Shown: positions 1 through 64,000 of the stretch, one piece after another
Position numbering within the stretch: position 1 is the stretch's first letter
Layout: every line of letters starts with the position of its first letter
Assembly (NCBI GenBank): GCA_026415975.1
Contig: JAOAFZ010000001.1
Location: 62,001 to 126,000, forward strand
Reading direction: 5' to 3'
Length of the DNA: 64,000 nt
Source of the DNA: Patescibacteria group bacterium
GTDB lineage: Bacteria; Patescibacteriota; Microgenomatia; UBA1406; GWC2-37-13
The notes under the pieces: model-generated
Told to the model about the DNA's origin: nothing
Database searches by the model: none
What the model saw: only the letters and a program-made list of their open reading frames with translations
Position numbers and translations under genes: made by a program

Positions 1-425
1 AAACCGTAATCCATGAACTTTTCGAGTCCCCGAATCGATGGCTCCTGTCCACGGACAAACATATAGGCAAAAAGTGCTATCACAAACAGAATCTCTTCCA
101 TGACGATGAAGGTCATTGTTTTCGGTTCTTTCAGGAACGAGAAGCTTCCGTTTTTCCGTTTCCACCCCCAGACCAGCAGTCCGTTGAGTACAGCCATTGC
201 AAACAGAACGACAAGAATTCCTTGGTAACTAAAGGGAAGTATGCGTAACTCTCCCAAGACCAGCATGAGATATGAGAGGACGATAATTGCGACTGTTTTT
301 GCAAAGGGGTATCCCCGGTCGAAGAAAAACCGCCCGAGAATAAGCCTGACAACCGGTACAAATACAATTCCTATGCCAAGCAGTGCTAAATACCAGGAGA
401 GTGTCTCGGAAAGCCAGTTCGTCAT
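1..425 (-). CDS. DUF2298 (YYY family) polytopic membrane protein, N-terminal part, cut by window edge
   Basis: An ORF without stop runs from ATG at 425 off the left edge and gives about 141 residues. They are mostly hydrophobic, with at least four predicted membrane segments. The order of motifs fits the N-terminus of the DUF2298/Chlor_Arch_YYY family: a DRGYPFAK element, then LRILPFS, then a helix ending in VRGQEPSIRGLEKFMDYG, which matches the family's conserved RxxxPxxxxxEKxMDfaF motif. Members are large membrane proteins often linked to glycosyltransferase-type envelope functions; the reaction is not established. The gene diverges from valS with about 56 nt between the starts, which contain two TATAAT-like boxes. 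The catalytic remainder lies outside the window. Confidence 0.8.
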   Translation of the reverse strand, partial: MTNWLSETLSWYLALLGIGIVFVPVVRLILGRFFFDRGYPFAKTVAIIVLSYLMLVLGELRILPFSYQGILVVLFAMAVLNGLLVWGWKRKNGSFSFLKEPKTMTFIVMEEILFVIALFAYMFVRGQEPSIRGLEKFMDYG

Positions 426-481
426 GGGATAATCGAATTTGATATAATGACAAAATTATAATTGCTCACGATTCCATTGTC

Positions 482-2656
482 ATGGAGAAACGCTATAATC
501 ATTCAGCGCAGGAGCCGCGCATATTTGAATTCTGGGAACGACGGAAACTCTTTGAAGCACGTATCTCTCCAGACAAAAAGCCTTTCACGATTATACTTCC
601 GCCTCCGAATGCAAACGCTGATCTGCATGTGGGGCATGCCATGTATGTTTACGAGGATATAATGATCCGCTTCAATAAGTTGCGTGGCAGGGAAGTACTC
701 TGGCTTCCCGGCTTTGATCACGCTGGTTTTGAGACGCAGTTTGTATTCGAAAAACATCTGAAAAAACAGGGGAAAAGCCGTCTGGATTTCGACCGCGAAA
801 CGCTGTATCAAATGATCTGGGACTTTGTCGAAGAAAATAAGCCGAAGATGCGCGCGCAGCTTAAGCGGCTGGGATTTGCTCTGGACTGGAGTAAAGAACG
901 CTTTACGATTGCCCCGGAAGTGGTTCGGGTAGTATACGATACATTCAAGCGGCTCTTTGATGCCGGGCTTCTGTACCGCAAAGAAAGACTGGTAAATTAT
1001 TGCTGGGTTGATGGCACCTCTTTTTCTGATCTTGAAGTGGATTATGTGGAAAGGCAGACAAAACTCTGGTATCTCAAATATCCGGTGAAAGGTGAGCCCG
1101 GAGCGTATCTAACGATTGCTACCACCCGTCCAGAGACGATGCTTGGCGATACTGCAGTCGCGGTAAATCCGAAAGACAAGCGGTATGCGGGATTCATCGG
1201 AAAAACCTTGATACTGCCCGTGGTTAATCGGGAGATTCCCGTTATCGCGGATGAAATGGTAGATCCGGAGTTTGGTACCGGTGCAGTAAAGATTACCCCG
1301 GCACATGATGAAAACGACTGGCAGGTGGCCCAGCGTAAAAACCTGCCTTTGATTCAGGTGATAGGCTTTGACGGCAGGTTGATTCAGGAAGCTGGGCGTT
1401 TTGCCGGTTTAAAGATCAATGTAGCACGCGAGGCAATCCTCGAGGTACTGAAAGAATCGGGTGCTCTGGAAAAAGAGCAGGACTATACCCATCGGGTTGG
1501 CGTGTGCTATAAGTGTGGAACTATAATAGAGCCCTTACCGCTTGAGCAATGGTTTATCGCTATAAAACCGCTTGCCCTGAAGGCAATCAAACGGATAAAA
1601 GATGACGAAATAACGTTTTATCCTAAAAAGTTTAAACGTCAGGCGATCCAGATTCTAGAAAGATATCACGACTGGAATATTTCCCGCCAGACAGTGTGGG
1701 GGATTCGTATACCGGCCTTCCGGAAAAATGGTGGTAAGTGGATCGTAGAGCTGGATCCGGAAAAACAGAAGCAACTGCTTGCGGACGGGTTTGAACAGGA
1801 TCCCGACACATTCGATACCTGGTTTTCGTCGGGTCAGTGGCCCTTTGCTACGCTCCTCTCGCTGGACGGATCCACAAACCCATCCGAGGGGGGGGAGCTT
1901 TTTAAGTACTTCTATCCGACGTCGGTGATGGAGACCGGTCATGACATTCTTCGCGCCTGGGTAGCGCGTATGATTATGCTTGGAGACTTTGCTACAGGGA
2001 AGGTGCCGTTTGAACAGGTTTATTTGCATGGTATGGTACGAGACAAAAACGGTCAGAAAATGAGTAAAAGTAAAGGGAATGTGGTAAATCCGGTGGAGTA
2101 TATGGACAAATATGGTGCCGACGCTCTTCGTGCAGCGTTAATCTTCGGTACAAAAGACGGAGGTGATACCAATATCTCCGAAGAAAAAACACTTGGAATG
2201 CGGAACTTCGCCAATAAAATCTGGAATATCGGGCGTTTTATTCGGATGAATGCGGACTGGGTGGAAGAAGGGCCAAAACCCGATGCTCCGATATTCACAG
2301 ACAAAGATGCAAAGAAAGCACTCAAAACTATTGAAAAGCTTGAAAAGAGGGCAGCAGTTGTTCGCAAACAGTATCTGATCTTTATGTCCTCAGGCAAATT
2401 CTCGAAAGGACTTGAGCTGCTATACAAGTTTCTCTGGCATGAATTTGCAGATAGTTACCTAGAGACACTGAAAGATGCCATGCGCTCCAGATCCGATACA
2501 GGAAAAACCGCGCTTAAGACACTGCAAGAAGTATATCTGGAGACTCTTGTAATGCTTTCTCCCTTCATCCCGTTCGTAACCGAGGCTGTATGGCAGGAGT
2601 TTCACGGGCAGAACTCGTCGATTCTGGAGGCGGTGTCATTACGAGATTTGTCCTGA
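482..2656 (+). CDS. valS: Valyl-tRNA synthetase (compact form)
   Basis: Class Ia synthetase that charges tRNA-Val in the cytoplasm. The HIGH motif reads DLHVGHA near residue 47 after PPPNAN, and the KMSKS motif is GQKMSKSKGN near residue 525. A CP1 editing domain lies between them (TTRPETMLGDTAVAV, then the GTGAVKITPAHDEND motif). A Cys pair in VGVCYKCG and the ISRQTVWGIRIPAF signature fit ValRS. At 724 aa it is much shorter than typical bacterial ValRS (about 880 aa or more): it ends soon after the anticodon-binding helical domain and has no C-terminal coiled-coil tRNA-binding arm. The usual GTDHAGIATQ is GFDHAGFETQ here. ValRS is favoured over Ile/LeuRS on the motif set. Confidence 0.95.
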   Translation: MEKRYNHSAQEPRIFEFWERRKLFEARISPDKKPFTIILPPPNANADLHVGHAMYVYEDIMIRFNKLRGREVLWLPGFDHAGFETQFVFEKHLKKQGKSRLDFDRETLYQMIWDFVEENKPKMRAQLKRLGFALDWSKERFTIAPEVVRVVYDTFKRLFDAGLLYRKERLVNYCWVDGTSFSDLEVDYVERQTKLWYLKYPVKGEPGAYLTIATTRPETMLGDTAVAVNPKDKRYAGFIGKTLILPVVNREIPVIADEMVDPEFGTGAVKITPAHDENDWQVAQRKNLPLIQVIGFDGRLIQEAGRFAGLKINVAREAILEVLKESGALEKEQDYTHRVGVCYKCGTIIEPLPLEQWFIAIKPLALKAIKRIKDDEITFYPKKFKRQAIQILERYHDWNISRQTVWGIRIPAFRKNGGKWIVELDPEKQKQLLADGFEQDPDTFDTWFSSGQWPFATLLSLDGSTNPSEGGELFKYFYPTSVMETGHDILRAWVARMIMLGDFATGKVPFEQVYLHGMVRDKNGQKMSKSKGNVVNPVEYMDKYGADALRAALIFGTKDGGDTNISEEKTLGMRNFANKIWNIGRFIRMNADWVEEGPKPDAPIFTDKDAKKALKTIEKLEKRAAVVRKQYLIFMSSGKFSKGLELLYKFLWHEFADSYLETLKDAMRSRSDTGKTALKTLQEVYLETLVMLSPFIPFVTEAVWQEFHGQNSSILEAVSLRDLS

Positions 2657-2745
2657 TGGTCCGAAGAAGACAGACCGCACCCAATACTCCGAAGCACGAA
2701 AACTTCTGCAAAAGTAGGGTAGCAAACCGGAGTGTCTTTGTTTCT

Positions 2746-2776
2746 TTGAGACAAACAGGTCCTGATACAGTATAAT
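2746..2776 (+). promoter_or_regulatory. Candidate promoter of rpmH
   Basis: TATAAT at 2771-2776 with TTGAGA at 2746-2751 (19-bp spacer, slightly long). It lies 34 nt upstream of the rpmH ATG, in the 154-nt valS-rpmH gap. The -10 is perfect and the -35 is weaker. Confidence 0.5.
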
Positions 2777-2810
2777 TGTTGTTCTAAGATATTTATTTGT
2801 CTAGTCGAAT

Positions 2811-2954
2811 ATGACCAAGAGAACATATCAGCCGAAACGCTCTGCCCGTCGCAAGCATGGCTTTTTAGCCCGTATGGCAATCAAAGGCGGTCAGAGAGTC
2901 TTACGTGACCGTCGCCGCAAAGGACGGAAAGTCCTCACTCCCCGTTGTGCCTGA
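2811..2954 (+). CDS. rpmH: 50S ribosomal protein L34
   Basis: The 47-residue basic product begins [18 protein letters not shown] and continues with LARM, a GG turn, then [11 protein letters not shown], the conserved pattern of L34 in the large ribosomal subunit. The length is normal. The start is fixed by the invariant MTKRTYQP N-terminus. The next gene is yidC, only 21 nt downstream; the usual rnpA (RNase P protein) and yidD are not between them, and dnaA is not upstream. Confidence 0.97.
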
Positions 2955-2975
2955 AATCAGGTATAATGTACCGTT

Positions 2976-3872
2976 ATGGGAGAATTTTTTAATACCTGGT
3001 TTGTACATCCGCTTTTAAACGTCCTCGTGGCGTTTTATAAGCTATTCGAGGTTTTGCAGATTCCTGGTACACTCGGCCTTGCGATAATTGCCTTCACCGT
3101 CTTCATCAGGTTGGTTATGTATCCGCTGTATAAGAAACAGATGGATACTACAAGAAAAATCAATGAACTCAAGCCGCATTTAGACCGGCTGAATGAGCTA
3201 CACAAGGAGGATAAGCAGAAACTCCAGCAGGAACAGCTGCGCCTGTATCAGGAAGCCGGCGTGAATCCGCTTGCAGGGTGTCTCCTGGCGATTGTTCAGA
3301 TTCCGATATTCATAGCATTGTATAATGCTCTTAACTACTTTGTTATGAATGGTCAGTCCGGGGCTGCAAAAATCAACGAATATCTGTATTCACCGGATCT
3401 GCATATTCGTACCATCGACACATCTTTCCTCGGATATAACCTGACTCAGACTCCGGCAGAAGGCGGGCAGTGGTTTTACTACCTGATACCGGTTGTTACC
3501 GGACTGTTGCAATACTTTCAGGCGGCGACAACAATGATTCCGGCCACTCCTCCGGCAGAAAAGAAAGAAGACCCGAATGCTGGAACCATGAAAGGGAAGG
3601 GAGGAGGTAAGAAGAAAGCGAAAGATTCGCTTGAAGAAGTTAAAAAAGAGCCAATTGTCGAAAAAAAATCTGATACCGCAGATGAGTTTCAGAAAGCAAT
3701 GCAAACTCAGATCAAATATATGTTCCCCGTGATGATAGGTTTTTTCTCATTTAAATTTCCGGTGGCGCTTTCGCTTTACTGGAATGTTTTTTCACTTTTT
3801 AGTATAATTCAGTACTACCTCAGCAGGAACAATGAAGCAAAATCTAAAACTAAAAAGTCAATTAAAAATTAA
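2976..3872 (+). CDS. yidC: Membrane protein insertase YidC/Oxa1
   Basis: 298-aa insertase for membrane protein biogenesis. It has the conserved five-helix arrangement: a first helix, then FIRLVMYPL with the hydrophilic-groove Arg, a cytoplasmic coiled-coil hairpin (residues about 60-95), NPLAGCLLAIVQIPIFIALYNAL, and two C-terminal helices (MFPVMIGFFSFKFPVALSLYW and the last one). There is no large periplasmic P1 domain, so it is the Gram-positive/short type. A Lys/Gly/Glu-rich loop of about 55 residues is inserted before the last two helices. A TATAAT at 2962-2967 lies 8 nt before the ATG, so the gene may also be transcribed without a leader. It lies between rpmH and jag, as in most bacteria. 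Confidence 0.95.
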   Translation: MGEFFNTWFVHPLLNVLVAFYKLFEVLQIPGTLGLAIIAFTVFIRLVMYPLYKKQMDTTRKINELKPHLDRLNELHKEDKQKLQQEQLRLYQEAGVNPLAGCLLAIVQIPIFIALYNALNYFVMNGQSGAAKINEYLYSPDLHIRTIDTSFLGYNLTQTPAEGGQWFYYLIPVVTGLLQYFQAATTMIPATPPAEKKEDPNAGTMKGKGGGKKKAKDSLEEVKKEPIVEKKSDTADEFQKAMQTQIKYMFPVMIGFFSFKFPVALSLYWNVFSLFSIIQYYLSRNNEAKSKTKKSIKN

Positions 3873-3893
3873 TTGTTAAACTAAGACCCCTTC

Positions 3894-4385
3894 ATGGAAA
3901 AGGCTACTGAAATACAAACCATCGCGCGCGAAGTTCTCTCCCGGATGCTCTCCCAGTTTGAGGTATCCGTAGAGCCGGTAGAGGATGTTTATCAAATTGT
4001 AATAACTACAGAGGACGAGGCATCTACGATAATAGGTCGTCACGGTGAGACAATTCGCGCCTTTCAGAAGATTCTCGAGGTGATGCTCTTTAAGGAATAT
4101 GGTGAGGCCGTAAAAATTCTAGTAGACGTAAACGATTACCGTGCAAAGCAGCGCGAGCGCCTCGAGTATATTGCCAAACAGCATGCTGATAAGGTTGTCG
4201 AAACAAACGCGCCGGCATATCTTCGTGGTTTTTCTTCCTATGAGCGGAAAATAATTCATGAATACATCACCTCCAATTACGAAGAGCTTACGACGTACTC
4301 ATTGGGTGATGGAAAAGACAGACGTCTTGTTGTAACTTTAAAAAGTGAAGCTGATGCACAACATCACCCATTCATCAAGGACTAA
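3894..4385 (+). CDS. jag: Jag/KhpB-like KH-R3H RNA-binding protein
   Basis: 163 aa. A KH domain with the GxxG loop in IIGRHGETIRAFQKIL (about residues 45-60) is followed by an R3H domain with ERKIIHEYI (R-x3-H, about residues 118-126) and DRRLVVTL. The N-terminal Jag_N domain of Firmicutes is missing. It starts 21 nt after yidC, the conserved neighbour, in probably the same transcript. KhpB-type proteins bind RNA and affect cell division and wall synthesis in Gram-positives; a similar role here is inferred. No Shine-Dalgarno is visible before the ATG. Confidence 0.93.
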   Translation: MEKATEIQTIAREVLSRMLSQFEVSVEPVEDVYQIVITTEDEASTIIGRHGETIRAFQKILEVMLFKEYGEAVKILVDVNDYRAKQRERLEYIAKQHADKVVETNAPAYLRGFSSYERKIIHEYITSNYEELTTYSLGDGKDRRLVVTLKSEADAQHHPFIKD

Positions 4386-4401
4386 GCCTGGTTTTGCATA
4401 C

Positions 4402-4581
4402 GTGTCGCTCCGCTATGCGCTTCTTCTGCTGGTGCCGGCACTGTTTCTTTTTGATATCATGGTATTTCTGTTTACCAATAGCGGGTGCATTGCTACGGGT
4501 TGCATATCGCAGTTTTTTAGAACTTCTTCACTCACGCTTCATACAATCTACCAAATTTTCAGTAATGATCTCGGAAGGTAA
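4402..4581 (+). CDS. Possible small single-pass membrane protein
   Basis: Downstream of jag an open frame can start at GTG 4402 and code for about 59 residues, with one strong hydrophobic segment (YALLLLVPALFLFDIMVFLF) followed by a Cys-containing polar tail. The only support is the hydrophobic pattern and the fit between jag and the next gene. No ribosome-binding site is seen, and another overlapping frame (4394-4597) is also open. It may be non-coding. Confidence 0.3.
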   Translation: MSLRYALLLLVPALFLFDIMVFLFTNSGCIATGCISQFFRTSSLTLHTIYQIFSNDLGR

Positions 4582-4597
4582 CGATCCAGGAAAGTGA

Positions 4598-4603
4598 TAT
4601 AAT
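4598..4603 (+). promoter_or_regulatory. -10 box directly before the 1236-aa gene
   Basis: A perfect TATAAT ends 5 nt before the ATG at 4609. RNA synthesis from it would start at or inside the start codon, which predicts a leaderless mRNA. No good -35 is seen at 16-18 bp. Confidence 0.4.
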
Positions 4604-4608
4604 ATTGC

Positions 4609-7600
4609 ATGACCACCCCCGAGAGCGGGCCTCCCCCGCCGTCTCCGGAACAGAATCCTGCAGTCCAGGAACTGGAGCAACTCAAGCGCCAGGTTGCCAA
4701 GATGACTACTCAAACGGTCCTGAATGCCCTCCTCGATACCGAGCAAGAGGCAGAAGATATACGGGATGTCATTACTTATGCGAGTATCCATGATGCACAG
4801 GTTGAGTTGAAAGGAAGCCCGAATGATCCTGATTCGTATCTCGCCCGGGCGAAGCAGGTAAAGCGTGCCGTTCAAGTGGTACTTCTGTCCGCATCAGGTG
4901 TCGGGCCTCCCCCCCCGGATGTGCGGGGAATTAATGATCCCGATATACTGCAAAGTGCCCGCCAGATCACAAAAGATGTTTTGCATGAGATAAACCAGAA
5001 AATACAACTGCACAGTATCACCGATAAATCTGCACCGTACTACCACCGGCTCCTCTGTCGCTTATTTGACGGCACCATTACGAATGTACATGATCTTTCG
5101 ACTGAATTTGCCAAGCTGCAAGGCTTAGCGAGGGTAGCGGGTGGTCAGTACGAACAGTTGCGCTTGGCTCTGGCGGCAGTTGCAAAGAGTAGAGGTTTCA
5201 GGGAATTCGAGATAAACGAAATGTTTAAGTCTGTCAAAGATATGAACAGCAGTAGTACGGAGTTTCAGCGTGGTGAACCGAATACTCAGAAAATAATCGC
5301 CGAAATACGGCGTGATAAGCGCGCCACGGAAATGGGACTGGAGGAGTTGTACAATGCGTTCGAGACAGCTGATACATTCGAAAAGTACTATAGGGAAATC
5401 TTTGCGAAATATCGGGATCAGAAGGTTGCAGATAAGTATAAAGAATATCTTCGTTCACGAAAACCGGGTGTTTCCGAGGAGGAGCTGGAAGCTTTTGCCG
5501 TAAAACGGGCCAAAGAAGAGGCAACCCGCGAGGTTCACCGCAAGCTTATTTACTTGGTAAATCTGTTTTACAAACCGGTACTTACCGCGGCACCCAACCA
5601 GCGACTGCGTCAGGTAATACAGGAACTTACCGGCCCGTACACTCCCAACCCGGATAATATGTTTAATCATCTGAAGTCCCGGATGAAATCTATTGCCGAA
5701 GCCAAACTCGAAGATGTACAGAACGAAGCAAGTAGTATCTTTATGGGGTACCATCAGGATACGAGAACCGTTATCGATACAGAGCGCCGTGAACAGATTA
5801 CCACCAAGGCGGCAACGAAGGAACTAAAAGAGGTGAATTTTGACACCTTCATTAAACAAGCTGTAACGATCATAAGCACCGAGCGAAGTGTTCTGGAATA
5901 TGGTCACGACTTTCGCTTTGCAACTTTAAAGGGTACAGGAGATAAAAAGTTCATGGAGCAAATTGCCGCTTTTGCCGCGGAGTCCATCGAGAGTGCCGAC
6001 ATTGATATTATTAATACCGTTGAGTACAGTGAGCTTGTACAGGCCGCCCGGGTTCAGCTGGAACGGCAGTTTAAAATTGCCTTCTCCAAAGCCCGCTGGC
6101 GACGTGATGATAGTTTTTTACGCGAGGTTTTTGAAGAGGGAAGCAAAATAGAGCGTGATATACGGGCAAGCTTACTGCGGGACTTCGTGGAGGCGCACCC
6201 CGATCAGGCTGATCGATACCCAGAGTTAATTATAGACAGATGTCTTTCTCATGCAAAAACACTTCTTTTTGGGAAAGAGTTTATGCTGCACCTTATGGCT
6301 AGCTATGCCGATCCGAACCTCCTGCATGGCGGCAAACCGACCTACTCCCGTGATCCGTATGGGAATGCCGCGATATTTCAGCCGGTTGATGCTGTAATCC
6401 GGTGGGGTGCTGGCGATATTACGGATCTCGACAATAACCATGAATACTTTCTTCCCTTCGAGGAAAACGCGATCTTTTATGATGTAGACGAACGTTGGCG
6501 GCGCGGGCGGAAGGAGTTTTTTGAGTCGTTTGACTTCGGCATGGCCGCGTTCAAGGATAAACCACCTACCATTGCCTTAATGGGAAATATCTGCAGAGCA
6601 GGGGGTGTGGATGCGTGGGGTGGCTACCGCTTGCAGATGGCCTATGTAAACTGGATAGAAGACCTCCGCGATCCACGTTCGTATTACCGGGAATTAAACG
6701 TTAAGGATGGGCCCGAAGATTTGCTGGTTGAGGGCTGGAAGCGCATCGAAAACATTGGTGTGAATGTGCTTAGGAACTTTACGTCCAGTTATCTTTTTAC
6801 CGATTTACATCTACTGGAATCAGAGACCTGGAAGCGGTCTCACCCTGATTTCAACGGTCTTGATCCCCGGGTAGTCACAAGGTATCAAAAGCTCTTCGGG
6901 TTTTTCTACGATCGGTATCTCGGTTACGAAGGCAGCGTTGGTTCTGCGTTTCTGGAAGGGAGAAACAGGGAGCAATACATCGACTACATGACCAAGCTCC
7001 TTTGTGACACCAAAGATGGGGACAGAAAGGACAAACTGACGAAAGAGATGTACAAGGTGTACTCTGTTCTATTGTTTGAACGGTCTCCGCTTGAGTTTAT
7101 CTCTATGGAGAAGCCGCGATTAACCCAGAATGGAGTAACATTACTCTCCGAGATCCAGAATCAGTTTGTCCGTGAGGCAGGCGGGGAACGGGAAGGTGCA
7201 GAACGCCTTGATGCCGCACTCGCGGACTTGACCTACCTGGAGACGCGCGCACGACTGGATTCGATCAAGCAAATGGAAGAAATTCGGGCGGGAAAAAAGG
7301 CCATCGGGAGTACCCCAAACCTCTATGGAGATCTTACCGCAACACGAAGCGCAGTATTAATGAATGATAATGGTGTTGGAGGCTACATGATTAATGAGGA
7401 CTACATAAAAAACGTCATCAGGAAAAAATACACCGGTACGCTCTCCGAAAAAGAGATAGAGGAGCGTATCAAGAATGCTACTCACCTGTATAAAAGCATA
7501 AAAACCCGTCTTCTCGACAGACCGGAGCATAACCATACGATTGAGAGTTTTCAGGCAGAGGGCGATACACTGGAAGAAAAGGAGAGGAATAAAGCTGAAA

Positions 7601-8319
7601 TGAGAAGGAAACTAAGTAATGCAGAGAGTAAAATGAGTACGCGCGTAAACTGGTGGGCTGAGGCCTGGGAGAAAGGTCTTTTTCAAATGGAATTTACCTC
7701 GGATACGGCTGATCAATTCCTCGACCGGAATGCCACCGGACCCGATACGATTGCCAATGCGGCGGAAGGCTGTGCAAACACTGCGGAAGCAATAAGTGAG
7801 TTTTTCGGCTTCAAGTTCAAAGCTGCCCTCAAACAAGCTGCAATTGAGAAAGATTTTACCAAAATCTATGAGCTCATGGGAGAGCTCAAAGATAAAATTG
7901 AGATGCAGGACGGTAGTTTGTGGGATCACGTCGTCGGACCCTTGATGGTAAAGAGAATTCTGAATACATTTATGCGGGATGAGCGTTCCTATGGATTCTT
8001 GGGCGCCGGGAATCTTGTAGATACCATTGCCGACCGTCCCAGCTCTATCTCTGAGACGTACACCGAGTCGGAGGGTCCAGGGCGTAAACGACCCTGGAGC
8101 TGGACACGAACAGATGCTCTGGACTTTCTGGACGGTGCAAAAGGCATGACCAGCGGTCAAAAAATAGATAACGACATGTTCAAGAAACTGCGAAAGTACG
8201 CAAAAGCTGGTTCATGGGAGATGTTCTTTAGAGTTATGTTGCCGGTGCTCGGTATGGCAGCACTTGCTGTTTTTGTTCTGGCTATGCAGCAGGGAATAAA
8301 AGAGAATAAAGGTAACTAA
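4609..8319 (+). CDS. Giant soluble helical protein with C-terminal membrane anchor, unknown function
   Basis: The product has 1236 aa and I do not recognise its family. The N-terminus is Pro-rich (SGPPPPSPEQ), then about 1150 residues of charged, mostly helical sequence follow. The only strong hydrophobic segment is at the very end (about residues 1208-1228, MFFRVMLPVLGMAALAVFVLAM), followed by roughly eight polar residues. This is the layout of a tail-anchored protein with its bulk in the cytoplasm. No Walker, protease or nuclease motif is visible. The start is set by TATAAT 5 nt upstream. It is followed after 21 nt by a secreted VirB2-like protein, so it is probably the cytoplasmic part of the same envelope machine, but that role is inferred. 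Confidence 0.85.
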   Translation: MTTPESGPPPPSPEQNPAVQELEQLKRQVAKMTTQTVLNALLDTEQEAEDIRDVITYASIHDAQVELKGSPNDPDSYLARAKQVKRAVQVVLLSASGVGPPPPDVRGINDPDILQSARQITKDVLHEINQKIQLHSITDKSAPYYHRLLCRLFDGTITNVHDLSTEFAKLQGLARVAGGQYEQLRLALAAVAKSRGFREFEINEMFKSVKDMNSSSTEFQRGEPNTQKIIAEIRRDKRATEMGLEELYNAFETADTFEKYYREIFAKYRDQKVADKYKEYLRSRKPGVSEEELEAFAVKRAKEEATREVHRKLIYLVNLFYKPVLTAAPNQRLRQVIQELTGPYTPNPDNMFNHLKSRMKSIAEAKLEDVQNEASSIFMGYHQDTRTVIDTERREQITTKAATKELKEVNFDTFIKQAVTIISTERSVLEYGHDFRFATLKGTGDKKFMEQIAAFAAESIESADIDIINTVEYSELVQAARVQLERQFKIAFSKARWRRDDSFLREVFEEGSKIERDIRASLLRDFVEAHPDQADRYPELIIDRCLSHAKTLLFGKEFMLHLMASYADPNLLHGGKPTYSRDPYGNAAIFQPVDAVIRWGAGDITDLDNNHEYFLPFEENAIFYDVDERWRRGRKEFFESFDFGMAAFKDKPPTIALMGNICRAGGVDAWGGYRLQMAYVNWIEDLRDPRSYYRELNVKDGPEDLLVEGWKRIENIGVNVLRNFTSSYLFTDLHLLESETWKRSHPDFNGLDPRVVTRYQKLFGFFYDRYLGYEGSVGSAFLEGRNREQYIDYMTKLLCDTKDGDRKDKLTKEMYKVYSVLLFERSPLEFISMEKPRLTQNGVTLLSEIQNQFVREAGGEREGAERLDAALADLTYLETRARLDSIKQMEEIRAGKKAIGSTPNLYGDLTATRSAVLMNDNGVGGYMINEDYIKNVIRKKYTGTLSEKEIEERIKNATHLYKSIKTRLLDRPEHNHTIESFQAEGDTLEEKERNKAEMRRKLSNAESKMSTRVNWWAEAWEKGLFQMEFTSDTADQFLDRNATGPDTIANAAEGCANTAEAISEFFGFKFKAALKQAAIEKDFTKIYELMGELKDKIEMQDGSLWDHVVGPLMVKRILNTFMRDERSYGFLGAGNLVDTIADRPSSISETYTESEGPGRKRPWSWTRTDALDFLDGAKGMTSGQKIDNDMFKKLRKYAKAGSWEMFFRVMLPVLGMAALAVFVLAMQQGIKENKGN

Positions 8320-8340
8320 GATAATGGCGTATAATGAATT

Positions 8341-9123
8341 ATGCGGTTGTTTCTCGTAGTGCTGGTGTTGGGGGTTGTCGTGTTTGGGGGGGTTGCTCCT
8401 GTTTCTGCAGCGCCTACCCCTTCGCCAACTCCTATTACCTGTGGCATCGCAGGGGATCCTGACAGAAACAAGTGTTGTCCACAAGTAAATGTGAGACAAG
8501 TTATTAGGGGTAATGTTGGTAATGTTTCGCGTGTGGTTGACCCCGTAAGCACAATTCTTATTGGCATTTTCGATCTTTTTTTGCAAAATTCTGATGGTAT
8601 TTCCCTTATCGAGAATCTCCAAATTCAATGTGTAAACGGGGTTCCCGATCCAGCTACCGCTGAAGATCCGAATGCCTGCACCTGTATCATTCCGGAAAAG
8701 CCGGTATTGAATACCAGTATGGCACTGCTCTGTAAAAGATACATCAAACCCGATGTCCGGCCAGATGAGTACCGGAAGTGCATGGAATGTGCTGCAGGCA
8801 ACTATGAGCAGGCAGGTACCTCTGAAACAGCTTCCGGATTTGGTGGATACTACTCCGCAATCGGGTGTGTTCCAACGAGGCTCGAGAATTTTATCAGTAA
8901 CTTTGTTTTGCGGGTAGGGATTGGCATAGCTGGTATGGTCTCGCTCGCGTGTATTATTTATTCAGCTATACTCCTGCAGGTTTCACAAGGAAACCCCGAT
9001 ACTATACAAAAAGCACGGGATCAAATCACATCATGCATTATTGGTTTACTCATGATTATCTTCTCAATCTTCATTCTCCGGATCATTGGTGTGGAGATTC
9101 TCCGGATACCCGGCTTCGGATAA
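8341..9123 (+). CDS. Secreted Cys-rich protein with VirB2/TrbC-like two-helix C-terminus
   Basis: 260 aa. A signal peptide (MRLFLVVLVLGVVVFGG, cleavage likely near the ALA-like SAA at about residue 22) precedes a PTPSPTP linker. A central extracellular part has about a dozen Cys (NKCCPQV, CTCII, CMECAAG). The last 85 residues form two membrane helices joined by a short polar loop (SQGNPDTIQKARDQI), ending in RIIGVEIL. This helix-loop-helix resembles VirB2/TrbC-type pilins and resembles the 121-aa protein at 20587-20952. TATAAT at 8330-8335 lies 5 nt before the ATG, so the message may be leaderless. It converges on the minus-strand operon. A disulfide-rich pilin or pilin-like adaptor is likely. 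Confidence 0.8.
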   Translation: MRLFLVVLVLGVVVFGGVAPVSAAPTPSPTPITCGIAGDPDRNKCCPQVNVRQVIRGNVGNVSRVVDPVSTILIGIFDLFLQNSDGISLIENLQIQCVNGVPDPATAEDPNACTCIIPEKPVLNTSMALLCKRYIKPDVRPDEYRKCMECAAGNYEQAGTSETASGFGGYYSAIGCVPTRLENFISNFVLRVGIGIAGMVSLACIIYSAILLQVSQGNPDTIQKARDQITSCIIGLLMIIFSIFILRIIGVEILRIPGFG

Positions 9124-9210
9124 CTACCAGAAGAGGGTGGGCCGCCAAAACTCTTGCCCCCCACTCCTGCCCCCGAGGCGTCGTGGGCTGGCATCTCATA
9201 AAATTTCCCT

Positions 9211-10971
9211 TTAACCCGATTGGTCACTACCAACTTCACCTATTGGCACGGGATTTTCACTCTTATTCTTTGGCTTGACAGCCCCAGTTACCTGATTAAT
9301 AAGCGGAACTCTTCTTATAAAATTACCAAGCGCAGTATCGGGATCCACAAGCTTTGCAAACTGGGCAAGCCCGGCATACTGGCCTACAACCGCCCCGGCC
9401 GCACCGGCAACACCGCCAAACAGCGCTGCCGGACCCGCATCGATAACGGGCTTCCCGGCAATCTGCTCCTGAACTTGCCGCACGAGTTGGGGGATCAAAA
9501 GCATAAAGGCCGCCGCAATGATTGGTGCTAATCGTGAGGTATCCATATTGAGCGGGGGAAGCGTAAACTGCGGAAGACCGGATTCTATACTCCACCCCAC
9601 CGTATCTCGTCCAAATTCATACTGACCCCAGCCGATAAGCTGCTCGTCGTTTAATGCAACAAGTTGCACCACGATCAAGAGAACTATAGTCAGCGGGAAC
9701 ACCAGCATGTTACCGAAGATGCGGCGCAGCCAGCTCATAAACGCATCGTTTCCCGGGATAACACTGGGGAGTATCATAATCGGAGCAAAAATAATATCGA
9801 TGAGGATACGCACATAGGCAGAGATTAACATAAACAGAATCCGGAAAAACAAGAAAAGCATTATAACCAAGCCGAGAACCACCGGGAGGATTATTTGCAA
9901 GAATAATGGTATTGCAAAAAGTATAAGGGTATAAAGTACCGGCAAAACAACAAAATATCCTAATGCTGCCTTTACATTGAAAAGAACTATTCCTCCTTCG
10001 CCAATAATTTGGTTGATTGGCGTAAAGACCTTCGTTCTATCTACTGCATCTACTATCAAATAAAACAGCCATCCGGCAACAATAGGATAAAGCAGTGACT
10101 TAATCCAGGAGGGAATAAAATCAACAAGCCCCTGAATTCCTTGGACGTAGAAATGTAGATACCGCGCATCGTAGAACTCGCTGGTGATCAAGGGCGCCTC
10201 GGAGTGAATATAAAGATCCTGGAGGTACTGCGCAGACAGACTGGGAATGTTTAGTCCTCCGAACAATCCGAAACATATTAGGAGCAGAATATACATCAGG
10301 TCAACCATAAACCCCACAATAGCAAACGAAAAAGTAATAAGCAGGAGCGTGATCACGATTCGGGGCAGAGAATTTTCAATGGAAATTACTGTGTTGCTGT
10401 CTATCTGATAGCGGAACATGATCATAAACCCAACCACCACAATACCAATTGCAATCAGAAAGTAAGTGATATTGCGGAATAGTTTCCAGATCGTTGAGTA
10501 AGCCGTGAGCGAATTGAAGCCGAGGCCCTGTGCGTAGACGGCAGGGGTAAAACCGGCATTTTGCATTCCATCATGAAGCCAGGCAATACCGGATGCGGGT
10601 GGGTTAGCAAACGGCAAGGTCATTAATCCCGTAGCCATTCCCAGCACGCTGCCGCTGAAGTTTGCGTCTGCATCAGCCGGATCATCGGTACATGCCTCAC
10701 CGATCAACGCACAGAATGATTCCCGAAGCAATGCCCGCTGCATCTGACCGGCCTGGGACTCCGTCAACTTGGGGCTATTGAGGATGCTATAGAGCTCGTA
10801 GCGGTAATCTGCCATAGCATCTTTCGGATTTTTTAGCCGAACAATATCCTTCTGATGGTAGTGAATAAACAGGCCGCTTATCGCCAGCAGCACAGCCATT
10901 ACCACGATAACTTTGTTCGTAAAGCGCACGAATTTCCTGTATATAGCTAGTGCTGGCCGAAACTTATCCAT
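9211..10971 (-). CDS. VirB6/TrbL-like polytopic membrane protein
   Basis: 586 aa. One N-terminal helix (KVIVVMAVLLAISGLF) is followed by an extracellular loop of about 110 residues with CALIGEAC, and then at least seven hydrophobic segments, including a long set rich in Ile, Leu and Phe (residues about 345-430). The C-terminus has Gly/Ala-rich sequence (FGGVAGAAGAVVGQYAGL) and a polar tail. Number of helices, loop and Gly/Ala tail fit the VirB6/TrbL channel component of type IV secretion systems; identity is not provable by eye. I prefer ATG 10971 to the upstream TTG at 10992, because a promoter (TTGACA, 18 bp, TACAAT) ends 5 nt before it. Last gene of the minus-strand arm. Confidence 0.8.
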   Translation of the reverse strand: MDKFRPALAIYRKFVRFTNKVIVVMAVLLAISGLFIHYHQKDIVRLKNPKDAMADYRYELYSILNSPKLTESQAGQMQRALLRESFCALIGEACTDDPADADANFSGSVLGMATGLMTLPFANPPASGIAWLHDGMQNAGFTPAVYAQGLGFNSLTAYSTIWKLFRNITYFLIAIGIVVVGFMIMFRYQIDSNTVISIENSLPRIVITLLLITFSFAIVGFMVDLMYILLLICFGLFGGLNIPSLSAQYLQDLYIHSEAPLITSEFYDARYLHFYVQGIQGLVDFIPSWIKSLLYPIVAGWLFYLIVDAVDRTKVFTPINQIIGEGGIVLFNVKAALGYFVVLPVLYTLILFAIPLFLQIILPVVLGLVIMLFLFFRILFMLISAYVRILIDIIFAPIMILPSVIPGNDAFMSWLRRIFGNMLVFPLTIVLLIVVQLVALNDEQLIGWGQYEFGRDTVGWSIESGLPQFTLPPLNMDTSRLAPIIAAAFMLLIPQLVRQVQEQIAGKPVIDAGPAALFGGVAGAAGAVVGQYAGLAQFAKLVDPDTALGNFIRRVPLINQVTGAVKPKNKSENPVPIGEVGSDQSG

Positions 10972-10976
10972 ACTGC

Positions 10977-11006
10977 ATTGTAGTCGAACCAAAAGGGTGC
11001 TGTCAA
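10977..11006 (-). promoter_or_regulatory. Promoter for the VirB6-like gene
   Basis: On the minus strand TTGACA (11006-11001), an 18-bp spacer and TACAAT (10982-10977), then 5 nt to ATG 10971. The -35 overlaps the end of the preceding gene. The distance predicts a leaderless transcript, so the last gene of the operon can be expressed alone. Confidence 0.6.
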
Positions 11007-11512
11007 TTCACAAGAGCCTCCGGTGAGGCAGGCGGCGGTGTTGGTGCAAATGCCGGTGCGGTAGTAAACACAAAGACCCGCCTGAGTTGCTGTAATGTAT
11101 TAATACTGTAGGTATACTCTGTTTCCGGGAGTAACGGCTCTAGAAACTCGACGGTGAGGATTGTTCCGTTCGTCCGGAGCCGATATCTGATATCCGGCTG
11201 TATGGCAAAGATAACGTCATCGTAACTTAAACGCTGGTTAAACGTAGCTACAATTGTCGTATCAAGCGGCACATTCGTCGCTCCATCGGCAGGTGTGGAC
11301 TCTACAAGTGCCAATGGCGTTTCTAGAACTGCCGTAGGGCGGGCTGTCGGCCGCGCGTCGCGTATGGGAGTCGGGGAGGGCACAGGGGATGGTGTGGGTG
11401 TCGGCCGGGCGAGTTCTTCCCGCTGGACATTCACAACAAGAGTCATTAACCATAAAAACACTACTAGAAGCAGCAGAATGCCGGCAGTTAGAAAAAAGGC
11501 ACCTTTACTCAT
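11003..11512 (-). CDS. Membrane-anchored protein with Big_5-type Ig-like domain
   Basis: 169 aa. One N-terminal anchor (FFLTAGILLLLVVFLWLMTLVV), a Pro/Thr linker (about residues 35-65), and an Ig-like domain with the Big_5 (SbsA) signature: ESTPADGATNVPLDTTIVATF at its start, LTVEFLEPLLPETEYTYSI near the end. It acts outside the cell at the membrane. The start overlaps the stop of the upstream gene by 4 nt (ATGA), so translation is probably coupled. Its Ig domain parallels the first half of the 251-aa protein two genes upstream. Confidence 0.82.
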   Translation of the reverse strand: MSKGAFFLTAGILLLLVVFLWLMTLVVNVQREELARPTPTPSPVPSPTPIRDARPTARPTAVLETPLALVESTPADGATNVPLDTTIVATFNQRLSYDDVIFAIQPDIRYRLRTNGTILTVEFLEPLLPETEYTYSINTLQQLRRVFVFTTAPAFAPTPPPASPEALVN

Positions 11513-11973
11513 TCGCGGGGTATCTGAATTTTATATTCGCGCAAGTCCTCAATCCGTTGCAGACCGTGCTCCTGCAGGAACTGCCCTAGCTCTGCCAGTG
11601 CCTGCGTCTCGTCTTCTTCCTTAAACTGAATAATATATTTCAGCTGATACTCATCATACCAAATTTTGAAGTAGCTGCCTTCGTAGGGCACACTGTCACG
11701 AAAATCTCCTTCTTTTTCCATGTATGCAAGCGTCGGGATCATAGTTTTATCTGCGATCTCCTGTGCTCTGGTATATTCTTCCGATTCCTGAAAAATCGGT
11801 TGATCTACGGCGCTTTGTACAATCTCGACTGTTGGTGCCAGGGTAACGGTGGGAGTCGGTGCTACATCAGGCGAGCCGTTGTCCCGGACGACCCGCTGTA
11901 TGAACGAAAACAACAGCATTAGCACCAAAAGAATACTAAGAGAAATTATAAGGAATAGTCGTGTGCGGTTCAT
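11509..11973 (-). CDS. Membrane-anchored small alpha/beta protein, unknown function
   Basis: 154 aa. N-terminal helix (LFLIISLSILLVLMLLFSFI), linker with PTPTVTLAPT, then an extracellular domain of about 95 residues ending LQRIEDLREYKIQIP. The pattern PYEGSYFKIWYDEYQLKYIIQF followed by AELGQFLQEHGL matches, in order and spacing, the C-terminal half of the 251-aa protein encoded at 13781-14536 (PYETDRFRI, YYAFRVV, VEAWMRSIGL). The two are probably paralogous modules. The family is not recognised. It sits 6 nt after the C39 gene. Confidence 0.8.
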   Translation of the reverse strand: MNRTRLFLIISLSILLVLMLLFSFIQRVVRDNGSPDVAPTPTVTLAPTVEIVQSAVDQPIFQESEEYTRAQEIADKTMIPTLAYMEKEGDFRDSVPYEGSYFKIWYDEYQLKYIIQFKEEDETQALAELGQFLQEHGLQRIEDLREYKIQIPRE

Positions 11974-11979
11974 AGGAAA

Positions 11980-13788
11980 TTATGATTTACAGACTGCAAT
12001 GTAATAGTAATTTGCGTACTGGGAGGCATCCTGGAAGTTTGAAATCTCGCGACCCGCGCGCGGCCGGCATACTGGTGATCGCCAGGTGTCACGTACGTCG
12101 ATACGGTTCGTAGCAGGATCGGCATCCACAATCGGAAAGATATGATTAAATGTGTTTCCGTCAACTTTTTTTTGTGAGCCGAATACTAGGCATCTCCCGC
12201 GGTTCTCTCCGGTTAAAAAAGGAGCAATCTCGGCAGCCTGAACCGGGGCAACTCTGGTTTTTGCTACCACAAATCCCTTTCCGCGTGTATAGTCGTCTTT
12301 TAATGCCCCCAGAAGTGTGTTCATACCTACCGCGCGGCTCCAGTACCTTCCCTTAAGAACATCATAGGTTCCCGTTCCCTCGGCATTCGTGGGCACCGTT
12401 GGTGAGCCAAGCGCAGAAAAAATCATTGCCATACTGGTAAGTCCGCACCCCGACATGCAGATATCGTCGTTGCCCCCTTGATTCCAGCGCTGATCACACT
12501 GACAAAATTGCTCAATCTGGACGTTTCCGAAGTTGGGATTGAATGATGCATTGCTACTGCCGGAGCTTTCCTGGGAAGACCTGTTGTCACGGATTTCCCT
12601 AACTTCGTTTACCACGACCTCACGATCAAACTTACGCAAAGCAAGGAGCATTCCGCTGAGGCGATCCACGTTTTCGACAACATATTTCGCCCACCCTCTC
12701 CCGGTCTCAAGTCTCCGTTTAATGTCGTTTGGCAAAGATGCAACAGCAGATGCATTCAGAGCAACCCGCATACAGGGGTCTTTACCCAGGAGCAAGGTAA
12801 AAAACTGTGTACGCTCTTCGGCTTCCCGCTCGGCCGGGGAAAGCGGTTCCCCCCCTTCGCCCAGAAGGTCCATCTGGCTCTTATTCCGGGCTATTACCGA
12901 GAAGGGCACCGAATCAACTTCATCTTTAAATTTGGCTACCAGTTTTTTCCCTGCCTGATTTCCATAACTCCAGAACGGATTCACAGAAGATGAACTGTTC
13001 GTGAATGCCCGGGAGAGCACTCGATTAAAGTTCGATTCTGCATGACACAGGGGAAAGTACTTAGCATAGTGCCCGTATACCGCCTGATCAAACGCCTGAT
13101 ACCCCCCAACCTGCAGCATACTGTTCTGATCACCCGGGCGGTCATTAGCCGCAGAGCACGGTTCCGCCACACTCTGTCTTAATTCACGCGAACTGTTATC
13201 CTTGCAGTTGACTGCATTCGGATCAAGTGCCCCTTCGAACCACACCCAGGCACAGGAAAGGTACGGTCGGATATCGCTAATTTTTCCTTTGAGTGCCTTT
13301 TCGTAGATCAGACAGTCGCGTGCCCATGAACGGAGCGGGTTGCGCAGTAATTGCTCGTATAGGCCTTGGACAATTGCCTCCGAAGGTTGTTTCAGACGTG
13401 AGTCGGTGAGTCCGTAGGTTGCAAGTGATTCGTCGCCGGGAGTGTAGTTTTCCAGAATTGCGTTATCGAGAACCACCGCTGAGTTGTTTGGACCGGTTTC
13501 ATCTTCGGTCATCCATTCTTCAAGCGGCACATCGGAAGGGAATGGTGTCCCGGATAGTGCATCGCGCAAGGCATTGCGCAGCCGCGATGGCATTTCGTTT
13601 TCTAACTCCTGGGGGACATCGGATGAGCTTTTTCCGAAGAGAGTTTCCAGAATTGCCTGGAATAAAGTCTTAAACTCCGTCGGGTTGGGTGTGGGTGGCA
13701 CAGGCGTTTGTGCTAATACTCTGTTCCCCAGGAGAAGGAAAACAGTAAGTGCCAGTGCTGCAAGCGCTCCGCCGACCTGCTTATTCAT
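11980..13788 (-). CDS. Secreted C39-like (papain-fold) peptidase of the envelope locus
   Basis: 602 aa. A signal peptide (LAALALTVFLLLGNRVLA) is followed by a PTPNPT linker and a long helical region (residues about 40-400) with several Cys. The C-terminal domain is Peptidase_C39_2-like: QFCQCDQRWNQ, then the nucleophile in MSGCGLTSMAM (about Cys447), and the His in TFNHIFPIVDAD (about His549). Such domains cut peptides or cell-wall cross-bridges. In this locus it would be the wall-opening enzyme of the machine, like VirB1 or the CHAP proteins of Gram-positive conjugation systems; that role is inferred. It overlaps the upstream gene by 8 nt. Confidence 0.85.
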   Translation of the reverse strand: MNKQVGGALAALALTVFLLLGNRVLAQTPVPPTPNPTEFKTLFQAILETLFGKSSSDVPQELENEMPSRLRNALRDALSGTPFPSDVPLEEWMTEDETGPNNSAVVLDNAILENYTPGDESLATYGLTDSRLKQPSEAIVQGLYEQLLRNPLRSWARDCLIYEKALKGKISDIRPYLSCAWVWFEGALDPNAVNCKDNSSRELRQSVAEPCSAANDRPGDQNSMLQVGGYQAFDQAVYGHYAKYFPLCHAESNFNRVLSRAFTNSSSSVNPFWSYGNQAGKKLVAKFKDEVDSVPFSVIARNKSQMDLLGEGGEPLSPAEREAEERTQFFTLLLGKDPCMRVALNASAVASLPNDIKRRLETGRGWAKYVVENVDRLSGMLLALRKFDREVVVNEVREIRDNRSSQESSGSSNASFNPNFGNVQIEQFCQCDQRWNQGGNDDICMSGCGLTSMAMIFSALGSPTVPTNAEGTGTYDVLKGRYWSRAVGMNTLLGALKDDYTRGKGFVVAKTRVAPVQAAEIAPFLTGENRGRCLVFGSQKKVDGNTFNHIFPIVDADPATNRIDVRDTWRSPVCRPRAGREISNFQDASQYANYYYIAVCKS

Positions 13789-14536
13789 AGGTAATGCTCA
13801 ATCTATCAATAGCTGATTGTGGCAGCCCGATGGAACGCATCCAGGCTTCAACTTCGGCCTGCACGTCGGTACCATCACGGGAAACTACCCGAAAGGCGTA
13901 ATATGTTTCAGGTTCAGTACGCAGCTCGGAAGTTATGCGAAAACGGTCTGTTTCGTAAGGAATACGGTTATGAAGGTAAAGATCAGGATTCTCCTGAAGC
14001 TGGAGCTTGTCTATTGTTTCATTTATAGCCGGGTCGTTGACCATTATCCCCGGGGTAGGAGTTGGTCCGGCAGTCAGGAACAGACCAAATACTGCCTCGC
14101 CCGTGTCTTTGGTAATTGCATAGGCATATTGCCGGCCGGGCTCAAGGGGGCGTGCAAAGCGTATACGCACGGTATCATTGGTTACCTGGTAGCCGTAGAG
14201 TGCGGCGGGGTTAAACTCAATTTTTATCCCTGTTGTTGTAACTGGCTGTGAAAGGCGGATCACAAGACTTGCACCGGTTGTTGCCAGCGGTGTCTCTTGA
14301 TCCGGTTCTACAGATAGGATACGAAAATCCCGGGATGTCGACCCGAAACCTGATTGCGGTGATGGAAACGGAGATATAGTCGGGTTATTACCGAAATCTC
14401 CGGATAATTCCGCTCCCAAAGGTGTCCTGGTATCGGGCTGACGCATCCGTATAATGACTGCAATACTCAGCAGGATGAGTAATAAGGTGGAGCCGAGAAG
14501 AATGGCAATCAGTATGTAACGCGATGGTATTTTCAT
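13781..14536 (-). CDS. Membrane-anchored Ig-like plus alpha/beta two-domain protein
   Basis: 251 aa. I place the start at ATG 14536 ([15 protein letters not shown]) rather than an upstream codon, because it overlaps the preceding stop as TAATG. It has one anchor helix at residues 8-28. A Big_5-like Ig domain (about 70-160) carries VRIRFARPLEPGRQYAYAIT. A C-terminal domain of about 80 residues resembles the 154-aa protein of the same operon. This gene therefore combines the modules that are separate in the genes at 11003 and 11509. Function unknown; probably an extracellular structural part. Confidence 0.8.
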   Translation of the reverse strand: MKIPSRYILIAILLGSTLLLILLSIAVIIRMRQPDTRTPLGAELSGDFGNNPTISPFPSPQSGFGSTSRDFRILSVEPDQETPLATTGASLVIRLSQPVTTTGIKIEFNPAALYGYQVTNDTVRIRFARPLEPGRQYAYAITKDTGEAVFGLFLTAGPTPTPGIMVNDPAINETIDKLQLQENPDLYLHNRIPYETDRFRITSELRTEPETYYAFRVVSRDGTDVQAEVEAWMRSIGLPQSAIDRLSITYE

Positions 14537-15801
14537 TATCGGGTTGTTGGAACAAGACAATGTGTGGGTCGCCAGGAACTTGAAGCGGATAGTGACCTTC
14601 GGTCCACCTCTCCTTTGAACCATCCCGAGGAACTCTTAGAACCGGTATTTGCATCGATCAAAGTGTAATATGATCTATTCGCATCTTCAAACTGGGCAAT
14701 CCCTATATGTAGACTATAGATTACCCACATAATCTGCCCTGGCTTGACCTGTTGTCGGCATTGGTCCCAGGTACGAGTGGTAAAAACTGCGTTTATTGCA
14801 CTTTTCCCGATAGCATCCTGTGGCCAGCCGACTCCCCAGAACGGGTTCTGGGTTTTTGGGAGGTCGTTTCTTAATGCTGAATACATTCCCTGTGCCCAGC
14901 CCATACACTGCAACCCCCGGGAGCATATTCCCCTTGCACAGTATTCCATAGATGCATTATCCATCATATATTGTTTGGTATTCGGTTTATTCCGCAACGA
15001 AGGTAAAGAGTTAATGCACTGCATCCGGTTTTCGGGCAGCACCTGACCATTACAGTTTGCCTGGATTTCTGTCCATACCTGGCAGACGTAACGAAACCAA
15101 CCGTCAGCATATTGCTTGCAGGTTTCCGCACTTACCGGCGGGCCGGCCTCCTGTGATGACTCTGACCCGGAACCTCCCGTGCTTGACGAATCGTCACCGG
15201 TTTCCTCGCTTCCGCCATCGCCGGCGTTATTGTCGTTGCCACTGCTCCCGCCGGATCGCGGCCAGAGGATTGCAATGATGTCGGTTAACTTTGGAACTTC
15301 TTTTTTTATCCGGTCACGGATTTTGTCTGATTCCTCTGTTGCTACTTTATCGAAGTCTTCGTCACGAAGGGTAAAGGTTTGCGAGCTTTTTAGCTGGGAA
15401 CAACGGTCTGCACCGTTGTCACATCCCCGGAACTGATAGGCGATTAGCTCCACAGTCTTTGTATCTTTCGGCACGCTCAGCGGTACTGTACAGGCAATTC
15501 GGGCTATTGGTTCACCCTCGCCTTCTATCCAGCCGAGAAACAGACCACTGTCCGACCGGCAGGCGCCGCCACCCCCGGGTGCAAAGTATTCTTTGCCATC
15601 GAAAACCAGGTTTGCCGTTAGATTTTCTGATATTTCCGATGCTTTTACTTGTACTTCAAAAACCAGCCCTCGGCGCAGGTCGGTAGTATTTGCCCGAACA
15701 TCGAAGAGGGAGATGGTGGCCGCTGACACGGATGGGGGAAATGAACTTATGAGGCTCAGGAATAACCCGCATGCAACAATTACGGTAATAATTCTATTCA
15801 T
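14536..15801 (-). CDS. Secreted CHAP-domain cell-wall hydrolase candidate
   Basis: 421 aa from ATG 15801 (a TTG at 15807 is also possible). Signal peptide ([18 protein letters not shown]), a beta-rich domain (residues about 30-140), a Gly/Ser/Asp-rich linker (about 180-215) and a C-terminal CHAP-type domain. Its nucleophile is in [10 protein letters not shown] (about Cys297), His in LHIGIAQF (about His365), and the polar third residue probably in LIDANTG. CHAP enzymes are amidases or endopeptidases of peptidoglycan. First gene of the minus-strand arm, divergent from the ClpC-like gene with 34 nt between the starts, so both arms are controlled from one short region. Confidence 0.85.
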
Positions 15802-15829
15802 TGACAAACGTTTTCCGATTATTCATAAT
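15801..15829 (+). promoter_or_regulatory. Promoter of the ClpC-like gene
   Basis: TTGACA at 15801-15806, a 17-bp spacer and CATAAT at 15824-15829, 6 nt before ATG 15836. A near-consensus promoter this close to the start predicts a leaderless mRNA. The -35 touches the start codon of the divergent CHAP gene. Confidence 0.7.
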
Positions 15830-15835
15830 GGACCT

Positions 15836-18800
15836 ATGCCCGGTATTTTTGATTTTATAAAGAAACAACCTGCTCCTGCAAGTGGTGCGAACAATAGTCA
15901 AGCTCAGGCTGTGCGCGGTTCTCAAACTCAGGCCGTCGTGACAAGTCAGCAATCGTATAACGGCATTGGTACCCCGCCGGGCGGACAGGCTTCCTATAAC
16001 GGCATTGGTACGCCAGTAGCTACTGTAGTAGTAGAGACTACCCAGCAGCCGGCTCAGCCAATACAGCCTTTGCAAACACCAACACCACCTTCATCCACCG
16101 GGTCCGAAGCGGTCACACCTGACCCAATTTCAAATACTGTTTCTGGCAACGCAGCTGCGGTTTCCAGTGGTAGTGGCGTATCTGATACTTCAACTACTGA
16201 CGCACCGGGAAGTGTGCCGGGAACTGCACAGGGGGCCGCAACGGACGGCGTGTCTTCTGATGCTACTCCAGCAGATGCAGCTTCCACAGAGGATGCCAAT
16301 AACAGTACTACTGCTCCGGCGGATAAAAATGCAAACAGCGATTCTGGCACAACTGACACAACAAGCGGTGAAAAAAAAGAAGAAAAGGATGATGTAGCAA
16401 GCAAAAAAGCTGATTCACGTGCAGATACAGATACAAAAGCTGATGAAAAAAAACGGCTGGATATGGATGTGATGACGCACCTTACGCAGCGTTCCAACAG
16501 AGTTTTTCTCTCTGCAAACAACAAAGCAAAAGAGCTCAATAGCGCCGAGGTTGACAGTGAACACCTGCTACATGGTCTGCTTGCTGATCCGGAAATATAT
16601 AAACTCCTGACTAGTATGAAGATAATGCCACAGGCAGTCGATCAGGAGCTGGATAAGATATATAAAAAAGGTGAAACTCCGGTTCCCGCTCCACAGACCG
16701 CACCTCGGGTAAAGCATATACTGGATAATTCACTGGTTATTGCGCGCAAAATGGGGTACGAATTTATTTCGCCCGAGCATTTACTGCTTGCAACCTACGA
16801 GGAAGGTGAAGGTGTTGCTGCGCAAACTTTAAAGAAACTTGGAGTTAACAAAGAGGAGCTTAATAAAAAAATCCTCGGTAAGAAAGAAGGGCTGGATGAG
16901 AAGTCCGGTGACGGAAAAGTCCAGAAAAGTGCGATTGCCCAGTTCACCATTGATCTGACGGCGAAAGCCGAATCGGGGCAACTTGATCCGTGTGTTGGAA
17001 GATCAGATGTAATTGAGCGGGTTATTCACATAATGTCCCGCCGGTTGAAGAACAATCCGGTACTAACCGGTGAGCCGGGAGTTGGAAAAACTGCGATTGT
17101 AGAGGGACTTGCGCAGGCTATTGTGGCAAAGAAAGTGCCGGAACAGCTCCTTGGCAAACGAATTATGCAACTTGATCTTATGAGCGTGGTTGCAGGTGCA
17201 TCGCACCGGGGTGAGTTTGAACAGCGAATGAAGAGTCTGGTGGATGAAGTAAAAGAAGGAAAAGGACAGATTATTCTCTTTATCGACGAAATCCATACGA
17301 TTGTTGGTGCGGGAGGGGGAGGTGAAGGCTCACTGGATGCCTCGAATTTTATTAAACCGGCGCTTTCCCGAGGCGAGTTGCAGATGATCGGTGCTACTAC
17401 AATCACCGAGTATAAGCGGATCGAAAAAGATGCAGCTCTCGAGCGTCGTTTCCAGAGCGTGCTAGTTCCGGAACCAACCGAAGAGCAGGCAATTAAGATG
17501 CTTAAAGCACTTAGGAACAAGTTTGAAGCCTTCCACAAGGTCAAAATCCCTGATGAAGCGATAGAAAACGCGGTAAAGCTTTCAAAACGGTATTTGAGCG
17601 ATCGCTTTCTGCCTGACAAAGCAGTAGACCTTATGGACGAAGCTGCATCCGCTGTACGATTGCCACTTATGTCCCTTCCGGAGGAAATTCAGAGCGGTAC
17701 TGAACGAATCGCTCAGCTGAAACAGGAACATGAAGAAGCAGAAAAGCGGGGTGACCGGGTAAAAGCACGCATCATTAAATCCAAGATCGCAGACTTGGAA
17801 GATCAGCTCAAGGCTAAAAAAGATGAGTACGACATGAAGAAAGCCCAGACCACCACGGTAGTAACGACAGACATCATCCGGGACGTTATATCAAAGCGCA
17901 CCGGTATTCCGGTTTCCAAGATTACATCCAGCGAGGGTGATAAGATTCAGCATCTGGAAGACATAATGCATGAGCGTCTTATCGGACAGGAACGTGCTGT
18001 TAAGACAGTAGCACAGGCAGTACGCCGTGGTCGCGCAGGACTCAAGGCGGCAAACCGGCCGATTGGATCGTTTATTTTCCTGGGACCGTCCGGTGTAGGA
18101 AAAACGGAGCTTGCCAAAACCCTCGCCGAGATTCTCTTCGGGCAGGAAGAGAGCATGATCCGTTTTGATATGACGGAGTACATGGAAAAACATGAAGTTG
18201 CCAAACTTCTTGGTCCACCTCCCGGATATGTCGGTTACGAAGAGGGTGGGAAACTAACCGAGGCCGTGCGCCTGCGTCAGTATTCCGTTGTCCTCTTTGA
18301 TGAGGTGGAAAAAGCACACCCTGATATCTTTAATATCCTTCTGCAGATTCTTGATGATGGCCGGTTAACTGATAACAAGGGAAGGACTATCTCTTTTAAA
18401 AATACAGTAGTTATTTGTACCTCCAATATTGGTACAAAGCTCATTCAGGAAGAACTGCTCAAGCAGAATAAAGGCCAGGTCGAGGAACCACCGGTGGTCT
18501 CTACTTACGCGTTTTCACCTCGTGGTCGCGAGATTCTGACCATTGGAAACAAGTATTTCGAGCGTGACCCCAATACAAAGCTTTCGGATTCCGGGAAGCC
18601 CTCTGCCGATTCAAAAAAGGTTACAGAGCAGAAGCCTGACGACGCGAAAGCTGATATCGGCGCGAAGGATGCGAAGGCGGAAACCAACCCGGAAACAGCG
18701 AAACCCGGAGATGCCCGAGCAGGAGAGGCTGCGAAGGAAATGAAGAAGCCTGACACGGAAGGCTCGGATTTTGCGAAAAATGGTGTAAAAGATTCGGCTG

Positions 18801-20416
18801 AAAAGACTAAGACGGAAACCAAATCCGAGTCAAAGAAAGCCGATGAAGTCAAGGCTGAAGCTGGAACATCAAACTGGATAGAGGGATTACTTTTTGACTA
18901 CTTTGCCGGTCAGAAGCTTGAGAGGGCGAAGCCGGTCCAGAATGATGCTGAGGATGTCGAGGGTGAAGTGCCATCCGCGCCTGCTGCCCCGGTTGTTCTT
19001 GTAGATGACAAAGACCTCCAGTTTCCGGTGCTGGGGTATGACACGCATGCCATTTCCTCCAAGGGAGTTGAGATGATTTCACGTGATTCGTTGTTGTATT
19101 TCCGCAACTCGACAACGTCGAAGATCTGGAGCGTAACAAACCTGATTGATTACATGAAAGACAATATCGTAATAAACGCACTTCCTGATGCTCCCGATGA
19201 GCAGCTTCCCACGGCCCGTCTTAAAACACATGCTTTTTCACCGGATGAGAAAGAGATAGTAACCTTTCGTGACCGTTTCTGGAGACGCACTGAAGGTGCC
19301 ACGGACTGGGAGACCGGATATCTAAAGGATTACTTCCTTGATCAGACGCTACCGGAAGGAAACTTCCCGGTGACCCATTGGGATATTCATACCTTTTCAC
19401 CATCCGGTCAGGAGGTGATCGTGGTCGGAGAGACAATCTGGACGCGTCCCACAAACAGTAATCAGTGGAAGCAGCAGAGCCTGCATGATTATTTCGGTGC
19501 CGACTTCCCCCTGGAAAAAGAAATAGAAGAGAAGAACCGGATAGAATCCGAGTCCGAGGCAAAAAAGTACGATGTCATTAAAAGTAGGGTTCTAAATGAG
19601 CTCCTTAAGTTCTTCCGTCCCGAGCTTGTAAACCGGTTTGATGAAGTTATTGTATTTGAGCCGCTGAAGTTTGCACACATGATTGCAATCGTGAAGCTTC
19701 AGCTGAAAGCACTTTCTAGGATGCTCGAAGAACAGGAACTGGGCTTTTCTTATACGGATGCAGCAGTAAAGGAAATCGTCCGTTCCGGTTTTGATCCTGT
19801 ATTCGGCGCGCGACCACTACGCAGGGCAATCCAGCGTTTGCTTGAGAATCCGATTTCCGAGCTTATCATTGCGCAGACGGTAAAGCCAGGAGACTTTATC
19901 TATGTAGACTGGGATGGCGAAAAGTTTGTCTTCGATGTTGAACGGACGGAGGTAATTGCAAATGGAAGTACAACACCCAAGAACTTTACCCCCCTAGAGA
20001 TCAGGCCGTTTGTAGAAAAATACTATAGCTCAGACAAAGATGCTATACTAAAAAACCTTGAGGAACAATTCCCTGATCTTCTAGACGAACAGGAAGCGCT
20101 GGCAAACGATAGGGCACTCGAAGAGGCAAAAAAAGGTTTTTCGGCAGAAAAAAAAGAATCTGAAACGCCCCAGGAAGACAGGAAAGCAGAAGAAACTACG
20201 CTGCTGTCTTCGGAACAGGTTCAAACAGAGCCGGCCTCGCCGGAAAATTCGCCGGAACAACAATCTGCTCCAGCGGAGCAGACTGATACACCATCGCGGA
20301 ATGTTATGCCCCCTGCATCCGTTTCCCAAAAAGGAGCCGCAGGCTTAAACGGTGCTCATCCGGACGGACCAGCTGCACTTGATAGCCAGACGGGAAAACC
20401 TGCAGGGCCGGTATAA
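15836..20416 (+). CDS. Giant ClpC-like AAA+ unfoldase with repeat insert in the second ATPase domain
   Basis: 1526 aa from ATG 15836, chosen from the promoter that ends 6 nt upstream. Order: a low-complexity Ser/Thr/Ala/Pro region with a repeated YNGIGTP (1-205); Clp_N (about 207-350); AAA1 with GEPGVGKT (about 412) and FIDEIH; a short ClpC-type coiled coil; AAA2 with GPSGVGKT (about 750) and [11 protein letters not shown]. After [12 protein letters not shown] (about 862) an insert of roughly 365 residues follows, and the fold resumes at [13 protein letters not shown] (about 1258). The insert holds four F/I-S-P/S-x-G/E...W...L-x-DY-F/M repeats, the first split by about 95 Lys/Glu/Ala/Asp residues. 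In ClpA/ClpC the ClpP-docking loop lies there. An acidic Pro-rich tail (1400-1526) ends it. ATP-driven protein remodelling is known for the family; service to the envelope machine is inferred. Confidence 0.93.
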
Positions 20417-20428
20417 TTATTTCCGGTT

Positions 20429-20590
20429 ATGCAAACTAACTATACGCCACTTGATCTGAAGAAATTCGGAATCAAAAAGCCGAGACAGCCTGTAACAGTC
20501 GATACAATCCTGGTGGCGATCATTTTCTTAACGATCGTGGTGCTTGGTATACTGGTATTTATGTTGTTGCAAAAGCAAGGAATCATATGA
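20429..20590 (+). CDS. Small 53-aa single-pass membrane protein
   Basis: The 53-codon frame codes for a polar N-terminus (MQTNYTPLDLKKFGIKKPRQ), one strong membrane helix (TILVAIIFLTIVVLGILVFMLL) and a short QKQG end. The stop overlaps the next start as ATGA, which indicates translational coupling to the pilin-like gene. TATAAT at 20412-20417 lies 11 nt upstream, over the end of the ClpC-like gene. It is probably a small part of the same envelope complex. Confidence 0.75.
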   Translation: MQTNYTPLDLKKFGIKKPRQPVTVDTILVAIIFLTIVVLGILVFMLLQKQGII

Positions 20591-20952
20591 AATTACTGGC
20601 ACAAAATACGACACCCTTTCCAACCTGTAATCCCGGGCAGGGTTTACGGATAGGTGAGAATGCAGCTACGAACTCCATTTGTAATCCTTACTTGCGAGGT
20701 GATATCCAGAATATCGGGGATATTGTGAATATCGTATTGCCCTTTTTGTATGGGATTGCCGGAGTCATACTTTTTCTGGTGATAATCTGGGGCGGATATG
20801 ATATCCTCTTTTCAGCGGGAAATGCAGACAAAGTGGGTGCTGGCCGCATGAAGATAATCTCGGGACTGATCGGATTCGTGCTACTAGTTGTAGCATACCT
20901 GCTTGCTCGGATTTTTGCGTACATGTTCGGGTTAAGCGGCGGGATAGTATAA
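20587..20952 (+). CDS. VirB2/TrbC-like pilin-type two-helix membrane protein
   Basis: 121 aa. A polar N-terminus of about 45 residues with two Cys is followed by two hydrophobic helices (IVNIVLPFLYGIAGVILFLVIIWG and IISGLIGFVLLVVAYLLARIFAYM) joined by a short loop, FSAGNADKVGAGRMK. This helix-loop-helix with a small Gly/Asn/Lys loop is typical of VirB2/TrbC-type subunits. There is no obvious cleavable signal peptide. It starts inside the stop codon of the 53-aa gene. Together with the VirB6-like and CHAP proteins it supports a type IV secretion-like reading of the locus. Confidence 0.8.
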   Translation: MKLLAQNTTPFPTCNPGQGLRIGENAATNSICNPYLRGDIQNIGDIVNIVLPFLYGIAGVILFLVIIWGGYDILFSAGNADKVGAGRMKIISGLIGFVLLVVAYLLARIFAYMFGLSGGIV

Positions 20953-20963
20953 TAATTCATAAG

Positions 20964-20991
20964 TTGAATTTTTGCTCATCTTGTATATAAT
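20964..20991 (+). promoter_or_regulatory. Intergenic promoter before a terminator
   Basis: TTGAAT (20964-20969), 16 bp, TATAAT (20986-20991). It lies after the pilin-like gene and fires toward the terminator at 21056-21083, so the expected product is a transcript of about 85 nt or an attenuated leader of the next gene. Confidence 0.5.
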
Positions 20992-20997
20992 GTTTAC

Positions 20998-21083
20998 ATT
21001 GTATGCGTAACAGCATTGCCCCGGCTATGTTCTTTGTCTGTAAGCTCTTCTATCCATTCCCGATCCGTCGGGATTTTTTTTTA
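20998..21083 (+). ncRNA. Candidate small RNA or attenuated leader with 27-codon ORF
   Basis: A promoter at 20964-20991 and an intrinsic terminator at 21056-21083 enclose about 85 nt. Inside, ATG 21003 opens a 27-codon frame (begins MRNSIAPAMFFVCKLF, ends PIRRDFFL) that reads through the terminator stem and stops at 21086, 4 nt before the next gene. This could be a leader peptide with attenuation, a free small RNA, or a fortuitous reading of a plain terminator. No known RNA family is recognised. Confidence 0.35.
21056..21083 (+). terminator. Intrinsic terminator before the UMP kinase-like gene
   Basis: The stem pairs TCCCGA with TCGGGA around loop TCCG and is followed by nine T. It ends 6 nt before ATG 21090. 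It can end the ClpC-pilin transcript or attenuate the next gene. Confidence 0.75.
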
Positions 21084-21089
21084 TAACCG

Positions 21090-22427
21090 ATGTTTTCTAC
21101 AAAGGAACCGCCAATCGTAATCTCTATCGGAGGAAGTTTAATCGTACCCGGTGAAAACATCGACCATAACTTTCTTGATAAGTTGAATGTGTTTATACGG
21201 GAATACGTAAGACGTGGAAAACGTTTCTTTCTGGTGGCCGGTGGCGGCAAAACGAGCCGGAAATATCAGCAAGCTGCAAAAATAGCATTGCATAATAAAA
21301 TATCTGATGCTGATCTGGACTGGCTAGGCATTCATGCTACCCATCTGAATGGTCACCTGCTCCGAACTATTTTCAGCGATATTGCTCATCCCCGTATCAT
21401 TCTCGATTACGATAAAAAACTTGAGAGATGGAAAGAACCTGTAGTAATCGGTGCCGGCTGGAAGCCCGGTTGGAGTACGGATTATGATGCGGTTATGCTT
21501 GCACGCGACTACAATGCCAACCTTATCATTAATCTTTCAAATATCGACTGGGTGTTTGATAGCGATCCCCGGACAAATCCCAATGCAAAGCCCATTAAGA
21601 AAATGACCTGGGAAGAGATGGAAAAGCTTGTCGGCACCAAGTGGTCACCGGGAATTAATACTCCCTTTGACCCGATAGCTGCTCAACTCGCGAAAAAACT
21701 TGATCTTACCGTCATTATTGCTAATGGAAAAAATTTTACCAATCTGCAAAATATCCTCGATGGAGAAGCGTTTAAAGGAACGGTAATAATGCCCTACCGG
21801 ATAGACGCAAGTTTCTATGACCGGGAGTATTACCGTGGATCTAAAGCAGGTTACCGGTTTATCAGGAGGACATCATGGATTGGCAGATTACTTCGCTATT
21901 TAGTAAATTGGTATCGAGCAATTCTCATTAAGTTCTTCCTGAACCCTCAAAGCGTACTTGACGTTGGCTGCGGCACTGGTGAGCTGGTTGCCTCGCTTCG
22001 AAAGCTGGGAGTTGATGCCTATGGAGTCGAACTATCAAAAGAGGTTATGGATATTATTGAACCATCTGTAAAACAGTTCATTCGAATCGGCGACCCCACA
22101 GCAAGACTTCCTTATAAGGATGCAGAGTTTGATCTTGTGGTAACATACGATGTCCTCGAGCATATCGAACGGGCAAAGTTGCGTAAAGCAATCGCAGAAA
22201 TGGTCCGTGTTTCAAAAAAATATATTCTTCACAAAATTTACACCATTGAAAACCGGTACATAAGCATCTTTCACAGCAAAGATTTTTCACGGGTATCGCT
22301 TTTTCCTCGGCACTACTGGCAGAGGTTATTTCATGAAACAGACGGCGTAACAATATTGCGTAACTCTTTTTTCAGGTTGCCGCTTTTTTTTGAAACAGTG
22401 TTTCTCTTGAAGAAGAAAGGTGCCTGA
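21090..22427 (+). CDS. Amino-acid-kinase (UMP kinase-like) fused to SAM-dependent methyltransferase
   Basis: 445 aa with two domains. Residues 1-235 have the amino acid kinase fold: VISIGGSLIVPG (phosphate-binding Lys region replaced by Ser-Leu-Ile after GG), FLVAGGGKTSRKYQQAA, GAGWKPGWSTDYDAVMLA and the NLSNIDWVFDSDPRTNPNAKPI motif, closest to PyrH UMP kinases. Residues about 240-445 form a class I methyltransferase: motif I VLDVGCGTGELVASL (about 290), acidic VEL, and DLVVTYDVLEHIE. No stop separates them. UMP kinase activity is plausible but the methyl acceptor is unknown. The terminator 6 nt upstream of the start suggests attenuation. Confidence 0.85.
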   Translation: MFSTKEPPIVISIGGSLIVPGENIDHNFLDKLNVFIREYVRRGKRFFLVAGGGKTSRKYQQAAKIALHNKISDADLDWLGIHATHLNGHLLRTIFSDIAHPRIILDYDKKLERWKEPVVIGAGWKPGWSTDYDAVMLARDYNANLIINLSNIDWVFDSDPRTNPNAKPIKKMTWEEMEKLVGTKWSPGINTPFDPIAAQLAKKLDLTVIIANGKNFTNLQNILDGEAFKGTVIMPYRIDASFYDREYYRGSKAGYRFIRRTSWIGRLLRYLVNWYRAILIKFFLNPQSVLDVGCGTGELVASLRKLGVDAYGVELSKEVMDIIEPSVKQFIRIGDPTARLPYKDAEFDLVVTYDVLEHIERAKLRKAIAEMVRVSKKYILHKIYTIENRYISIFHSKDFSRVSLFPRHYWQRLFHETDGVTILRNSFFRLPLFFETVFLLKKKGA

Positions 22428-22438
22428 TACAATAGAGC

Positions 22439-23485
22439 ATGAGGTTAGATCGTATTATTCTTCAGCATTTCCGGCTATTCGAGCAGGAAATATTTGAGCT
22501 CCACCCCCGCCTCACGCTCATCATCGGCCGGAATACCCGTGGAAAGACAAGCCTCCTTGAAGGGATTTTTACCGTAATCTACGGTGAGGGTTTCCGGGAA
22601 ACCCGCGAAAGCGAACTAATAACGTGGGATCAACAACAGGCGAATATTGGGGCGGTTTTTATGGGAGCAGATGGAAGTAGTCAGGAATTTCAGGTTCTAT
22701 TCCGGAGAGCAGGAGATGCCACCGGGAAAGTATTTTTTGTTGAAAAGACAAAGAAAACTCACCATCACTATCTATCATTTCAGACTCGTGCCGTTCTTTT
22801 TACTCCGGAAAATATAGAGATCATTACGGGATCGCCAGCGTTGCGCCGGAGTTATTTTGACAGGTTATTGTCCGCTGCAGATGTGGAATACAAGAAACGT
22901 CTGACAAATTATGAACACGCGCTTCGCAAACGCAACAAAATTCTTGAGCAATACCGACAAGAGTCGTCGCTTCATGAAGAGCTCCGTTTCTGGAATGATT
23001 ATCTGATTGAAAACGGCGGTTACCTGACGGCGAAGCGGGAAAGGTATTGTGCATATCTGAACGAAAATCCAAAAGTAAAAGACCGGTCTTTTTCGATACT
23101 ACATAAAAAGAACGAAATTTCTATCGAGCGCCTCCAGGAGAGTTTTGAGTTGGAAAAACGCGTGCGTAAAACTTTGATCGGTCCTCAGAAAGATGACTAT
23201 GAAATTTCATTAACAGATGACATAAGCAAGAATGTGCATCTGTATGGATCACGGAGTGAACAGCGTATTGCAATGTTTTGGCTAAAACTGAATGAGATTC
23301 GCTATTTGGAAGAGCAGACTGGAAAAAAGCCGTTACTGCTTCTTGATGATGTATTTTCAGAGCTTGATCAATTTAATAAAAAAATTATTATGCAGGTAAT
23401 CGGAGAATACCAAACTATTCTTACCAGTACCGAAGAAGATCTTATTGAACTTGCGGACTCTGATAAACATGTAATCCATTTATAA
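22439..23485 (+). CDS. recF: DNA replication and repair protein RecF
   Basis: 348 aa. SMC-like ATPase that loads RecA at gaps. Starts [14 protein letters not shown], has Walker [14 protein letters not shown] (residues 30-37), the middle [26 protein letters not shown] typical of RecF, and a C-terminal [17 protein letters not shown] (Walker B with D-loop). Signature sequence is [16 protein letters not shown], weaker than the usual S-x-G-Q-x-R. Length is close to the family average (about 360). TACAAT ends 5 nt before the ATG. It stands next to the kinase fusion instead of dnaA-dnaN-gyrB. Confidence 0.92.
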
Positions 23486-23537
23486 GCGATTCCGGTTAGG
23501 AACAAAGACGAAAAAGTGGTAAAATAGGGATTTTCCA

Positions 23538-23627
23538 GGAGAGGTGCCGGAGTGGTTGAACGGGCTAGTCTCGAAAACTAGTATGGCGGCAACGTCATCG
23601 GGGGTTCGAATCCCCCCCTCTCCGCCA
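23538..23627 (+). tRNA. tRNA-Ser (anticodon CGA)
   Basis: Full cloverleaf: acceptor GGAGAGG pairs with CCTCTCC, discriminator G, and CCA encoded. Anticodon stem CTAGT/ACTAG encloses TCTCGAAAA, giving anticodon CGA (serine, UCG). The long variable arm and the TTCGAAT T-loop fit a class II tRNA-Ser. Directly downstream is a broken AT-rich gene, as expected if this tRNA was an integration site. Confidence 0.96.
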
Positions 23628-23681
23628 AAATTAAAGACTGTTTCGACAGTCTAGAAAACCGTTTTTACTTGGTTGGGTTTG

Positions 23682-24690
23682 ATGGAGAATCTCTATCAAA
23701 ACATTGTTCTGCATTTGGAACAGATGAAAAAAGTAGGTACTAGCTACATGACTAACAAAAATCTTATTCTCGCTCTTAACCAAAAATATAATTTAAAAAT
23801 AAAAACATAAAACTTTTAAGAAGCGGTCCAGATGACGACGTTTTTATCTTAACATCAATTAAAGAGGAAAAATATGTTTTGCGATTTAGTAAGAGGGAGG
23901 TTAAAAACGAGGTTCTTTTTGAAGTTTCTTTATTGGATTTCTTAAATCAGGAAAAAATACCAACCCCAAAAATAATCAAAACAATAGACGGTCAACCATT
24001 TATCACTTTTAATGATTCGGTGATTGTAATTTTTAATTTTATAGAAGGAGAAAAAATAGAAATTACTCCTAAAAAGCCCCTTCATTAGAATATGTGGCTA
24101 AAGCGGCTCAAATCTTAGCAAAAATTCATAATGTCACTGAAAATTTCGATGTTAATATCAACAAAAAAAGAAATATTTTTACTGAGGTTGAAAGATTTTT
24201 AAAAATAGAAAAAAACATCATTCAGAAAATAGAGCAGGGAGAGGAGTTTTTAAAAGAGGTAGAACATTATACCAACTGGGCGAAAAGAAATATTACAAAT
24301 AATGTGATTATCCATAATGATTACAGGCCGGCAAATGTTTTGTTTAAAGGGAGTGAGGTTGAGGCAGTTATTGATTTTGATTAGGCCTGTTGGGGAGCGG
24401 CAATTAAAGATGTTGCTCATTCTCTTTTGGAGTGGTCATATCCTGATGGAGCAACAAAACATTATTCCGATATTTTTAAAGCGTTTTTATTAAATTACAA
24501 TCAGGCAGCTGAAAACAAAATTAAGTTAGACGACGATCTGCGCCGATGGATCTGCTTTTCTGCCCTTTCTGACGCCGCCACTTATTTGGTAGATTTAATT
24601 GAACATGGAGTTTTTAAAAAAGCAACTGACTCATATATGTATAAAAAATATTTATACTTCAAACAAATCGCTATCGTACCAGTCGCTTAA
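23682..24690 (+). pseudogene. Degenerate APH/choline kinase-type phosphotransferase
   Basis: One kinase-like reading can be joined from several frames. ATG 23682 opens MENLYQNIVLHLEQ and reads to about 23810. A shift in an A-run leads into LLRSGPDDDVFILTS and KYVLRFSKREV (to 24088). A second shift at the A-run near 24072 leads into LEYVAKAAQILAKIH. The catalytic loop HNDYRPANVLF and the metal-binding IDFD follow, then in-frame TAG at 24382 and ACWGAAIKDVAHSLLEW to 24690. HxDxxxxN and the D of IDFD define the APH-type fold. Two frameshifts and a nonsense codon make it inactive. It is much AT-richer than its neighbours and lies beside tRNA-Ser, which suggests transfer followed by decay. Confidence 0.8.
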
Positions 24691-24803
24691 TCAAAAATCA
24701 TCAAACGCCCGTGAGAACGGTATTTCTGCGATACATCATGTGTTCTTGAATTTTGTGTAGGATAATGGGGGCTTGACAACTTTGCCAATTATGTGTTTCT
24801 TTG

Positions 24804-24833
24804 TTGACCACCATATAAAAAAGATGCTATACT
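24804..24833 (+). promoter_or_regulatory. Promoter of the LamG/kelch gene
   Basis: TTGACC (24804-24809), 18 bp, TATACT (24828-24833), with 10 nt to GTG 24844. The gap from the broken kinase gene to this point has no other clear signal. Confidence 0.6.
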
Positions 24834-24843
24834 TCTTAGTGGA

Positions 24844-27462
24844 GTGCCATTTCATCGCATGCTATCCGTTGGTAGACTTTTAACCGTATTCAGAGGTTTT
24901 TTCATCCGTCCCTTGTGCGGGATCTCCGGTGTGTGCATCTCATTCTTTATAATACTCTCTAGCTTTCTTTTTTATGCCGGTATTTCTTATGCACAACCGG
25001 CGGGAACATCGATTCGATTTTTTGGGACCGGTACGGGATATATAGATCGCGTACTCATCCCCATAGATAACCCCGAAAAGCCGGCCGATGTTGGCGGGAG
25101 CTTTACAATCGAGTTTTGGATGAAATCGTCTGCCAATGAAAATAATACTGGTCGTTGCGAGACAGGCAGTAACGGGGACGGGTGGACAAACGGTCACACA
25201 ATAGTTGATCGAGATATTTTTGGAAGTGGCGACTTTGGTGACTTTGGGATATCACTTGGATCAGATGGCCGTCTTGGGTTTGGTGTTAACAGGCAAGGCA
25301 GCGGAAACACAATTTGTACTTCTGGCGTAAATGTTAAGGACAACAGGTGGCATCATATTGCGGTAACCAGAGATGGCGAAAATGGCGCGATTGCCATCTA
25401 TGTTGATGGTATTCGAAGAGCAAGCGGCAGCGGTCCTACCGGCAATATTAGCTATAGAAATGGAAGAACAACAAGTTACCAGTATGATCCATATATTGTT
25501 CTTGGCGCAGAAAAGCATGATTATAGCTCTGCATATCCGTCCTTCAATGGACTTGTTGATGATCTGAGGATATCAAGCGTAGTGCGCTACACCGGATCGT
25601 CCTTCCAGCCTCCGTCGGAACCACACATCCTTGACAATTCGACTGTCGCTCTTTATAGGTTTGATGGATCGGTGGGAGTGTGTTCAACAGGAACAGTCAT
25701 TTACGATGAGGCTTCGGGAAGGTCAAACGGCACTTGCCGTGCCGGAGGGTCAAATAATGGACCACAATTTTCAAGTGACACCCCATTTCTGACCCCCTCT
25801 CCAACTTCACAACTATCCCTCTCTCCCACAGCACCACCGCTACCCACAAACCAACCGACCGCAACACCAGTTGTCACGCCTAGTCCGACTGCAGCTCTTA
25901 CACAAACTCCCACAATCGCTGGTCAGACAGCGACTCCCTCTCAATCGCCTATATCTCCTACACCGACAACAACAGGAGACAGGAGAACTATCCGCGCATC
26001 ATGGAGACCAATATCAAATGTAAACGCTCCGGTTGATCGTGCTGGAGCATCTTTTGTGTGGACTGGTAGATATGTTATAGTTTGGGGCGGGGTTTTAATG
26101 GACAGTCAAAGGACTAGATTGAATACCGGTGCTATTTACGACACTCAAACCGACACATGGAGACCGATGAGCACTACGAATGCTCCAGCGCCTAGGTATG
26201 ATCACTCTAGTGTCTGGACTGGAACTGAGATGATTGTTTGGGGTGGAATGGGTCAGAATTTCAGTCCTTTCAACACAGGTGGCAGGTATATATTAGATCA
26301 AGATCGTTGGTTGCCTCTCGCAGGCTGTAGCGATCAACACATTGAAGGGAGATCGCCTTGTGAAAACGCGCCACATGGCAGAACAGGTCATTCTGCTCAA
26401 TGGATTAACGGGGAAATGGTTATTTGGGGCGGAAAGTTCTGGCAGACACGGTCGCAAGAAGTGTACTTAAACACGGGAGCTGCCTACAATCCCACAACCG
26501 ATCGTTGGTCAGAAATACTATCGGAAGGCGCGCCTGCTCCACGTGCAGGACACCTATCGGCAAGAGTACTGGATGAAATGGTGGTGTTTCAAGGATTTGC
26601 TACGGTTGGTGGTTTGGTTGATGCCGAACCACCAGTTGCGGGTGGTGCGCTGTATAAGCATGCGACCAATCCTTCTGAAAGAGGGTGGAGGCCCTTGACC
26701 TTTCGCACGAGCCCGGCTGAGATTCCAAATCCACAGACACGCTATGTTATAACCGAGTGGAAAAATTCATCTGGAGAAAATATTGGCTTTATCCTATACA
26801 GTCCAAGCAGACCCGAGTTCAGTCGAATGTACAACTTGGTGAAATCAGAGTGGTACACAATGGGTATGCCTGGTTTTGATAACTTTGAATCCCCCGTGGC
26901 ACCCCCAGAGGTGCATCGGCGATCATATGGAGGTGTCACTGGAGTTTGGGCCGAGAATGATGTTATTTATTGGGGAACAAGTGCGTCCGAACCTATCAAT
27001 CAAACTACTAGTATCGGTTCAGTGTTCCGCCCAAGCACCGGTGAGTGGTTTGTTTTAAACTACAGAGATCCTCCCCCAAGACGTAGCTATCACTACGCAG
27101 TATGGATCGGAAGCGGCATGCTTATATGGGGAGGGCAGGGTGGAACTGGTCAAATTGGAACTGGCGAAATTCACACCATTGACTTTCCGACACTAAATAT
27201 TCCGTCTCCACAGACTACGCCCAACAACAGATGTGAGACAAGAAAGTTCGGCGATGTAAATTGCGATGGAGCAGTCAATGAGGCGGATGTTCAGCGGTGG
27301 CGTGAAGAATATTTAGGAGCCACCGACGAGCAGACTGCCGATGTTGATGGTCAATCCACTTGCTTCGATGAGCAAAATTCCAGAAAATCTGTCTGCCTGG
27401 CCGATCTAGAAATTATACTTCGCAATCAAGGGTATCCACAGAATGTATCACCCAGCCCCTAA
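24844..27462 (+). CDS. Secreted LamG-kelch-dockerin-like surface protein
   Basis: 872 aa from GTG 24844 (ATG 24859 also possible). Hydrophobic signal near residues 28-50 (ISFFIILSSFLFYAGISYA). Then a LamG/concanavalin-like lectin domain (about 55-300; SFTIEFWMKS, RWHHIAVTRDG, YRFDGS), a Pro/Thr/Ser linker (about 315-380), and kelch/galactose-oxidase-type repeats (about 385-795; ASFVWTGRYVIVWGG, SSVWTGTEMIVWGG, AVWIGSGMLIWGG). The C-terminus has a dockerin-like EF-hand, GDVNCDGAVNEADVQRW, with an incomplete second copy. Probably binds polysaccharide outside the cell. The gene converges with the glycosidase ORFs. Confidence 0.85.
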   Translation: MPFHRMLSVGRLLTVFRGFFIRPLCGISGVCISFFIILSSFLFYAGISYAQPAGTSIRFFGTGTGYIDRVLIPIDNPEKPADVGGSFTIEFWMKSSANENNTGRCETGSNGDGWTNGHTIVDRDIFGSGDFGDFGISLGSDGRLGFGVNRQGSGNTICTSGVNVKDNRWHHIAVTRDGENGAIAIYVDGIRRASGSGPTGNISYRNGRTTSYQYDPYIVLGAEKHDYSSAYPSFNGLVDDLRISSVVRYTGSSFQPPSEPHILDNSTVALYRFDGSVGVCSTGTVIYDEASGRSNGTCRAGGSNNGPQFSSDTPFLTPSPTSQLSLSPTAPPLPTNQPTATPVVTPSPTAALTQTPTIAGQTATPSQSPISPTPTTTGDRRTIRASWRPISNVNAPVDRAGASFVWTGRYVIVWGGVLMDSQRTRLNTGAIYDTQTDTWRPMSTTNAPAPRYDHSSVWTGTEMIVWGGMGQNFSPFNTGGRYILDQDRWLPLAGCSDQHIEGRSPCENAPHGRTGHSAQWINGEMVIWGGKFWQTRSQEVYLNTGAAYNPTTDRWSEILSEGAPAPRAGHLSARVLDEMVVFQGFATVGGLVDAEPPVAGGALYKHATNPSERGWRPLTFRTSPAEIPNPQTRYVITEWKNSSGENIGFILYSPSRPEFSRMYNLVKSEWYTMGMPGFDNFESPVAPPEVHRRSYGGVTGVWAENDVIYWGTSASEPINQTTSIGSVFRPSTGEWFVLNYRDPPPRRSYHYAVWIGSGMLIWGGQGGTGQIGTGEIHTIDFPTLNIPSPQTTPNNRCETRKFGDVNCDGAVNEADVQRWREEYLGATDEQTADVDGQSTCFDEQNSRKSVCLADLEIILRNQGYPQNVSPSP

Positions 27463-27489
27463 TCTCCTCATCAACCACGTCTCAAATAA

Positions 27490-30078
27490 CTATCGATACA
27501 CGACTGCAAAATAGCCGTATTCCGAACTTACCATTGCGACTGTGTTATTTTGCCAGTTTATGACCGGTTTTCCGGGCAGTGGTCGCCACCTTTTTTGCGA
27601 ATGGACGTATCGTGCGATACGAAGTCTGTCTGCACTAATCTTTCTTTCTGCAAGCACACTTCTGTCAAAAGGAATCATAACTATCCCCGGCTCGGCAAAC
27701 TCAACTATGGGGTAACCGTTGAAAGCAGACACGACTTGTATATTGTATATCTCTCCTGCAGTATTCAATCCTTGACTCCACGGTAAGGGTATAGATTCCA
27801 TGGTGTTCAGGGAAAGCTCCCAGGGGTGCACTCTACTAAAAAGCACGTGGAGATCGTGGGGTGTCGCGGAGCGAGGTATGAAGACTTGTACAGATTCTGT
27901 CTCCTCGCTTCCGGAAACAAACCCCGTCCCGTTGGACAAGGCGTGTGGACCAAGGTGGGAGCAATAACGGAAGTTTTCGGGACAATTTGCTGGTCGTTGA
28001 CCTTTTTCATCCTGAGCAGGCTGATCAGGAAGATAGCTTCCCTCAGGCGATAGACTAATAACAGCAGCAACAACAGAGCGTGCGGGTGCCGTAAAATTAA
28101 TGGTTACCACTCCACTTTCTCCAGCACTTGCCGTAACTTCCGGAAAAGACTCTCCCGGTTTCACACTAAGCGACTTCACTGGGCTTTCAGCAGTGTTTGT
28201 TTCGGACGCTTCATAGAAGTTAATCTGAATAGATGAGTATCGCGGCAAGCCTTGCAAGGCAACGGGCTTTTCAACAACGACCTCGCTATCATTTGTTAGT
28301 GCGACAGCATAGAACCCCTTATCATCTGTCACGCCAAGCAGCTCCGGTTGATTTGTAAGTTTTATCGCCGATAATATTGGCATTTCAGTATTCGGGAGTG
28401 ATTCAACCACAAACATACCCTCTTTCTTGCCCAGGCCAAGTTGTACACTTAAAAGTCTCCAAGTCCTTGCTTGCGGCAAAAGAACTGCCTCATTGTTTAC
28501 CCATCTATAAAAAGATTGACTCCCCTGTCCTGTATATGGCAGAAGTGCATAGTAGTTTGCAAAATCTATCTTTGATTTTAAAAATTGGGATAGTTTTCTT
28601 CCGGTATAACTAATAGCCTCTTTTTCGGTATGTCTTTTTTCAGACGTGTTGTTGCCATCCGAGCTTGCATTCCACTCGGTAATGCCGATTCGAATGTCTG
28701 AGCGATTTCTGGCTATTTTTACACTATGAAAGCCAGGAGTTGGAGTAACTCCTCGATCGCGATAGGATGGTTCTTCGGTGGTATAGTTATGGTAGCTTAC
28801 CCAGTCAACCAGAGAGCCGGTGACTGGATCAGCAAGCAGTGTATCGAGAAATTGGCTCTGATCTGGGGAATGTGCCGCCACAGCAATAATTGGTATAGAG
28901 GAGTTAACTTCACGCACTCCCGCGGCGGAATGTTTAAAGAGCTCTTTATAGGCGTGCACCGCCTGACCTGGATCGTAAGGACTGCCCCGAAGATCGAAAA
29001 ACTTGCCGCTCGTGTAACCAACAAGACTATCGGTATAGAGTGATGGCTCATTCCAGATTTCCGCGTAGTCTGTAAGATCATCAACAAGATCAAAACTCTT
29101 CTTTACGATATCTTTATATATAGCCATGTCTTGAGGGACTCCAAAAATGGTTCCAGAATATGTCAACCAAGTCGGCGCATAGTCCACAATAATAATCGTT
29201 TTCATACCCCTGTCTTTTGCCATTTGCAGTCGTGCTCTGAGATCAGCAAGGTGTGAGCTGTTCCATGTGGAGGGATCTCGGATATTATTTACATTGTTTT
29301 GCCAGTCACTCAACGTTACCCCACCGGGAAACGATGGCAATCCAGTAAAAAAGTTGTTAATGCTAAGATCAAGCCGTACCATGGAAACACCAACGTCGCT
29401 TAGTTTATTCCATGCGTCGACATGAGAAACGCTAGGAGAGTGGGTACCTCCGAAAATTAGTGGCGAAACCTCTCTAACTTTTACTCCATAATTAACTCGA
29501 TAGTCCGGCAGATCAGTTGGTGTCGGATACGGCAGCGAGGGAGAAAGAGAGCGTATGAGCAGATTGTCCAATCGCCACATCAGCGGGTACGAAGAAGAGG
29601 AAATGTTTGTTGAGTAAAACTTGATGGCGTTCTCACCCTCACTTTGGAGTAGCGGTTCAGAGTCGGTTGCAGAGTGATTCCAGCCCGACGGCTCCGGATT
29701 AGAAGCCTGCCAAACTTTAATCCGTAGCGTCGTTGGGTTTTTACCAGTAACTTCCGCCTTAAGCATATACTCGGTATTTACCAGGCTTGCAACTGGCACG
29801 GAAACGTCTGTTACTATTCTTGTGTTTTTACCGTTAACTTGCTTGAATAGTCCAAGTACAATATTTGCTCCCTCCCTGAATGATGCCTGAAGTACGTATT
29901 CATCGCGTAAATAGTTTTGCGACCGTGCAATAAATGCCACAGAAGAGTATGCGCCAGCTCCGGTGATTGGTGACCCATACCTAAACTTTGCCTGCATAAC
30001 TGGATTTTCGGAGCGAAAGTCGGAGGCAGCGATATACTTTAGTTCTATTGTTGTTTTCAAGCAATACTCTTCCCTCAC
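27490..30078 (-). CDS. Secreted clan GH-A glycoside hydrolase, larger ORF of a frameshifted gene
   Basis: 862 codons, but the first 25 or so are probably not translated as such: the natural reading enters from the upstream ORF near 30035. Domains: a jellyroll-like module (about 25-190; GNPTT-like TTLRIKVWQASNPEPSGW), then a TIM barrel (about 200-530) with acid/base Glu in EIWNEPS (about 343) and nucleophile Glu in GITEWNAS (about 467), and beta-sandwich C-terminal parts to residue 862. NEP and TEW in this order fit clan GH-A (for example GH39/GH30/GH5-like). The exact family and sugar are not assignable by eye. Confidence 0.8.
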   Translation of the reverse strand: MREEYCLKTTIELKYIAASDFRSENPVMQAKFRYGSPITGAGAYSSVAFIARSQNYLRDEYVLQASFREGANIVLGLFKQVNGKNTRIVTDVSVPVASLVNTEYMLKAEVTGKNPTTLRIKVWQASNPEPSGWNHSATDSEPLLQSEGENAIKFYSTNISSSSYPLMWRLDNLLIRSLSPSLPYPTPTDLPDYRVNYGVKVREVSPLIFGGTHSPSVSHVDAWNKLSDVGVSMVRLDLSINNFFTGLPSFPGGVTLSDWQNNVNNIRDPSTWNSSHLADLRARLQMAKDRGMKTIIIVDYAPTWLTYSGTIFGVPQDMAIYKDIVKKSFDLVDDLTDYAEIWNEPSLYTDSLVGYTSGKFFDLRGSPYDPGQAVHAYKELFKHSAAGVREVNSSIPIIAVAAHSPDQSQFLDTLLADPVTGSLVDWVSYHNYTTEEPSYRDRGVTPTPGFHSVKIARNRSDIRIGITEWNASSDGNNTSEKRHTEKEAISYTGRKLSQFLKSKIDFANYYALLPYTGQGSQSFYRWVNNEAVLLPQARTWRLLSVQLGLGKKEGMFVVESLPNTEMPILSAIKLTNQPELLGVTDDKGFYAVALTNDSEVVVEKPVALQGLPRYSSIQINFYEASETNTAESPVKSLSVKPGESFPEVTASAGESGVVTINFTAPARSVVAAVISLSPEGSYLPDQPAQDEKGQRPANCPENFRYCSHLGPHALSNGTGFVSGSEETESVQVFIPRSATPHDLHVLFSRVHPWELSLNTMESIPLPWSQGLNTAGEIYNIQVVSAFNGYPIVEFAEPGIVMIPFDRSVLAERKISADRLRIARYVHSQKRWRPLPGKPVINWQNNTVAMVSSEYGYFAVVYR

Positions 30079-31054
30079 CTTCCTCGACTGAATAGGTAGA
30101 TTGTGATCCGCTGAAAATGGTATACACCCCTCCTATTTCTGCATTGCCCCAGGTATCATACAGATTCCTCGAGAAAGTGTCAGAGAGATGAGTGTGAAGG
30201 AACGGTGTTGGAGTGGGTGTCGGTGAAGGGAGAATAACAGAGTTCTCGGTAGAGTAGTTGTCAAACTGAGCCTGTACAGGAAAGACAGCGCTATCTATGT
30301 TGACAGGGTAGGTCATGATCCCGGAAGACCCAGCATTCTGAAGCACAGGTTCATTATCGGTAGCAGAGAGTGTCCAGCTAGTAGGCTCAGATAGGTTAGC
30401 CCTCCACACTTTTATTCTGACGGTAGTGGGATTACTTCCGATAACCTCGGTGCGAACCAGGTAGTCCACGTTTTCAACAAAAACTGTGTTCGGAGCAGTT
30501 GTATCAGTCGTAAGCGCCGTTTGCGTACCGTTCACTATTTTTCTTAGTCCAACAACCGAGTTGAGACCGTTTCCCCGAAACGTCACCGAGGGCCGGTACT
30601 CCGTGTTCAGTGGAGTCTGTATTCTAGCTGCGAAGGTAATAGTAACTGTTGCCGACGTGTTAAGAGCCTTATTGATTCGAACTCGAGACAGAACGGACGT
30701 GTTGGTGAATTGGACGCCCGGCACGTACAAACCGCGATTTGATGTGTTCGCAAGCGAGATTGTCCCATATTCTCCATTTACGGCGAAAGAACTAGCACTT
30801 CCCGATGAAATAACCCATGCATGACCACTTGTACTTGTACCCCATCCATTGGCAACCGTGCGTGTAAATTCGTCAATAACATGCGAACTTGCCCGCGCGA
30901 GTGGAACTAAAAACAACCGCGACACAAAGAAAACAGCTAGAAACGCGACGGCAAGAAAAAACAACTTCTTTGCAGACATAGCTAAAAATTCTTCGTCGGC
31001 AGGACGGCTAAAAAGGAACTTTAACACAAACCACACCGTGCGCAACCACGCCAC
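29981..31054 (-). CDS. N-terminal ORF of the frameshifted glycosidase: membrane anchor and carbohydrate-binding-like module
   Basis: 357 codons from GTG 31054; TATAGT lies 8 nt upstream and TTTACA 16 bp before that. A hydrophobic anchor or signal (FFLAVAFLAVFFVSRLFLV, about 31-50) is followed by a jellyroll-like module (about 55-270; TVRIKVWRANLSEPTSW), a SPTPTPTP linker (about 278-288) and the start of a second copy (LSDTFSRNLYDTWGNAEIGG). That copy is completed in the next ORF. The ORFs overlap by 98 nt in different frames, and the modules align only if the frame changes by one near 30030-30045. The last 25 or so residues printed by this frame are therefore spurious. Confidence 0.75.
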   Translation of the reverse strand: MAWLRTVWFVLKFLFSRPADEEFLAMSAKKLFFLAVAFLAVFFVSRLFLVPLARASSHVIDEFTRTVANGWGTSTSGHAWVISSGSASSFAVNGEYGTISLANTSNRGLYVPGVQFTNTSVLSRVRINKALNTSATVTITFAARIQTPLNTEYRPSVTFRGNGLNSVVGLRKIVNGTQTALTTDTTAPNTVFVENVDYLVRTEVIGSNPTTVRIKVWRANLSEPTSWTLSATDNEPVLQNAGSSGIMTYPVNIDSAVFPVQAQFDNYSTENSVILPSPTPTPTPFLHTHLSDTFSRNLYDTWGNAEIGGVYTIFSGSQSTYSVEEGEGRVLLENNNRTKVYRCLRLSLRKSSYAGKV

Positions 31055-31062
31055 ACATTATG

Positions 31063-31090
31063 ACTATACCAAATTGCAAAAGATTGTAAA
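31063..31090 (-). promoter_or_regulatory. Promoter of the glycosidase gene
   Basis: Minus strand TTTACA (31090-31085), 16 bp, TATAGT (31068-31063), 8 nt before GTG 31054. Confidence 0.5.
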
Positions 31091-31176
31091 CGGGTTTTTT
31101 ACTACAGGTAGAATTTTAAAAATGTAAAGTTACAAGAAAGAGGTGCTGGTGATTTAGCGATACATAAGACTTACGG

Positions 31177-32682
31177 CTAAACCAACATGGTAGCTACTCT
31201 GTCGAGGTTCGGGTAACCAGTTTGTAGGGCAGGGAAAATATCGTTATTAAAGATCTTAGCGTCGATAAGATCATACATGTGCCCATAAAGGACCGAAAGT
31301 CTTATAAATTGACGATAGAGAGTAAGCGAACTATGTAAGTACCCATCAGCAAAATAAAATATTTCGGCTAGTGCACCGTTTTTCAACTTATCTGCCCAAT
31401 GTCTTATAGCGTTTACGTGATCAGAGTACACATCAAGACCAGCTACATATTCGACAAAATCATCATATCGTCTGGGGTCCTTCCAACGAGGACTCAGTAA
31501 TAGCATAAATCCGGGAGGCAAGCAATTTTTTATATGAAAAAATGATGATATAAATTCGGCTGTTTTCTCGTCAATTTGCCTTAGATTAGCTACTGTTCCA
31601 TTGGAGATGATCTCATCTGGCATGATAACGTACCGTGAGCTAGGTGGCATACTGATTGCGGTCGCAATACGAGCAACTAGCCTTAACCTGCTAAAAGACC
31701 TTGACATATCTACGGCTTTCTTTTCAAGATGAGACAATTGCTCTTTCCTCTTGACAGGATCATTAGTTTTTTTTGCGGTCTTGCGCTTCTTATTAATATC
31801 ATCTAAATATGGCACGTCCCTATAGAGTATTTCTGATAAGAAGTGATGAATTAATCTGTGCGGATTTCCCGTACTGTAGTTTGAAACAGGAAAAGTGTTG
31901 GTATAGAATGACTGATCCAAAACTCCACTTAATATTGTGCTTATTAGTTTATCAAGAGCTTCAGGGTTCAAACTGGTGAAGTATCCAACAAAACAAGATT
32001 TTACAAAATCTTCAGTTAGAAACGGCATTAGTTTGGCTATCTGTTCCCTTAATGAAGATTCTCCACTAACAATTGGAAATAAAAACTTCCTAACTATTTC
32101 AACCATTGCCAACTCTACGGAAGATCCTTCAATCTCTCGTGTGGCAGTGTATTTTGAGAGCATTCCTTCACCAATACTTTTTAGATTGCGCAGGTAGTTA
32201 ATTTGCCACTCATTAAATTTAAGTAGTTCTAATTTACTACAAATATCTGCCTCATTTCCGAGGGTAACCCCACCAAACGCAGTCTTGGCAACCGATATCA
32301 ATTCATTTTCACCATAAATGACCTGGGAAGCACCAAGGAGCCTACGAATCCGTTGCATAAGGGTGGTATAGTTGATTCCTTGAGATTTCAGCTCATTGTA
32401 AAGTTCTGCACGAGTAGTACCTCCTTCACCCTTAGCACTGATATGTCCAATAATTGCAGCGTCTAGTTCAGAATATTTTCCTATCTTCATGTTTAGGGTT
32501 CCCATGTGAGTTGCGGTCAATGCAAGCGTACGTGGATCTTCTCCTTTGTTTTTAAGTTCATTCACTACTGCGCAAAGTAGCATAAACTGCATGAGACCTT
32601 CATCTGTGGGTTCTTTATCTCCATCACCCAAATTCACTGTTTCAGTTTTTGGCAAATGGTGTATATTTCCCTCAAGAGTCAT
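31177..32682 (-). CDS. Hypothetical protein with winged-helix-like segment
   Basis: 501 aa, no family recognised. There is no signal peptide or membrane helix, so it should be cytoplasmic. Residues about 70-130 (LDAAIIGHISAKGEGGTTRAELYNELKSQG and following) look like a winged-helix DNA-binding unit. The rest is helical, with a Lys-rich stretch (NKKRKTAKKTNDPVKRKEQ, about 290-308). Base composition is AT-rich compared with the flanking housekeeping genes. It stands alone between the glycosidase and a decayed IS, so it is probably accessory. Regulator or replication-type accessory protein are both possible. Confidence 0.7.
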   Translation of the reverse strand: MTLEGNIHHLPKTETVNLGDGDKEPTDEGLMQFMLLCAVVNELKNKGEDPRTLALTATHMGTLNMKIGKYSELDAAIIGHISAKGEGGTTRAELYNELKSQGINYTTLMQRIRRLLGASQVIYGENELISVAKTAFGGVTLGNEADICSKLELLKFNEWQINYLRNLKSIGEGMLSKYTATREIEGSSVELAMVEIVRKFLFPIVSGESSLREQIAKLMPFLTEDFVKSCFVGYFTSLNPEALDKLISTILSGVLDQSFYTNTFPVSNYSTGNPHRLIHHFLSEILYRDVPYLDDINKKRKTAKKTNDPVKRKEQLSHLEKKAVDMSRSFSRLRLVARIATAISMPPSSRYVIMPDEIISNGTVANLRQIDEKTAEFISSFFHIKNCLPPGFMLLLSPRWKDPRRYDDFVEYVAGLDVYSDHVNAIRHWADKLKNGALAEIFYFADGYLHSSLTLYRQFIRLSVLYGHMYDLIDAKIFNNDIFPALQTGYPNLDRVATMLV

Positions 32683-33370
32683 AGTAATTACATTCTTATA
32701 GAATTATTTCTGTTAACAGTCTGGTTATTATTAAAAATAACCCAACGCCTAAAAATTAAAAATAGTATTTATCTGGTGGAATTATAGTATTATACTATTT
32801 TTTGACGTATAATTCCATAGCTTTGTGTTTTCCCCTCAGTTCATTGACTCCATTAGTAGAAGTACGCGTGGACACGGGTTGCGACAAAACCAAGGGGGTC
32901 TGAGTTGCAGGCGGTGGTGTATAAGCTACGGGGCTTGTCGGCTTTGTGGTAGTGAACTGTGCTGAAGGTAGCTATTCTTCGAGCTAAATCATGTAATCCA
33001 TATTGTTAACTACGTTGAGGTAATTTGCGTATTTATATCGCTTCAGCTCATATCTCATATGATACCACATGATAAGAATAGAGAGGCGTGAGAAGAGGGT
33101 TGCTGAGATGCTGATGAAGGTTCAAACGTGTCTATTGATTGTTTTATTTAGTGCAAACAGTGTTATTTTGATTAAGAACCATAACCTGTTGTAACGTTGT
33201 CCCAGTATATCTCTCACCTGATTTTGACCTGTAGTAGTCACTGATATTAACGGCAAGCAGTATGCAGTGTTTACTTTTCATACCGTAAAAGTGAACAATC
33301 TCTGACTGCGGTTGATTAACAGCTCCTGGAAGACTGAACACGGGAATAGCGCACATGTTATAAAGCTATA
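32683..33370. other. Intergenic region with decayed coding remnant and inverted repeat
   Basis: About 690 nt without a convincing intact gene. It holds a perfect 10-bp inverted repeat (TGGAATTATA 32777-32786, TATAATTCCA 32808-32817) and an open minus-strand frame 32795-32971 with no ATG start that reads as a Pro/Thr-rich linker and a basic end (ELRGKHKAMELYVKK). A 70-codon minus frame at 33144-33356 is open but has no supporting feature. The region leads into the IS3 remnant and is probably decayed accessory DNA. Confidence 0.5.
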
Positions 33371-33652
33371 GGACAAGAAAAGAGGCACTTTACGGCTGAG
33401 TTTAGCAAAAGTTGCAGTAGAGGCATTGAAAGGGATAGAAACCGTGAGTGAATTAGCGGAATGGTTTCAGTTTAATCCGGTGCAAGTCGGCAAATGGAAA
33501 CAAAAGCTGCTTGAAATCTCTACGCATATTTTTATCAAGGATGAGAAGAAAAAATTGGAGCGGGGGAGGGGATAATAGAGCATTTGTTTCGACAGGAGGA
33601 AGAAACTCTTGGCCAGATATCCGAATTGGGAAAAAGATTTGAAAAAGGGTAA
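33371..33652 (+). mobile_element. Degraded IS3-family orfA remnant
   Basis: Joining frames gives RHFTAEF, then KVAVEALKGIETVSELAEWF, NPVQVGKWKQKLLE, KDEKKKLE, and after stops EHLFRQEEETLGQISELGK. This is the order of the helix-turn-helix OrfA transposase of IS3-type elements, which normally continues into a leucine-zipper-like end. At least two frameshifts and two tandem stops (near 33571-33577) break it. OrfB and clear terminal repeats are not found, so it is not mobile. Confidence 0.7.
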
Positions 33653-33875
33653 AAGACGATTAGAAATATACGAGGCTCGGTTACCCAAATATGTCTGTAT
33701 AGAAGTACGTGGGTCAGGAATAAGAGAAGGAATTATAGCGAAACCGAGAAGGGAATTTATGCAACTTCTTGAGTATGCAGCAAGTAGGATACCTGATAAT
33801 GATAAAATGCGTATCTGTTTAATGATCCCACCCATGGTTCTGTTAAAAATCTTGAACATAGTTCACGGTGCTTAG
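33609..33875 (+). pseudogene. Upstream half of a hypothetical gene interrupted by in-frame TAG
   Basis: From TTG 33609 (an AGGAGG lies 9 nt before it) the frame codes for 88 residues rich in Arg/Lys (RYPNWEKDLKKGKRRLEIYE, ICLMIPPMVLLKILNIVHGA) and stops at TAG 33873. The frame continues without another stop through ELLRERYEELQIR into the ORF at 33915, so both halves were probably one protein of about 280 residues. Family unknown. The start overlaps the decayed IS3 orfA in another frame. Confidence 0.4.
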
Positions 33876-33914
33876 GAATTACTTAGGGAAAGATATGAAG
33901 AACTCCAAATACGT

Positions 33915-34454
33915 ATGGACGATGACAAAAGGATAGTGTACCCAACAGAACTCCTAATCAAAAAATTAGGTGAAAGGTATGCGGCCTATCAGTCTATTGC
34001 CCGGTCAATTTTTGGCAAAGAAGTACCGATGCCAATTACTGACCTACGAGATCTGGCTAGAATCAGGCCTGCTAGTCAGCTCCGTCTTGATACATTTTCT
34101 AGAACTGCTGGAAATGCAGGGGCTGTACCAGAATTCCAGAGGTCAGAGAGAGTATCCAATTTGCTTGAGGCACTATGGAAAGTTAGTGTTGCGGAAAAGG
34201 CTCTGTATCTTCATAGGCTATTGCATGCTCAACCGTGTCTAAAACTGCCAAAAAGTGTTCAAACAGAAGGAATGAATGGAGGTTATGGTGGGTATCAAAT
34301 CATGACGGGTTCTTTTAATGGAATATTGAGTGGTACTATCCCAGAATATCAAAGGTATACTACAGAAGAAGTGCGTGCGGTTTTGCAGGTTTTTGAAAGC
34401 TTTAAAAACGGAATTGTGAAGATTTCTCACCTTCCCATCCCCAGGTATTTTTAG
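33915..34454 (+). CDS. Hypothetical protein, probably the downstream half of a broken gene
   Basis: 179 aa from ATG 33915. Helical, no membrane segment or signal. A Gly/Tyr-rich stretch (TEGMNGGYGGYQIMTGSFNG) lies near residue 120. It is in the same frame as the 88-aa ORF just upstream, separated only by TAG at 33873 and about 13 sense codons. No homolog is recognised. It may still be translated on its own from ATG 33915. Confidence 0.5.
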   Translation: MDDDKRIVYPTELLIKKLGERYAAYQSIARSIFGKEVPMPITDLRDLARIRPASQLRLDTFSRTAGNAGAVPEFQRSERVSNLLEALWKVSVAEKALYLHRLLHAQPCLKLPKSVQTEGMNGGYGGYQIMTGSFNGILSGTIPEYQRYTTEEVRAVLQVFESFKNGIVKISHLPIPRYF

Positions 34455-34576
34455 TGATTCATGCTTTTACCCATGCTTGAATATAGTGTTATGTTAAACG
34501 GCATGCAATACACTGCTCATGCTCCAGCCTTTTATGCTTGCAACCATTAATACTATAAGATACAATATTGTGAGGC

Positions 34577-37500
34577 ATGTCACTCGAAAATCCACAGTTT
34601 CTACCTAATGCAGAACCTCCCGAGACCACAGTATCTGAAAATCTAGCTGGGGAGCAATCCGGGTGGTTTCGTAATAATGAAAAAATCGATGCGCTTTTCG
34701 ATACTTCTCTGTCCTTTGAGGATTACACTCAGAGGGTAACCTATGTGTCGCAGTCTATTGCGGAAACTGTCGCTAAAAATCCTGTCGAGGGGTGGGAACT
34801 TCTGGAATACCTGCATTTTGCGGGAAATAATCCAAGTGAGGCCGCTCAAAGAAAGCTTCAAGATTTACTAAGAGCTCTATCTACGCATCTTTCTACGGCT
34901 GACCGGCCTTCATTAAAGCAGTTTGATGTATTGACGGATGACGATGTTCAACGGATTCTCTATTTGGCTGATGTTGGTGGTCGCCTATCCCGATTGAGTG
35001 CTCCCGCGGAGGAAAACCCACACCGGAGAAAAAAGGCCAGACCGGAACCAACCGTTGTTTCTCCGGTTCTCGAGGAATTCAAAGCACAAATCACATCCGA
35101 AGAAGCAGCGCGGAGGGTTCTTGGGATCTGGCGTGATGCGATACCGCATCTAAAATCAGACGAAGCACGGCTGCTCTACTCGCAAGTAAGGGCAAAATGC
35201 CGGTCATTCCGACTCCAGAGGTTCTGCGAGAAAGTCGTGCGTCCAGGAAACCGCGTGCTCATTCCTGTTGCGGGAGCTGTGTCTTCCGCAGCATGGGGTG
35301 CTCCAGCACTTTCCTCACCACTGCCCTGGCCTCTTGATGATCCAATGTTGCTTGCTATTGCGGGTGGTACGGGTGCCGGTGGCCTCGCGACACTTGCAGA
35401 ACATGCAAAACGCCTGTTGGATCCGAACAACAAGAAAAACCGACGCAAATTCAACTGGGTATTGAGGAATCTAGCTAACACAGTCTTAGCTACTATCACA
35501 GCTGTGGAGCTTTCCAGAGGGGCTGCTCCTCCCACCGTGGACTACAGAAACGGAGCACAATACTTGGGAACAACCGATGAATTGTCTGCTGAATCAATAC
35601 GACGTGGTATTTTGAAAAATCCGGAACGGATTCCTGAGATTCTCGTAGATGGGAGGACGGTGCGGCTTGAAGATATTGACTACGGGCTTACGGTACCTGT
35701 ACTCCAGGAAGATGGCAGTACTTCGTGGCGCACTGCACTTCCGATTGAATTTGTGGATTCTGCCACCGGAGAAAAATTACTTGTGTACCGGCGCACAATT
35801 TACGATGGGGACATAACTCCTGAGGAACTTCCGCCTCATTATCTTCGTTTTCTGAACGCAATGGAAGGTCTTAGCGGTGAAGAAGCTCCACTAGGTGAGA
35901 TTTTTGGATTCGCACCAATTACATCAACTGATGAGTTCATCGCGCGGATTTTGTCCCGGAATCTGAGTCCTTCGAATATTCTCAAGCTCTTTCGTGGCGA
36001 AAACCCTGACTTTAGTCGTGGGGGATCTGAAGTCCCTTCGCAGCTGGCGAAGGAGATATATGGACGAAGAAATTCGCGATCATTAATAGATCCTAGGATA
36101 CCAAACACTATCTACGACGAGGCCCGCTACCGCGAAGGCCTCGCATATGCGTGGCGACTTTATTGCGCACTGCGTGATGGCAAAGTTATTGCTCCTGAGT
36201 ACCTTCGGCAACGTGCCAAAGAGGATGCAATAGGTCTTGTTCCACCGGCAACTGCGGACAATAAACTTCAGGAGGTTTTATTTTTGTTGATTGAGCAAAT
36301 GGAGCGTCGTCTTGCCGGACGGCTTCTTGAATCAGACAAAGATTACGTGGCTGTTTACTCAAGAACTATTCGTATGGGCGCGGTTGTGGAGGAAGATCCA
36401 GAAAAAGGTGCAACTCCGGGTGTGGGCACAGAGATTCTTGGCACAACAGGAGCAGCCAGGTACCTGTTCGGTCGTCACTTGTCTGAACTAAACCGCGCAG
36501 AGACGATTGTGGTAATTATGAGTATCCCGCGAGCGCGGGAAACCTATGAGGCGTTTGCAGCGCACAGACGGGGTGAGCCGGGTGCCTTGCGCGAGTTGTC
36601 AGATCGATTCGAAAATTCGATAATCCTTCTTCAGAAGAAGGGAGTAATTACCCCTGCTGAGGCTGACGAGATCCGTGCAGAGGGTAAAGAAATATTTGAG
36701 AACAACGGATACTCGCTCCGCATCCCTCCGGAATTTCAAAATCTCTGGTACCCCGAGTTACCTTATGAGTTGCTATCTCAAGTTGATCCCTTCATATCAA
36801 GTACTCCAGCCGAGATAGCAGAGAAACCGGGTGTACTACTTACCGGACGGGGTATTCAGGTGCCCATTGAAACTGGTGGAGCATTTGCGCTCAGATTCAA
36901 GCCCCTTACAGCCGAAGCACTGGAGCTTTCCGGTAGGTTTGAAGCTCCGTTTTCTCAGAATCTTGAGCAGTTTCTCCTCTCCCGACTTGAGCTACGAATG
37001 CAAAATGATTATCCGTATTACGAATACTCAAGACCAAATGGGAGCAAAATACGATTACCTGCTTATGAGTATGCTCCGGGCGAGTATGTGCCGGGGCTGC
37101 ATATCGTAATTCTGGACGAAAAGGGGACGGTGATAGCAGAGTATGATCCTGCAAATACTGCACCGAATCCGATTATGCCAGCATCAGTGATAAAAGGGCC
37201 TATGTACGCACTAGCACGAATTTCCGGAGCAATAAGTGGCCCTGAAGAAGCTACCTCTGCCGTTCCTGGCCCTTATGCGTTTGCACCGGATATCACGGTT
37301 CGAAACGCAGGGAATGTGAGTATCCGACGCCTCACCTGGGCTGAAGCACTGGAAAGATCGCTCAATGTTCCATTCGCAGAATTGTTTAAGGGCATGATTG
37401 AGCAGGAGATACCTGGAGTTACTGATCCGCAGGAAAGAAACCGACTGAATTTTACCAGGTTGCAAAATGAACTCTACCGGCTTTTCGGTATACGCTTTAC

Positions 37501-38938
37501 GGATGTCCATGGTGTTCCCATAAAAAACCCAACCGATGACACCCCCGGAAGACAGGCGCTTACCTTTGCATTTGGTACAGAGGTATACATAACAGGAGAG
37601 GGTGGCGGACTGCAAGCACTTACCCGGGCATATGGACGATTTGCCGGTCCGCCATGGGATACATCTGATCCGCGAGAACAGGCTGCCTTTGCGGAAGTAG
37701 CCGAGATACTGAAAGGACTTGGTGCAAAAATTCCTGGTTGGACCTCGATGGCAAAGACCGGAACTCATGCAGGCACCGGCCCAAACGGCGAGCCGACTGT
37801 CTCTTCGCTACTAACGGTACTTACTCTTCGAGACGAAGCGGAACCGTCAACTCAGTATCAGATTGGAGTGCTGGTGCGCGGTCAGGAAATACTACAAGAC
37901 AACCGGGTAGTTACAGTGAACCTCTCTGATGCTCAGCGTCGGGCCGGTGTTGCGGCTGAAAGCTTTCAGGCTCCGTTACCACTTGCACAGGATATTGCAG
38001 AGATTATCCCGGGTCTTTCGGAGAGTAAGTACATATCTCCAGAGGAAGTTGAGACTGTTTACCGTACCATTTTTTCCGGTACGGTACCGGAAATGCCTTA
38101 TGCGGTCATGGGTCTTGCTCAAGGCACACAACTCTATGGTCTTGATGGTTCACCCCTTACTCAAATTCAGGCTCCTGTGGTGGTTGATGTGGTTGGTCAG
38201 GTGCAAGGGGAATTGCAACAGATTACTCTGGAAAACAGCAGGGGTGAGCTCAGTATGGCGTTCGTGCCTGCGGAAAGTCTTATCCCACTTCGTGATTTTT
38301 TGGCTAGCAATTCCATACCTATTGAACAAGAGATAGAGAGCATAACCAAAAAATCACCTCTACAGGCATTGGTCATGGACGAGAGAGTACAGTCGCCGCT
38401 CCTGAGACGCTTTTTCAGCCTCCAAAGCAGATCTATTATGCTAACTCCAAGTGTTGTGCAGTATGGTGCTATTCAGCGTGCAGCAGGTCTGGTTGATATT
38501 GTAACAATACATCCTGATCGGATAGCTGATTTTTTCGGTGAAAAGAAAAAAACACCAGCAACAGTCGCCTTGTTTCTTCGTGAATTTGAGGCAGAACAGC
38601 GACTGCGTGAGCTTGATTCCCTGATCCGAAGAGTGCTACCCGGCTCGAGTCTTCACAGCGTACTTGCGGAGGATAATAATCTTCGTATGTTTGTGTACGC
38701 TCTTGCACACAACCCGGAACGTTTTCAAAGCTATATTGCCGCTTCTTTGGCAAATCCCCATGGTCATCCGATGGATACAAAAGGGCAGATTGGCGATGTT
38801 GTGCGCCGCTACCGTGAACTTTTTGCGCCTGATCTGGCAGGACCATCCGCCTCCGGCAGTTCAGAAGAAGAAAGGGTATTGGAATTCTTAGCGGCTCTCG
38901 AGAGTAAAAGGATCTATATAGACACCTTATTCCGGTAG
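34577..38938 (+). CDS. Giant class A penicillin-binding protein with degenerate transglycosylase domain
   Basis: 1453 aa. N-terminal charged cytoplasmic region (1-225), one or two hydrophobic segments (about 225-315), a GT51-like region (about 415-690) and a transpeptidase domain (about 800-1170). Active-site motifs: SxxK in PASVIKG (Ser870, Lys873), SxN in RSLNVP (Ser928, Asn930) and KTG in MAKTGTH (Lys1060). GT51 traces: LPPHYLRFLNAMEGLSGEE where families have the catalytic ED-x2-F motif, GGSEVPSQLAKE for GGSTITQQLAK, and GAARYLFGRHLSELNRAETIVVIMSIP. ED and FxxHxG are not preserved. About 280 residues follow the TP domain. Typical PBP1a has 750-850 aa. Peptidoglycan cross-linking is likely; polymerisation is doubtful. 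Confidence 0.88.
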   Translation: MSLENPQFLPNAEPPETTVSENLAGEQSGWFRNNEKIDALFDTSLSFEDYTQRVTYVSQSIAETVAKNPVEGWELLEYLHFAGNNPSEAAQRKLQDLLRALSTHLSTADRPSLKQFDVLTDDDVQRILYLADVGGRLSRLSAPAEENPHRRKKARPEPTVVSPVLEEFKAQITSEEAARRVLGIWRDAIPHLKSDEARLLYSQVRAKCRSFRLQRFCEKVVRPGNRVLIPVAGAVSSAAWGAPALSSPLPWPLDDPMLLAIAGGTGAGGLATLAEHAKRLLDPNNKKNRRKFNWVLRNLANTVLATITAVELSRGAAPPTVDYRNGAQYLGTTDELSAESIRRGILKNPERIPEILVDGRTVRLEDIDYGLTVPVLQEDGSTSWRTALPIEFVDSATGEKLLVYRRTIYDGDITPEELPPHYLRFLNAMEGLSGEEAPLGEIFGFAPITSTDEFIARILSRNLSPSNILKLFRGENPDFSRGGSEVPSQLAKEIYGRRNSRSLIDPRIPNTIYDEARYREGLAYAWRLYCALRDGKVIAPEYLRQRAKEDAIGLVPPATADNKLQEVLFLLIEQMERRLAGRLLESDKDYVAVYSRTIRMGAVVEEDPEKGATPGVGTEILGTTGAARYLFGRHLSELNRAETIVVIMSIPRARETYEAFAAHRRGEPGALRELSDRFENSIILLQKKGVITPAEADEIRAEGKEIFENNGYSLRIPPEFQNLWYPELPYELLSQVDPFISSTPAEIAEKPGVLLTGRGIQVPIETGGAFALRFKPLTAEALELSGRFEAPFSQNLEQFLLSRLELRMQNDYPYYEYSRPNGSKIRLPAYEYAPGEYVPGLHIVILDEKGTVIAEYDPANTAPNPIMPASVIKGPMYALARISGAISGPEEATSAVPGPYAFAPDITVRNAGNVSIRRLTWAEALERSLNVPFAELFKGMIEQEIPGVTDPQERNRLNFTRLQNELYRLFGIRFTDVHGVPIKNPTDDTPGRQALTFAFGTEVYITGEGGGLQALTRAYGRFAGPPWDTSDPREQAAFAEVAEILKGLGAKIPGWTSMAKTGTHAGTGPNGEPTVSSLLTVLTLRDEAEPSTQYQIGVLVRGQEILQDNRVVTVNLSDAQRRAGVAAESFQAPLPLAQDIAEIIPGLSESKYISPEEVETVYRTIFSGTVPEMPYAVMGLAQGTQLYGLDGSPLTQIQAPVVVDVVGQVQGELQQITLENSRGELSMAFVPAESLIPLRDFLASNSIPIEQEIESITKKSPLQALVMDERVQSPLLRRFFSLQSRSIMLTPSVVQYGAIQRAAGLVDIVTIHPDRIADFFGEKKKTPATVALFLREFEAEQRLRELDSLIRRVLPGSSLHSVLAEDNNLRMFVYALAHNPERFQSYIAASLANPHGHPMDTKGQIGDVVRRYRELFAPDLAGPSASGSSEEERVLEFLAALESKRIYIDTLFR

Positions 38939-39076
38939 TTTTGCAACCTGATGACGTTGCGGGCAACTGCTATTTTTTCCTGAATTCCAATCGGTCGGAA
39001 TTCTATCTAAAGATTTTACGATCTTTTCAGAACCGGGGACTAGAGAAGTAATTATAGTATATACTGAAAGTGAAGC

Positions 39077-39355
39077 ATGCAACGTATTACGGATATTTTT
39101 ACCGGTCTGTTACAGTTTCTGGCGCAGCTTGCCAAGCGGTTTTTTGTTGATTTAGGGTATGCGGTGTATTTCTGGGTAATGGAGTATGATGATAAGCTGC
39201 GATCAACAAAGACCCCGACACAGCGTATTCTTATCTGGGCCGGAATTGTCGTTGGAGTTCTTGCTGGCGCCGCACTCATTCTGAACGGTGCGTACCATCT
39301 CATCAGCAATCTGAATATTGGCACTTATGAACCAGCCTCATCTCCTCTAGAATAA
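39077..39355 (+). CDS. Small single-pass membrane protein downstream of the PBP
   Basis: 92 aa with an amphipathic or hydrophobic N-terminal half (LLQFLAQLAKRFFVDLGYAVYFWVM), polar middle and one clear membrane helix (ILIWAGIVVGVLAGAALILNGAYHLI). TATACT lies 11 nt before the ATG. It follows the PBP gene after 138 nt, which contain an inverted repeat (GAATTCC/GGAATTC, 38982-39003). Family unknown; an envelope accessory function is possible. Confidence 0.7.
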   Translation: MQRITDIFTGLLQFLAQLAKRFFVDLGYAVYFWVMEYDDKLRSTKTPTQRILIWAGIVVGVLAGAALILNGAYHLISNLNIGTYEPASSPLE

Positions 39356-39678
39356 TCACTCTACTGGATAGTCCGCAGGTGCGTGTAGCGTTCGCCCGGG
39401 CGGTTCTGCATATCGTGATGGGCACCGTGCTCTGTTATCCCCGTCTTCGATAACCATCAGACCGTTCCAAAGGGATATAAATAGTAAATCCGGACAGACC
39501 GATGGTGTCTGCCTAACATTAGACTTTTTACACTACGATTCCTGAAAGGGCAGATGTTACTATGTTGCTTGATTTTTCTCAGGCAAAGAAATATGCAAAA
39601 ATGGAAAACTGTAGCCCTTTATAAAGCATGTAGATAAACTGCTATCCGGTTTTGCATAGCGACTGGTATCATTTCACT
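39356..39678. other. Intergenic region, no gene seen
   Basis: About 320 nt. The only clear structure is a short hairpin with CAGAC (39495-39499) and GTCTG (39507-39511), without a T-run. A TATCAT at 39667-39672 lies 6 nt before the HAD gene start and may be its -10. I compared it with RNase P RNA, tmRNA and 6S RNA consensus elements and found no match. Confidence 0.5.
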
Positions 39679-40254
39679 ATGAGTATTGATAAACAACTTG
39701 AGCGGGTAAGCGCAGGCCAGAAAACGAATGTAATCTTCGATTTTGATGAAACGTTATGCACTCTTCACATTGACTGGGGAGGCTGGTCAAATCGTATGGC
39801 GGAAGCTATCCGGAGATATGATCCAGAGTTCAGGGGATATCCAAGTGCCGAAGAACTCAATGGTCTGGTTCACCGCTATGGTCAGAACTTCCGCCAGGAT
39901 ATGATTGAAGCAAATGCGTTGGCAGAGCGTGAGTTCTTTTCCGGGTATTCCCGGAATGACAACGCTCTAGAGTTTCTTCGCCGCGTGTCAAACTATGCGC
40001 AGGTTCACCTCTGGACGTCCAATGATCGCCGGACGGTAGAGCCGATTCTTCAGGAGCTGGATATCGCGGGGCTCTTTCGACACACTGTATTCAACAACGA
40101 CGTTACGTTCATGAAGCCAGATCCGGACGGAATGCGGTATATAAACTCCGAAGGACTCCCGGTAACGGAATTTCTGTTTTATGGAGACAGTGCCTACGAC
40201 CGGGGAGCTTGTGAAGCCGCCGGCATAGAGTTTGTGCATATTGGACTACTATAA
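39679..40254 (+). CDS. HAD-superfamily hydrolase
   Basis: 191 aa from ATG 39679, chosen over the frame's upstream start because TATCAT lies 6 nt before it. Motif I is VIFDFDETLC (Asp nucleophile and general acid), motif II HLWTSNDRRTV, motif III Lys in TFMKPDPDGMRYI, and motif IV FYGDSAYDRGACEAAG. The cap between I and II is short and helical, as in phosphoglycolate phosphatase-like or nucleotidase-type enzymes. It should remove phosphate from a small metabolite; the substrate cannot be told. Confidence 0.85.
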   Translation: MSIDKQLERVSAGQKTNVIFDFDETLCTLHIDWGGWSNRMAEAIRRYDPEFRGYPSAEELNGLVHRYGQNFRQDMIEANALAEREFFSGYSRNDNALEFLRRVSNYAQVHLWTSNDRRTVEPILQELDIAGLFRHTVFNNDVTFMKPDPDGMRYINSEGLPVTEFLFYGDSAYDRGACEAAGIEFVHIGLL

Positions 40255-40540
40255 TTTTCTGCTGAAAATCATTTTCATATATTTTCTGGAGGAAAGACTC
40301 TGGATGGTATAGGTCTTTCATCATTTGTTCGAAGGATCGTCCTGTATCGGCTGGGGATTTTTGCCGACATCCCCATTGACTGGTCAATATCAATGTAGAC
40401 ACTCTTTCTGCAGGAGTTTTTCTTTCATGGTGCACTACTGGCTATATGAGAGGGCGATGGTTCGCCTGTACGGGCCTATGCTATCATCCAGAATACAACA
40501 GACTTCAGCGGTAATTTGTATGATGAAAAAGGTCTGCATT

Positions 40541-40567
40541 AGCTCCTCACCCCGGTGGAGCTTTTTT
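40541..40567 (+). terminator. Intrinsic terminator facing the GH15-like gene
   Basis: AGCTC (40541-40545) and CACC pair with GGTG and GAGCT (to 40562), followed by six T. It ends plus-strand transcription from the HAD side; the hairpin overlaps the stop codon of the minus-strand GH15-like gene. A 5-codon-preceded mini frame beginning MMKKVCISSSPRW at 40519 runs into the hairpin, similar to the leader at 20998. Confidence 0.7.
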
Positions 40568-41629
40568 CTGCTCTTCAAGCCGCTGTTCCATTTGATACAG
40601 CGCAGTAATGAAGAGAGACTCACTCCAGCCGAGCGGGGTATTGTCATTGTATTCGGGTGAATTAGAAAAGTACAACTCCGGCATTCCCTTCTCGGTATCA
40701 TCCGCTATCAGTTCCTTGATAAACTCTTTCGCTTTCTCTGCATTCCCAAGCTTTTCGTAGATAATAGCAAGCCATGCAAGACCAAATGTCCATTCTGCCT
40801 CTTCGCTAACACCATCTTCATTTTTGTTGTAGTAGCGGTCGTTCTTATAGCGTATGACTCCTCTCTCTCGCAGGAGATGGTACTCTACGTGATCAAGAAT
40901 AGCATCGCGCTCTTCGGGAGTGACTACGTTATACGGCCAGACCAGTGACAAAAGCGACAGATCAACAAATTTCCGCTCTGACTCCCGAGGTAATAATGCA
41001 TGCAGAGTTTCTTCACCTTTCCAGATCAGCTCCAAAGGAACATGGATCTTCGGAAGTCGCATAATTGATTTCAGGCCGGCGACGCATGCACCTACCGACG
41101 ATGCGTGAACTTCTTCGTCTTCTTCCCACATCCCGCTATCCCGATCATGCCAATATTCGATCGCCTGAAGGTATTTGATCAATTTATTTACAATCCGGAC
41201 TTCATCCTCGGACTGAAGCATGGAACGGTGATGGTGGTGTTCCAGCTCACCAATCCTGAAGAGGATACATCCTACTGCATCATTCTGTTTGTTGCCCCAC
41301 TCTTCCCAGAACTCATCAAACGTTTCCGGGTGGAACCTTGCATGAATATACTGATACGACGCCTGCGGCTTATTTTCGATAGCCCAGTCTATTTTGTCCT
41401 CGTGTTTAAGAAAGATCCCAAGAATCGCACGGTAGGTTTTTTCTACTGTGTCCCAGTCCCCGATAATCTCGAAGGCAATAGTCTCATAAAAGTTGTCTCG
41501 CAGCCATGACTTATCGTAGCCGGTTCCAACCGATTTATCCGATGCCGCGAACAACCCAGAATCATATTGGAGACCTTTCAGTATTTCGAGGTGTTTGTCT
41601 ATCAACTGCCGATAGGTTAGTCTTGCCAT
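40547..41629 (-). CDS. GH15-like (six-hairpin) glycosidase
   Basis: 360 aa from ATG 41629 (GTG 41635 is the alternative). Alpha-helical (alpha/alpha)6-type protein with the features of GH15/phosphorylase-kinase-alpha-like enzymes: DKSWLRDNFYETIAF near the N-terminus, SGMWEEDEEVHASSVGACVAGL in the middle (Glu pair as general acid candidate), RERGVIRYKNDRYYNK and EAEWTFGLAWLAIIYEKLG toward the end. Cytoplasmic, no signal peptide. It probably hydrolyses alpha-glucosides or trehalose-like sugars; specificity unknown. Transcribed alone on the minus strand. Confidence 0.85.
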   Translation of the reverse strand: MARLTYRQLIDKHLEILKGLQYDSGLFAASDKSVGTGYDKSWLRDNFYETIAFEIIGDWDTVEKTYRAILGIFLKHEDKIDWAIENKPQASYQYIHARFHPETFDEFWEEWGNKQNDAVGCILFRIGELEHHHHRSMLQSEDEVRIVNKLIKYLQAIEYWHDRDSGMWEEDEEVHASSVGACVAGLKSIMRLPKIHVPLELIWKGEETLHALLPRESERKFVDLSLLSLVWPYNVVTPEERDAILDHVEYHLLRERGVIRYKNDRYYNKNEDGVSEEAEWTFGLAWLAIIYEKLGNAEKAKEFIKELIADDTEKGMPELYFSNSPEYNDNTPLGWSESLFITALYQMEQRLEEQKKAPPG

Positions 41630-41888
41630 ACACACAATGGTATACTATTGTGCGGCGGGGTACAAGTACAAATATATATCGCCAGATTGCAGGACATAAT
41701 AGCTTCACAACGGGAGGCGGAAATAAAAAAATGGGTAAGGCCGGTAAAGAAGCATTGATCAGGAGCAAAATTAGTGCCTTATACAATGGAAAAACAGACT
41801 GCGACGTTTCTTTCAGTTAATACTTTACAAATACAGCCAGGTTGGGTAGTATAGTGGTGAAGGCTATAATAATTTATGTACCTACTCA

Positions 41889-42146
41889 ATGGCACACCTC
41901 CCAACTGATAAGGATGATGAAACACAGTACCCCTATCAATACCTTGATGGAATAAATCAGTCAGAAGATCTGGAAGCAGTAAATGAAACTGATCCCGATC
42001 TACTTGCAGAATCGGCTTCGGAAGATCCTCCAGAAATGGAAGGTGATGAAGTTCCCCTTTCATCTTATCATGAAGAAGGTGACGAGGACGTGGATGAAAT
42101 AGCCAATCTAATGCACCCGGGGGTGGACGAAGGAACAGACGAATAA
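41889..42146 (+). CDS. Small acidic hypothetical protein upstream of mutY
   Basis: 85 aa, very acidic (MEGDEVPLSSYHEEGDEDVDEIANL and similar), without membrane or signal segments; probably disordered. It ends 3 nt before the MutY-like start, so the two genes should be co-transcribed and translated together. TATAAT at about 41865-41870 precedes it. No family recognised. The overlap with the minus-strand frame and the strong acidity make composition the main evidence. Confidence 0.6.
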   Translation: MAHLPTDKDDETQYPYQYLDGINQSEDLEAVNETDPDLLAESASEDPPEMEGDEVPLSSYHEEGDEDVDEIANLMHPGVDEGTDE

Positions 42147-42149
42147 CCG

Positions 42150-42950
42150 ATGTATCTTGCAGAATTCCGTCGCACGGTCCAGGATTTTTATTTCGCCAAC
42201 AAACGCATTCTACCATGGCGTGAAAAAAGATCACATTATGGCGTGTTTGTCTCGGAGATCATGCTTCAGCAGACCCAGGTGCCCCGGGTGCTTATCAAGT
42301 ACACAGAGTTTACTAAGCGCTTTCCCGATTTCCGGACTCTGGCCAATGCTTCTTTGTCCGATGTACTGACGGCCTGGCAGGGACTGGGTTATAATCGGCG
42401 CGGAATCTATCTGCGGCAGGCTGCTAAGCTAATCATAGAGAGATATGGAGGTTCCATTCCAAAGTCAGTAGACCTTGTGGATGAGCTTCCTGGTGTAGGA
42501 AAGGCGACCGCAGCAGCTATAGTCACCTACACGCATAATATACCTGTTGTCTTTATCGAGACAAATGTGCGGCGGGTATTTCTTCATCATTTTTTTGCCG
42601 GTCAGGAGAATGTGGATGACCGAGAGCTGGAACCGATTGTATCTGAGGCTCTTGACCGTAAGAACCCGCGGGACTGGTATTATGCGCTTATGGATTATGG
42701 CACATACCTGGCACGTAGTATTCCGAACCCGAACCGACGATCACGGCATTACACCACGCAGACACCCTTCGAGGGTTCTATACGGCAAGCTCGGGGTGCA
42801 ATACTCCGGTATTTATTACAACATGGCAATGCAAGTGAAGATACGTTACGCAGCACAATTACTTCGGATAAGGTCGATGCTGCCCTTGCGGGAATGGTGC
42901 GGGATGGCATAGTGGAACTTCGAAGCTCACTGTATTTTTTACGGGAGTAG
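42150..42950 (+). CDS. MutY-like HhH-GPD DNA glycosylase without Fe-S cluster
   Basis: 266 aa. Family that removes A opposite oxidised G. N-terminal ILPWRE and SEIMLQQTQVPRV (catalytic Glu of MutY is in this motif), HhH motif LPGVGKATAAAI (about 113-124), and VVFIETNVRRVF where E. coli MutY has ILDGNVKRV. The catalytic Asp position is thus Glu. The four C-terminal Cys of the [4Fe-4S] loop are missing (the protein contains no Cys I can find) and so is the NUDIX-like C-domain; a wHTH-like tail takes its place. Glycosylase of the MutY branch, but substrate choice is uncertain. Confidence 0.85.
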   Translation: MYLAEFRRTVQDFYFANKRILPWREKRSHYGVFVSEIMLQQTQVPRVLIKYTEFTKRFPDFRTLANASLSDVLTAWQGLGYNRRGIYLRQAAKLIIERYGGSIPKSVDLVDELPGVGKATAAAIVTYTHNIPVVFIETNVRRVFLHHFFAGQENVDDRELEPIVSEALDRKNPRDWYYALMDYGTYLARSIPNPNRRSRHYTTQTPFEGSIRQARGAILRYLLQHGNASEDTLRSTITSDKVDAALAGMVRDGIVELRSSLYFLRE

Positions 42951-42965
42951 TAGTACAATGGGCAG

Positions 42966-43601
42966 ATGACGCTTCAAGAACGTGCGGATGCTATTCGGGA
43001 GATATTGCACCGTGAATTTCCCAATCCAAAGCCGGAGCTGAAGTATAATTCCGATAAGCCTTACGAGTTTCTCTTTGCGGTGATGCTCTCTGCACAATGC
43101 ACCGATAAAATGGTTAACCGAGTAACCGATTCGTTATTCCGTAAATACACCTCCCTTGATGATTATTGTTCGGCTACAGAAGAAGAGTTTTGCAAGGATA
43201 TTAAATCAATCGGACTGTGTCGGGTAAAAGCACGCAACATCCTGGCGACTGCTAGGATGTTGCGCGACCAATATGACAGCAAAGTTCCGCAGAAGATGGA
43301 AGATCTGCTTAAACTACCGGGCGTAGCGAGAAAAACAGCAAATGTTGTACTGGGACAGCTTTTTGGAATAAATGAGGGAATAGCGGTGGATACTCACGTC
43401 AAGCGTCTTGCAAAAGCACTTGGATTAACAAAACATGATGATCCGGGGAAGGTAGAGCAGGATCTAATGAAAGTTATTCCTCGGAACGAGTGGAATACCT
43501 TCAGTTTACAGCTTATCTTATATGGCCGACACCGCTGGCCGGCCCGTACCAATACACACGACGGGCCATTAGCACCATTTGTTGTTAAACCTAATGGATA
43601 A
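42966..43601 (+). CDS. nth: Endonuclease III-like DNA glycosylase/lyase without Fe-S cysteines
   Basis: 211 aa. HhH motif LPGVARKTANVVLG with the catalytic Lys, and VDTHVKRLAKALGL with the catalytic Asp, so both Nth active-site residues are present. The C-terminal C-x6-C-x2-C-x5-C motif is replaced by RHRWPARTNTHDGPLAPFV without any Cys. Role: base excision of oxidised pyrimidines plus strand cleavage. TACAAT (42954-42959) lies 6 nt before the ATG, so it may have its own leaderless promoter. It follows the MutY-like gene by 15 nt. Confidence 0.9.
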   Translation: MTLQERADAIREILHREFPNPKPELKYNSDKPYEFLFAVMLSAQCTDKMVNRVTDSLFRKYTSLDDYCSATEEEFCKDIKSIGLCRVKARNILATARMLRDQYDSKVPQKMEDLLKLPGVARKTANVVLGQLFGINEGIAVDTHVKRLAKALGLTKHDDPGKVEQDLMKVIPRNEWNTFSLQLILYGRHRWPARTNTHDGPLAPFVVKPNG

Positions 43602-43959
43602 ACAGACATTCGTTGTTGTGGGTGTATCCCAGGATTCCAAAAAGTACGGACACAGGATTTTCCGGGATATGGTTTACGCTGGCTGGAAGGTTTATGGAGT
43701 GAATCCGAAAGGCGGAAAAGTAGAGGGCCACAAGCTGTACCCATCTATTGCAGAGCTGCCGGTAATCCCGGATACCGCTGTTTTGGTTATTCCACCCCAG
43801 GCGGCCAAAGAATTACTCCCGGAAATTGTCCAAAAAGGTATTCGACATGTGTGGTTTCAGCCCGGTGCCGAATCAGAAGACGGCATCACCGAGGCGGAAC
43901 GGCTGGGGCTGCACGTGACACATTCCGCCTGTATCATGATCCGTTCAGGTCTTTGGTAA
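43594..43959 (+). CDS. CoA-binding domain protein (YccU-like)
   Basis: 121 aa from ATG 43594, which overlaps the nth stop by 8 nt. Rossmann fold: VVVGVSQDSKKYGHRIFRDM, then VYGVNPKGGKVEG, VLVIPPQAAKELLPEIV and HVWFQPGAES. Single-domain proteins of this type (CoA_binding_2) bind CoA or acyl-CoA derivatives; the exact reaction is unknown. Likely in one transcript with nth. Confidence 0.85.
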   Translation: MDKQTFVVVGVSQDSKKYGHRIFRDMVYAGWKVYGVNPKGGKVEGHKLYPSIAELPVIPDTAVLVIPPQAAKELLPEIVQKGIRHVWFQPGAESEDGITEAERLGLHVTHSACIMIRSGLW

Positions 43960-43967
43960 AATATGGC

Positions 43968-44570
43968 ATGTATGAAGCCATTTTTCCTGCTACAGTGCTC
44001 AATAAAATAGTACCTGTTGCTATTCTTGACAGGCTGTTATTTACAATCACCGCAATAGGAATTGCATTTGTCATAAATGCACTAATTAAGCGCGGCCTTC
44101 TTGTTTTCATCCGGGGAATAAACAGAAATGGGACGATACCTCCAAACTATATAAAGAAAGGAAACACCTTTCATTCTATACTGACCAGTTTTCTTGATAT
44201 ATTCACCATACTTGTGACAGTACTGGTAATTCTTTCAAACTGGCAGGTTGATATCTCTCCGCTTCTTGCCTCAGCAGGAATCATAGGTCTTGCTGCTTCT
44301 CTTGGTTCCCAGACTCTTATAAAAGACTTTATGGCGGGATTATTCATTGTTTCCGAGAATCAGTTCAATGTAGGGGATCGGGTTACCATTGATAAGTACA
44401 CAGGTAAGGTTGTGCAAATGACCCTGCGGTTAACGATTCTAAAAGATGATGAAGGAAACCTGATATATATCCCGAATTCCCAGTTAAAGTCTGTAATTCG
44501 TCATCCGAAACAGGAAAGTCTGCAAGCAACGGCAGTTATGGTCGAGAAAGAAAGAAAGAAACGTCAGTAA
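43968..44570 (+). CDS. Small mechanosensitive channel, MscS family
   Basis: 200 aa from ATG 43968; TAAAAT (43957-43962) ends 5 nt before it and the CoA-binding gene ends just upstream. Three membrane helices (LLFTITAIGIAFVINALI, ILTSFLDIFTILVTVLVILSNW, LLASAGIIGLAASLGSQTLIKDF) are followed by the beta domain NQFNVGDRVTIDKYTGKVVQMTLRLTILKDDEGNLIYIPN. This matches the pore-lining TM3 and beta domain of MscS. The large C-terminal vestibule is shortened. It releases solutes during hypo-osmotic shock. Confidence 0.9.
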   Translation: MYEAIFPATVLNKIVPVAILDRLLFTITAIGIAFVINALIKRGLLVFIRGINRNGTIPPNYIKKGNTFHSILTSFLDIFTILVTVLVILSNWQVDISPLLASAGIIGLAASLGSQTLIKDFMAGLFIVSENQFNVGDRVTIDKYTGKVVQMTLRLTILKDDEGNLIYIPNSQLKSVIRHPKQESLQATAVMVEKERKKRQ

Positions 44571-44625
44571 CAATCTATTCCTACCAAAATAACCGCTGGC
44601 AGCTTACCTTTCTTACAATCTTGCG

Positions 44626-44653
44626 AAAAAGCCGATCCTTGCGGACCGGCTTT
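44626..44653 (-). terminator. Terminator of the rpoB-fusA operon
   Basis: Hairpin AAGCCG-A-TCC, loop TTGC, GGA-C-CGGCTT. On the minus strand it is followed by five T and lies 18 nt after the fusA stop. In the plus direction the T-run is only three, so it is mainly for fusA. Confidence 0.7.
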
Positions 44654-44670
44654 CCCGAACGGCTTTCCGA

Positions 44671-46764
44671 TTACTTTGATTGAAGCGATGCCAGCACGTT
44701 AGCCGGCACCTCTTCGTAGTGTGAGGGCTCCATGTAAAACACGCCGCGGCCTTCAGTCATAGAGCGCAGGTTCGTTGCGTAGCCTGAAAGCTCCGCGAGC
44801 GGTGCGTGCGCATGTATGACGACTGCACGTGCCTTACGGTCTGTACCGCTGATGCGACCGCGTTTCGCGGACACATCGCCGATTACTATGCCCATAAAGT
44901 CTTCGGGGACCGTGATTTCGAGCTTCATGATTGGCTCAAGGAGAATCGGTTTGGCTTTCTTGGCTGCTTCCTGGAGTGCCATGGAGCCGGTAATCTTAAA
45001 TGCCATATCAGATGAGTCAACATCATGGTATGAACCATCATAAACCTCCAGTTCAAAGTCGACCAGCGGATAGCCAAGCAGGACACCCTTTTCCTTTGCC
45101 TCGATCACACCCTTCTCTATAGACGGGATGAACTCGGAAGGGATAGCTCCACCCTTCACACTGTTGACGAATTTAAAGCCCTCTCCACGGCCAAGTGGGC
45201 GGATTTTTACGAGTACATGTCCGTACTGACCATGTCCGCCGGTCTGCTTGATGTACTTGGTTTCCGCCTGTGCTTCCTGTGTGATAGTTTCTTTGTACGC
45301 TACTTGCGGCTTTCCGACGTTGACGTCCATGCCCATCTCGCGCTTCATGCGGTCCACGAGAATCTCCAGATGGAGCTCTCCCATTCCTGCCATGATGGTC
45401 TGGTTGGTTTCGTGGTTCATCGACACACGGAAAGTCGGATCTTCATCTGCCAGGCGTTGCAACACGTAGCCAAGTTTCTCCTGGTCGGCTTTGGTTTTCG
45501 GTTCAATGGCAAGCGAGATAACCGGCTCAGGGAAGGTTATCTTCTCAAGGATGATAGGTGCATTTTCATCACAGAGTGAATCACCGGTTTTAGTATCTTT
45601 AGGACCCACCAGTGCGACAATTTCCCCTGCATATGCTTTGTCTATTTCTTCACGGGTGTTTGCATGCATTAGTAGAATACGCGACACACGTTCTTTTATA
45701 CCCTTGGATGCGTTATACACATACGAACCTGCTTCGAGAGTTCCCGAATAAATACGGGTATAGGTGATTTTTCCGACATGCGGATCTAGCTGAATCTTGA
45801 ATGCGAGCGCGGAAAACTTTTCTTCGTTCACAAGTCTCCGTTCTACTTCCTCTCCGGTATTGGGGTCTTCGCCCTTGATGACCTTGAGATCGTTCGGAGA
45901 CGGCAGGAAGTCGACGATGGCGTCGAGCACCGGCTGGACTCCCTTGTTGCGGAGCGATGTTCCACAGAAGATCGGGATGATCTTGTAGCCGATGGTGGCG
46001 GCGCGAATAGCTTTTTTAATCTCGGAATTACTGATTTCGTCTCCATTCAGGTACTTCTCCAGCAGGGCGTCATCTGTTTCGGCAATCTTTTCAATCATAT
46101 GCGCGCGAGCCGCGGCAGCAGCTTCTTTTAGATCCTCAGGGATATCCAGAGTCTCGTACTTTACTCCGGTAGGATCAATACCGTAGACATATGCCTTCAT
46201 CTCTATAAGGTCGATAACGCCTTTGAATTCATCCTCTTTGCCGATCGGGATAACAAGAGGAACAGGGTTGGCACCAAGACGATCACGGATTTCTTCGACG
46301 GTACCCTCGAAGTTGGCACCGAGTTTATCCATCTTGTTGATGAAGCACAGACGCGGAACACGGTACTTGTCGGCCTGACGCCACACCGTTTCTGACTGCG
46401 ATTGTACGCCTTCTTCCGCATCAAAAACAACTACACCACCATCAAGAACCCGTAGAGAACGTTCCACCTCCGCGGTAAAGTCCACGTGGCCGGGAGTGTC
46501 GATCAGGTTAAAGCGATACCCTTTCCAGAATGTAGTTGTTGCAGCGGACACAATGGTGATACCACGCTCACGCTCCTGATCCATCCAGTCAAGTTGGGTG
46601 TTCCCCTCGTCGATGTCACCGATTTTATAAGATTTTCCGGTGTAAAAGAGAATACGTTCGGAAGTCGTTGTCTTTCCGGAGTCGATGTGGGCAATAATAC
46701 CGAAATTGCGGATCTTATCGATCGGCACATTTCGGTTGGTGGTTTTTACTGGTTGTTGAGCCAT
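44671..46764 (-). CDS. fusA: Elongation factor G
   Basis: 697 aa, normal length. Translational GTPase for tRNA-mRNA translocation. G1 [17 protein letters not shown]2 [13 protein letters not shown]3 DTPGHVDF, G4 NKMDKLGA, then domains II-V ([10 protein letters not shown] in domain IV; the C-terminus ends [15 protein letters not shown]). It is the last gene of rpoB-rpoC-rpsL-rpsG-fusA; tuf does not follow. No Shine-Dalgarno is visible before the ATG. Confidence 0.98.
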
Positions 46765-46869
46765 AGGAGCATCAAATAGTTAATAAATCGGGCGATAGTC
46801 GCCGGTTCGAATAATAATCAGTATACCGGATCCGGACTAAGGCACGAGGTCCTTACTCCTGATCGTTAC

Positions 46870-47346
46870 TTACCACTTTAGGTGCGAGAATGCCTTGTTT
46901 GCTTCAGCCATTTTCTCGACCTGCTGACGCTTTGCGATTGCTGCACCAAGTCCGTTCGCTGCATCTTTTATTTCAGCGACAAGTTTAGCGGTAAAGGTAC
47001 GGTATTCTTTGTTGGATCGGGCATTTGCCGCATCTATAATCCAATTAAGTGCAAGGTAGATTTTCCGCGCTTTCCGTACTTCAACCGGGACAAGGTATGA
47101 AGCACCGCCGATACGGCGAGGTCGCACCTCTACGGTCGGCTGTACCGAACCGATTGCCTTGTGTAGGAGTTTCAGAGGGTCATCGGGAGTTTCTTTGGCA
47201 AGCTCTTTTATAGCCTCATAGACACACTTTCGAGCAACATTCTTCTTGCCGTCAATCATAACATAATTAATGAGCTTCGCTACCTCGAAGCTGTCATAAA
47301 TCGGGTCGTTGTCGACCGGGAGACGTTTGTACGCGTGACGTGGCAT
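46870..47346 (-). CDS. rpsG: 30S ribosomal protein S7
   Basis: 158 aa. Head protein of the small subunit, binding 16S rRNA. Contains KLINYVMIDGKKNVARKCVYEA, VEVRPRRIGGASYLVPVEV and the C-terminal AEANKAFSHLKW (with the usual AFSHFRW-like end). Length matches the family (155-158). It lies 98 nt after rpsL and 105 nt before fusA. Confidence 0.97.
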   Translation of the reverse strand: MPRHAYKRLPVDNDPIYDSFEVAKLINYVMIDGKKNVARKCVYEAIKELAKETPDDPLKLLHKAIGSVQPTVEVRPRRIGGASYLVPVEVRKARKIYLALNWIIDAANARSNKEYRTFTAKLVAEIKDAANGLGAAIAKRQQVEKMAEANKAFSHLKW

Positions 47347-47444
47347 AATAGTTGTTAAACAGGTGGAAAGGTTGCAGATACAAATCTGTATCCGGGTTCA
47401 ATATATAATTTACTCCCTTTCCGCTGCATTGGTAAATAGTATGA

Positions 47445-47864
47445 TTAGTCTTTGTTTTTTGGTTTTTTTGTACCATATTTTGAACGTGATGTAGTACGTT
47501 TGTCGGTACCCGCGGTATCATACTTACCGCGCACGATATGGTACTTAACACCGGGCAAATCTTTTACACGACCACCGCGGACCAGTACGATAGAGTGTTC
47601 GGCCAGGTTGTGACCGATACCAGGTATATATGCGGTGACTTCCATCTTATTTGAGAGACGCACACGGGCAACTTTTCGAAGCGCCGAATTAGGCTTTTTC
47701 GGAGTCATGGTGCGGACCACAGTGCATACACCGCGCTTCAGCGGGCTGTAGACATCGGTGTACCGGCGTTTGACGCCGTTAAACGACACCTTCAGCGCGT
47801 TCGCCTTCGACTTCGGCTGCCGCTTCGACCGCCTCTTCTTGACTAGCTGATTGATTGTAGGCAT
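47445..47864 (-). CDS. rpsL: 30S ribosomal protein S12
   Basis: 139 aa. Decoding-centre protein: [37 protein letters not shown] and [19 protein letters not shown]. The loop Lys of TPKKPNS (E. coli Lys42) and the VKDLPG Lys are present. An extra segment of about 12 residues ([13 protein letters not shown]) sits before KRGVCT. The first 86 nt overlap the 3' end of rpoC in another frame; the basic start of S12 faces an acidic end of RpoC in that stretch. Confidence 0.97.
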
Positions 47865-50800
47865 ATAAATTCGTAAATTTCGAGTAATACTTTTCGATAA
47901 GGTCTTTTTCGACCGGTATCAAACGCCCAATTATAACATTCTCCTTAAGTCCGAGCAAGTAGTCAACCTGGCCGCGGATTGCCGCGTTAGTCAGAACCGA
48001 GGTTGTCTGCTCAAAGGAGGCTGCAGACAGCCACGAATCTGTGTATATAGCAGCCCGGGTAATACCGAGGATCGAGACCTTGCCAACTGCAGGGCGGCCG
48101 CCCTGGGCGAGGATTTTCTTGTTCTCTTCCTCGAAACGGATTTTGGAGACCACTTCATCTTTGGTGAACGATGTATCACCCTCATCTTCGATGATAATCT
48201 TGTCACTCATCTTGCGAACAATGACCTCAAAGTGCTTGTCATGGATGCCGATACCCTGCGATTCATATACCGACTGGATCTCGTTGACAAGATACTCCTG
48301 GGCGGCGCGGAGGCCGCGGATTGCCAGAACATCGGAGATGTTCAGATATCCTTCCGAGAGAGAGGTGCCTGACGGCACCAGATCACCGTCTTTAATCTTA
48401 AGCTTCTGAGACATCGGGATTATAAACTCCTGCTCCTGCGGGTTGGTTTCATCTGTAGAAGTTATCTTGACCAGATAGGTGTCCTTATCGGTATACTCTT
48501 TTACCTCGGCTTTTCCGGTGAACTCGGTAATCGGTGACACAACCTTCGGATTTCGTGTTTCGAAGAGCTCTTCGACACGTGGTAAACCCTGAGTAACGTC
48601 ACTAATGACGATACCGCCAAAGTGCCGGACACGCATCGTCAGCTGTGTACCGGGTTCGCCAATAGACTGTGCTGCCAACACCCCGACCGGAGCACCGATT
48701 GATACAGGCTTATTAACCGAGAGGTCAAGGCCGTAGCACGCCTGACACACACCATATTTGGCGCGACAGTAGAGCGGGGAGCGGACTGCCACCGAAGTGA
48801 TGCCGGCCTTCTCTATTGCAGCTACTTCATCTTCGAGAATCAGCGCGTTCTTCTTAACGATGACATTGCCCTTTGCGTCTTCAACATTATTCAGGGCGAC
48901 ACGTCCGTAGATGCGCTCTTTAAACCTGTTGCCGCGCTCTCCCTCTGTTTGAATTATCAAACCATCGGTGGTGCCACAATCAGGCTCACGAACGATCATA
49001 TCGTGGGCAACATCATGCAGACGACGGGTCAGGTACCCTGCATCGGCTGTTTTCAGTGCCGAGTCTGTCAGACCTTTCCGGGCCCCGCGGGCAGATATCA
49101 CATACTCGAATGCGTTCAGTCCTTCACGGTAATTCGACTTGGTGGGAACCTCGATAATCTTTCCCATCGGATCGACTACAAGACCCTTGATAGCCGAGAG
49201 CTGCTTGAGCTGTTCCCGTGATGCACGGGCTCCTCCCGACTTGATGATGATCTTGACCGGGTTTTCATCTGAAATTGCATTCCAGGTCAAATCGGCTAGC
49301 TTTTCAGTAGTCTCGATCCACACTTTGTTGCTGTATCGTTTCTTTTCATCGAGGGTAAGCAAGCCCTGATTATAGTTGGACTCAACTTTTTCAACTTCCT
49401 TTTCAGCTTCGGCGACAATCGAATCTTTTTCGGGAACGATAGCGCAGTCAAAGACCGAGACAGACAATCCTCCGGCCATTGTGGCACCCCAGAAGCCAAT
49501 TTCTTTGATATCGTCGATCAACTGGCCGACCTTCTTATAGTCGTTCAGCAGCTCGATCGAGCGGGAGATCATGGACTTGATATCGGAAGCTTTAACCTCT
49601 TCGTTCACAAATCGCAGCTCCTGCGGCAAACGTTTGTTGAAAAGAATCCGTCCTGCGCTGGTACGGATTGTTTTCCCGTCTACGCGCACTATGATTGGCT
49701 GCCGCAATGAGATGCGGTTCATGTCATAGGCACTGATAGCATGCTCCTCCGAGCCGAAGATCTTGAGGTCATCGTCTTTCAGTCCGGCCATACTGGCATC
49801 AAGGGATGTGATGTAATACACCCCGAGCGCCATTTCCTTGTTCGGAACAACGATCGGTGTTCCATCTGCCGGCTTGAGAAGATTGTAATAGGGAAGCATT
49901 TTTTCCTTTACCTCTCTGATTGCATCCTTTGAGAGCGGCACAAAAACGCCCATTGCATCTCCGTCAAAGTCAGCATTATAGCCCGCACAGACGGTAGGAT
50001 GCAGTTTAATTGCGTGGCCGTCGACGAGCACTGGATAAAATCCAAGAATGGAAAGTTTGTGAAGAGTCGGCGCACGGTTCAACAGTACCGGGTGATCGTG
50101 TGTGATCTCCTCCAGGATATCGTAGACTACCGGGTCCCGTTCTTCGAGAAAGTTCTTTGCCGATTTGATGTTTGGAGCGTGTCCGCGGACGATGATTTCG
50201 TGGAGCAGGTACGGTTTAAACAATTCAAGTGCCATTTCTTTCGGAAGTCCGCACTGGTCTATGCGCAGTTCCGGACCCGAGATGATGGTTGAGCGGCCCG
50301 AATAATCAACACGTTTACCGAGGAGATTTTGCCGGAACCGGCCCTGCTTTCCACGGAGAATGTCAGAAAGCGATTTGAGCACTTTTGATGCTGTACCCTG
50401 GGAGTTCCGGGCGCGGCCGCGGCTCTTCTGAAGATCAAGAAGCGAATCAACTGCCTCCTGAAGCATTCGTTTCTCGTTCCGGAGAATAATCTCCGGTGCT
50501 CCAAGATCCATGAGCTGCTTTAAGCGGTTGTTACGGTTAATTACACGCCGGTACAGATCATTTAAATCAGATGTTGCAAACTTACCTCCGGGTAGCTGTA
50601 CAACAGGCCTGAGATCAGGTGGGATTACAGGCAAAATGTTGAGAAGCATCCATTGCGGGTCTATTTTACTTTTCAGAAGTGATTCAAGAATACGCGCCCG
50701 CTTTAATAACTTGTTACGCTTGTCGCCTTTTGTCTTCTGAAGCTCGTTAAGAGTAGATGTATACTCTTCCTGGAGGTTGAAGTTCGAGAGCATTTCATAT

Positions 50801-51612
50801 AAAACCTCTGACCCCATTCCGACACTCAGAAAGTCTTCGAGCTCCTTATCTTTAAGGAAGAGATAATCATCCTCTTCGATCGTGTCGTTGATCCGCACTC
50901 CTTTTACAATCTTGATAACACGCTCGTAGACAGCAACCTTTTGCGCTTTATTCTCTGCGAAAATGTCAGATAGTTTCCGGAACTGTTCGCGTTCCTTAAG
51001 ATCCAGTTCCTGAAGGGCTATTTCACGCTGCTCCGCATTTGAGAGTTTCTTCTGTGTGCCCTCACGTTGTTTTTCATACTCTTCGCGGAGTTCTTTTTTT
51101 TGCTCCTCGTAGATATTCTCAGCACGTTTTATCTCGTCATTTTTGAGCTGTTCGAGCTTTTCAATAGTAGATTTCTGTTTATCCTTGTCGACACCACGGA
51201 CAAGATAGAGTGCATAATAAATGATCTTTTCAAGAGCCTGCGGCGGGATGTCAAGAATTACACTCAGGGGCGCCGATGCACCTTTGAAGTACCAGATATG
51301 GGCAACCGGAGTGGCCAGTTTAATATGGCCCATACGTTCGCGACGTACCACCGATGCTATCACCTCAACTCCACACCGGTCACAGATGATGCCTTTATAC
51401 CGAATTCCCTTATACTTTCCGCAATAGCATTCATAGTCTTTGGTAGGACCAAAGATGCGTTCATCAAAGAGCCCGTCTTTCTCGGCGCGGAATGTCCGGT
51501 AGTTGATCGTCTCGGGTTTAGTAATTTCTCCTTTAGACCAGCTCAGCATGTCCTCTGGTGAGGCAACACGAATCTTTAAGCCGGAAAAGTCTACGATGTT
51601 CAGTTCGTCCAT
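47779..51612 (-). CDS. rpoC: RNA polymerase subunit beta'
   Basis: 1277 aa from ATG 51612, 4 nt after the rpoB stop; an upstream in-frame start at 51651 would overlap rpoB and is not preferred because [22 protein letters not shown] is the conserved N-terminus. Zinc motif [23 protein letters not shown] near residue 55, Mg-binding NADFDGDAM, and a second zinc site with [11 protein letters not shown]. The C-terminus [18 protein letters not shown] is extended by an Ala/Glu-rich tail ([19 protein letters not shown]), which is encoded in the 86-nt overlap with rpsL. E. coli RpoC has 1407 aa. Confidence 0.98.
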
Positions 51613-51616
51613 ATGC

Positions 51617-54600
51617 TTAGCTGATGAAATCGATTGATAACCCGAGTGCATTCAGTTCCTTGACGAGAACGTTAAAGGACTCCGGAACGTTTGATTGCGG
51701 TATATCCAGTCCCTTAATAATGGACTCGAAAGCCTTTGTACGACCGCGCACATCATCTGATTTAATGGTGAGCATCTCCTGAAGGACATGCGGTACGCGA
51801 TGTGCTTCAAGCGCCCACACCTCCATTTCCCCGAATCGCTGTCCTCCCATCTGTGATTTTCCTCCGAGAGGCTGCTGGGTAACGAGAGAGTAGGGTCCGA
51901 CCGATCGCGCGTGGAACTTGTCCTCGATCATGTGGATTAACTTGAGGATGTACCCGACTCCCACCAGAACAGGCCGTTCGTAGGGAATTCCGGTTTTGCC
52001 GTTGTATAGTTTCATCTTACCGTCTGCAGGCAGACCCATCTTCTGAAGTTCTTTCAAGATAAAGTCTTCCTTGATCCGTTCGAAGACCGGAACAGTGATC
52101 TCCTGATTGGTTTTGTAACCGATATAAGCGAGCATTGTCTCGTAGAGCTGACCCAGATTCATGCGTGCAAGAATCGAAAGCGGCGAGATGATGACGTCTA
52201 CCGGTGTTCCATCTTCCAGGTACGGCATATCATAATCCGGTAGGATCTTCGCAATCACACCCTTGTTTCCATGACGACCGGCAAGTTTATCACCGACCAT
52301 CACCTTACGCATCTGAGCAGTGTGAACCAGTACTCGCTTGATAATGCTGGGTTCTAGTTCATTCGGGTCTTTCTGGGAATCGATAGTTTCAATATTGACC
52401 ACTGTGCCGCGTTTTCCGTATGGCATACGGAGTGAGGTGTCTTTGACATCTTTGGCCTTTTCGCCAAAGATCGCACGAAGCAATCGTTCTTCTGCGGTGA
52501 GTTCACGCTCACCCTTCGGAGCAATCTTTCCAATTAGAATGTCGCCACCCTGAACCTCAGTACCGACCAGAACATACCCGTCTTTATCCAGGTTCCTCAG
52601 CACTTCTTCGCGGACATTGGGGATATCGCGGGTGAGTTCTTCTGGGCCCAGTTTAGTATCAACAACGTCGGCGATGAACTCTTCCATTGTGATGTTGGTA
52701 AAGATATCCTCGCGCACCAGACGCTCGGAAATTACGAAGCCGTCTTCGTAGCCAAGCCCCTCGAGTGAAGTATAGGCAATAATAAGGTTCTGACCGACCG
52801 AAACCTTTCCGTTGCTCACAGCGGGACCGTCAACAAGGACCTGACCTTTCTTGACAGCCTGCTTAGGTTCCACACTCGGCCTTTGATCAAAACATACATC
52901 CTTTGAAGTACGCACAAAACGTTCAAGGTTATACTCATATTCCTTCCCTGATTTTCCTAGAAGTACCACGCGGGTACCATCGACATACTTTATAGTACCA
53001 TCTTCCGGTGCAACAATGGTGCGGCCGAGTGCCTTGGCGACGTACTCTTCCATTCCGGTTGAGACGATCGGAGCATCAGGACGGACCAGAGGCACTGCCT
53101 GACATTGCATATGGGTTCCCATGAGAGCACGTGATGCATCGTCATTCTGCAGGAACGGAATCATTGCAGCAGCAACCCCAACCGATTGACGGGGTGATAT
53201 ATCAATATAATTCAACATTTCTACGGGAACCTGTCGAATATCGCCCTTGTAGCGAACCACTGCATTTTCGTCTGTTATGTAACCTTGAGCATCGACCTCA
53301 ACATTTGCAGCAGTTATGTAGTACTGCTCCTCATCGTCAGCCTGGAAGTATGTAATTTCATCGCTGACACGCATACGGACCTTCCCGTCTTTTTCCTCCC
53401 TGACGACCTTTTTATAGGGTGTTTCCATGAAGCCATATTTATTTACGCGGCCATACAGTGCGATATAGGTTACGACTCCGATATTCGGACCCTCCGGGGA
53501 GCGGATTGGGCAGATACGCCCGTACTGCGAAGACGATATATCCCGGATCGAGAACGAAGCGCGTTCCTTTTCAATACCACCAGGACCACCGACTGTTATA
53601 CGTCGGAGGTTATCAAGCTCAGCCAGCGGATTTGTCTGATCAACTATGGTCGAAAGCTGACTAGTTTTATAAAAGGTATTGAGCGCAGATACCACTGGCT
53701 TGTTATTAACAACCTGTGAGGGATTCGGATCCACATCAGAGGTGATCAATGACATGCGCTCCTTGACCTCTTTTTCTGCACGGATCATGCCGGCGCGAAT
53801 CCCGTACATTCCGACAAGCTCTCCACATGTCCGCAGACGGCGGTTTCCAAGATGATCAATATCGTCAAAATTGCCTTCACCGCGAGTCAGATTAACCAGA
53901 TACTTAATGGCTGCAACTATATCTTCTTTTTTGAGAAGGTGATTTTCCTTTGCTATCTCAGTCTGAAGACCCAATTTCTTGTTGATCTTGTAACGGCCGA
54001 CGTCTGCAAGTGAATACCGCTGCTTATTAAAAAACAGCGCGTCCAGTGTCTTATATGCGTTTTCCAGTATGAGCGGTTCACCCGGTTTGACCTTCCGATA
54101 AAACTCAAGGACGGCTTCATCCTTATTCTTTGTTCGGTCCTTCTTGATAGTGGGTACGATATATTTTTCACGGACTTCTTCATCCATGTCAGAAAACATA
54201 GAGAGAAGCTTGTTGTTGCTGTCACCATCGAAGAGTTTCAGATAAACTGAAGCAAGCATTTTGCGCTTCTTGTTCACTTTAACTTCGATGAGGCCTTGTT
54301 TGTTGATGGTAAAGTCCAGCCAGGCACCAATAAAGGGACGGACCTCTGCGTTGTACGTGGTGGTACCGGAAGACTTATCGATCTCGGCAGTAAAATATAT
54401 GCCAGGCGAGCGAACAATCTGAGAGATGATGGCACGCTCGATTCCATTGATAATAAACGTACCCCGATCAGTCATTACGGGGAGGTTGAAGAAGTAGACA
54501 TCCTGCTCTTTTTCGGTATTATTCTTCTTGTTGATCAGTCGAAGCTTCAGGTAAACAGGGACATCATAGGTAAGTTTCTTTTCGATGTAAAGATCTTTGG

Positions 54601-54826
54601 GGTACGCCGGCTTTCCAAAAAAAAGATCATCGAATACAAGGGTGAATTTTTTGCCGGTATAGTCATCAATAGGAAAAAACTCCGAAATGATTGCCCTCAA
54701 ATCATGTTCAAGGAACTGGTTCCAGGAGTTTTTCTGAACTTCGATTAAATCCAGGTGATCAAGATGTTCTTCTGAGGTGCCGAGCGTAACTTTTGAAGGG
54801 GGTTTGGTGTGTTGTGCTTTCAGCAT
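51617..54826 (-). CDS. rpoB: RNA polymerase subunit beta
   Basis: 1069 aa, shorter than the 1342 aa of E. coli. Conserved parts: SQLSTIVDQTNPLAELDNLRRIT (fork loop and rifampicin region), RICPIRSPEGPNIG, GYEDGFVISERLV, KMVGDKLAGRHGNKGVI and the C-terminal GGKSQMGGQRFGEMEVWALEA. In the rifampicin region the residues equivalent to E. coli 526 and 531 are Asn and Thr (usual His and Ser), and 533 is Gly. The start has no Shine-Dalgarno; a promoter lies about 63 nt upstream. Confidence 0.98.
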   Translation of the reverse strand: MLKAQHTKPPSKVTLGTSEEHLDHLDLIEVQKNSWNQFLEHDLRAIISEFFPIDDYTGKKFTLVFDDLFFGKPAYPKDLYIEKKLTYDVPVYLKLRLINKKNNTEKEQDVYFFNLPVMTDRGTFIINGIERAIISQIVRSPGIYFTAEIDKSSGTTTYNAEVRPFIGAWLDFTINKQGLIEVKVNKKRKMLASVYLKLFDGDSNNKLLSMFSDMDEEVREKYIVPTIKKDRTKNKDEAVLEFYRKVKPGEPLILENAYKTLDALFFNKQRYSLADVGRYKINKKLGLQTEIAKENHLLKKEDIVAAIKYLVNLTRGEGNFDDIDHLGNRRLRTCGELVGMYGIRAGMIRAEKEVKERMSLITSDVDPNPSQVVNNKPVVSALNTFYKTSQLSTIVDQTNPLAELDNLRRITVGGPGGIEKERASFSIRDISSSQYGRICPIRSPEGPNIGVVTYIALYGRVNKYGFMETPYKKVVREEKDGKVRMRVSDEITYFQADDEEQYYITAANVEVDAQGYITDENAVVRYKGDIRQVPVEMLNYIDISPRQSVGVAAAMIPFLQNDDASRALMGTHMQCQAVPLVRPDAPIVSTGMEEYVAKALGRTIVAPEDGTIKYVDGTRVVLLGKSGKEYEYNLERFVRTSKDVCFDQRPSVEPKQAVKKGQVLVDGPAVSNGKVSVGQNLIIAYTSLEGLGYEDGFVISERLVREDIFTNITMEEFIADVVDTKLGPEELTRDIPNVREEVLRNLDKDGYVLVGTEVQGGDILIGKIAPKGERELTAEERLLRAIFGEKAKDVKDTSLRMPYGKRGTVVNIETIDSQKDPNELEPSIIKRVLVHTAQMRKVMVGDKLAGRHGNKGVIAKILPDYDMPYLEDGTPVDVIISPLSILARMNLGQLYETMLAYIGYKTNQEITVPVFERIKEDFILKELQKMGLPADGKMKLYNGKTGIPYERPVLVGVGYILKLIHMIEDKFHARSVGPYSLVTQQPLGGKSQMGGQRFGEMEVWALEAHRVPHVLQEMLTIKSDDVRGRTKAFESIIKGLDIPQSNVPESFNVLVKELNALGLSIDFIS

Positions 54827-54888
54827 GCGGTATGACGCCGGGTAAAAATTTTACAACAAAAAGACGCGCTCCGTAAATTGGAGAACTT

Positions 54889-54917
54889 ATAATATCTCAC
54901 TACTTGAAAAATGTCAA
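54889..54917 (-). promoter_or_regulatory. Promoter of the rpoB operon
   Basis: Minus strand TTGACA (54917-54912), 17-bp spacer, TATTAT (54894-54889). Expected start near 54882, giving a leader of about 56 nt before ATG 54826. It is the best promoter match in the window. Confidence 0.75.
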
Positions 54918-54955
54918 TATGTATATTGGTGTTGGTTTCTGATCAAACACGGCAG

Positions 54956-55417
54956 TTATTTTTTTGTTTTTTTGAAGAATTTTGCCTCAGCTTTATTCCC
55001 GGCGGTCATATTACGCATACGGTCGATAATTGAGCTTAAGCCGGCATCGGCTTCGACTACTCTTTCTGTAGCTTTTTGCAACTGTGGGGAAGACGTAGTT
55101 TTTGCATCATCTTCCCGAGCTGGGGGGGTGGCAGGGGTTTCCTGCCGGCTTTCATCCTGTATTTTTCTTACAACCGCCCGCTCCACAACTTCAGCCGCAT
55201 CATGTAAAAAAGCGTTGCCGATCTTCTGCATTGCTGATGCGAGCTGGTGTACTTGATCGGGTGTTCCCTCGACTCTTTCGAGGTATTCCATAGTTTTCCG
55301 AAGTGTTTCCCGTCCTTGTTTGGTTCCAAACGTAATTGCGAGTACACCACAAACACCCGCACCAAGTGCAAAACCGGACCAGAATTTTCCGTACTCATCA
55401 TTTATTCTTCGTTTCAT
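54956..55417 (-). CDS. YtxH-like membrane-anchored coiled-coil protein
   Basis: 153 aa. A Gly-rich membrane helix (FWSGFALGAGVCGVLAITFGTKQGRETLRK) near the N-terminus carries the YtxH-type GxxxG...GRETR pattern, followed by a helical region and a disordered Pro/Glu/Thr part. The Lys-rich end is KFFKKTKK. The first 20 nt overlap the end of the small upstream gene. YtxH proteins are general-stress membrane proteins with no defined reaction. Confidence 0.75.
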   Translation of the reverse strand: MKRRINDEYGKFWSGFALGAGVCGVLAITFGTKQGRETLRKTMEYLERVEGTPDQVHQLASAMQKIGNAFLHDAAEVVERAVVRKIQDESRQETPATPPAREDDAKTTSSPQLQKATERVVEADAGLSSIIDRMRNMTAGNKAEAKFFKKTKK

Positions 55418-55664
55418 TTTTTGTCTGTGTGAACAGGTTGATAGCTCTGGTGACTACTTTAAATCCGTTCATAAAACCGATAATTTCCTGGAAGCTCTGA
55501 GACATGCCGACACCCATTGACTCGAATCCCTCAACAACCTTGCTTATCTGCTTCAAAGTATTCTGAAGCTGGCGAAGTGTGATAATGAGCTGAACTCCGA
55601 CTATGGTTAGAAAAAACGTAGAGAGTGCAAGAATTATAATCAGCAAAATCTGGACTGGATCCAT
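55398..55664 (-). CDS. DUF948-like small membrane protein
   Basis: 88 aa. One N-terminal membrane helix (ILLIIILALSTFFLTIVGVQLIITL) and a cytoplasmic amphipathic helix (QLQNTLKQISKVVEGFESM) similar to DUF948 proteins, which often pair with YtxH as here. It overlaps the next gene by 20 nt and follows the nucleotidyltransferase. Function unknown. Confidence 0.75.
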   Translation of the reverse strand: MDPVQILLIIILALSTFFLTIVGVQLIITLRQLQNTLKQISKVVEGFESMGVGMSQSFQEIIGFMNGFKVVTRAINLFTQTKNETKNK

Positions 55665-55684
55665 ACGGAGTGAATTGTAAATTA

Positions 55685-56404
55685 CTATACCGAAACACCA
55701 TTCTTCCGTGCCCAGTAATTCTGAACCCGGAGCAGACTATCGAACGTTCCTGCATCCTCCCAGAGGCAGTCAAGAATGCTTACCTTTAGTTCACCGCGCT
55801 CGAGATACTGCCGGTAAAGGTCGGGTATCTCGATCTCACCCCTTTCAGATGGCTTAACATTCCGGGCGAACTCAGATGCACGTTGATCAAAGATATAGAT
55901 ACCCGTGACAGCATATTCGCTCATGAACTCTTTCGGCTTTTCCTGCACATCGACGGCGTTCATGTTCTCATCAAATTTGACGACACCATACCTTTCAGGG
56001 TCGGGTACTTTTTTGGCAAATATGTGTCCTCCACTCGTAAAGTTTCGAATATCTTCGGAAAAATCGTGATCAAAGATGTTGTCCCCGAGAATCATGGTTA
56101 CATTGTCACCATTAATAAAATTCTCACCTACCAAGAATGCATCTGCTAGGCCGCGGGGTTCTTCCTGGATTTCGTAGCTGAATTTTGCCCCGAAATCTTT
56201 TCCTGATCCGAGAAGGTTTAAAAAATGCCCTGCATATTCTGGTGCAATTATTATCAGAATATCTTTAATTCCCGCCTGCACCAGTGTATTGATCGGGTAG
56301 AAGATCATTGGTTTGTTATAAACAGGTAGAAGTTGTTTCGATGTAATTTTAGTGAGCGGGCGCAGACGGGTTGCACGTCCTCCCGCCAGGATAATTCCTT
56401 TCAT
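55685..56404 (-). CDS. Glucose-1-phosphate thymidylyltransferase-like nucleotidyltransferase
   Basis: 239 aa. GT-A nucleotidyltransferase fold: MKGIILAGGRATRLRPLTKITSKQLLPVYNKPMIFYPI (nucleotide-binding Arg/Lys), ILGDNIF (metal Asp), EKPKEFMSEYAVTGIYIFD and WEDAGTFDSLLRVQNYW. It matches RmlA-type sugar-1-phosphate dTTP transferases but is about 50 residues shorter, missing the C-terminal helices used for oligomer and allosteric contact. Likely makes dTDP-glucose or a related sugar nucleotide for the envelope. rmlBCD are not in the window. Confidence 0.88.
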   Translation of the reverse strand: MKGIILAGGRATRLRPLTKITSKQLLPVYNKPMIFYPINTLVQAGIKDILIIIAPEYAGHFLNLLGSGKDFGAKFSYEIQEEPRGLADAFLVGENFINGDNVTMILGDNIFDHDFSEDIRNFTSGGHIFAKKVPDPERYGVVKFDENMNAVDVQEKPKEFMSEYAVTGIYIFDQRASEFARNVKPSERGEIEIPDLYRQYLERGELKVSILDCLWEDAGTFDSLLRVQNYWARKNGVSV

Positions 56405-56417
56405 GGATTAAGCCGGT

Positions 56418-56699
56418 TTACGGAAAAATAAGCAATTTTGCCAGGAATATGATGGTAAAGCCTATCAGAATGTACTCGATAATATTCTTGAGATGTACCG
56501 TGTTATCTACAATGTGATGATACATCCCCCATATAATATAAAACGAAGTGAAAGCAAGCAAGAGCAAAAATTCGATAAGCCGCTCACCCCGGAAGATTTG
56601 CATGGAAATTACCAGAAAAGTTCCGGCAGTAAAAAAGAGAAGATAGTCAAATCTATGGGTACCGACTTCCTTGATGAGATGTCGTATAAAGTGTTTCAT
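56418..56699 (-). CDS. Small three-helix membrane protein, unknown function
   Basis: 93 aa. Three hydrophobic segments (DYLLFFTAGTFLVISMQIF, FLLLLAFTSFYIIWGMYHHI, YILIGFTIIFLAKLLIF) with a HH pair in the second. It is 3 nt from the CAP gene and 13 nt from the nucleotidyltransferase gene, so it is in the same operon. No family recognised. Confidence 0.72.
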   Translation of the reverse strand: MKHFIRHLIKEVGTHRFDYLLFFTAGTFLVISMQIFRGERLIEFLLLLAFTSFYIIWGMYHHIVDNTVHLKNIIEYILIGFTIIFLAKLLIFP

Positions 56700-56702
56700 A
56701 GG

Positions 56703-57620
56703 TTAAATGATCTTCCCGCCCGCTGCGATTACTAATCCGGCGAGTACAAATAGAAGGAACATTACATGTACAAGCGCTTTCCCACCTATCCTGAGGTGAA
56801 GAATATTCAATTTTACTGCGATATACATGTCCAGGAGGAAAGCAATAATCAGAAATCCTATAAAAAGCAGATTCCCGTTAAAGAACCACCAGCGCACAGA
56901 AGGTCCGGTAGTACCTTTTGAGAGCACAGTGGGGTCGGTGAGCTGTTGGGCAGCCACTGGAACCTGTTCCTGACCGGGGACAATGATTTCGTAGGTTTTC
57001 TCACTCTCATCGGTATTAGGGGCGGACTCCGAAGGACCAAGCGATGTGCCTTCAAGAGGCGTGCCGAACATCTGTACCACGAGTGTTGTTTCTTCACCAT
57101 TCAACATACCATCTACTACAGCAAATCCGACTTCCGTGTACTCTTTTCGAAGAATATTTTCTCGATGGGTCGGTGATTCCATCCATGCATCGACTACTCC
57201 ATCGCTGAACATAAAGTTCTTGGCAAGGTTTTCTCCTGCATACTCATATTTATACCCGCTCTCCAGAATAAAGCTCCACGGGGTAGTCCCATCCGGTCCG
57301 TAATGTGCCCAATAGTTTCTGGCAAACATGTCTTCGGCTTTTTTACGCGCCGCTATGGATAGCTTCTCGTTGTATTTCAGCGGTGTCAGCCCGACAGATT
57401 GTCGCTGCTGATTGGTGAGCGCGAACAGTCTTTCGCGGGTTATATCCGTTGCATATCCAAGGACATTCTGAAAAGAGGATACCTGGCTGACGATAAAAGA
57501 AAGTGCTACAAAAAAAAGCAGATAGGATGCAAGAATGTGGAGATGTAAAGCCTTTGCCCGATAGTTATTATGCTCTTTCGGGATAAACAGATGATGAAGA
57601 AAATCAGAGAATGATCTCAT
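56703..57620 (-). CDS. Membrane-anchored CAP (SCP/PR-1) domain protein
   Basis: 305 aa. N-terminal membrane helix (ILASYLLFFVALSFIVSQ), then the extracellular CAP domain (about 75-195): LTNQQRQSVGLTPLKYNEKL, YWAHYGPDGTTPW, YAGENLAKNF and SPTHRENILRKEYTEVGFA, with the conserved His and Glu pairs. Two more helices at the C-terminus (about 240-300). Bacterial CAP proteins act at the cell surface; the activity is mostly undefined. It overlaps the VanZ gene by 4 nt. Confidence 0.88.
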   Translation of the reverse strand: MRSFSDFLHHLFIPKEHNNYRAKALHLHILASYLLFFVALSFIVSQVSSFQNVLGYATDITRERLFALTNQQRQSVGLTPLKYNEKLSIAARKKAEDMFARNYWAHYGPDGTTPWSFILESGYKYEYAGENLAKNFMFSDGVVDAWMESPTHRENILRKEYTEVGFAVVDGMLNGEETTLVVQMFGTPLEGTSLGPSESAPNTDESEKTYEIIVPGQEQVPVAAQQLTDPTVLSKGTTGPSVRWWFFNGNLLFIGFLIIAFLLDMYIAVKLNILHLRIGGKALVHVMFLLFVLAGLVIAAGGKII

Positions 57621-58036
57621 TCAAATAGGATACTACGGATACTATCCCTTTGGCAATACATAATAACTCCGGTTATAGCAATTCCGATTCCGTTAATTGC
57701 TGCATCATGGATAGACGGAGTTCTTCCGGGCACCTGCATCTGGCGGATCTCGTCGGAAATACCCCACAGAAATGCTCCAACTGCTGCTAGCGCGAAAACA
57801 GCACCCGGGTGATACCGGTTTCCCGTTGTCAGGTAAAGTGCACGAAACAAGAGATAAGAGAGCATTGCATAGGCACCAACATGCACCGATTTATAAAAGA
57901 GAAAATTAGAGAGAGCGGTTTCTCCAACCGGGACGGTAGGACGGGAAGACAAGTAGTAAAGACATCCCATGAGAATAAGCGGGGGAAGCCACCACCACAA
58001 AGCTTTACCAAGGGAAATCGTACGGATATACTGCAT
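57617..58036 (-). CDS. VanZ-family membrane protein
   Basis: 139 aa with four membrane helices and the VanZ signature SDEIRQMQVPGRTPSIHDAAINGIGIAIT near the C-terminus, and YKSVHVGAYAMLSYLLFRAL in the middle. VanZ itself gives low-level teicoplanin resistance; most homologs have unknown envelope roles. The first 32 nt overlap the end of the LTD gene in another frame. Confidence 0.88.
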   Translation of the reverse strand: MQYIRTISLGKALWWWLPPLILMGCLYYLSSRPTVPVGETALSNFLFYKSVHVGAYAMLSYLLFRALYLTTGNRYHPGAVFALAAVGAFLWGISDEIRQMQVPGRTPSIHDAAINGIGIAITGVIMYCQRDSIRSILFE

Positions 58037-59309
58037 GTCTTTTCTTCATTCTAACGACAAGACTGGCAAATGCAAGAGATGCGGCACTAAATGCGAGAAA
58101 AGCAGTTATCCTTGCGCCAGATAGTGCAGGAGGGATCATAGGAACCGATTCCAGAAGGTATTCCCGTGGCACAGGAGAAGGAGTAATCCGGGTGGGGGTA
58201 CGGGAAGCATGTATTTGTTGTTGCGCTAGGCGGCTCCCGTCTTCGGTAGACTTTGTCGGTAAAACTCTGGATTTGGTACTCATCGTCGGCACCACCTCTG
58301 TTTTATTGGTGGGAAAAGGGATTGTTGAACCAGTGAGGGTTAAATTAGCACTGCAGGGTTCATTTTTTTCTGATCTAGTGGGTCTCTGGATACAGAATTT
58401 TCCGGTGAGTTGATCCCGGGCGATAGACTTTCCACGGGTTGCTGATTCATAAGACAGACTGTCCACCAGTACTCCCTGCGGATTCCGGAGCTGGACCGTA
58501 TCGCCGTTGTTGTTCCATATAGCCCGCGATACCGAGAAAACGGCTAACGAGTACGGCGGAATGGATCCTGAAAGCGGTTCTGGAGCGGCACCACCATCCG
58601 GAATATCATCCACCGTCCAGCCATCCAGAATGGCAGGATCACCGGAGGTGTTTTCCAGTTCAATCCACTCAGTTCCCTCGGCTGGATACGGGTGCACTTC
58701 CGATATACGCAGTGCACTGGAGTATTCAGAGTTGAGCTGATCGGTTAGGGTTGGTTGCGGAAGTGGTGAAAGTGATTCGATGGGGGGGTCCGTGTGCATT
58801 TTAGGAGTTGGCGAAGGTATCGTGGTTGTATCTGGGGAAGTTCCCGGAGGAGGGAGCGTAACCGATGGCTCAGGTTCCGGCCCCGGCTCGCATACAACTG
58901 TATTTGCTGCCCCCGGTGTTTGAATAGATCCGGTAATCCAAGCATCTTGACAGCGTACCAGCGATTTGGTTTCGGTAAACCGTTCGGTATAGGCCACCGT
59001 CTCAACAGTAGTGCCGGAAATAATCAGTCGAACCGTGTCACCGGTGTTATTAAGAATGCCTGATCCCGTCGCAAGAACATAGGCACCGGGCAGTAACTCT
59101 CCTTCAGGCAACGTCAGCTTCTTGCCGGATGCATCTTCAATCGTTATGAGTGAGAGTGGAACTGTTTCCGAACTGGTATTAAAAAGCTCTACCCACTCGT
59201 TATTTCCTCCTGCCGGGGCAGGGTATACCTCGGAGAGTCGTACACCGGCCATTAGAGATCCCGGAAGAACAAAGAGACCGAATATGAATAAAAATATATA
59301 CCATTGCAT
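58005..59309 (-). CDS. Surface-anchored protein with two lamin-tail domains
   Basis: 434 aa. Signal peptide (WYIFLFIFGLFVLPGSLMAG), a first lamin-tail domain (LSEVYPAPAGGNNEWVELFNT, GELLPGAYVLATGSG, NTGDTVRLI), a Pro/Thr linker, a second one (ISEVHPYPAEGTEWIELENT, NNNGDTVQLRNPQG), a long Pro/Thr/Ser stalk, and a C-terminal membrane helix with RMKKRH. The Ig-like LTD fold is found on secreted bacterial nucleases and surface proteins. The layout is that of a cell-surface protein anchored at the membrane; function unknown. ATTATA-rich sequence precedes the ATG. Confidence 0.85.
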   Translation of the reverse strand: MQWYIFLFIFGLFVLPGSLMAGVRLSEVYPAPAGGNNEWVELFNTSSETVPLSLITIEDASGKKLTLPEGELLPGAYVLATGSGILNNTGDTVRLIISGTTVETVAYTERFTETKSLVRCQDAWITGSIQTPGAANTVVCEPGPEPEPSVTLPPPGTSPDTTTIPSPTPKMHTDPPIESLSPLPQPTLTDQLNSEYSSALRISEVHPYPAEGTEWIELENTSGDPAILDGWTVDDIPDGGAAPEPLSGSIPPYSLAVFSVSRAIWNNNGDTVQLRNPQGVLVDSLSYESATRGKSIARDQLTGKFCIQRPTRSEKNEPCSANLTLTGSTIPFPTNKTEVVPTMSTKSRVLPTKSTEDGSRLAQQQIHASRTPTRITPSPVPREYLLESVPMIPPALSGARITAFLAFSAASLAFASLVVRMKKRHAVYPYDFPW

Positions 59310-59370
59310 ATATTATAATATAACACAAACCAGAGATACCGCAAGAGCAAAAAGGCAGGCACAGCAACGC

Positions 59371-60627
59371 TCAGTCAAAAACTGCGTATACTCCTCGGAG
59401 GGTGTAATAATCAGAGACTTTTTTATCGGGTCCGTAGATTGGATCGTTCATGATGTAATCCCCTCCCTCCTGCTTTTTTAATACAATGTAGTGTTCACCA
59501 CCCGGGACTGACGGTGCAAACACGTTCGCGATAACGGGAATATTTCTGCTGAGATAGCTGGGTACGTCCGCTGCTGTAATATTCCGATAGTTCTTCCCGC
59601 CCGGCCACCCGCCATTAAAGCGGGACGGATGATACATATAGGCGGTACGGGGGACGAAAAACTTTTCATCGGAAGCAAGGGTGACCGGTGTCACATCATA
59701 CCCGTAGGATCTGAATACCATAGCTATGCTTGTAATGAAACAACCGACATTCAAAATAGTTTCGCTGCTGTTTCCCATGGTAACTCCTGCCCATCTGGCA
59801 TCACGTTGCGAAAGATACCAGCCGCCCTCACCTTCTCCCAGTGCGCCGGCAGATATAACGCTTACACCTGATGACTGAACAAACGATTTGTAGGATTCAA
59901 TCTGACGGTTTGCCTCAGCTAAAAGATTTTGGTAGACTTTTTCATCGTTTTGAGTAACCTCCAGCAGTCGCTGTTTCTGAGTCTGCTGGGCCAGAAGTTC
60001 TGCCCGTTGTGTGGTGAGGATATCTTTGTAACGATCGAGGTCCCTCTTTTTTTTCTCGCGTAACAACTTCATATCCTGAAAATTGGACTTTGTCTGTTGC
60101 ACCTGAAACAAAACCTTCTGGTTATTCTCCTGCGCGGTCTTCTGATACTTTACCCGTCCCAACAGGTCATTCGCATTTTCACTGTCGAGGATCATATCAA
60201 AAAGAGTAACCCGCCGTTGTTTGTAGCCGTCCACTACCCTGTCTATCAAGGTCCGGGAAAGATGATCAAGTGAAGAATCAAGACTTTCGATCCGGTTAGA
60301 CATACTATCTATTTCTTTCTCGGCCTGGGCTATTTGTTTCTCGGTCTGCTGTGTCTTAAGTTCTGTAAGATAGATTTGTGTGTCCATGTAGTCAATCTGT
60401 GAGCTAAGCGTATTCTTCTGGGAGCTGAGTTGCTTTAACTTTTCTTCATATTCCCGTTTTTTTCGTTTCAGCTCAGCATCGACATCTGCATTACCTGACG
60501 GTTCCGGTTGCTTCGTGGGCTTGGGTGAATCAGTACTCGGAGGTTCGAGTGTCGGCGTTTGAGCACCAACAGAGGCAGGCAGAAAGCAGAAGAAAATGAA
60601 ACCGAGAATAATAAGATATCGTTTCAT
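59371..60627 (-). CDS. Secreted coiled-coil protein with C39-like peptidase domain, downstream of ftsEX
   Basis: 418 aa from ATG 60627 (TAGAAT lies 8 nt upstream). Signal peptide (LIILGFIFFCFLPASVGA), a Pro/Thr linker, then a long coiled coil (residues about 48-260; for example LKQLSSQKNTLSSQIDYMDTQ) laid out like EnvC/PcsB hinge proteins. The C-terminal domain is C39-like: YLSQRDARWAGVTMG, Cys in NVGCFITSIAM (about Cys294) and His in GEHYIVLKK (about His379). FtsX controls such coiled coils by contact with its loop, so this is likely the FtsEX-activated wall hydrolase. PcsB and EnvC-type partners have CHAP or LytM domains; C39 is unusual. Confidence 0.85.
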   Translation of the reverse strand: MKRYLIILGFIFFCFLPASVGAQTPTLEPPSTDSPKPTKQPEPSGNADVDAELKRKKREYEEKLKQLSSQKNTLSSQIDYMDTQIYLTELKTQQTEKQIAQAEKEIDSMSNRIESLDSSLDHLSRTLIDRVVDGYKQRRVTLFDMILDSENANDLLGRVKYQKTAQENNQKVLFQVQQTKSNFQDMKLLREKKKRDLDRYKDILTTQRAELLAQQTQKQRLLEVTQNDEKVYQNLLAEANRQIESYKSFVQSSGVSVISAGALGEGEGGWYLSQRDARWAGVTMGNSSETILNVGCFITSIAMVFRSYGYDVTPVTLASDEKFFVPRTAYMYHPSRFNGGWPGGKNYRNITAADVPSYLSRNIPVIANVFAPSVPGGEHYIVLKKQEGGDYIMNDPIYGPDKKVSDYYTLRGVYAVFD

Positions 60628-60670
60628 ACACAATCATTCTACCGGAATTAGAACGGTGATGCCAGCCCGT

Positions 60671-61564
60671 TCAGGACAAATAGCGACGGGCTGCCAGGAA
60701 GTTAGCGATCGTTCCGATGAGAATGCCAAATAGTGCTGTTATCATAAACACAACTCCCAAAAAGACCGGATTAACAGGCCAAACACGTAGTGATATCCCT
60801 GTGGCAGGCAGGATATCCAGAGCTGAAATTCCGCTCAGGTATCCCCCGATCACCGGAAGCCCGCCAATAATAACTGCGATCAATGCTCCTGTGGCAAGAA
60901 TTGCAGAAAAGAGACCCAAAATAAAACCTTCCTTCAGGTAAGGCCCGATGATAAACATACTGTCAGCGCCAAGAAGTTGTAGGATTTCGATTTCATCCCG
61001 CCGGAGTGCAATCTTGAAGGAGGTTGTTGCCACGATGACAACCGTTGCCATCACTACCAGAAAGCCGACCAGTATGATGGTGGCATTCTTAATTGCATTT
61101 GTAAGAGCCAGCAGTCGATCTACAATTATTTTCTGAAATTGCACCTCATCTACGCCGGGTTTATTTTCTAGCTGCTGGGCGATCTGCGGAAGATAATCCG
61201 GCCTCTTTGCATATATTTCCAAAGAAGCGGGCAAGATGTTTGCGTTTGTCATCTCAATAAGCATCGGATTATCTTTCGCTATCTCTTTATAAATTTCAAA
61301 GGCATCCTCCTTTGAGATATAGGTAACAGAGGCAACCTGGCCTGACTTCAAAAGCGCATCACGAAGTGCGAAAATATCCTGTTCCGTTGTATTACTCTGA
61401 AAGTAAACAGTTACCTGAGGGCGTGTTTCTATGTAGCCTAAGAGCCCATAGAGAAAACTTACTGAAGTAAGTATGACTGCAATCAGAAACAGGGTGAAAA
61501 AAAGCACCATGGCTGCAGCAAGAGTCTGGTACGGCGACCGGCGGAAAGATGAAAAGATGTTCAC
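60671..61564 (-). CDS. ftsX: Cell division ABC-type permease FtsX
   Basis: 297 aa, four membrane helices: the N-terminal one (LAAAMVLFFTLFLIAVILTSVSFLYG), an extracellular loop (about 50-150) with PQVTVYFQSNTTEQDIFALRDAL and PGVDEVQF, then three C-terminal helices (ATIILVGFLVVMATVVIVATT, ILGLFSAILATGALIAVIIG, VFLGVVFMITALFGILIG). KIALRRDEIEILQLLGADSMFI is the coupling segment. It overlaps ftsE by 4 nt. With FtsE it signals through its loop to cell-wall hydrolases. Confidence 0.93.
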   Translation of the reverse strand: MNIFSSFRRSPYQTLAAAMVLFFTLFLIAVILTSVSFLYGLLGYIETRPQVTVYFQSNTTEQDIFALRDALLKSGQVASVTYISKEDAFEIYKEIAKDNPMLIEMTNANILPASLEIYAKRPDYLPQIAQQLENKPGVDEVQFQKIIVDRLLALTNAIKNATIILVGFLVVMATVVIVATTSFKIALRRDEIEILQLLGADSMFIIGPYLKEGFILGLFSAILATGALIAVIIGGLPVIGGYLSGISALDILPATGISLRVWPVNPVFLGVVFMITALFGILIGTIANFLAARRYLS

Positions 61565-62238
61565 AGGTCGTACCCTCCTTTCCGGATGTCCTTCTGAAGA
61601 ATTCCGTCTTTGAGCACGAGCACCCGTTTGCGGAAACTATTCACAATGTCACTGTTATGTGTTGCAAATATCACTGTACGGCTCCCTTGAATCTTTTTGA
61701 AAATCTTCATAATTTCCCATGTCGTTTTCGGGTCCAGATTTCCGGTAGGTTCATCAGCGAGGATTATGTCCCGGTTACCCGAAAGTGCACGGGCTATCGC
61801 CACTCGCTGGAGTTCACCGGCGGAAAGTTGTGCTGGAAACAGTAACTCCTTGCCCGGAAGGCCTACCAATTGGAGAGACTCCAGTACCTGCTCGCGGACA
61901 TCAGCATCGCGCACGCCCTGAACCCGAAGACTTATGGCAATATTTTCCAGCACATTCCGGTCGGGGAGTATTTTAAAGTCCTGAAATATAACCCCAAGGC
62001 TCTGCCGGTACTTATGGAGTTTCCCGATCCGTCTCGCTGAAATCTCTTTATCATCAACCATTATCGTTCCGGTCGAGGGAAGGTACTCGCGAAGCAGTAA
62101 CTTGAGAATTGTCGTTTTTCCTGCACCGGATTTCCCTACCAGAAAAACGAAGTCGTTATCAGCAATCTCAAAGGAGACATTATTGAGCGCGGTATTGCCA
62201 AGCGGAAACGTTACCGATACCTGATCGAATCTGATCAT
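61561..62238 (-). CDS. ftsE: Cell division ATP-binding protein FtsE
   Basis: 225 aa, normal length. Walker A VGKSGAGKTTILKLLLRE (about 38-45), Q-loop GVIFQDFKILPDRNVLEN, signature LSAGELQRVAIARAL, Walker B IILADEPTGNLDP and the His switch IFATHNSDIV. ATPase partner of FtsX; it acts in septal wall remodelling on the inner face of the membrane. The ATG is 19 nt after the 158-aa gene. Confidence 0.95.
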   Translation of the reverse strand: MIRFDQVSVTFPLGNTALNNVSFEIADNDFVFLVGKSGAGKTTILKLLLREYLPSTGTIMVDDKEISARRIGKLHKYRQSLGVIFQDFKILPDRNVLENIAISLRVQGVRDADVREQVLESLQLVGLPGKELLFPAQLSAGELQRVAIARALSGNRDIILADEPTGNLDPKTTWEIMKIFKKIQGSRTVIFATHNSDIVNSFRKRVLVLKDGILQKDIRKGGYDL

Positions 62239-62257
62239 TGACTGAAAAAATTGAGAG

Positions 62258-62734
62258 TTATTTTACCTCGATATAGCCCACATCCATAAGCCATCCCGCT
62301 TTTTCGGCAGCAAATGTCTTTCCCATGACGCTCACCTTTTTTCCGACAAACTGGGAGAGATCAACGGTTGATGAGGTGAGGTAAACATTCTGCGATTTTC
62401 CTCCCGGACGTTCCAGATGAAAGCTTCCTTCATCCTCAAAACCGCCTTCACGGAGGACTCCTTCAGCTGTATCTTTAAACACTTTTGCGTCTTTAATGCC
62501 TGCAGCCCGCACACTACCATCAGCTGCTTTTTCGGTTTCGTTCGTGGGTACTGTTTTCGAGGCTGTGTTGCCAATCGGATTTGGAATTACCTTGCTAGCA
62601 AAAAAACCGGTTGCACCTCCCAGTATTGTGGCGAAAATCAGGATGATTACTGCGACTGCAACGGGTGTCGGTGCAACTTTATCTATCTTGTGAATCATCG
62701 TGCCCGACTGCTGATGAGGTGTTTTGTTGTGCAT
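62258..62734 (-). CDS. Single-pass membrane protein with small C-terminal beta domain, unknown function
   Basis: 158 aa. A cytoplasmic N-terminus of about 20 residues, one helix (VAVAVIILIFATILGGATGFFA), a linker, and an extracellular part with VYLTSSTVDLSQFVGKKVSVMGKTF and WLMDVGYIEV, which looks like a small OB- or SH3-type beta barrel. It lies between prfB and ftsE in the same run. The family is not recognised. Confidence 0.7.
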   Translation of the reverse strand: MHNKTPHQQSGTMIHKIDKVAPTPVAVAVIILIFATILGGATGFFASKVIPNPIGNTASKTVPTNETEKAADGSVRAAGIKDAKVFKDTAEGVLREGGFEDEGSFHLERPGGKSQNVYLTSSTVDLSQFVGKKVSVMGKTFAAEKAGWLMDVGYIEVK

Positions 62735-62782
62735 GCCCCAAGGATACCAGTTCAGGAATCACAATGCAAGGTGGGACTTGGC

Positions 62783-63790
62783 TTACGAAGCCTTTAGGTA
62801 GGCCTCTATAAAGGGATCAAGATCTCCGTCAAGCACAGAATCGGCCTGAGACGTCTCGTATTCCGTCCGGGTATCTTTGACCAGCTTATACGGGTGGAGG
62901 ATATAATTACGAATCTGCAGACCCCAAGACGCAAATTTATCTTTTTTAAATCCAGCGTATTCCTCTGTTTTTTTCTGCTCTTCGATTGCCCATAGTTTTG
63001 CTGTTAGGATCTTCAGTGCATTATCCCGGTTTTGCCCTTGCGAACGTTCTGTCTGACAGGTGACCATAATGTTTGTTGGTTTATGAATAAGGCGAACCGC
63101 GGTAGCCACTTTGTTCACGTTCTGTCCTCCCTTGCCGCCTGCCCGGTAAAACTGCCATTCCAGATCTTCTTCTTTTATTTCTATGTTAGCTTTCTCCAGA
63201 ATCGGAAGAACTTCTACCAGAGCAAACGAGGTTTGCCGTAGTCCGTCTGCATTAAAGGGCGACTGCCTGACAAGCCGGTGTGTACCTGCTTCGCACTTAA
63301 GCAGCCCGTAGGCAAATGGTCCTTTTACATTTACCGTAACACTCTTAATCCCGGCCTCTTCACCTTCTATAAGATCGACTTCTTCGTAGCTCCAGCCTTT
63401 CCGTTCAAAGTAACGAAGATACATACGGTACATAATGGATACCCAGTCCATTGCTTCCGTTCCACCCTGGCCCGCATGAATGGAAAAAATTGCGTTATTC
63501 CGGTCATTCGGTCCCGAAAGAAAGAGCAGAATCTCATATTCACGGATCATTTTAGCTGCCTCATCAAGCATATTCTCCTCGATAAGAAGCTGCATCATTT
63601 CGACGTCATCAATCTCTTTCTTTAACGCGGAAATACGCTTCATGGTTTCAGACGCAGCCTGGGAATCTGCCCAGAAGTCGCCCTCAAAGGTTAGTTTTTC
63701 AAGCCGGGTAACTTCGGCCTTTTTTGCGGCAAGGTCGAGTTTTTCCTCAATAGCTCTAAGTTTCTCGCGGAGTTCGTGAATATCTGGCAT
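62783..63790 (-). CDS. prfB: Peptide chain release factor 2
   Basis: 335 aa. GGQ motif in [21 protein letters not shown] (peptidyl-tRNA hydrolysis), and the anticodon tripeptide SPF in [18 protein letters not shown], so it reads UGA and UAA. The frame is continuous from [18 protein letters not shown] to the end, without the programmed +1 shift at about codon 25 of most prfB genes. TATACT lies about 10 nt before the ATG. UGA is a normal stop here, since genes such as rpmH and valS end with TGA. Confidence 0.96.
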
Positions 63791-63836
63791 AGAAAGATAC
63801 AGTATAGCGCATTACGTATCCGAAAGCTAGTGGTGC

Positions 63837-64000
63837 TTACCGCCAGTCAGACCCAATTATGATTTGCACGTCGGCTGCTTCCTCTTCGTCAAGTGCTGAT
63901 GAAGATGCAACTTTCGCAAAATCTTTTATATCGGCCGCCACGATACTAAAATACTTTGCAGTCTTCTCTTTTACCAAAATCTTAGTTTGCTTGTAATCAA
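63837..64000 (-). CDS. LytR_C domain protein, C-terminal part, cut by window edge
   Basis: 54 codons, open at the right edge, with stop TAA at 63839-63837. The end reads DVQIIIGSDWR after KYFSIVAADIKDFAKVASSSALDEEEAADV. The motif (D-x-hydrophobic-x-x-x-LG-x-D) fits the LytR_C domain found in LCP-type ligases or stand-alone secreted proteins. Only the last strands are visible, so the full architecture is unknown. Confidence 0.6.
   Translation of the reverse strand, partial: DYKQTKILVKEKTAKYFSIVAADIKDFAKVASSSALDEEEAADVQIIIGSDWR

Follow-up and report, generated by a model that had tools for sequence, protein, structure and literature searches.

A ClpC-type AAA+ ATPase encoded in the window, that is, the whole 64,000-nucleotide stretch of DNA analysed, belongs to a clade that is genuinely associated with type IV secretion system (T4SS) genes, as the original prediction had proposed. 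In 29 of 34 genomes sampled, a member of this clade had T4SS genes no more than 5 kb away, the gene order taking several forms, whereas the figure for control Clp genes was 1/24 (Fisher p 2.8e-10, a test that counts genomes, those of the same family not being independent). As far as we could find in the open-access literature, this link is undescribed, and the string 'Clp' is absent from the main text of both PMC12102498 and the review PMC12857230. The explanation we prefer, at somewhat better than even chances, is that the locus encodes one half of a split T4SS powered by VirB4, in which the ClpC would act as a dedicated ClpP-independent unfoldase docked on a T4SS or membrane component and unfolding cargo. 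The bacterium is an ultra-small member of Microgenomatia (CPR), of Roizmanbacteria type in the preferred explanation, and the T4SS would be the only one on its chromosome.

All the genes, overlaps and the divergent region of the predicted two-armed layout were found in place, the divergent region between the arms measuring exactly 34 nt (15802..15835). The plus arm consists of the ClpC gene (15836..20416; 1526 aa from an ATG, assigned by Pfam, alignment and clade placement), a 53-aa bitopic membrane protein (20429..20590) kept after ClpC in many relatives, and pilin A, a VirB2-like pilin of 121 aa with two TM stretches (20587..20952). A CATAAT box precedes the ClpC ATG by 8 nt, and a leaderless start is possible. 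The minus arm encodes a CHAP-like putative wall hydrolase of 421 aa (14536..15801), a two-module bitopic protein of 251 aa with Ig-like and alpha/beta parts assigned by sequence and profiles (13781..14536), a C39-like cysteine peptidase of 602 aa with a signal-like N-terminus (11980..13788), a small bitopic alpha/beta protein of 154 aa (11509..11973), an Ig-like protein of 169 aa (11003..11512) and a divergent VirB6-like polytopic membrane protein of 586 aa from its ATG (9211..10971). Neighbouring genes either overlap, by 1, 8 and 4 nt, or leave gaps of 6 and 10 nt, in line with the tight linkage predicted, except that the gap before the VirB6-like gene becomes 31 nt if the ATG start (10971) is used and not the alternative TTG start at 10992. 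A second plus-strand set converges on this arm, as had also been described, and comprises a 1236-aa protein called BIG (4609..8319) and pilin B, a Cys-rich VirB2-like pilin of 260 aa (8341..9123).

Profile and structure searches of the individual proteins recovered the pilin, Ig and ClpC families, while the VirB6 fold match was not significant and BIG belonged to no recognised family. Pilin A matched T4SS_pilin PF18895 above the cut-off (E 2e-8, 34.6 bits vs 26.6) and the NCBIfam Mbov_0395 pilin-like model under its cut-off (E 1.4e-7), and pilin B was just under the PF18895 cut-off of 26.6 (E 1.2e-5, 25.7 bits). The VirB6-like protein returned no significant Pfam match of its own and nothing from the PDB by sequence profile; a weak TrbL_5 match (E 0.0025) occurred in 1 of 25 relatives. 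The best four Foldseek matches of its AF2 model (pLDDT 77) were DotA of the Dot/Icm system and TrwI/VirB6 stalk chains, and as their E values of 0.14-2.9 are not significant, the fold match is suggestive only. Genomic linkage to VirB4 is strong, and this membrane protein is a likely candidate for the VirB6 of the Microgenomatia T4SS, which has been reported to be scarce in that class (PMC12102498). BIG is all-helical and predicted to be tail-anchored, its orientation being inferred, with a sole TM-like stretch at the C-terminus (residues 1204-1231). It showed no Pfam or NCBIfam match and no significant match against the PDB by sequence or in PDB/BFVD fold searches, the AF2 model of residues 41-1236 having a pLDDT of 83.5 and a pTM of 0.81. 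In an hhalign comparison, its last ~200 columns matched, with a probability of 96.6, the proteins of the Gottesmanbacteria type whose genes converge on virB6.

Among the minus-arm products, the Ig-like protein was assigned to Big_5 PF13205 (E 7.7e-10), with a single TM-like stretch at residues 1-32. Iterative profiles linked the 154-aa protein, through its alpha/beta domain, with the C-terminal part of the two-module protein and with wall enzymes of relatives, all of which apparently share this domain. The window CHAP-like and C39-like proteins gave no significant Pfam match themselves. The former was recognised by eye from its Cys/His motifs, and CHAP was just under threshold at the same place in one relative (25.2 vs 26). 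The latter carries a CGLTS/His motif, and Peptidase C39_2 PF13529 was above cut-off at the corresponding place in three scanned relatives; this peptidase may have a VirB1-type wall role.

Conservation of the gene order in related genomes, which had been proposed as a check, extended well beyond four genes recurring together. The synteny of pilin, virB6 and large gene spans 80 loci, most of them from named organisms, and exceeds what chance would give: among usable loci, virB6 is accompanied by a convergent pilin in 50/50, by the ~1,200-aa gene in 43/45, by yidC in 33/35 and by a divergent ClpC in 31/36. The neighbours of the window locus include yidC, jag and recF. In Gottesman-, Woese- and Levybacteria and in genome G026, virB6 and the large convergent gene adjoin a PrgI-TrsD-VirB4 cluster.

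A search of the full genome for VirB4/TraC, also suggested beforehand, identified one VirB4 (G000:C8:39441-41255; P-loop_TraG E 2.7e-28, 99.2 bits vs a cut-off of 25.8). It is encoded on contig C8 and the window locus on C2, so the two are not clustered in this genome, judged by the usual but not obligatory criterion of genes within ~20 CDS of virB4. Beside VirB4 lie a PrgI-like gene below its cut-off (E 1.6e-5, 25.8 vs 27) and a gene for a 218-aa protein with no Pfam match, called TrsD-like by size, position and comparison with PMC12102498; both are conserved beside VirB4 in other families. Of 37 relatives, 34 have a VirB4, which in nearly all of them is about 65-83% identical, and 33 have VirB6. 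Two VirD4-type ATPase candidates exist in the genome, and the single MOB model tried, PF03432, gave no relaxase match. Since VirB4 is present in the genome and virB6 stands beside PrgI-TrsD-VirB4 elsewhere, the locus represents one half, pilus and channel, of the T4SS already known from Patescibacteria. Dispersed components, unlinked VirD4-type proteins and pilin arrays have been reported for this system, the last two in Microgenomatia (PMC12102498).

The ClpC protein contains the Pfam domains Clp_N, AAA, AAA_lid_9, AAA_2 and ClpB_D2-small. Its chain begins with an FDFIKK peptide and a Pro-rich linker with YNGIG motifs, followed by Clp_N, D1 and a D2 bearing a repeat insert (18479..19552, plus strand) at the expected site of the ClpP-binding loop. 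The insert, located by alignment, consists of about four ~50-aa repeats ('hxFSPxgxEivtxxxxxWxR...W...LxDYF') flanking a low-complexity stretch, and in 20 relatives the repeat sequence occurred only at Clp-like places. Judged from linker lengths and motifs, members of this ClpC group either lack the ClpP-binding loop or, often, carry the insert in its place, and an [LIV]GF motif between sensor-1 and FRPEL was absent from the window ClpC and nearly all relatives; LGF was present in two f20 ClpC proteins (families are numbered with the prefix f). Because several f1 members have no D2 insert, the idea of docking cannot rest on the insert alone. The D1 pore-loop aromatic is replaced by histidine in this ClpC, the Walker motifs are intact in most ClpC sequences examined, and a C-terminal zinc-ribbon-like motif occurs in most relatives but not in the window protein. 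No ClpP match was obtained in the 96.6%-complete assembly, and strong ones were found only in f20/f32; with neither a ClpP nor a GF loop, a role as ClpP partner was rejected for this genome. In the tree, the T4SS-linked ClpC proteins group as one clade with less than full support (89/93), and the ClpC of families that have ClpP falls outside it. The row of the window protein covers just 45% of the columns retained, and three Clp rows of the membrane-anchored type sit on long branches.

The position of ClpC relative to the T4SS genes varies with the family. It is directly beside PrgI-TrsD-VirB4 in f25, adjoins pilin-VirB6L in f18/f31, where the VirB6 is a larger paralogue and not the window type, and adjoins pilins in f5. 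For f4, f21, f24 and f16, no T4SS genes were found in the 5 kb around ClpC, the distance in f24 being 5.05 kb and the f16 gene lying on a 3.7-kb contig. The histidine pore loop was also sought outside the class with a phylum-wide DNA pattern, which is no census because exact codons are needed and class members were missed. One of its two matches there was a ClpC beside a VirB6L homologue, and the other, in G294, was ClpB-like and outside the T4SS-linked clade.

The original prediction envisaged a new export machine with ClpC doing the energy work instead of VirB4, and ClpC is indeed kept beside virB6 and pilins at a window locus devoid of VirB4. As VirB4 is found in the genome and in 34/37 relatives, accompanied in the genome by TrsD- and PrgI-like genes, and as VirB4 adjoins virB6 in other Microgenomatia and ClpC itself in f25, this replacement was rejected and we give it almost no credence; rather than a new kind of machine, the locus is a split, extended form of the Patescibacteria T4SS (PMC12102498). 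It is very unlikely, too, that the pilin- and VirB6-like proteins belong to an unrelated envelope apparatus. The missing Pfam match and non-significant fold match of the VirB6-like protein would allow it, but one pilin exceeds the T4SS_pilin cut-off, homologues adjoin PrgI-TrsD-VirB4, and DotA and TrwI head the fold search, upholding the predicted type IV secretion parts of an envelope machine. An ordinary housekeeping chaperone, placed beside the T4SS merely by position, might be expected from the yidC, jag and recF neighbours and from the frequent location of Patescibacteria T4SS genes near the replication origin (PMC12102498). This is improbable, because the linkage is kept through several arrangements and families, including one in another class, and is rare among control Clp genes, the genome has a separate ClpB, and the pore-loop and ClpP-loop changes set the ClpC clade apart.

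A more serious alternative, although still unlikely in our estimate, retains the same machine but makes ClpC a remodeller that would extract or recycle pilins, VirB6 or complexes and handle no substrate, in the manner of ClpV, the Clp ATPase of a secretion system. Membrane subunits would then be trimmed or cleared by p227, an HExxH membrane protein with sub-threshold M50 matches that adjoins ClpC in f1 and f25, and a pilin or VirB6 is in fact the commonest direct neighbour of ClpC (f1, f2, f18, f31, f5). Against this, the f25 neighbours are PrgI-TrsD-VirB4 and not pilins, p227 lies elsewhere in the genome studied (C3:243282), and we know of no sheath-like structure in T4SS.

The preferred reading, a split T4SS with a dedicated unfoldase, would assign to the locus the two VirB2-like pilins, the VirB6 channel and wall hydrolases in the VirB1 role, together with Ig-like and alpha/beta surface proteins and the ~1,200-aa tail-anchored helical protein, whereas VirB4, encoded elsewhere with its PrgI/VirB3- and TrsD-like partners, would power the machine. 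ClpC is most likely a ClpP-independent unfoldase serving the T4SS. Its altered D2 exit face may bind a component of the T4SS or of the membrane in place of ClpP, and the ATPase would most probably unfold proteins that are to pass through the VirB6/VirB4 channel, both substrate and direction being inferred. The lineage is thought to live on other bacteria. A bolder proposal, which we regard as rather doubtful, is that the Clp ring has swapped its protease for a channel, the exit face docking on the T4SS and threading unfolded polypeptide out to, or in from, the host. In line with the preferred reading, T4SS protein substrates have been reported to need unfolding, in work cited in PMC12857230.

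Comparison with known systems places the locus closest to the Patescibacteria T4SS (Quinonero-Coronel et al. 2025, PMC12102498), with which it shares VirB4, VirB2-like pilins and a chromosomal location; candidate PrgI- and TrsD-like genes accompany VirB4 here as well, and PF03432 gave no relaxase match. In the window family, however, the pilin-VirB6-large-gene module is apart from VirB4, and further components are the ~1,200-aa protein and, as a pair, ClpC and p227. The MPF-FATA T4SS of monoderms (pCF10 Prg, pGO1 Trs) likewise have VirB4, PrgI-like and TrsD-like proteins and CHAP-like wall hydrolases, but here VirB2-like pilins, C39-like enzymes and a ClpC companion occur, with no PF03432 relaxase match. 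The ATPase shares Clp_N, D1, a short middle domain and D2 with the ClpC-ClpP (Hsp100) protease, differing in the lack of a detected ClpP and of the GF loop, the pore-loop histidine and the FDFIKK/YNGIG N-terminal tail. ClpV (TssH) of type VI secretion is similar in that this Clp ATPase, too, belongs with a secretion locus and has no peptidase partner; the window ClpC scored 702.5 bits, below the NCBIfam TssH cut-off of 884.95, and its neighbours are T4SS genes.

In a Saccharibacterium surveyed for gene essentiality, the T4SS was essential for growth, its role being unknown (PMC11665869). A likely Microgenomatia VirB6 and a probable dedicated, ClpP-independent unfoldase kept through several rearrangements provide a concrete handle, in that Clp may drive a step of its own in which proteins that are transported, or that build the machine, are unfolded. 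Within the open-access literature, ClpC would be the first known Clp partner of a T4SS, paralleling ClpV in type VI secretion.

The locus at 4609-20952 of the window comprises a gene for a large protein (4609..8319 (+), 1236 aa) and a pilin gene converging on a minus arm that ends in virB6, and a divergent arm opening with a ClpC-type ATPase (15836..20416 (+), 1526 aa). Re-reading of the sequence confirmed all the gene coordinates and overlaps of the original prediction, and the divergent region measured exactly 34 nt. TATAAT-like boxes occurred within about 20 nt 5' of several start codons (4609, 8341, 10971, 15836 and 20429), which suggests leaderless transcripts; window-wide, a box lay by a candidate ATG in 8 of 42 genes versus a background of 1.4% per ATG, a rough comparison since several ATGs were tried per gene.

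The VirB6-like protein was retrieved in 33 of the 37 genomes searched, the window's own included, and in 22/22 genomes at least 90% complete; close relatives in named collections were mostly Candidatus Roizmanbacteria, Microgenomates and Woesebacteria, which points to a bacterium of the Microgenomatia (CPR/Patescibacteria). Conserved synteny of four or more genes had been proposed as a check that would support the locus, and a recurrent order was indeed found around virB6 across the family, consisting of valS-yidC-jag-[~1,200-aa gene]-pilin, convergent with virB6-small proteins-wall enzymes, and then divergent ClpC-small protein-(p227)-pilin-p445-recF. A second collection contained 60 Roizmanbacteria-type loci; with counts restricted to contigs with room, the convergent pilin was present in 50/50 of these, and the count was 43/45 for the large gene, 33/35 for yidC and 31/36 for the divergent ClpC.

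The original prediction proposed a new machine in which a ClpC-type unfoldase performs the energy work, VirB4 not having been seen. Inspection of the whole genome (1.31 Mb assembly, 96.6% complete, with the window at 62001-126000 of contig C2) returned one VirB4 on another contig, C8, adjoined by TrsD-like (218 aa) and PrgI-like (395 aa) proteins. VirB4 occurred in 34 of the same 37 genomes, nearly always sharing about 65-83% identity with the C8 protein; ClpC in place of VirB4 was therefore rejected. Two VirD4-type candidates were unlinked, and a relaxase search with one MOB model, PF03432, gave no match. In other Microgenomatia, PrgI-TrsD-VirB4 adjoins virB6 and a large convergent gene (loci L038 of genome G026, L117, L118, L128, L131, L133, L135, L136, L137 and L141, in some of which the fetched stretch stops short of VirB4), and most of these loci also carry pilin genes. 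This linkage supports the type IV secretion (T4SS) assignment of the parts and, with VirB4 on C8, indicates that the window locus is the pilus/channel half of one T4SS, separated from the VirB4 part.

Patescibacteria T4SS have been described starting from VirB4, with VirB6 scarce in Microgenomatia (Quinonero-Coronel et al., PMC12102498). On the basis of genomic linkage and a weak structural signal, the VirB6-like family is a good candidate for this scarce VirB6: in a Foldseek search of its AF2 model against 350,542 PDB chains, the best four matches were to Dot/Icm DotA and, in three cases, to chains from the TrwJ/VirB5-TrwI/VirB6 stalk complex, with E values of 0.14-2.9. The large protein has one transmembrane stretch, at its C-terminus, and matched no Pfam or NCBIfam family; its AF2 model was confident and nearly all helical (pLDDT 83.5, pTM 0.81), with no significant PDB or BFVD match. 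A match (hhalign probability 96.6) between its C-terminal ~200 columns and the convergent gene at Gottesmanbacteria-type loci makes it look like a T4SS component shared across the class.

Further features were observed nearby. A second pilin-like pair (152 and 109 aa, matching pilin profiles; L040:12396-13180, about 6-7 kb before the window on contig C2) adjoins what appear to be an undecaprenyl-diphosphate-synthase-type gene and mevalonate-pathway genes. Read by eye, the ORFs 29981-31054 and 27490-30078 (27490-31054 (-)) look like two parts of a single gene in which the reading frame shifts near 30,000; the former's second beta-rich module seems to run on in the frame of the latter. In an 872-aa secreted-looking protein (24844-27462 (+)), Kelch repeats accompany a concanavalin-like domain (Laminin_G_3), with dockerin matched weakly, and a 1,453-aa protein (34577-38938 (+)) gave only sub-threshold transglycosylase and transpeptidase matches.

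The window ClpC contains Clp_N, two AAA+ and D2-small domains. Between the sensor-1 TSN-G motif and FRPEL, the site of the ClpP-binding loop in ClpA/ClpC, it carries a ~360-aa insert that includes about four ~50-aa repeats; its relatives show a similar insert or else a short linker, and nearly all lack a GF motif there. No ClpP was found in the 96.6%-complete assembly, and among the 137 genomes of the class sample strong ClpP matches (E < 1e-70) were confined to families f20 and f32, whose Clp proteins form a separate clade in the tree, two of them with an LGF loop. Whereas ClpP-type ClpC and ClpB have Tyr or Phe in the D1 pore loop, nearly all members of the window's clade have histidine (A-S-H-R-G-E-F and similar). 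The C-terminal C..C...C..C zinc-ribbon-like motif kept by most f1 relatives is missing from the window protein (19900-20416 (+)). The same genome also encodes a double AAA+ protein that resembles Clp and has membrane stretches at its N-terminus (L003, C4:214430); 788-805-aa Clp proteins, possibly of this kind, lie within a few kb of the pilin-VirB6L-ClpC rows in f18 and f31 (L173, L174, L175 and L177).

The neighbourhoods of ClpC genes of this clade, taken from the class sample, were then scored for a T4SS gene within 5 kb. Such a gene was present in 29/34 genomes versus 1/24 control genes (ClpB, ClpP-type ClpC and the f15 type; Fisher p 2.8e-10, same-family genomes not being independent), the f1 count deriving partly from the earlier virB6-locus synteny survey. 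By family, six were linked; of the four that were not, one showed a distance of 5.05 kb and another lay on a contig of 3.7 kb. ClpC lies near pilin and virB6 in f1 and f2, near pilins in f5, in a row pilin-VirB6L-ClpC (VirB6L being a larger VirB6 paralogue) in f18 and f31, and divergent from PrgI-TrsD-VirB4 in f25, with p227 on the opposite side. The p227 product, a ~227-aa membrane protein with HExxH and only sub-threshold M50 matches, adjoins ClpC in f1 and f25; in the window genome it is away from the locus, with a 31%-identical homologue at C3:243282. Among 381 genomes of the phylum, the histidine pore-loop DNA pattern gave two matches outside the class, one a ClpB-like protein and the other a ClpC directly adjoining a VirB6L homologue (G439). 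The association of the ClpC-type ATPase with T4SS, as distinct from an energy role instead of VirB4, is thus supported. As far as we found it is undescribed: "Clp" is absent from the main text of PMC12102498, and in the one paper found that mentions type IV secretion, ClpC and the Candidate Phyla Radiation, clpC refers to host stress genes.

As to function, ClpC might remodel or turn over pilins or VirB6 in a ClpV-like manner; this main rival is almost as good a fit to the neighbouring pilin and p227 genes as the reading that we favour, in which ClpC is the dedicated unfoldase of this T4SS and acts without ClpP. The components and their conserved gene order, a motor encoded on another contig, the proximity of ClpC to T4SS genes, the altered loop and pore residues and the lack of a detected ClpP were observed; docking, substrates, direction and host contact are what we infer for a T4SS served by ClpC. 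Such an unfoldase would most likely unfold proteins passing the T4SS channel, its altered D2 face being docked on the machine.
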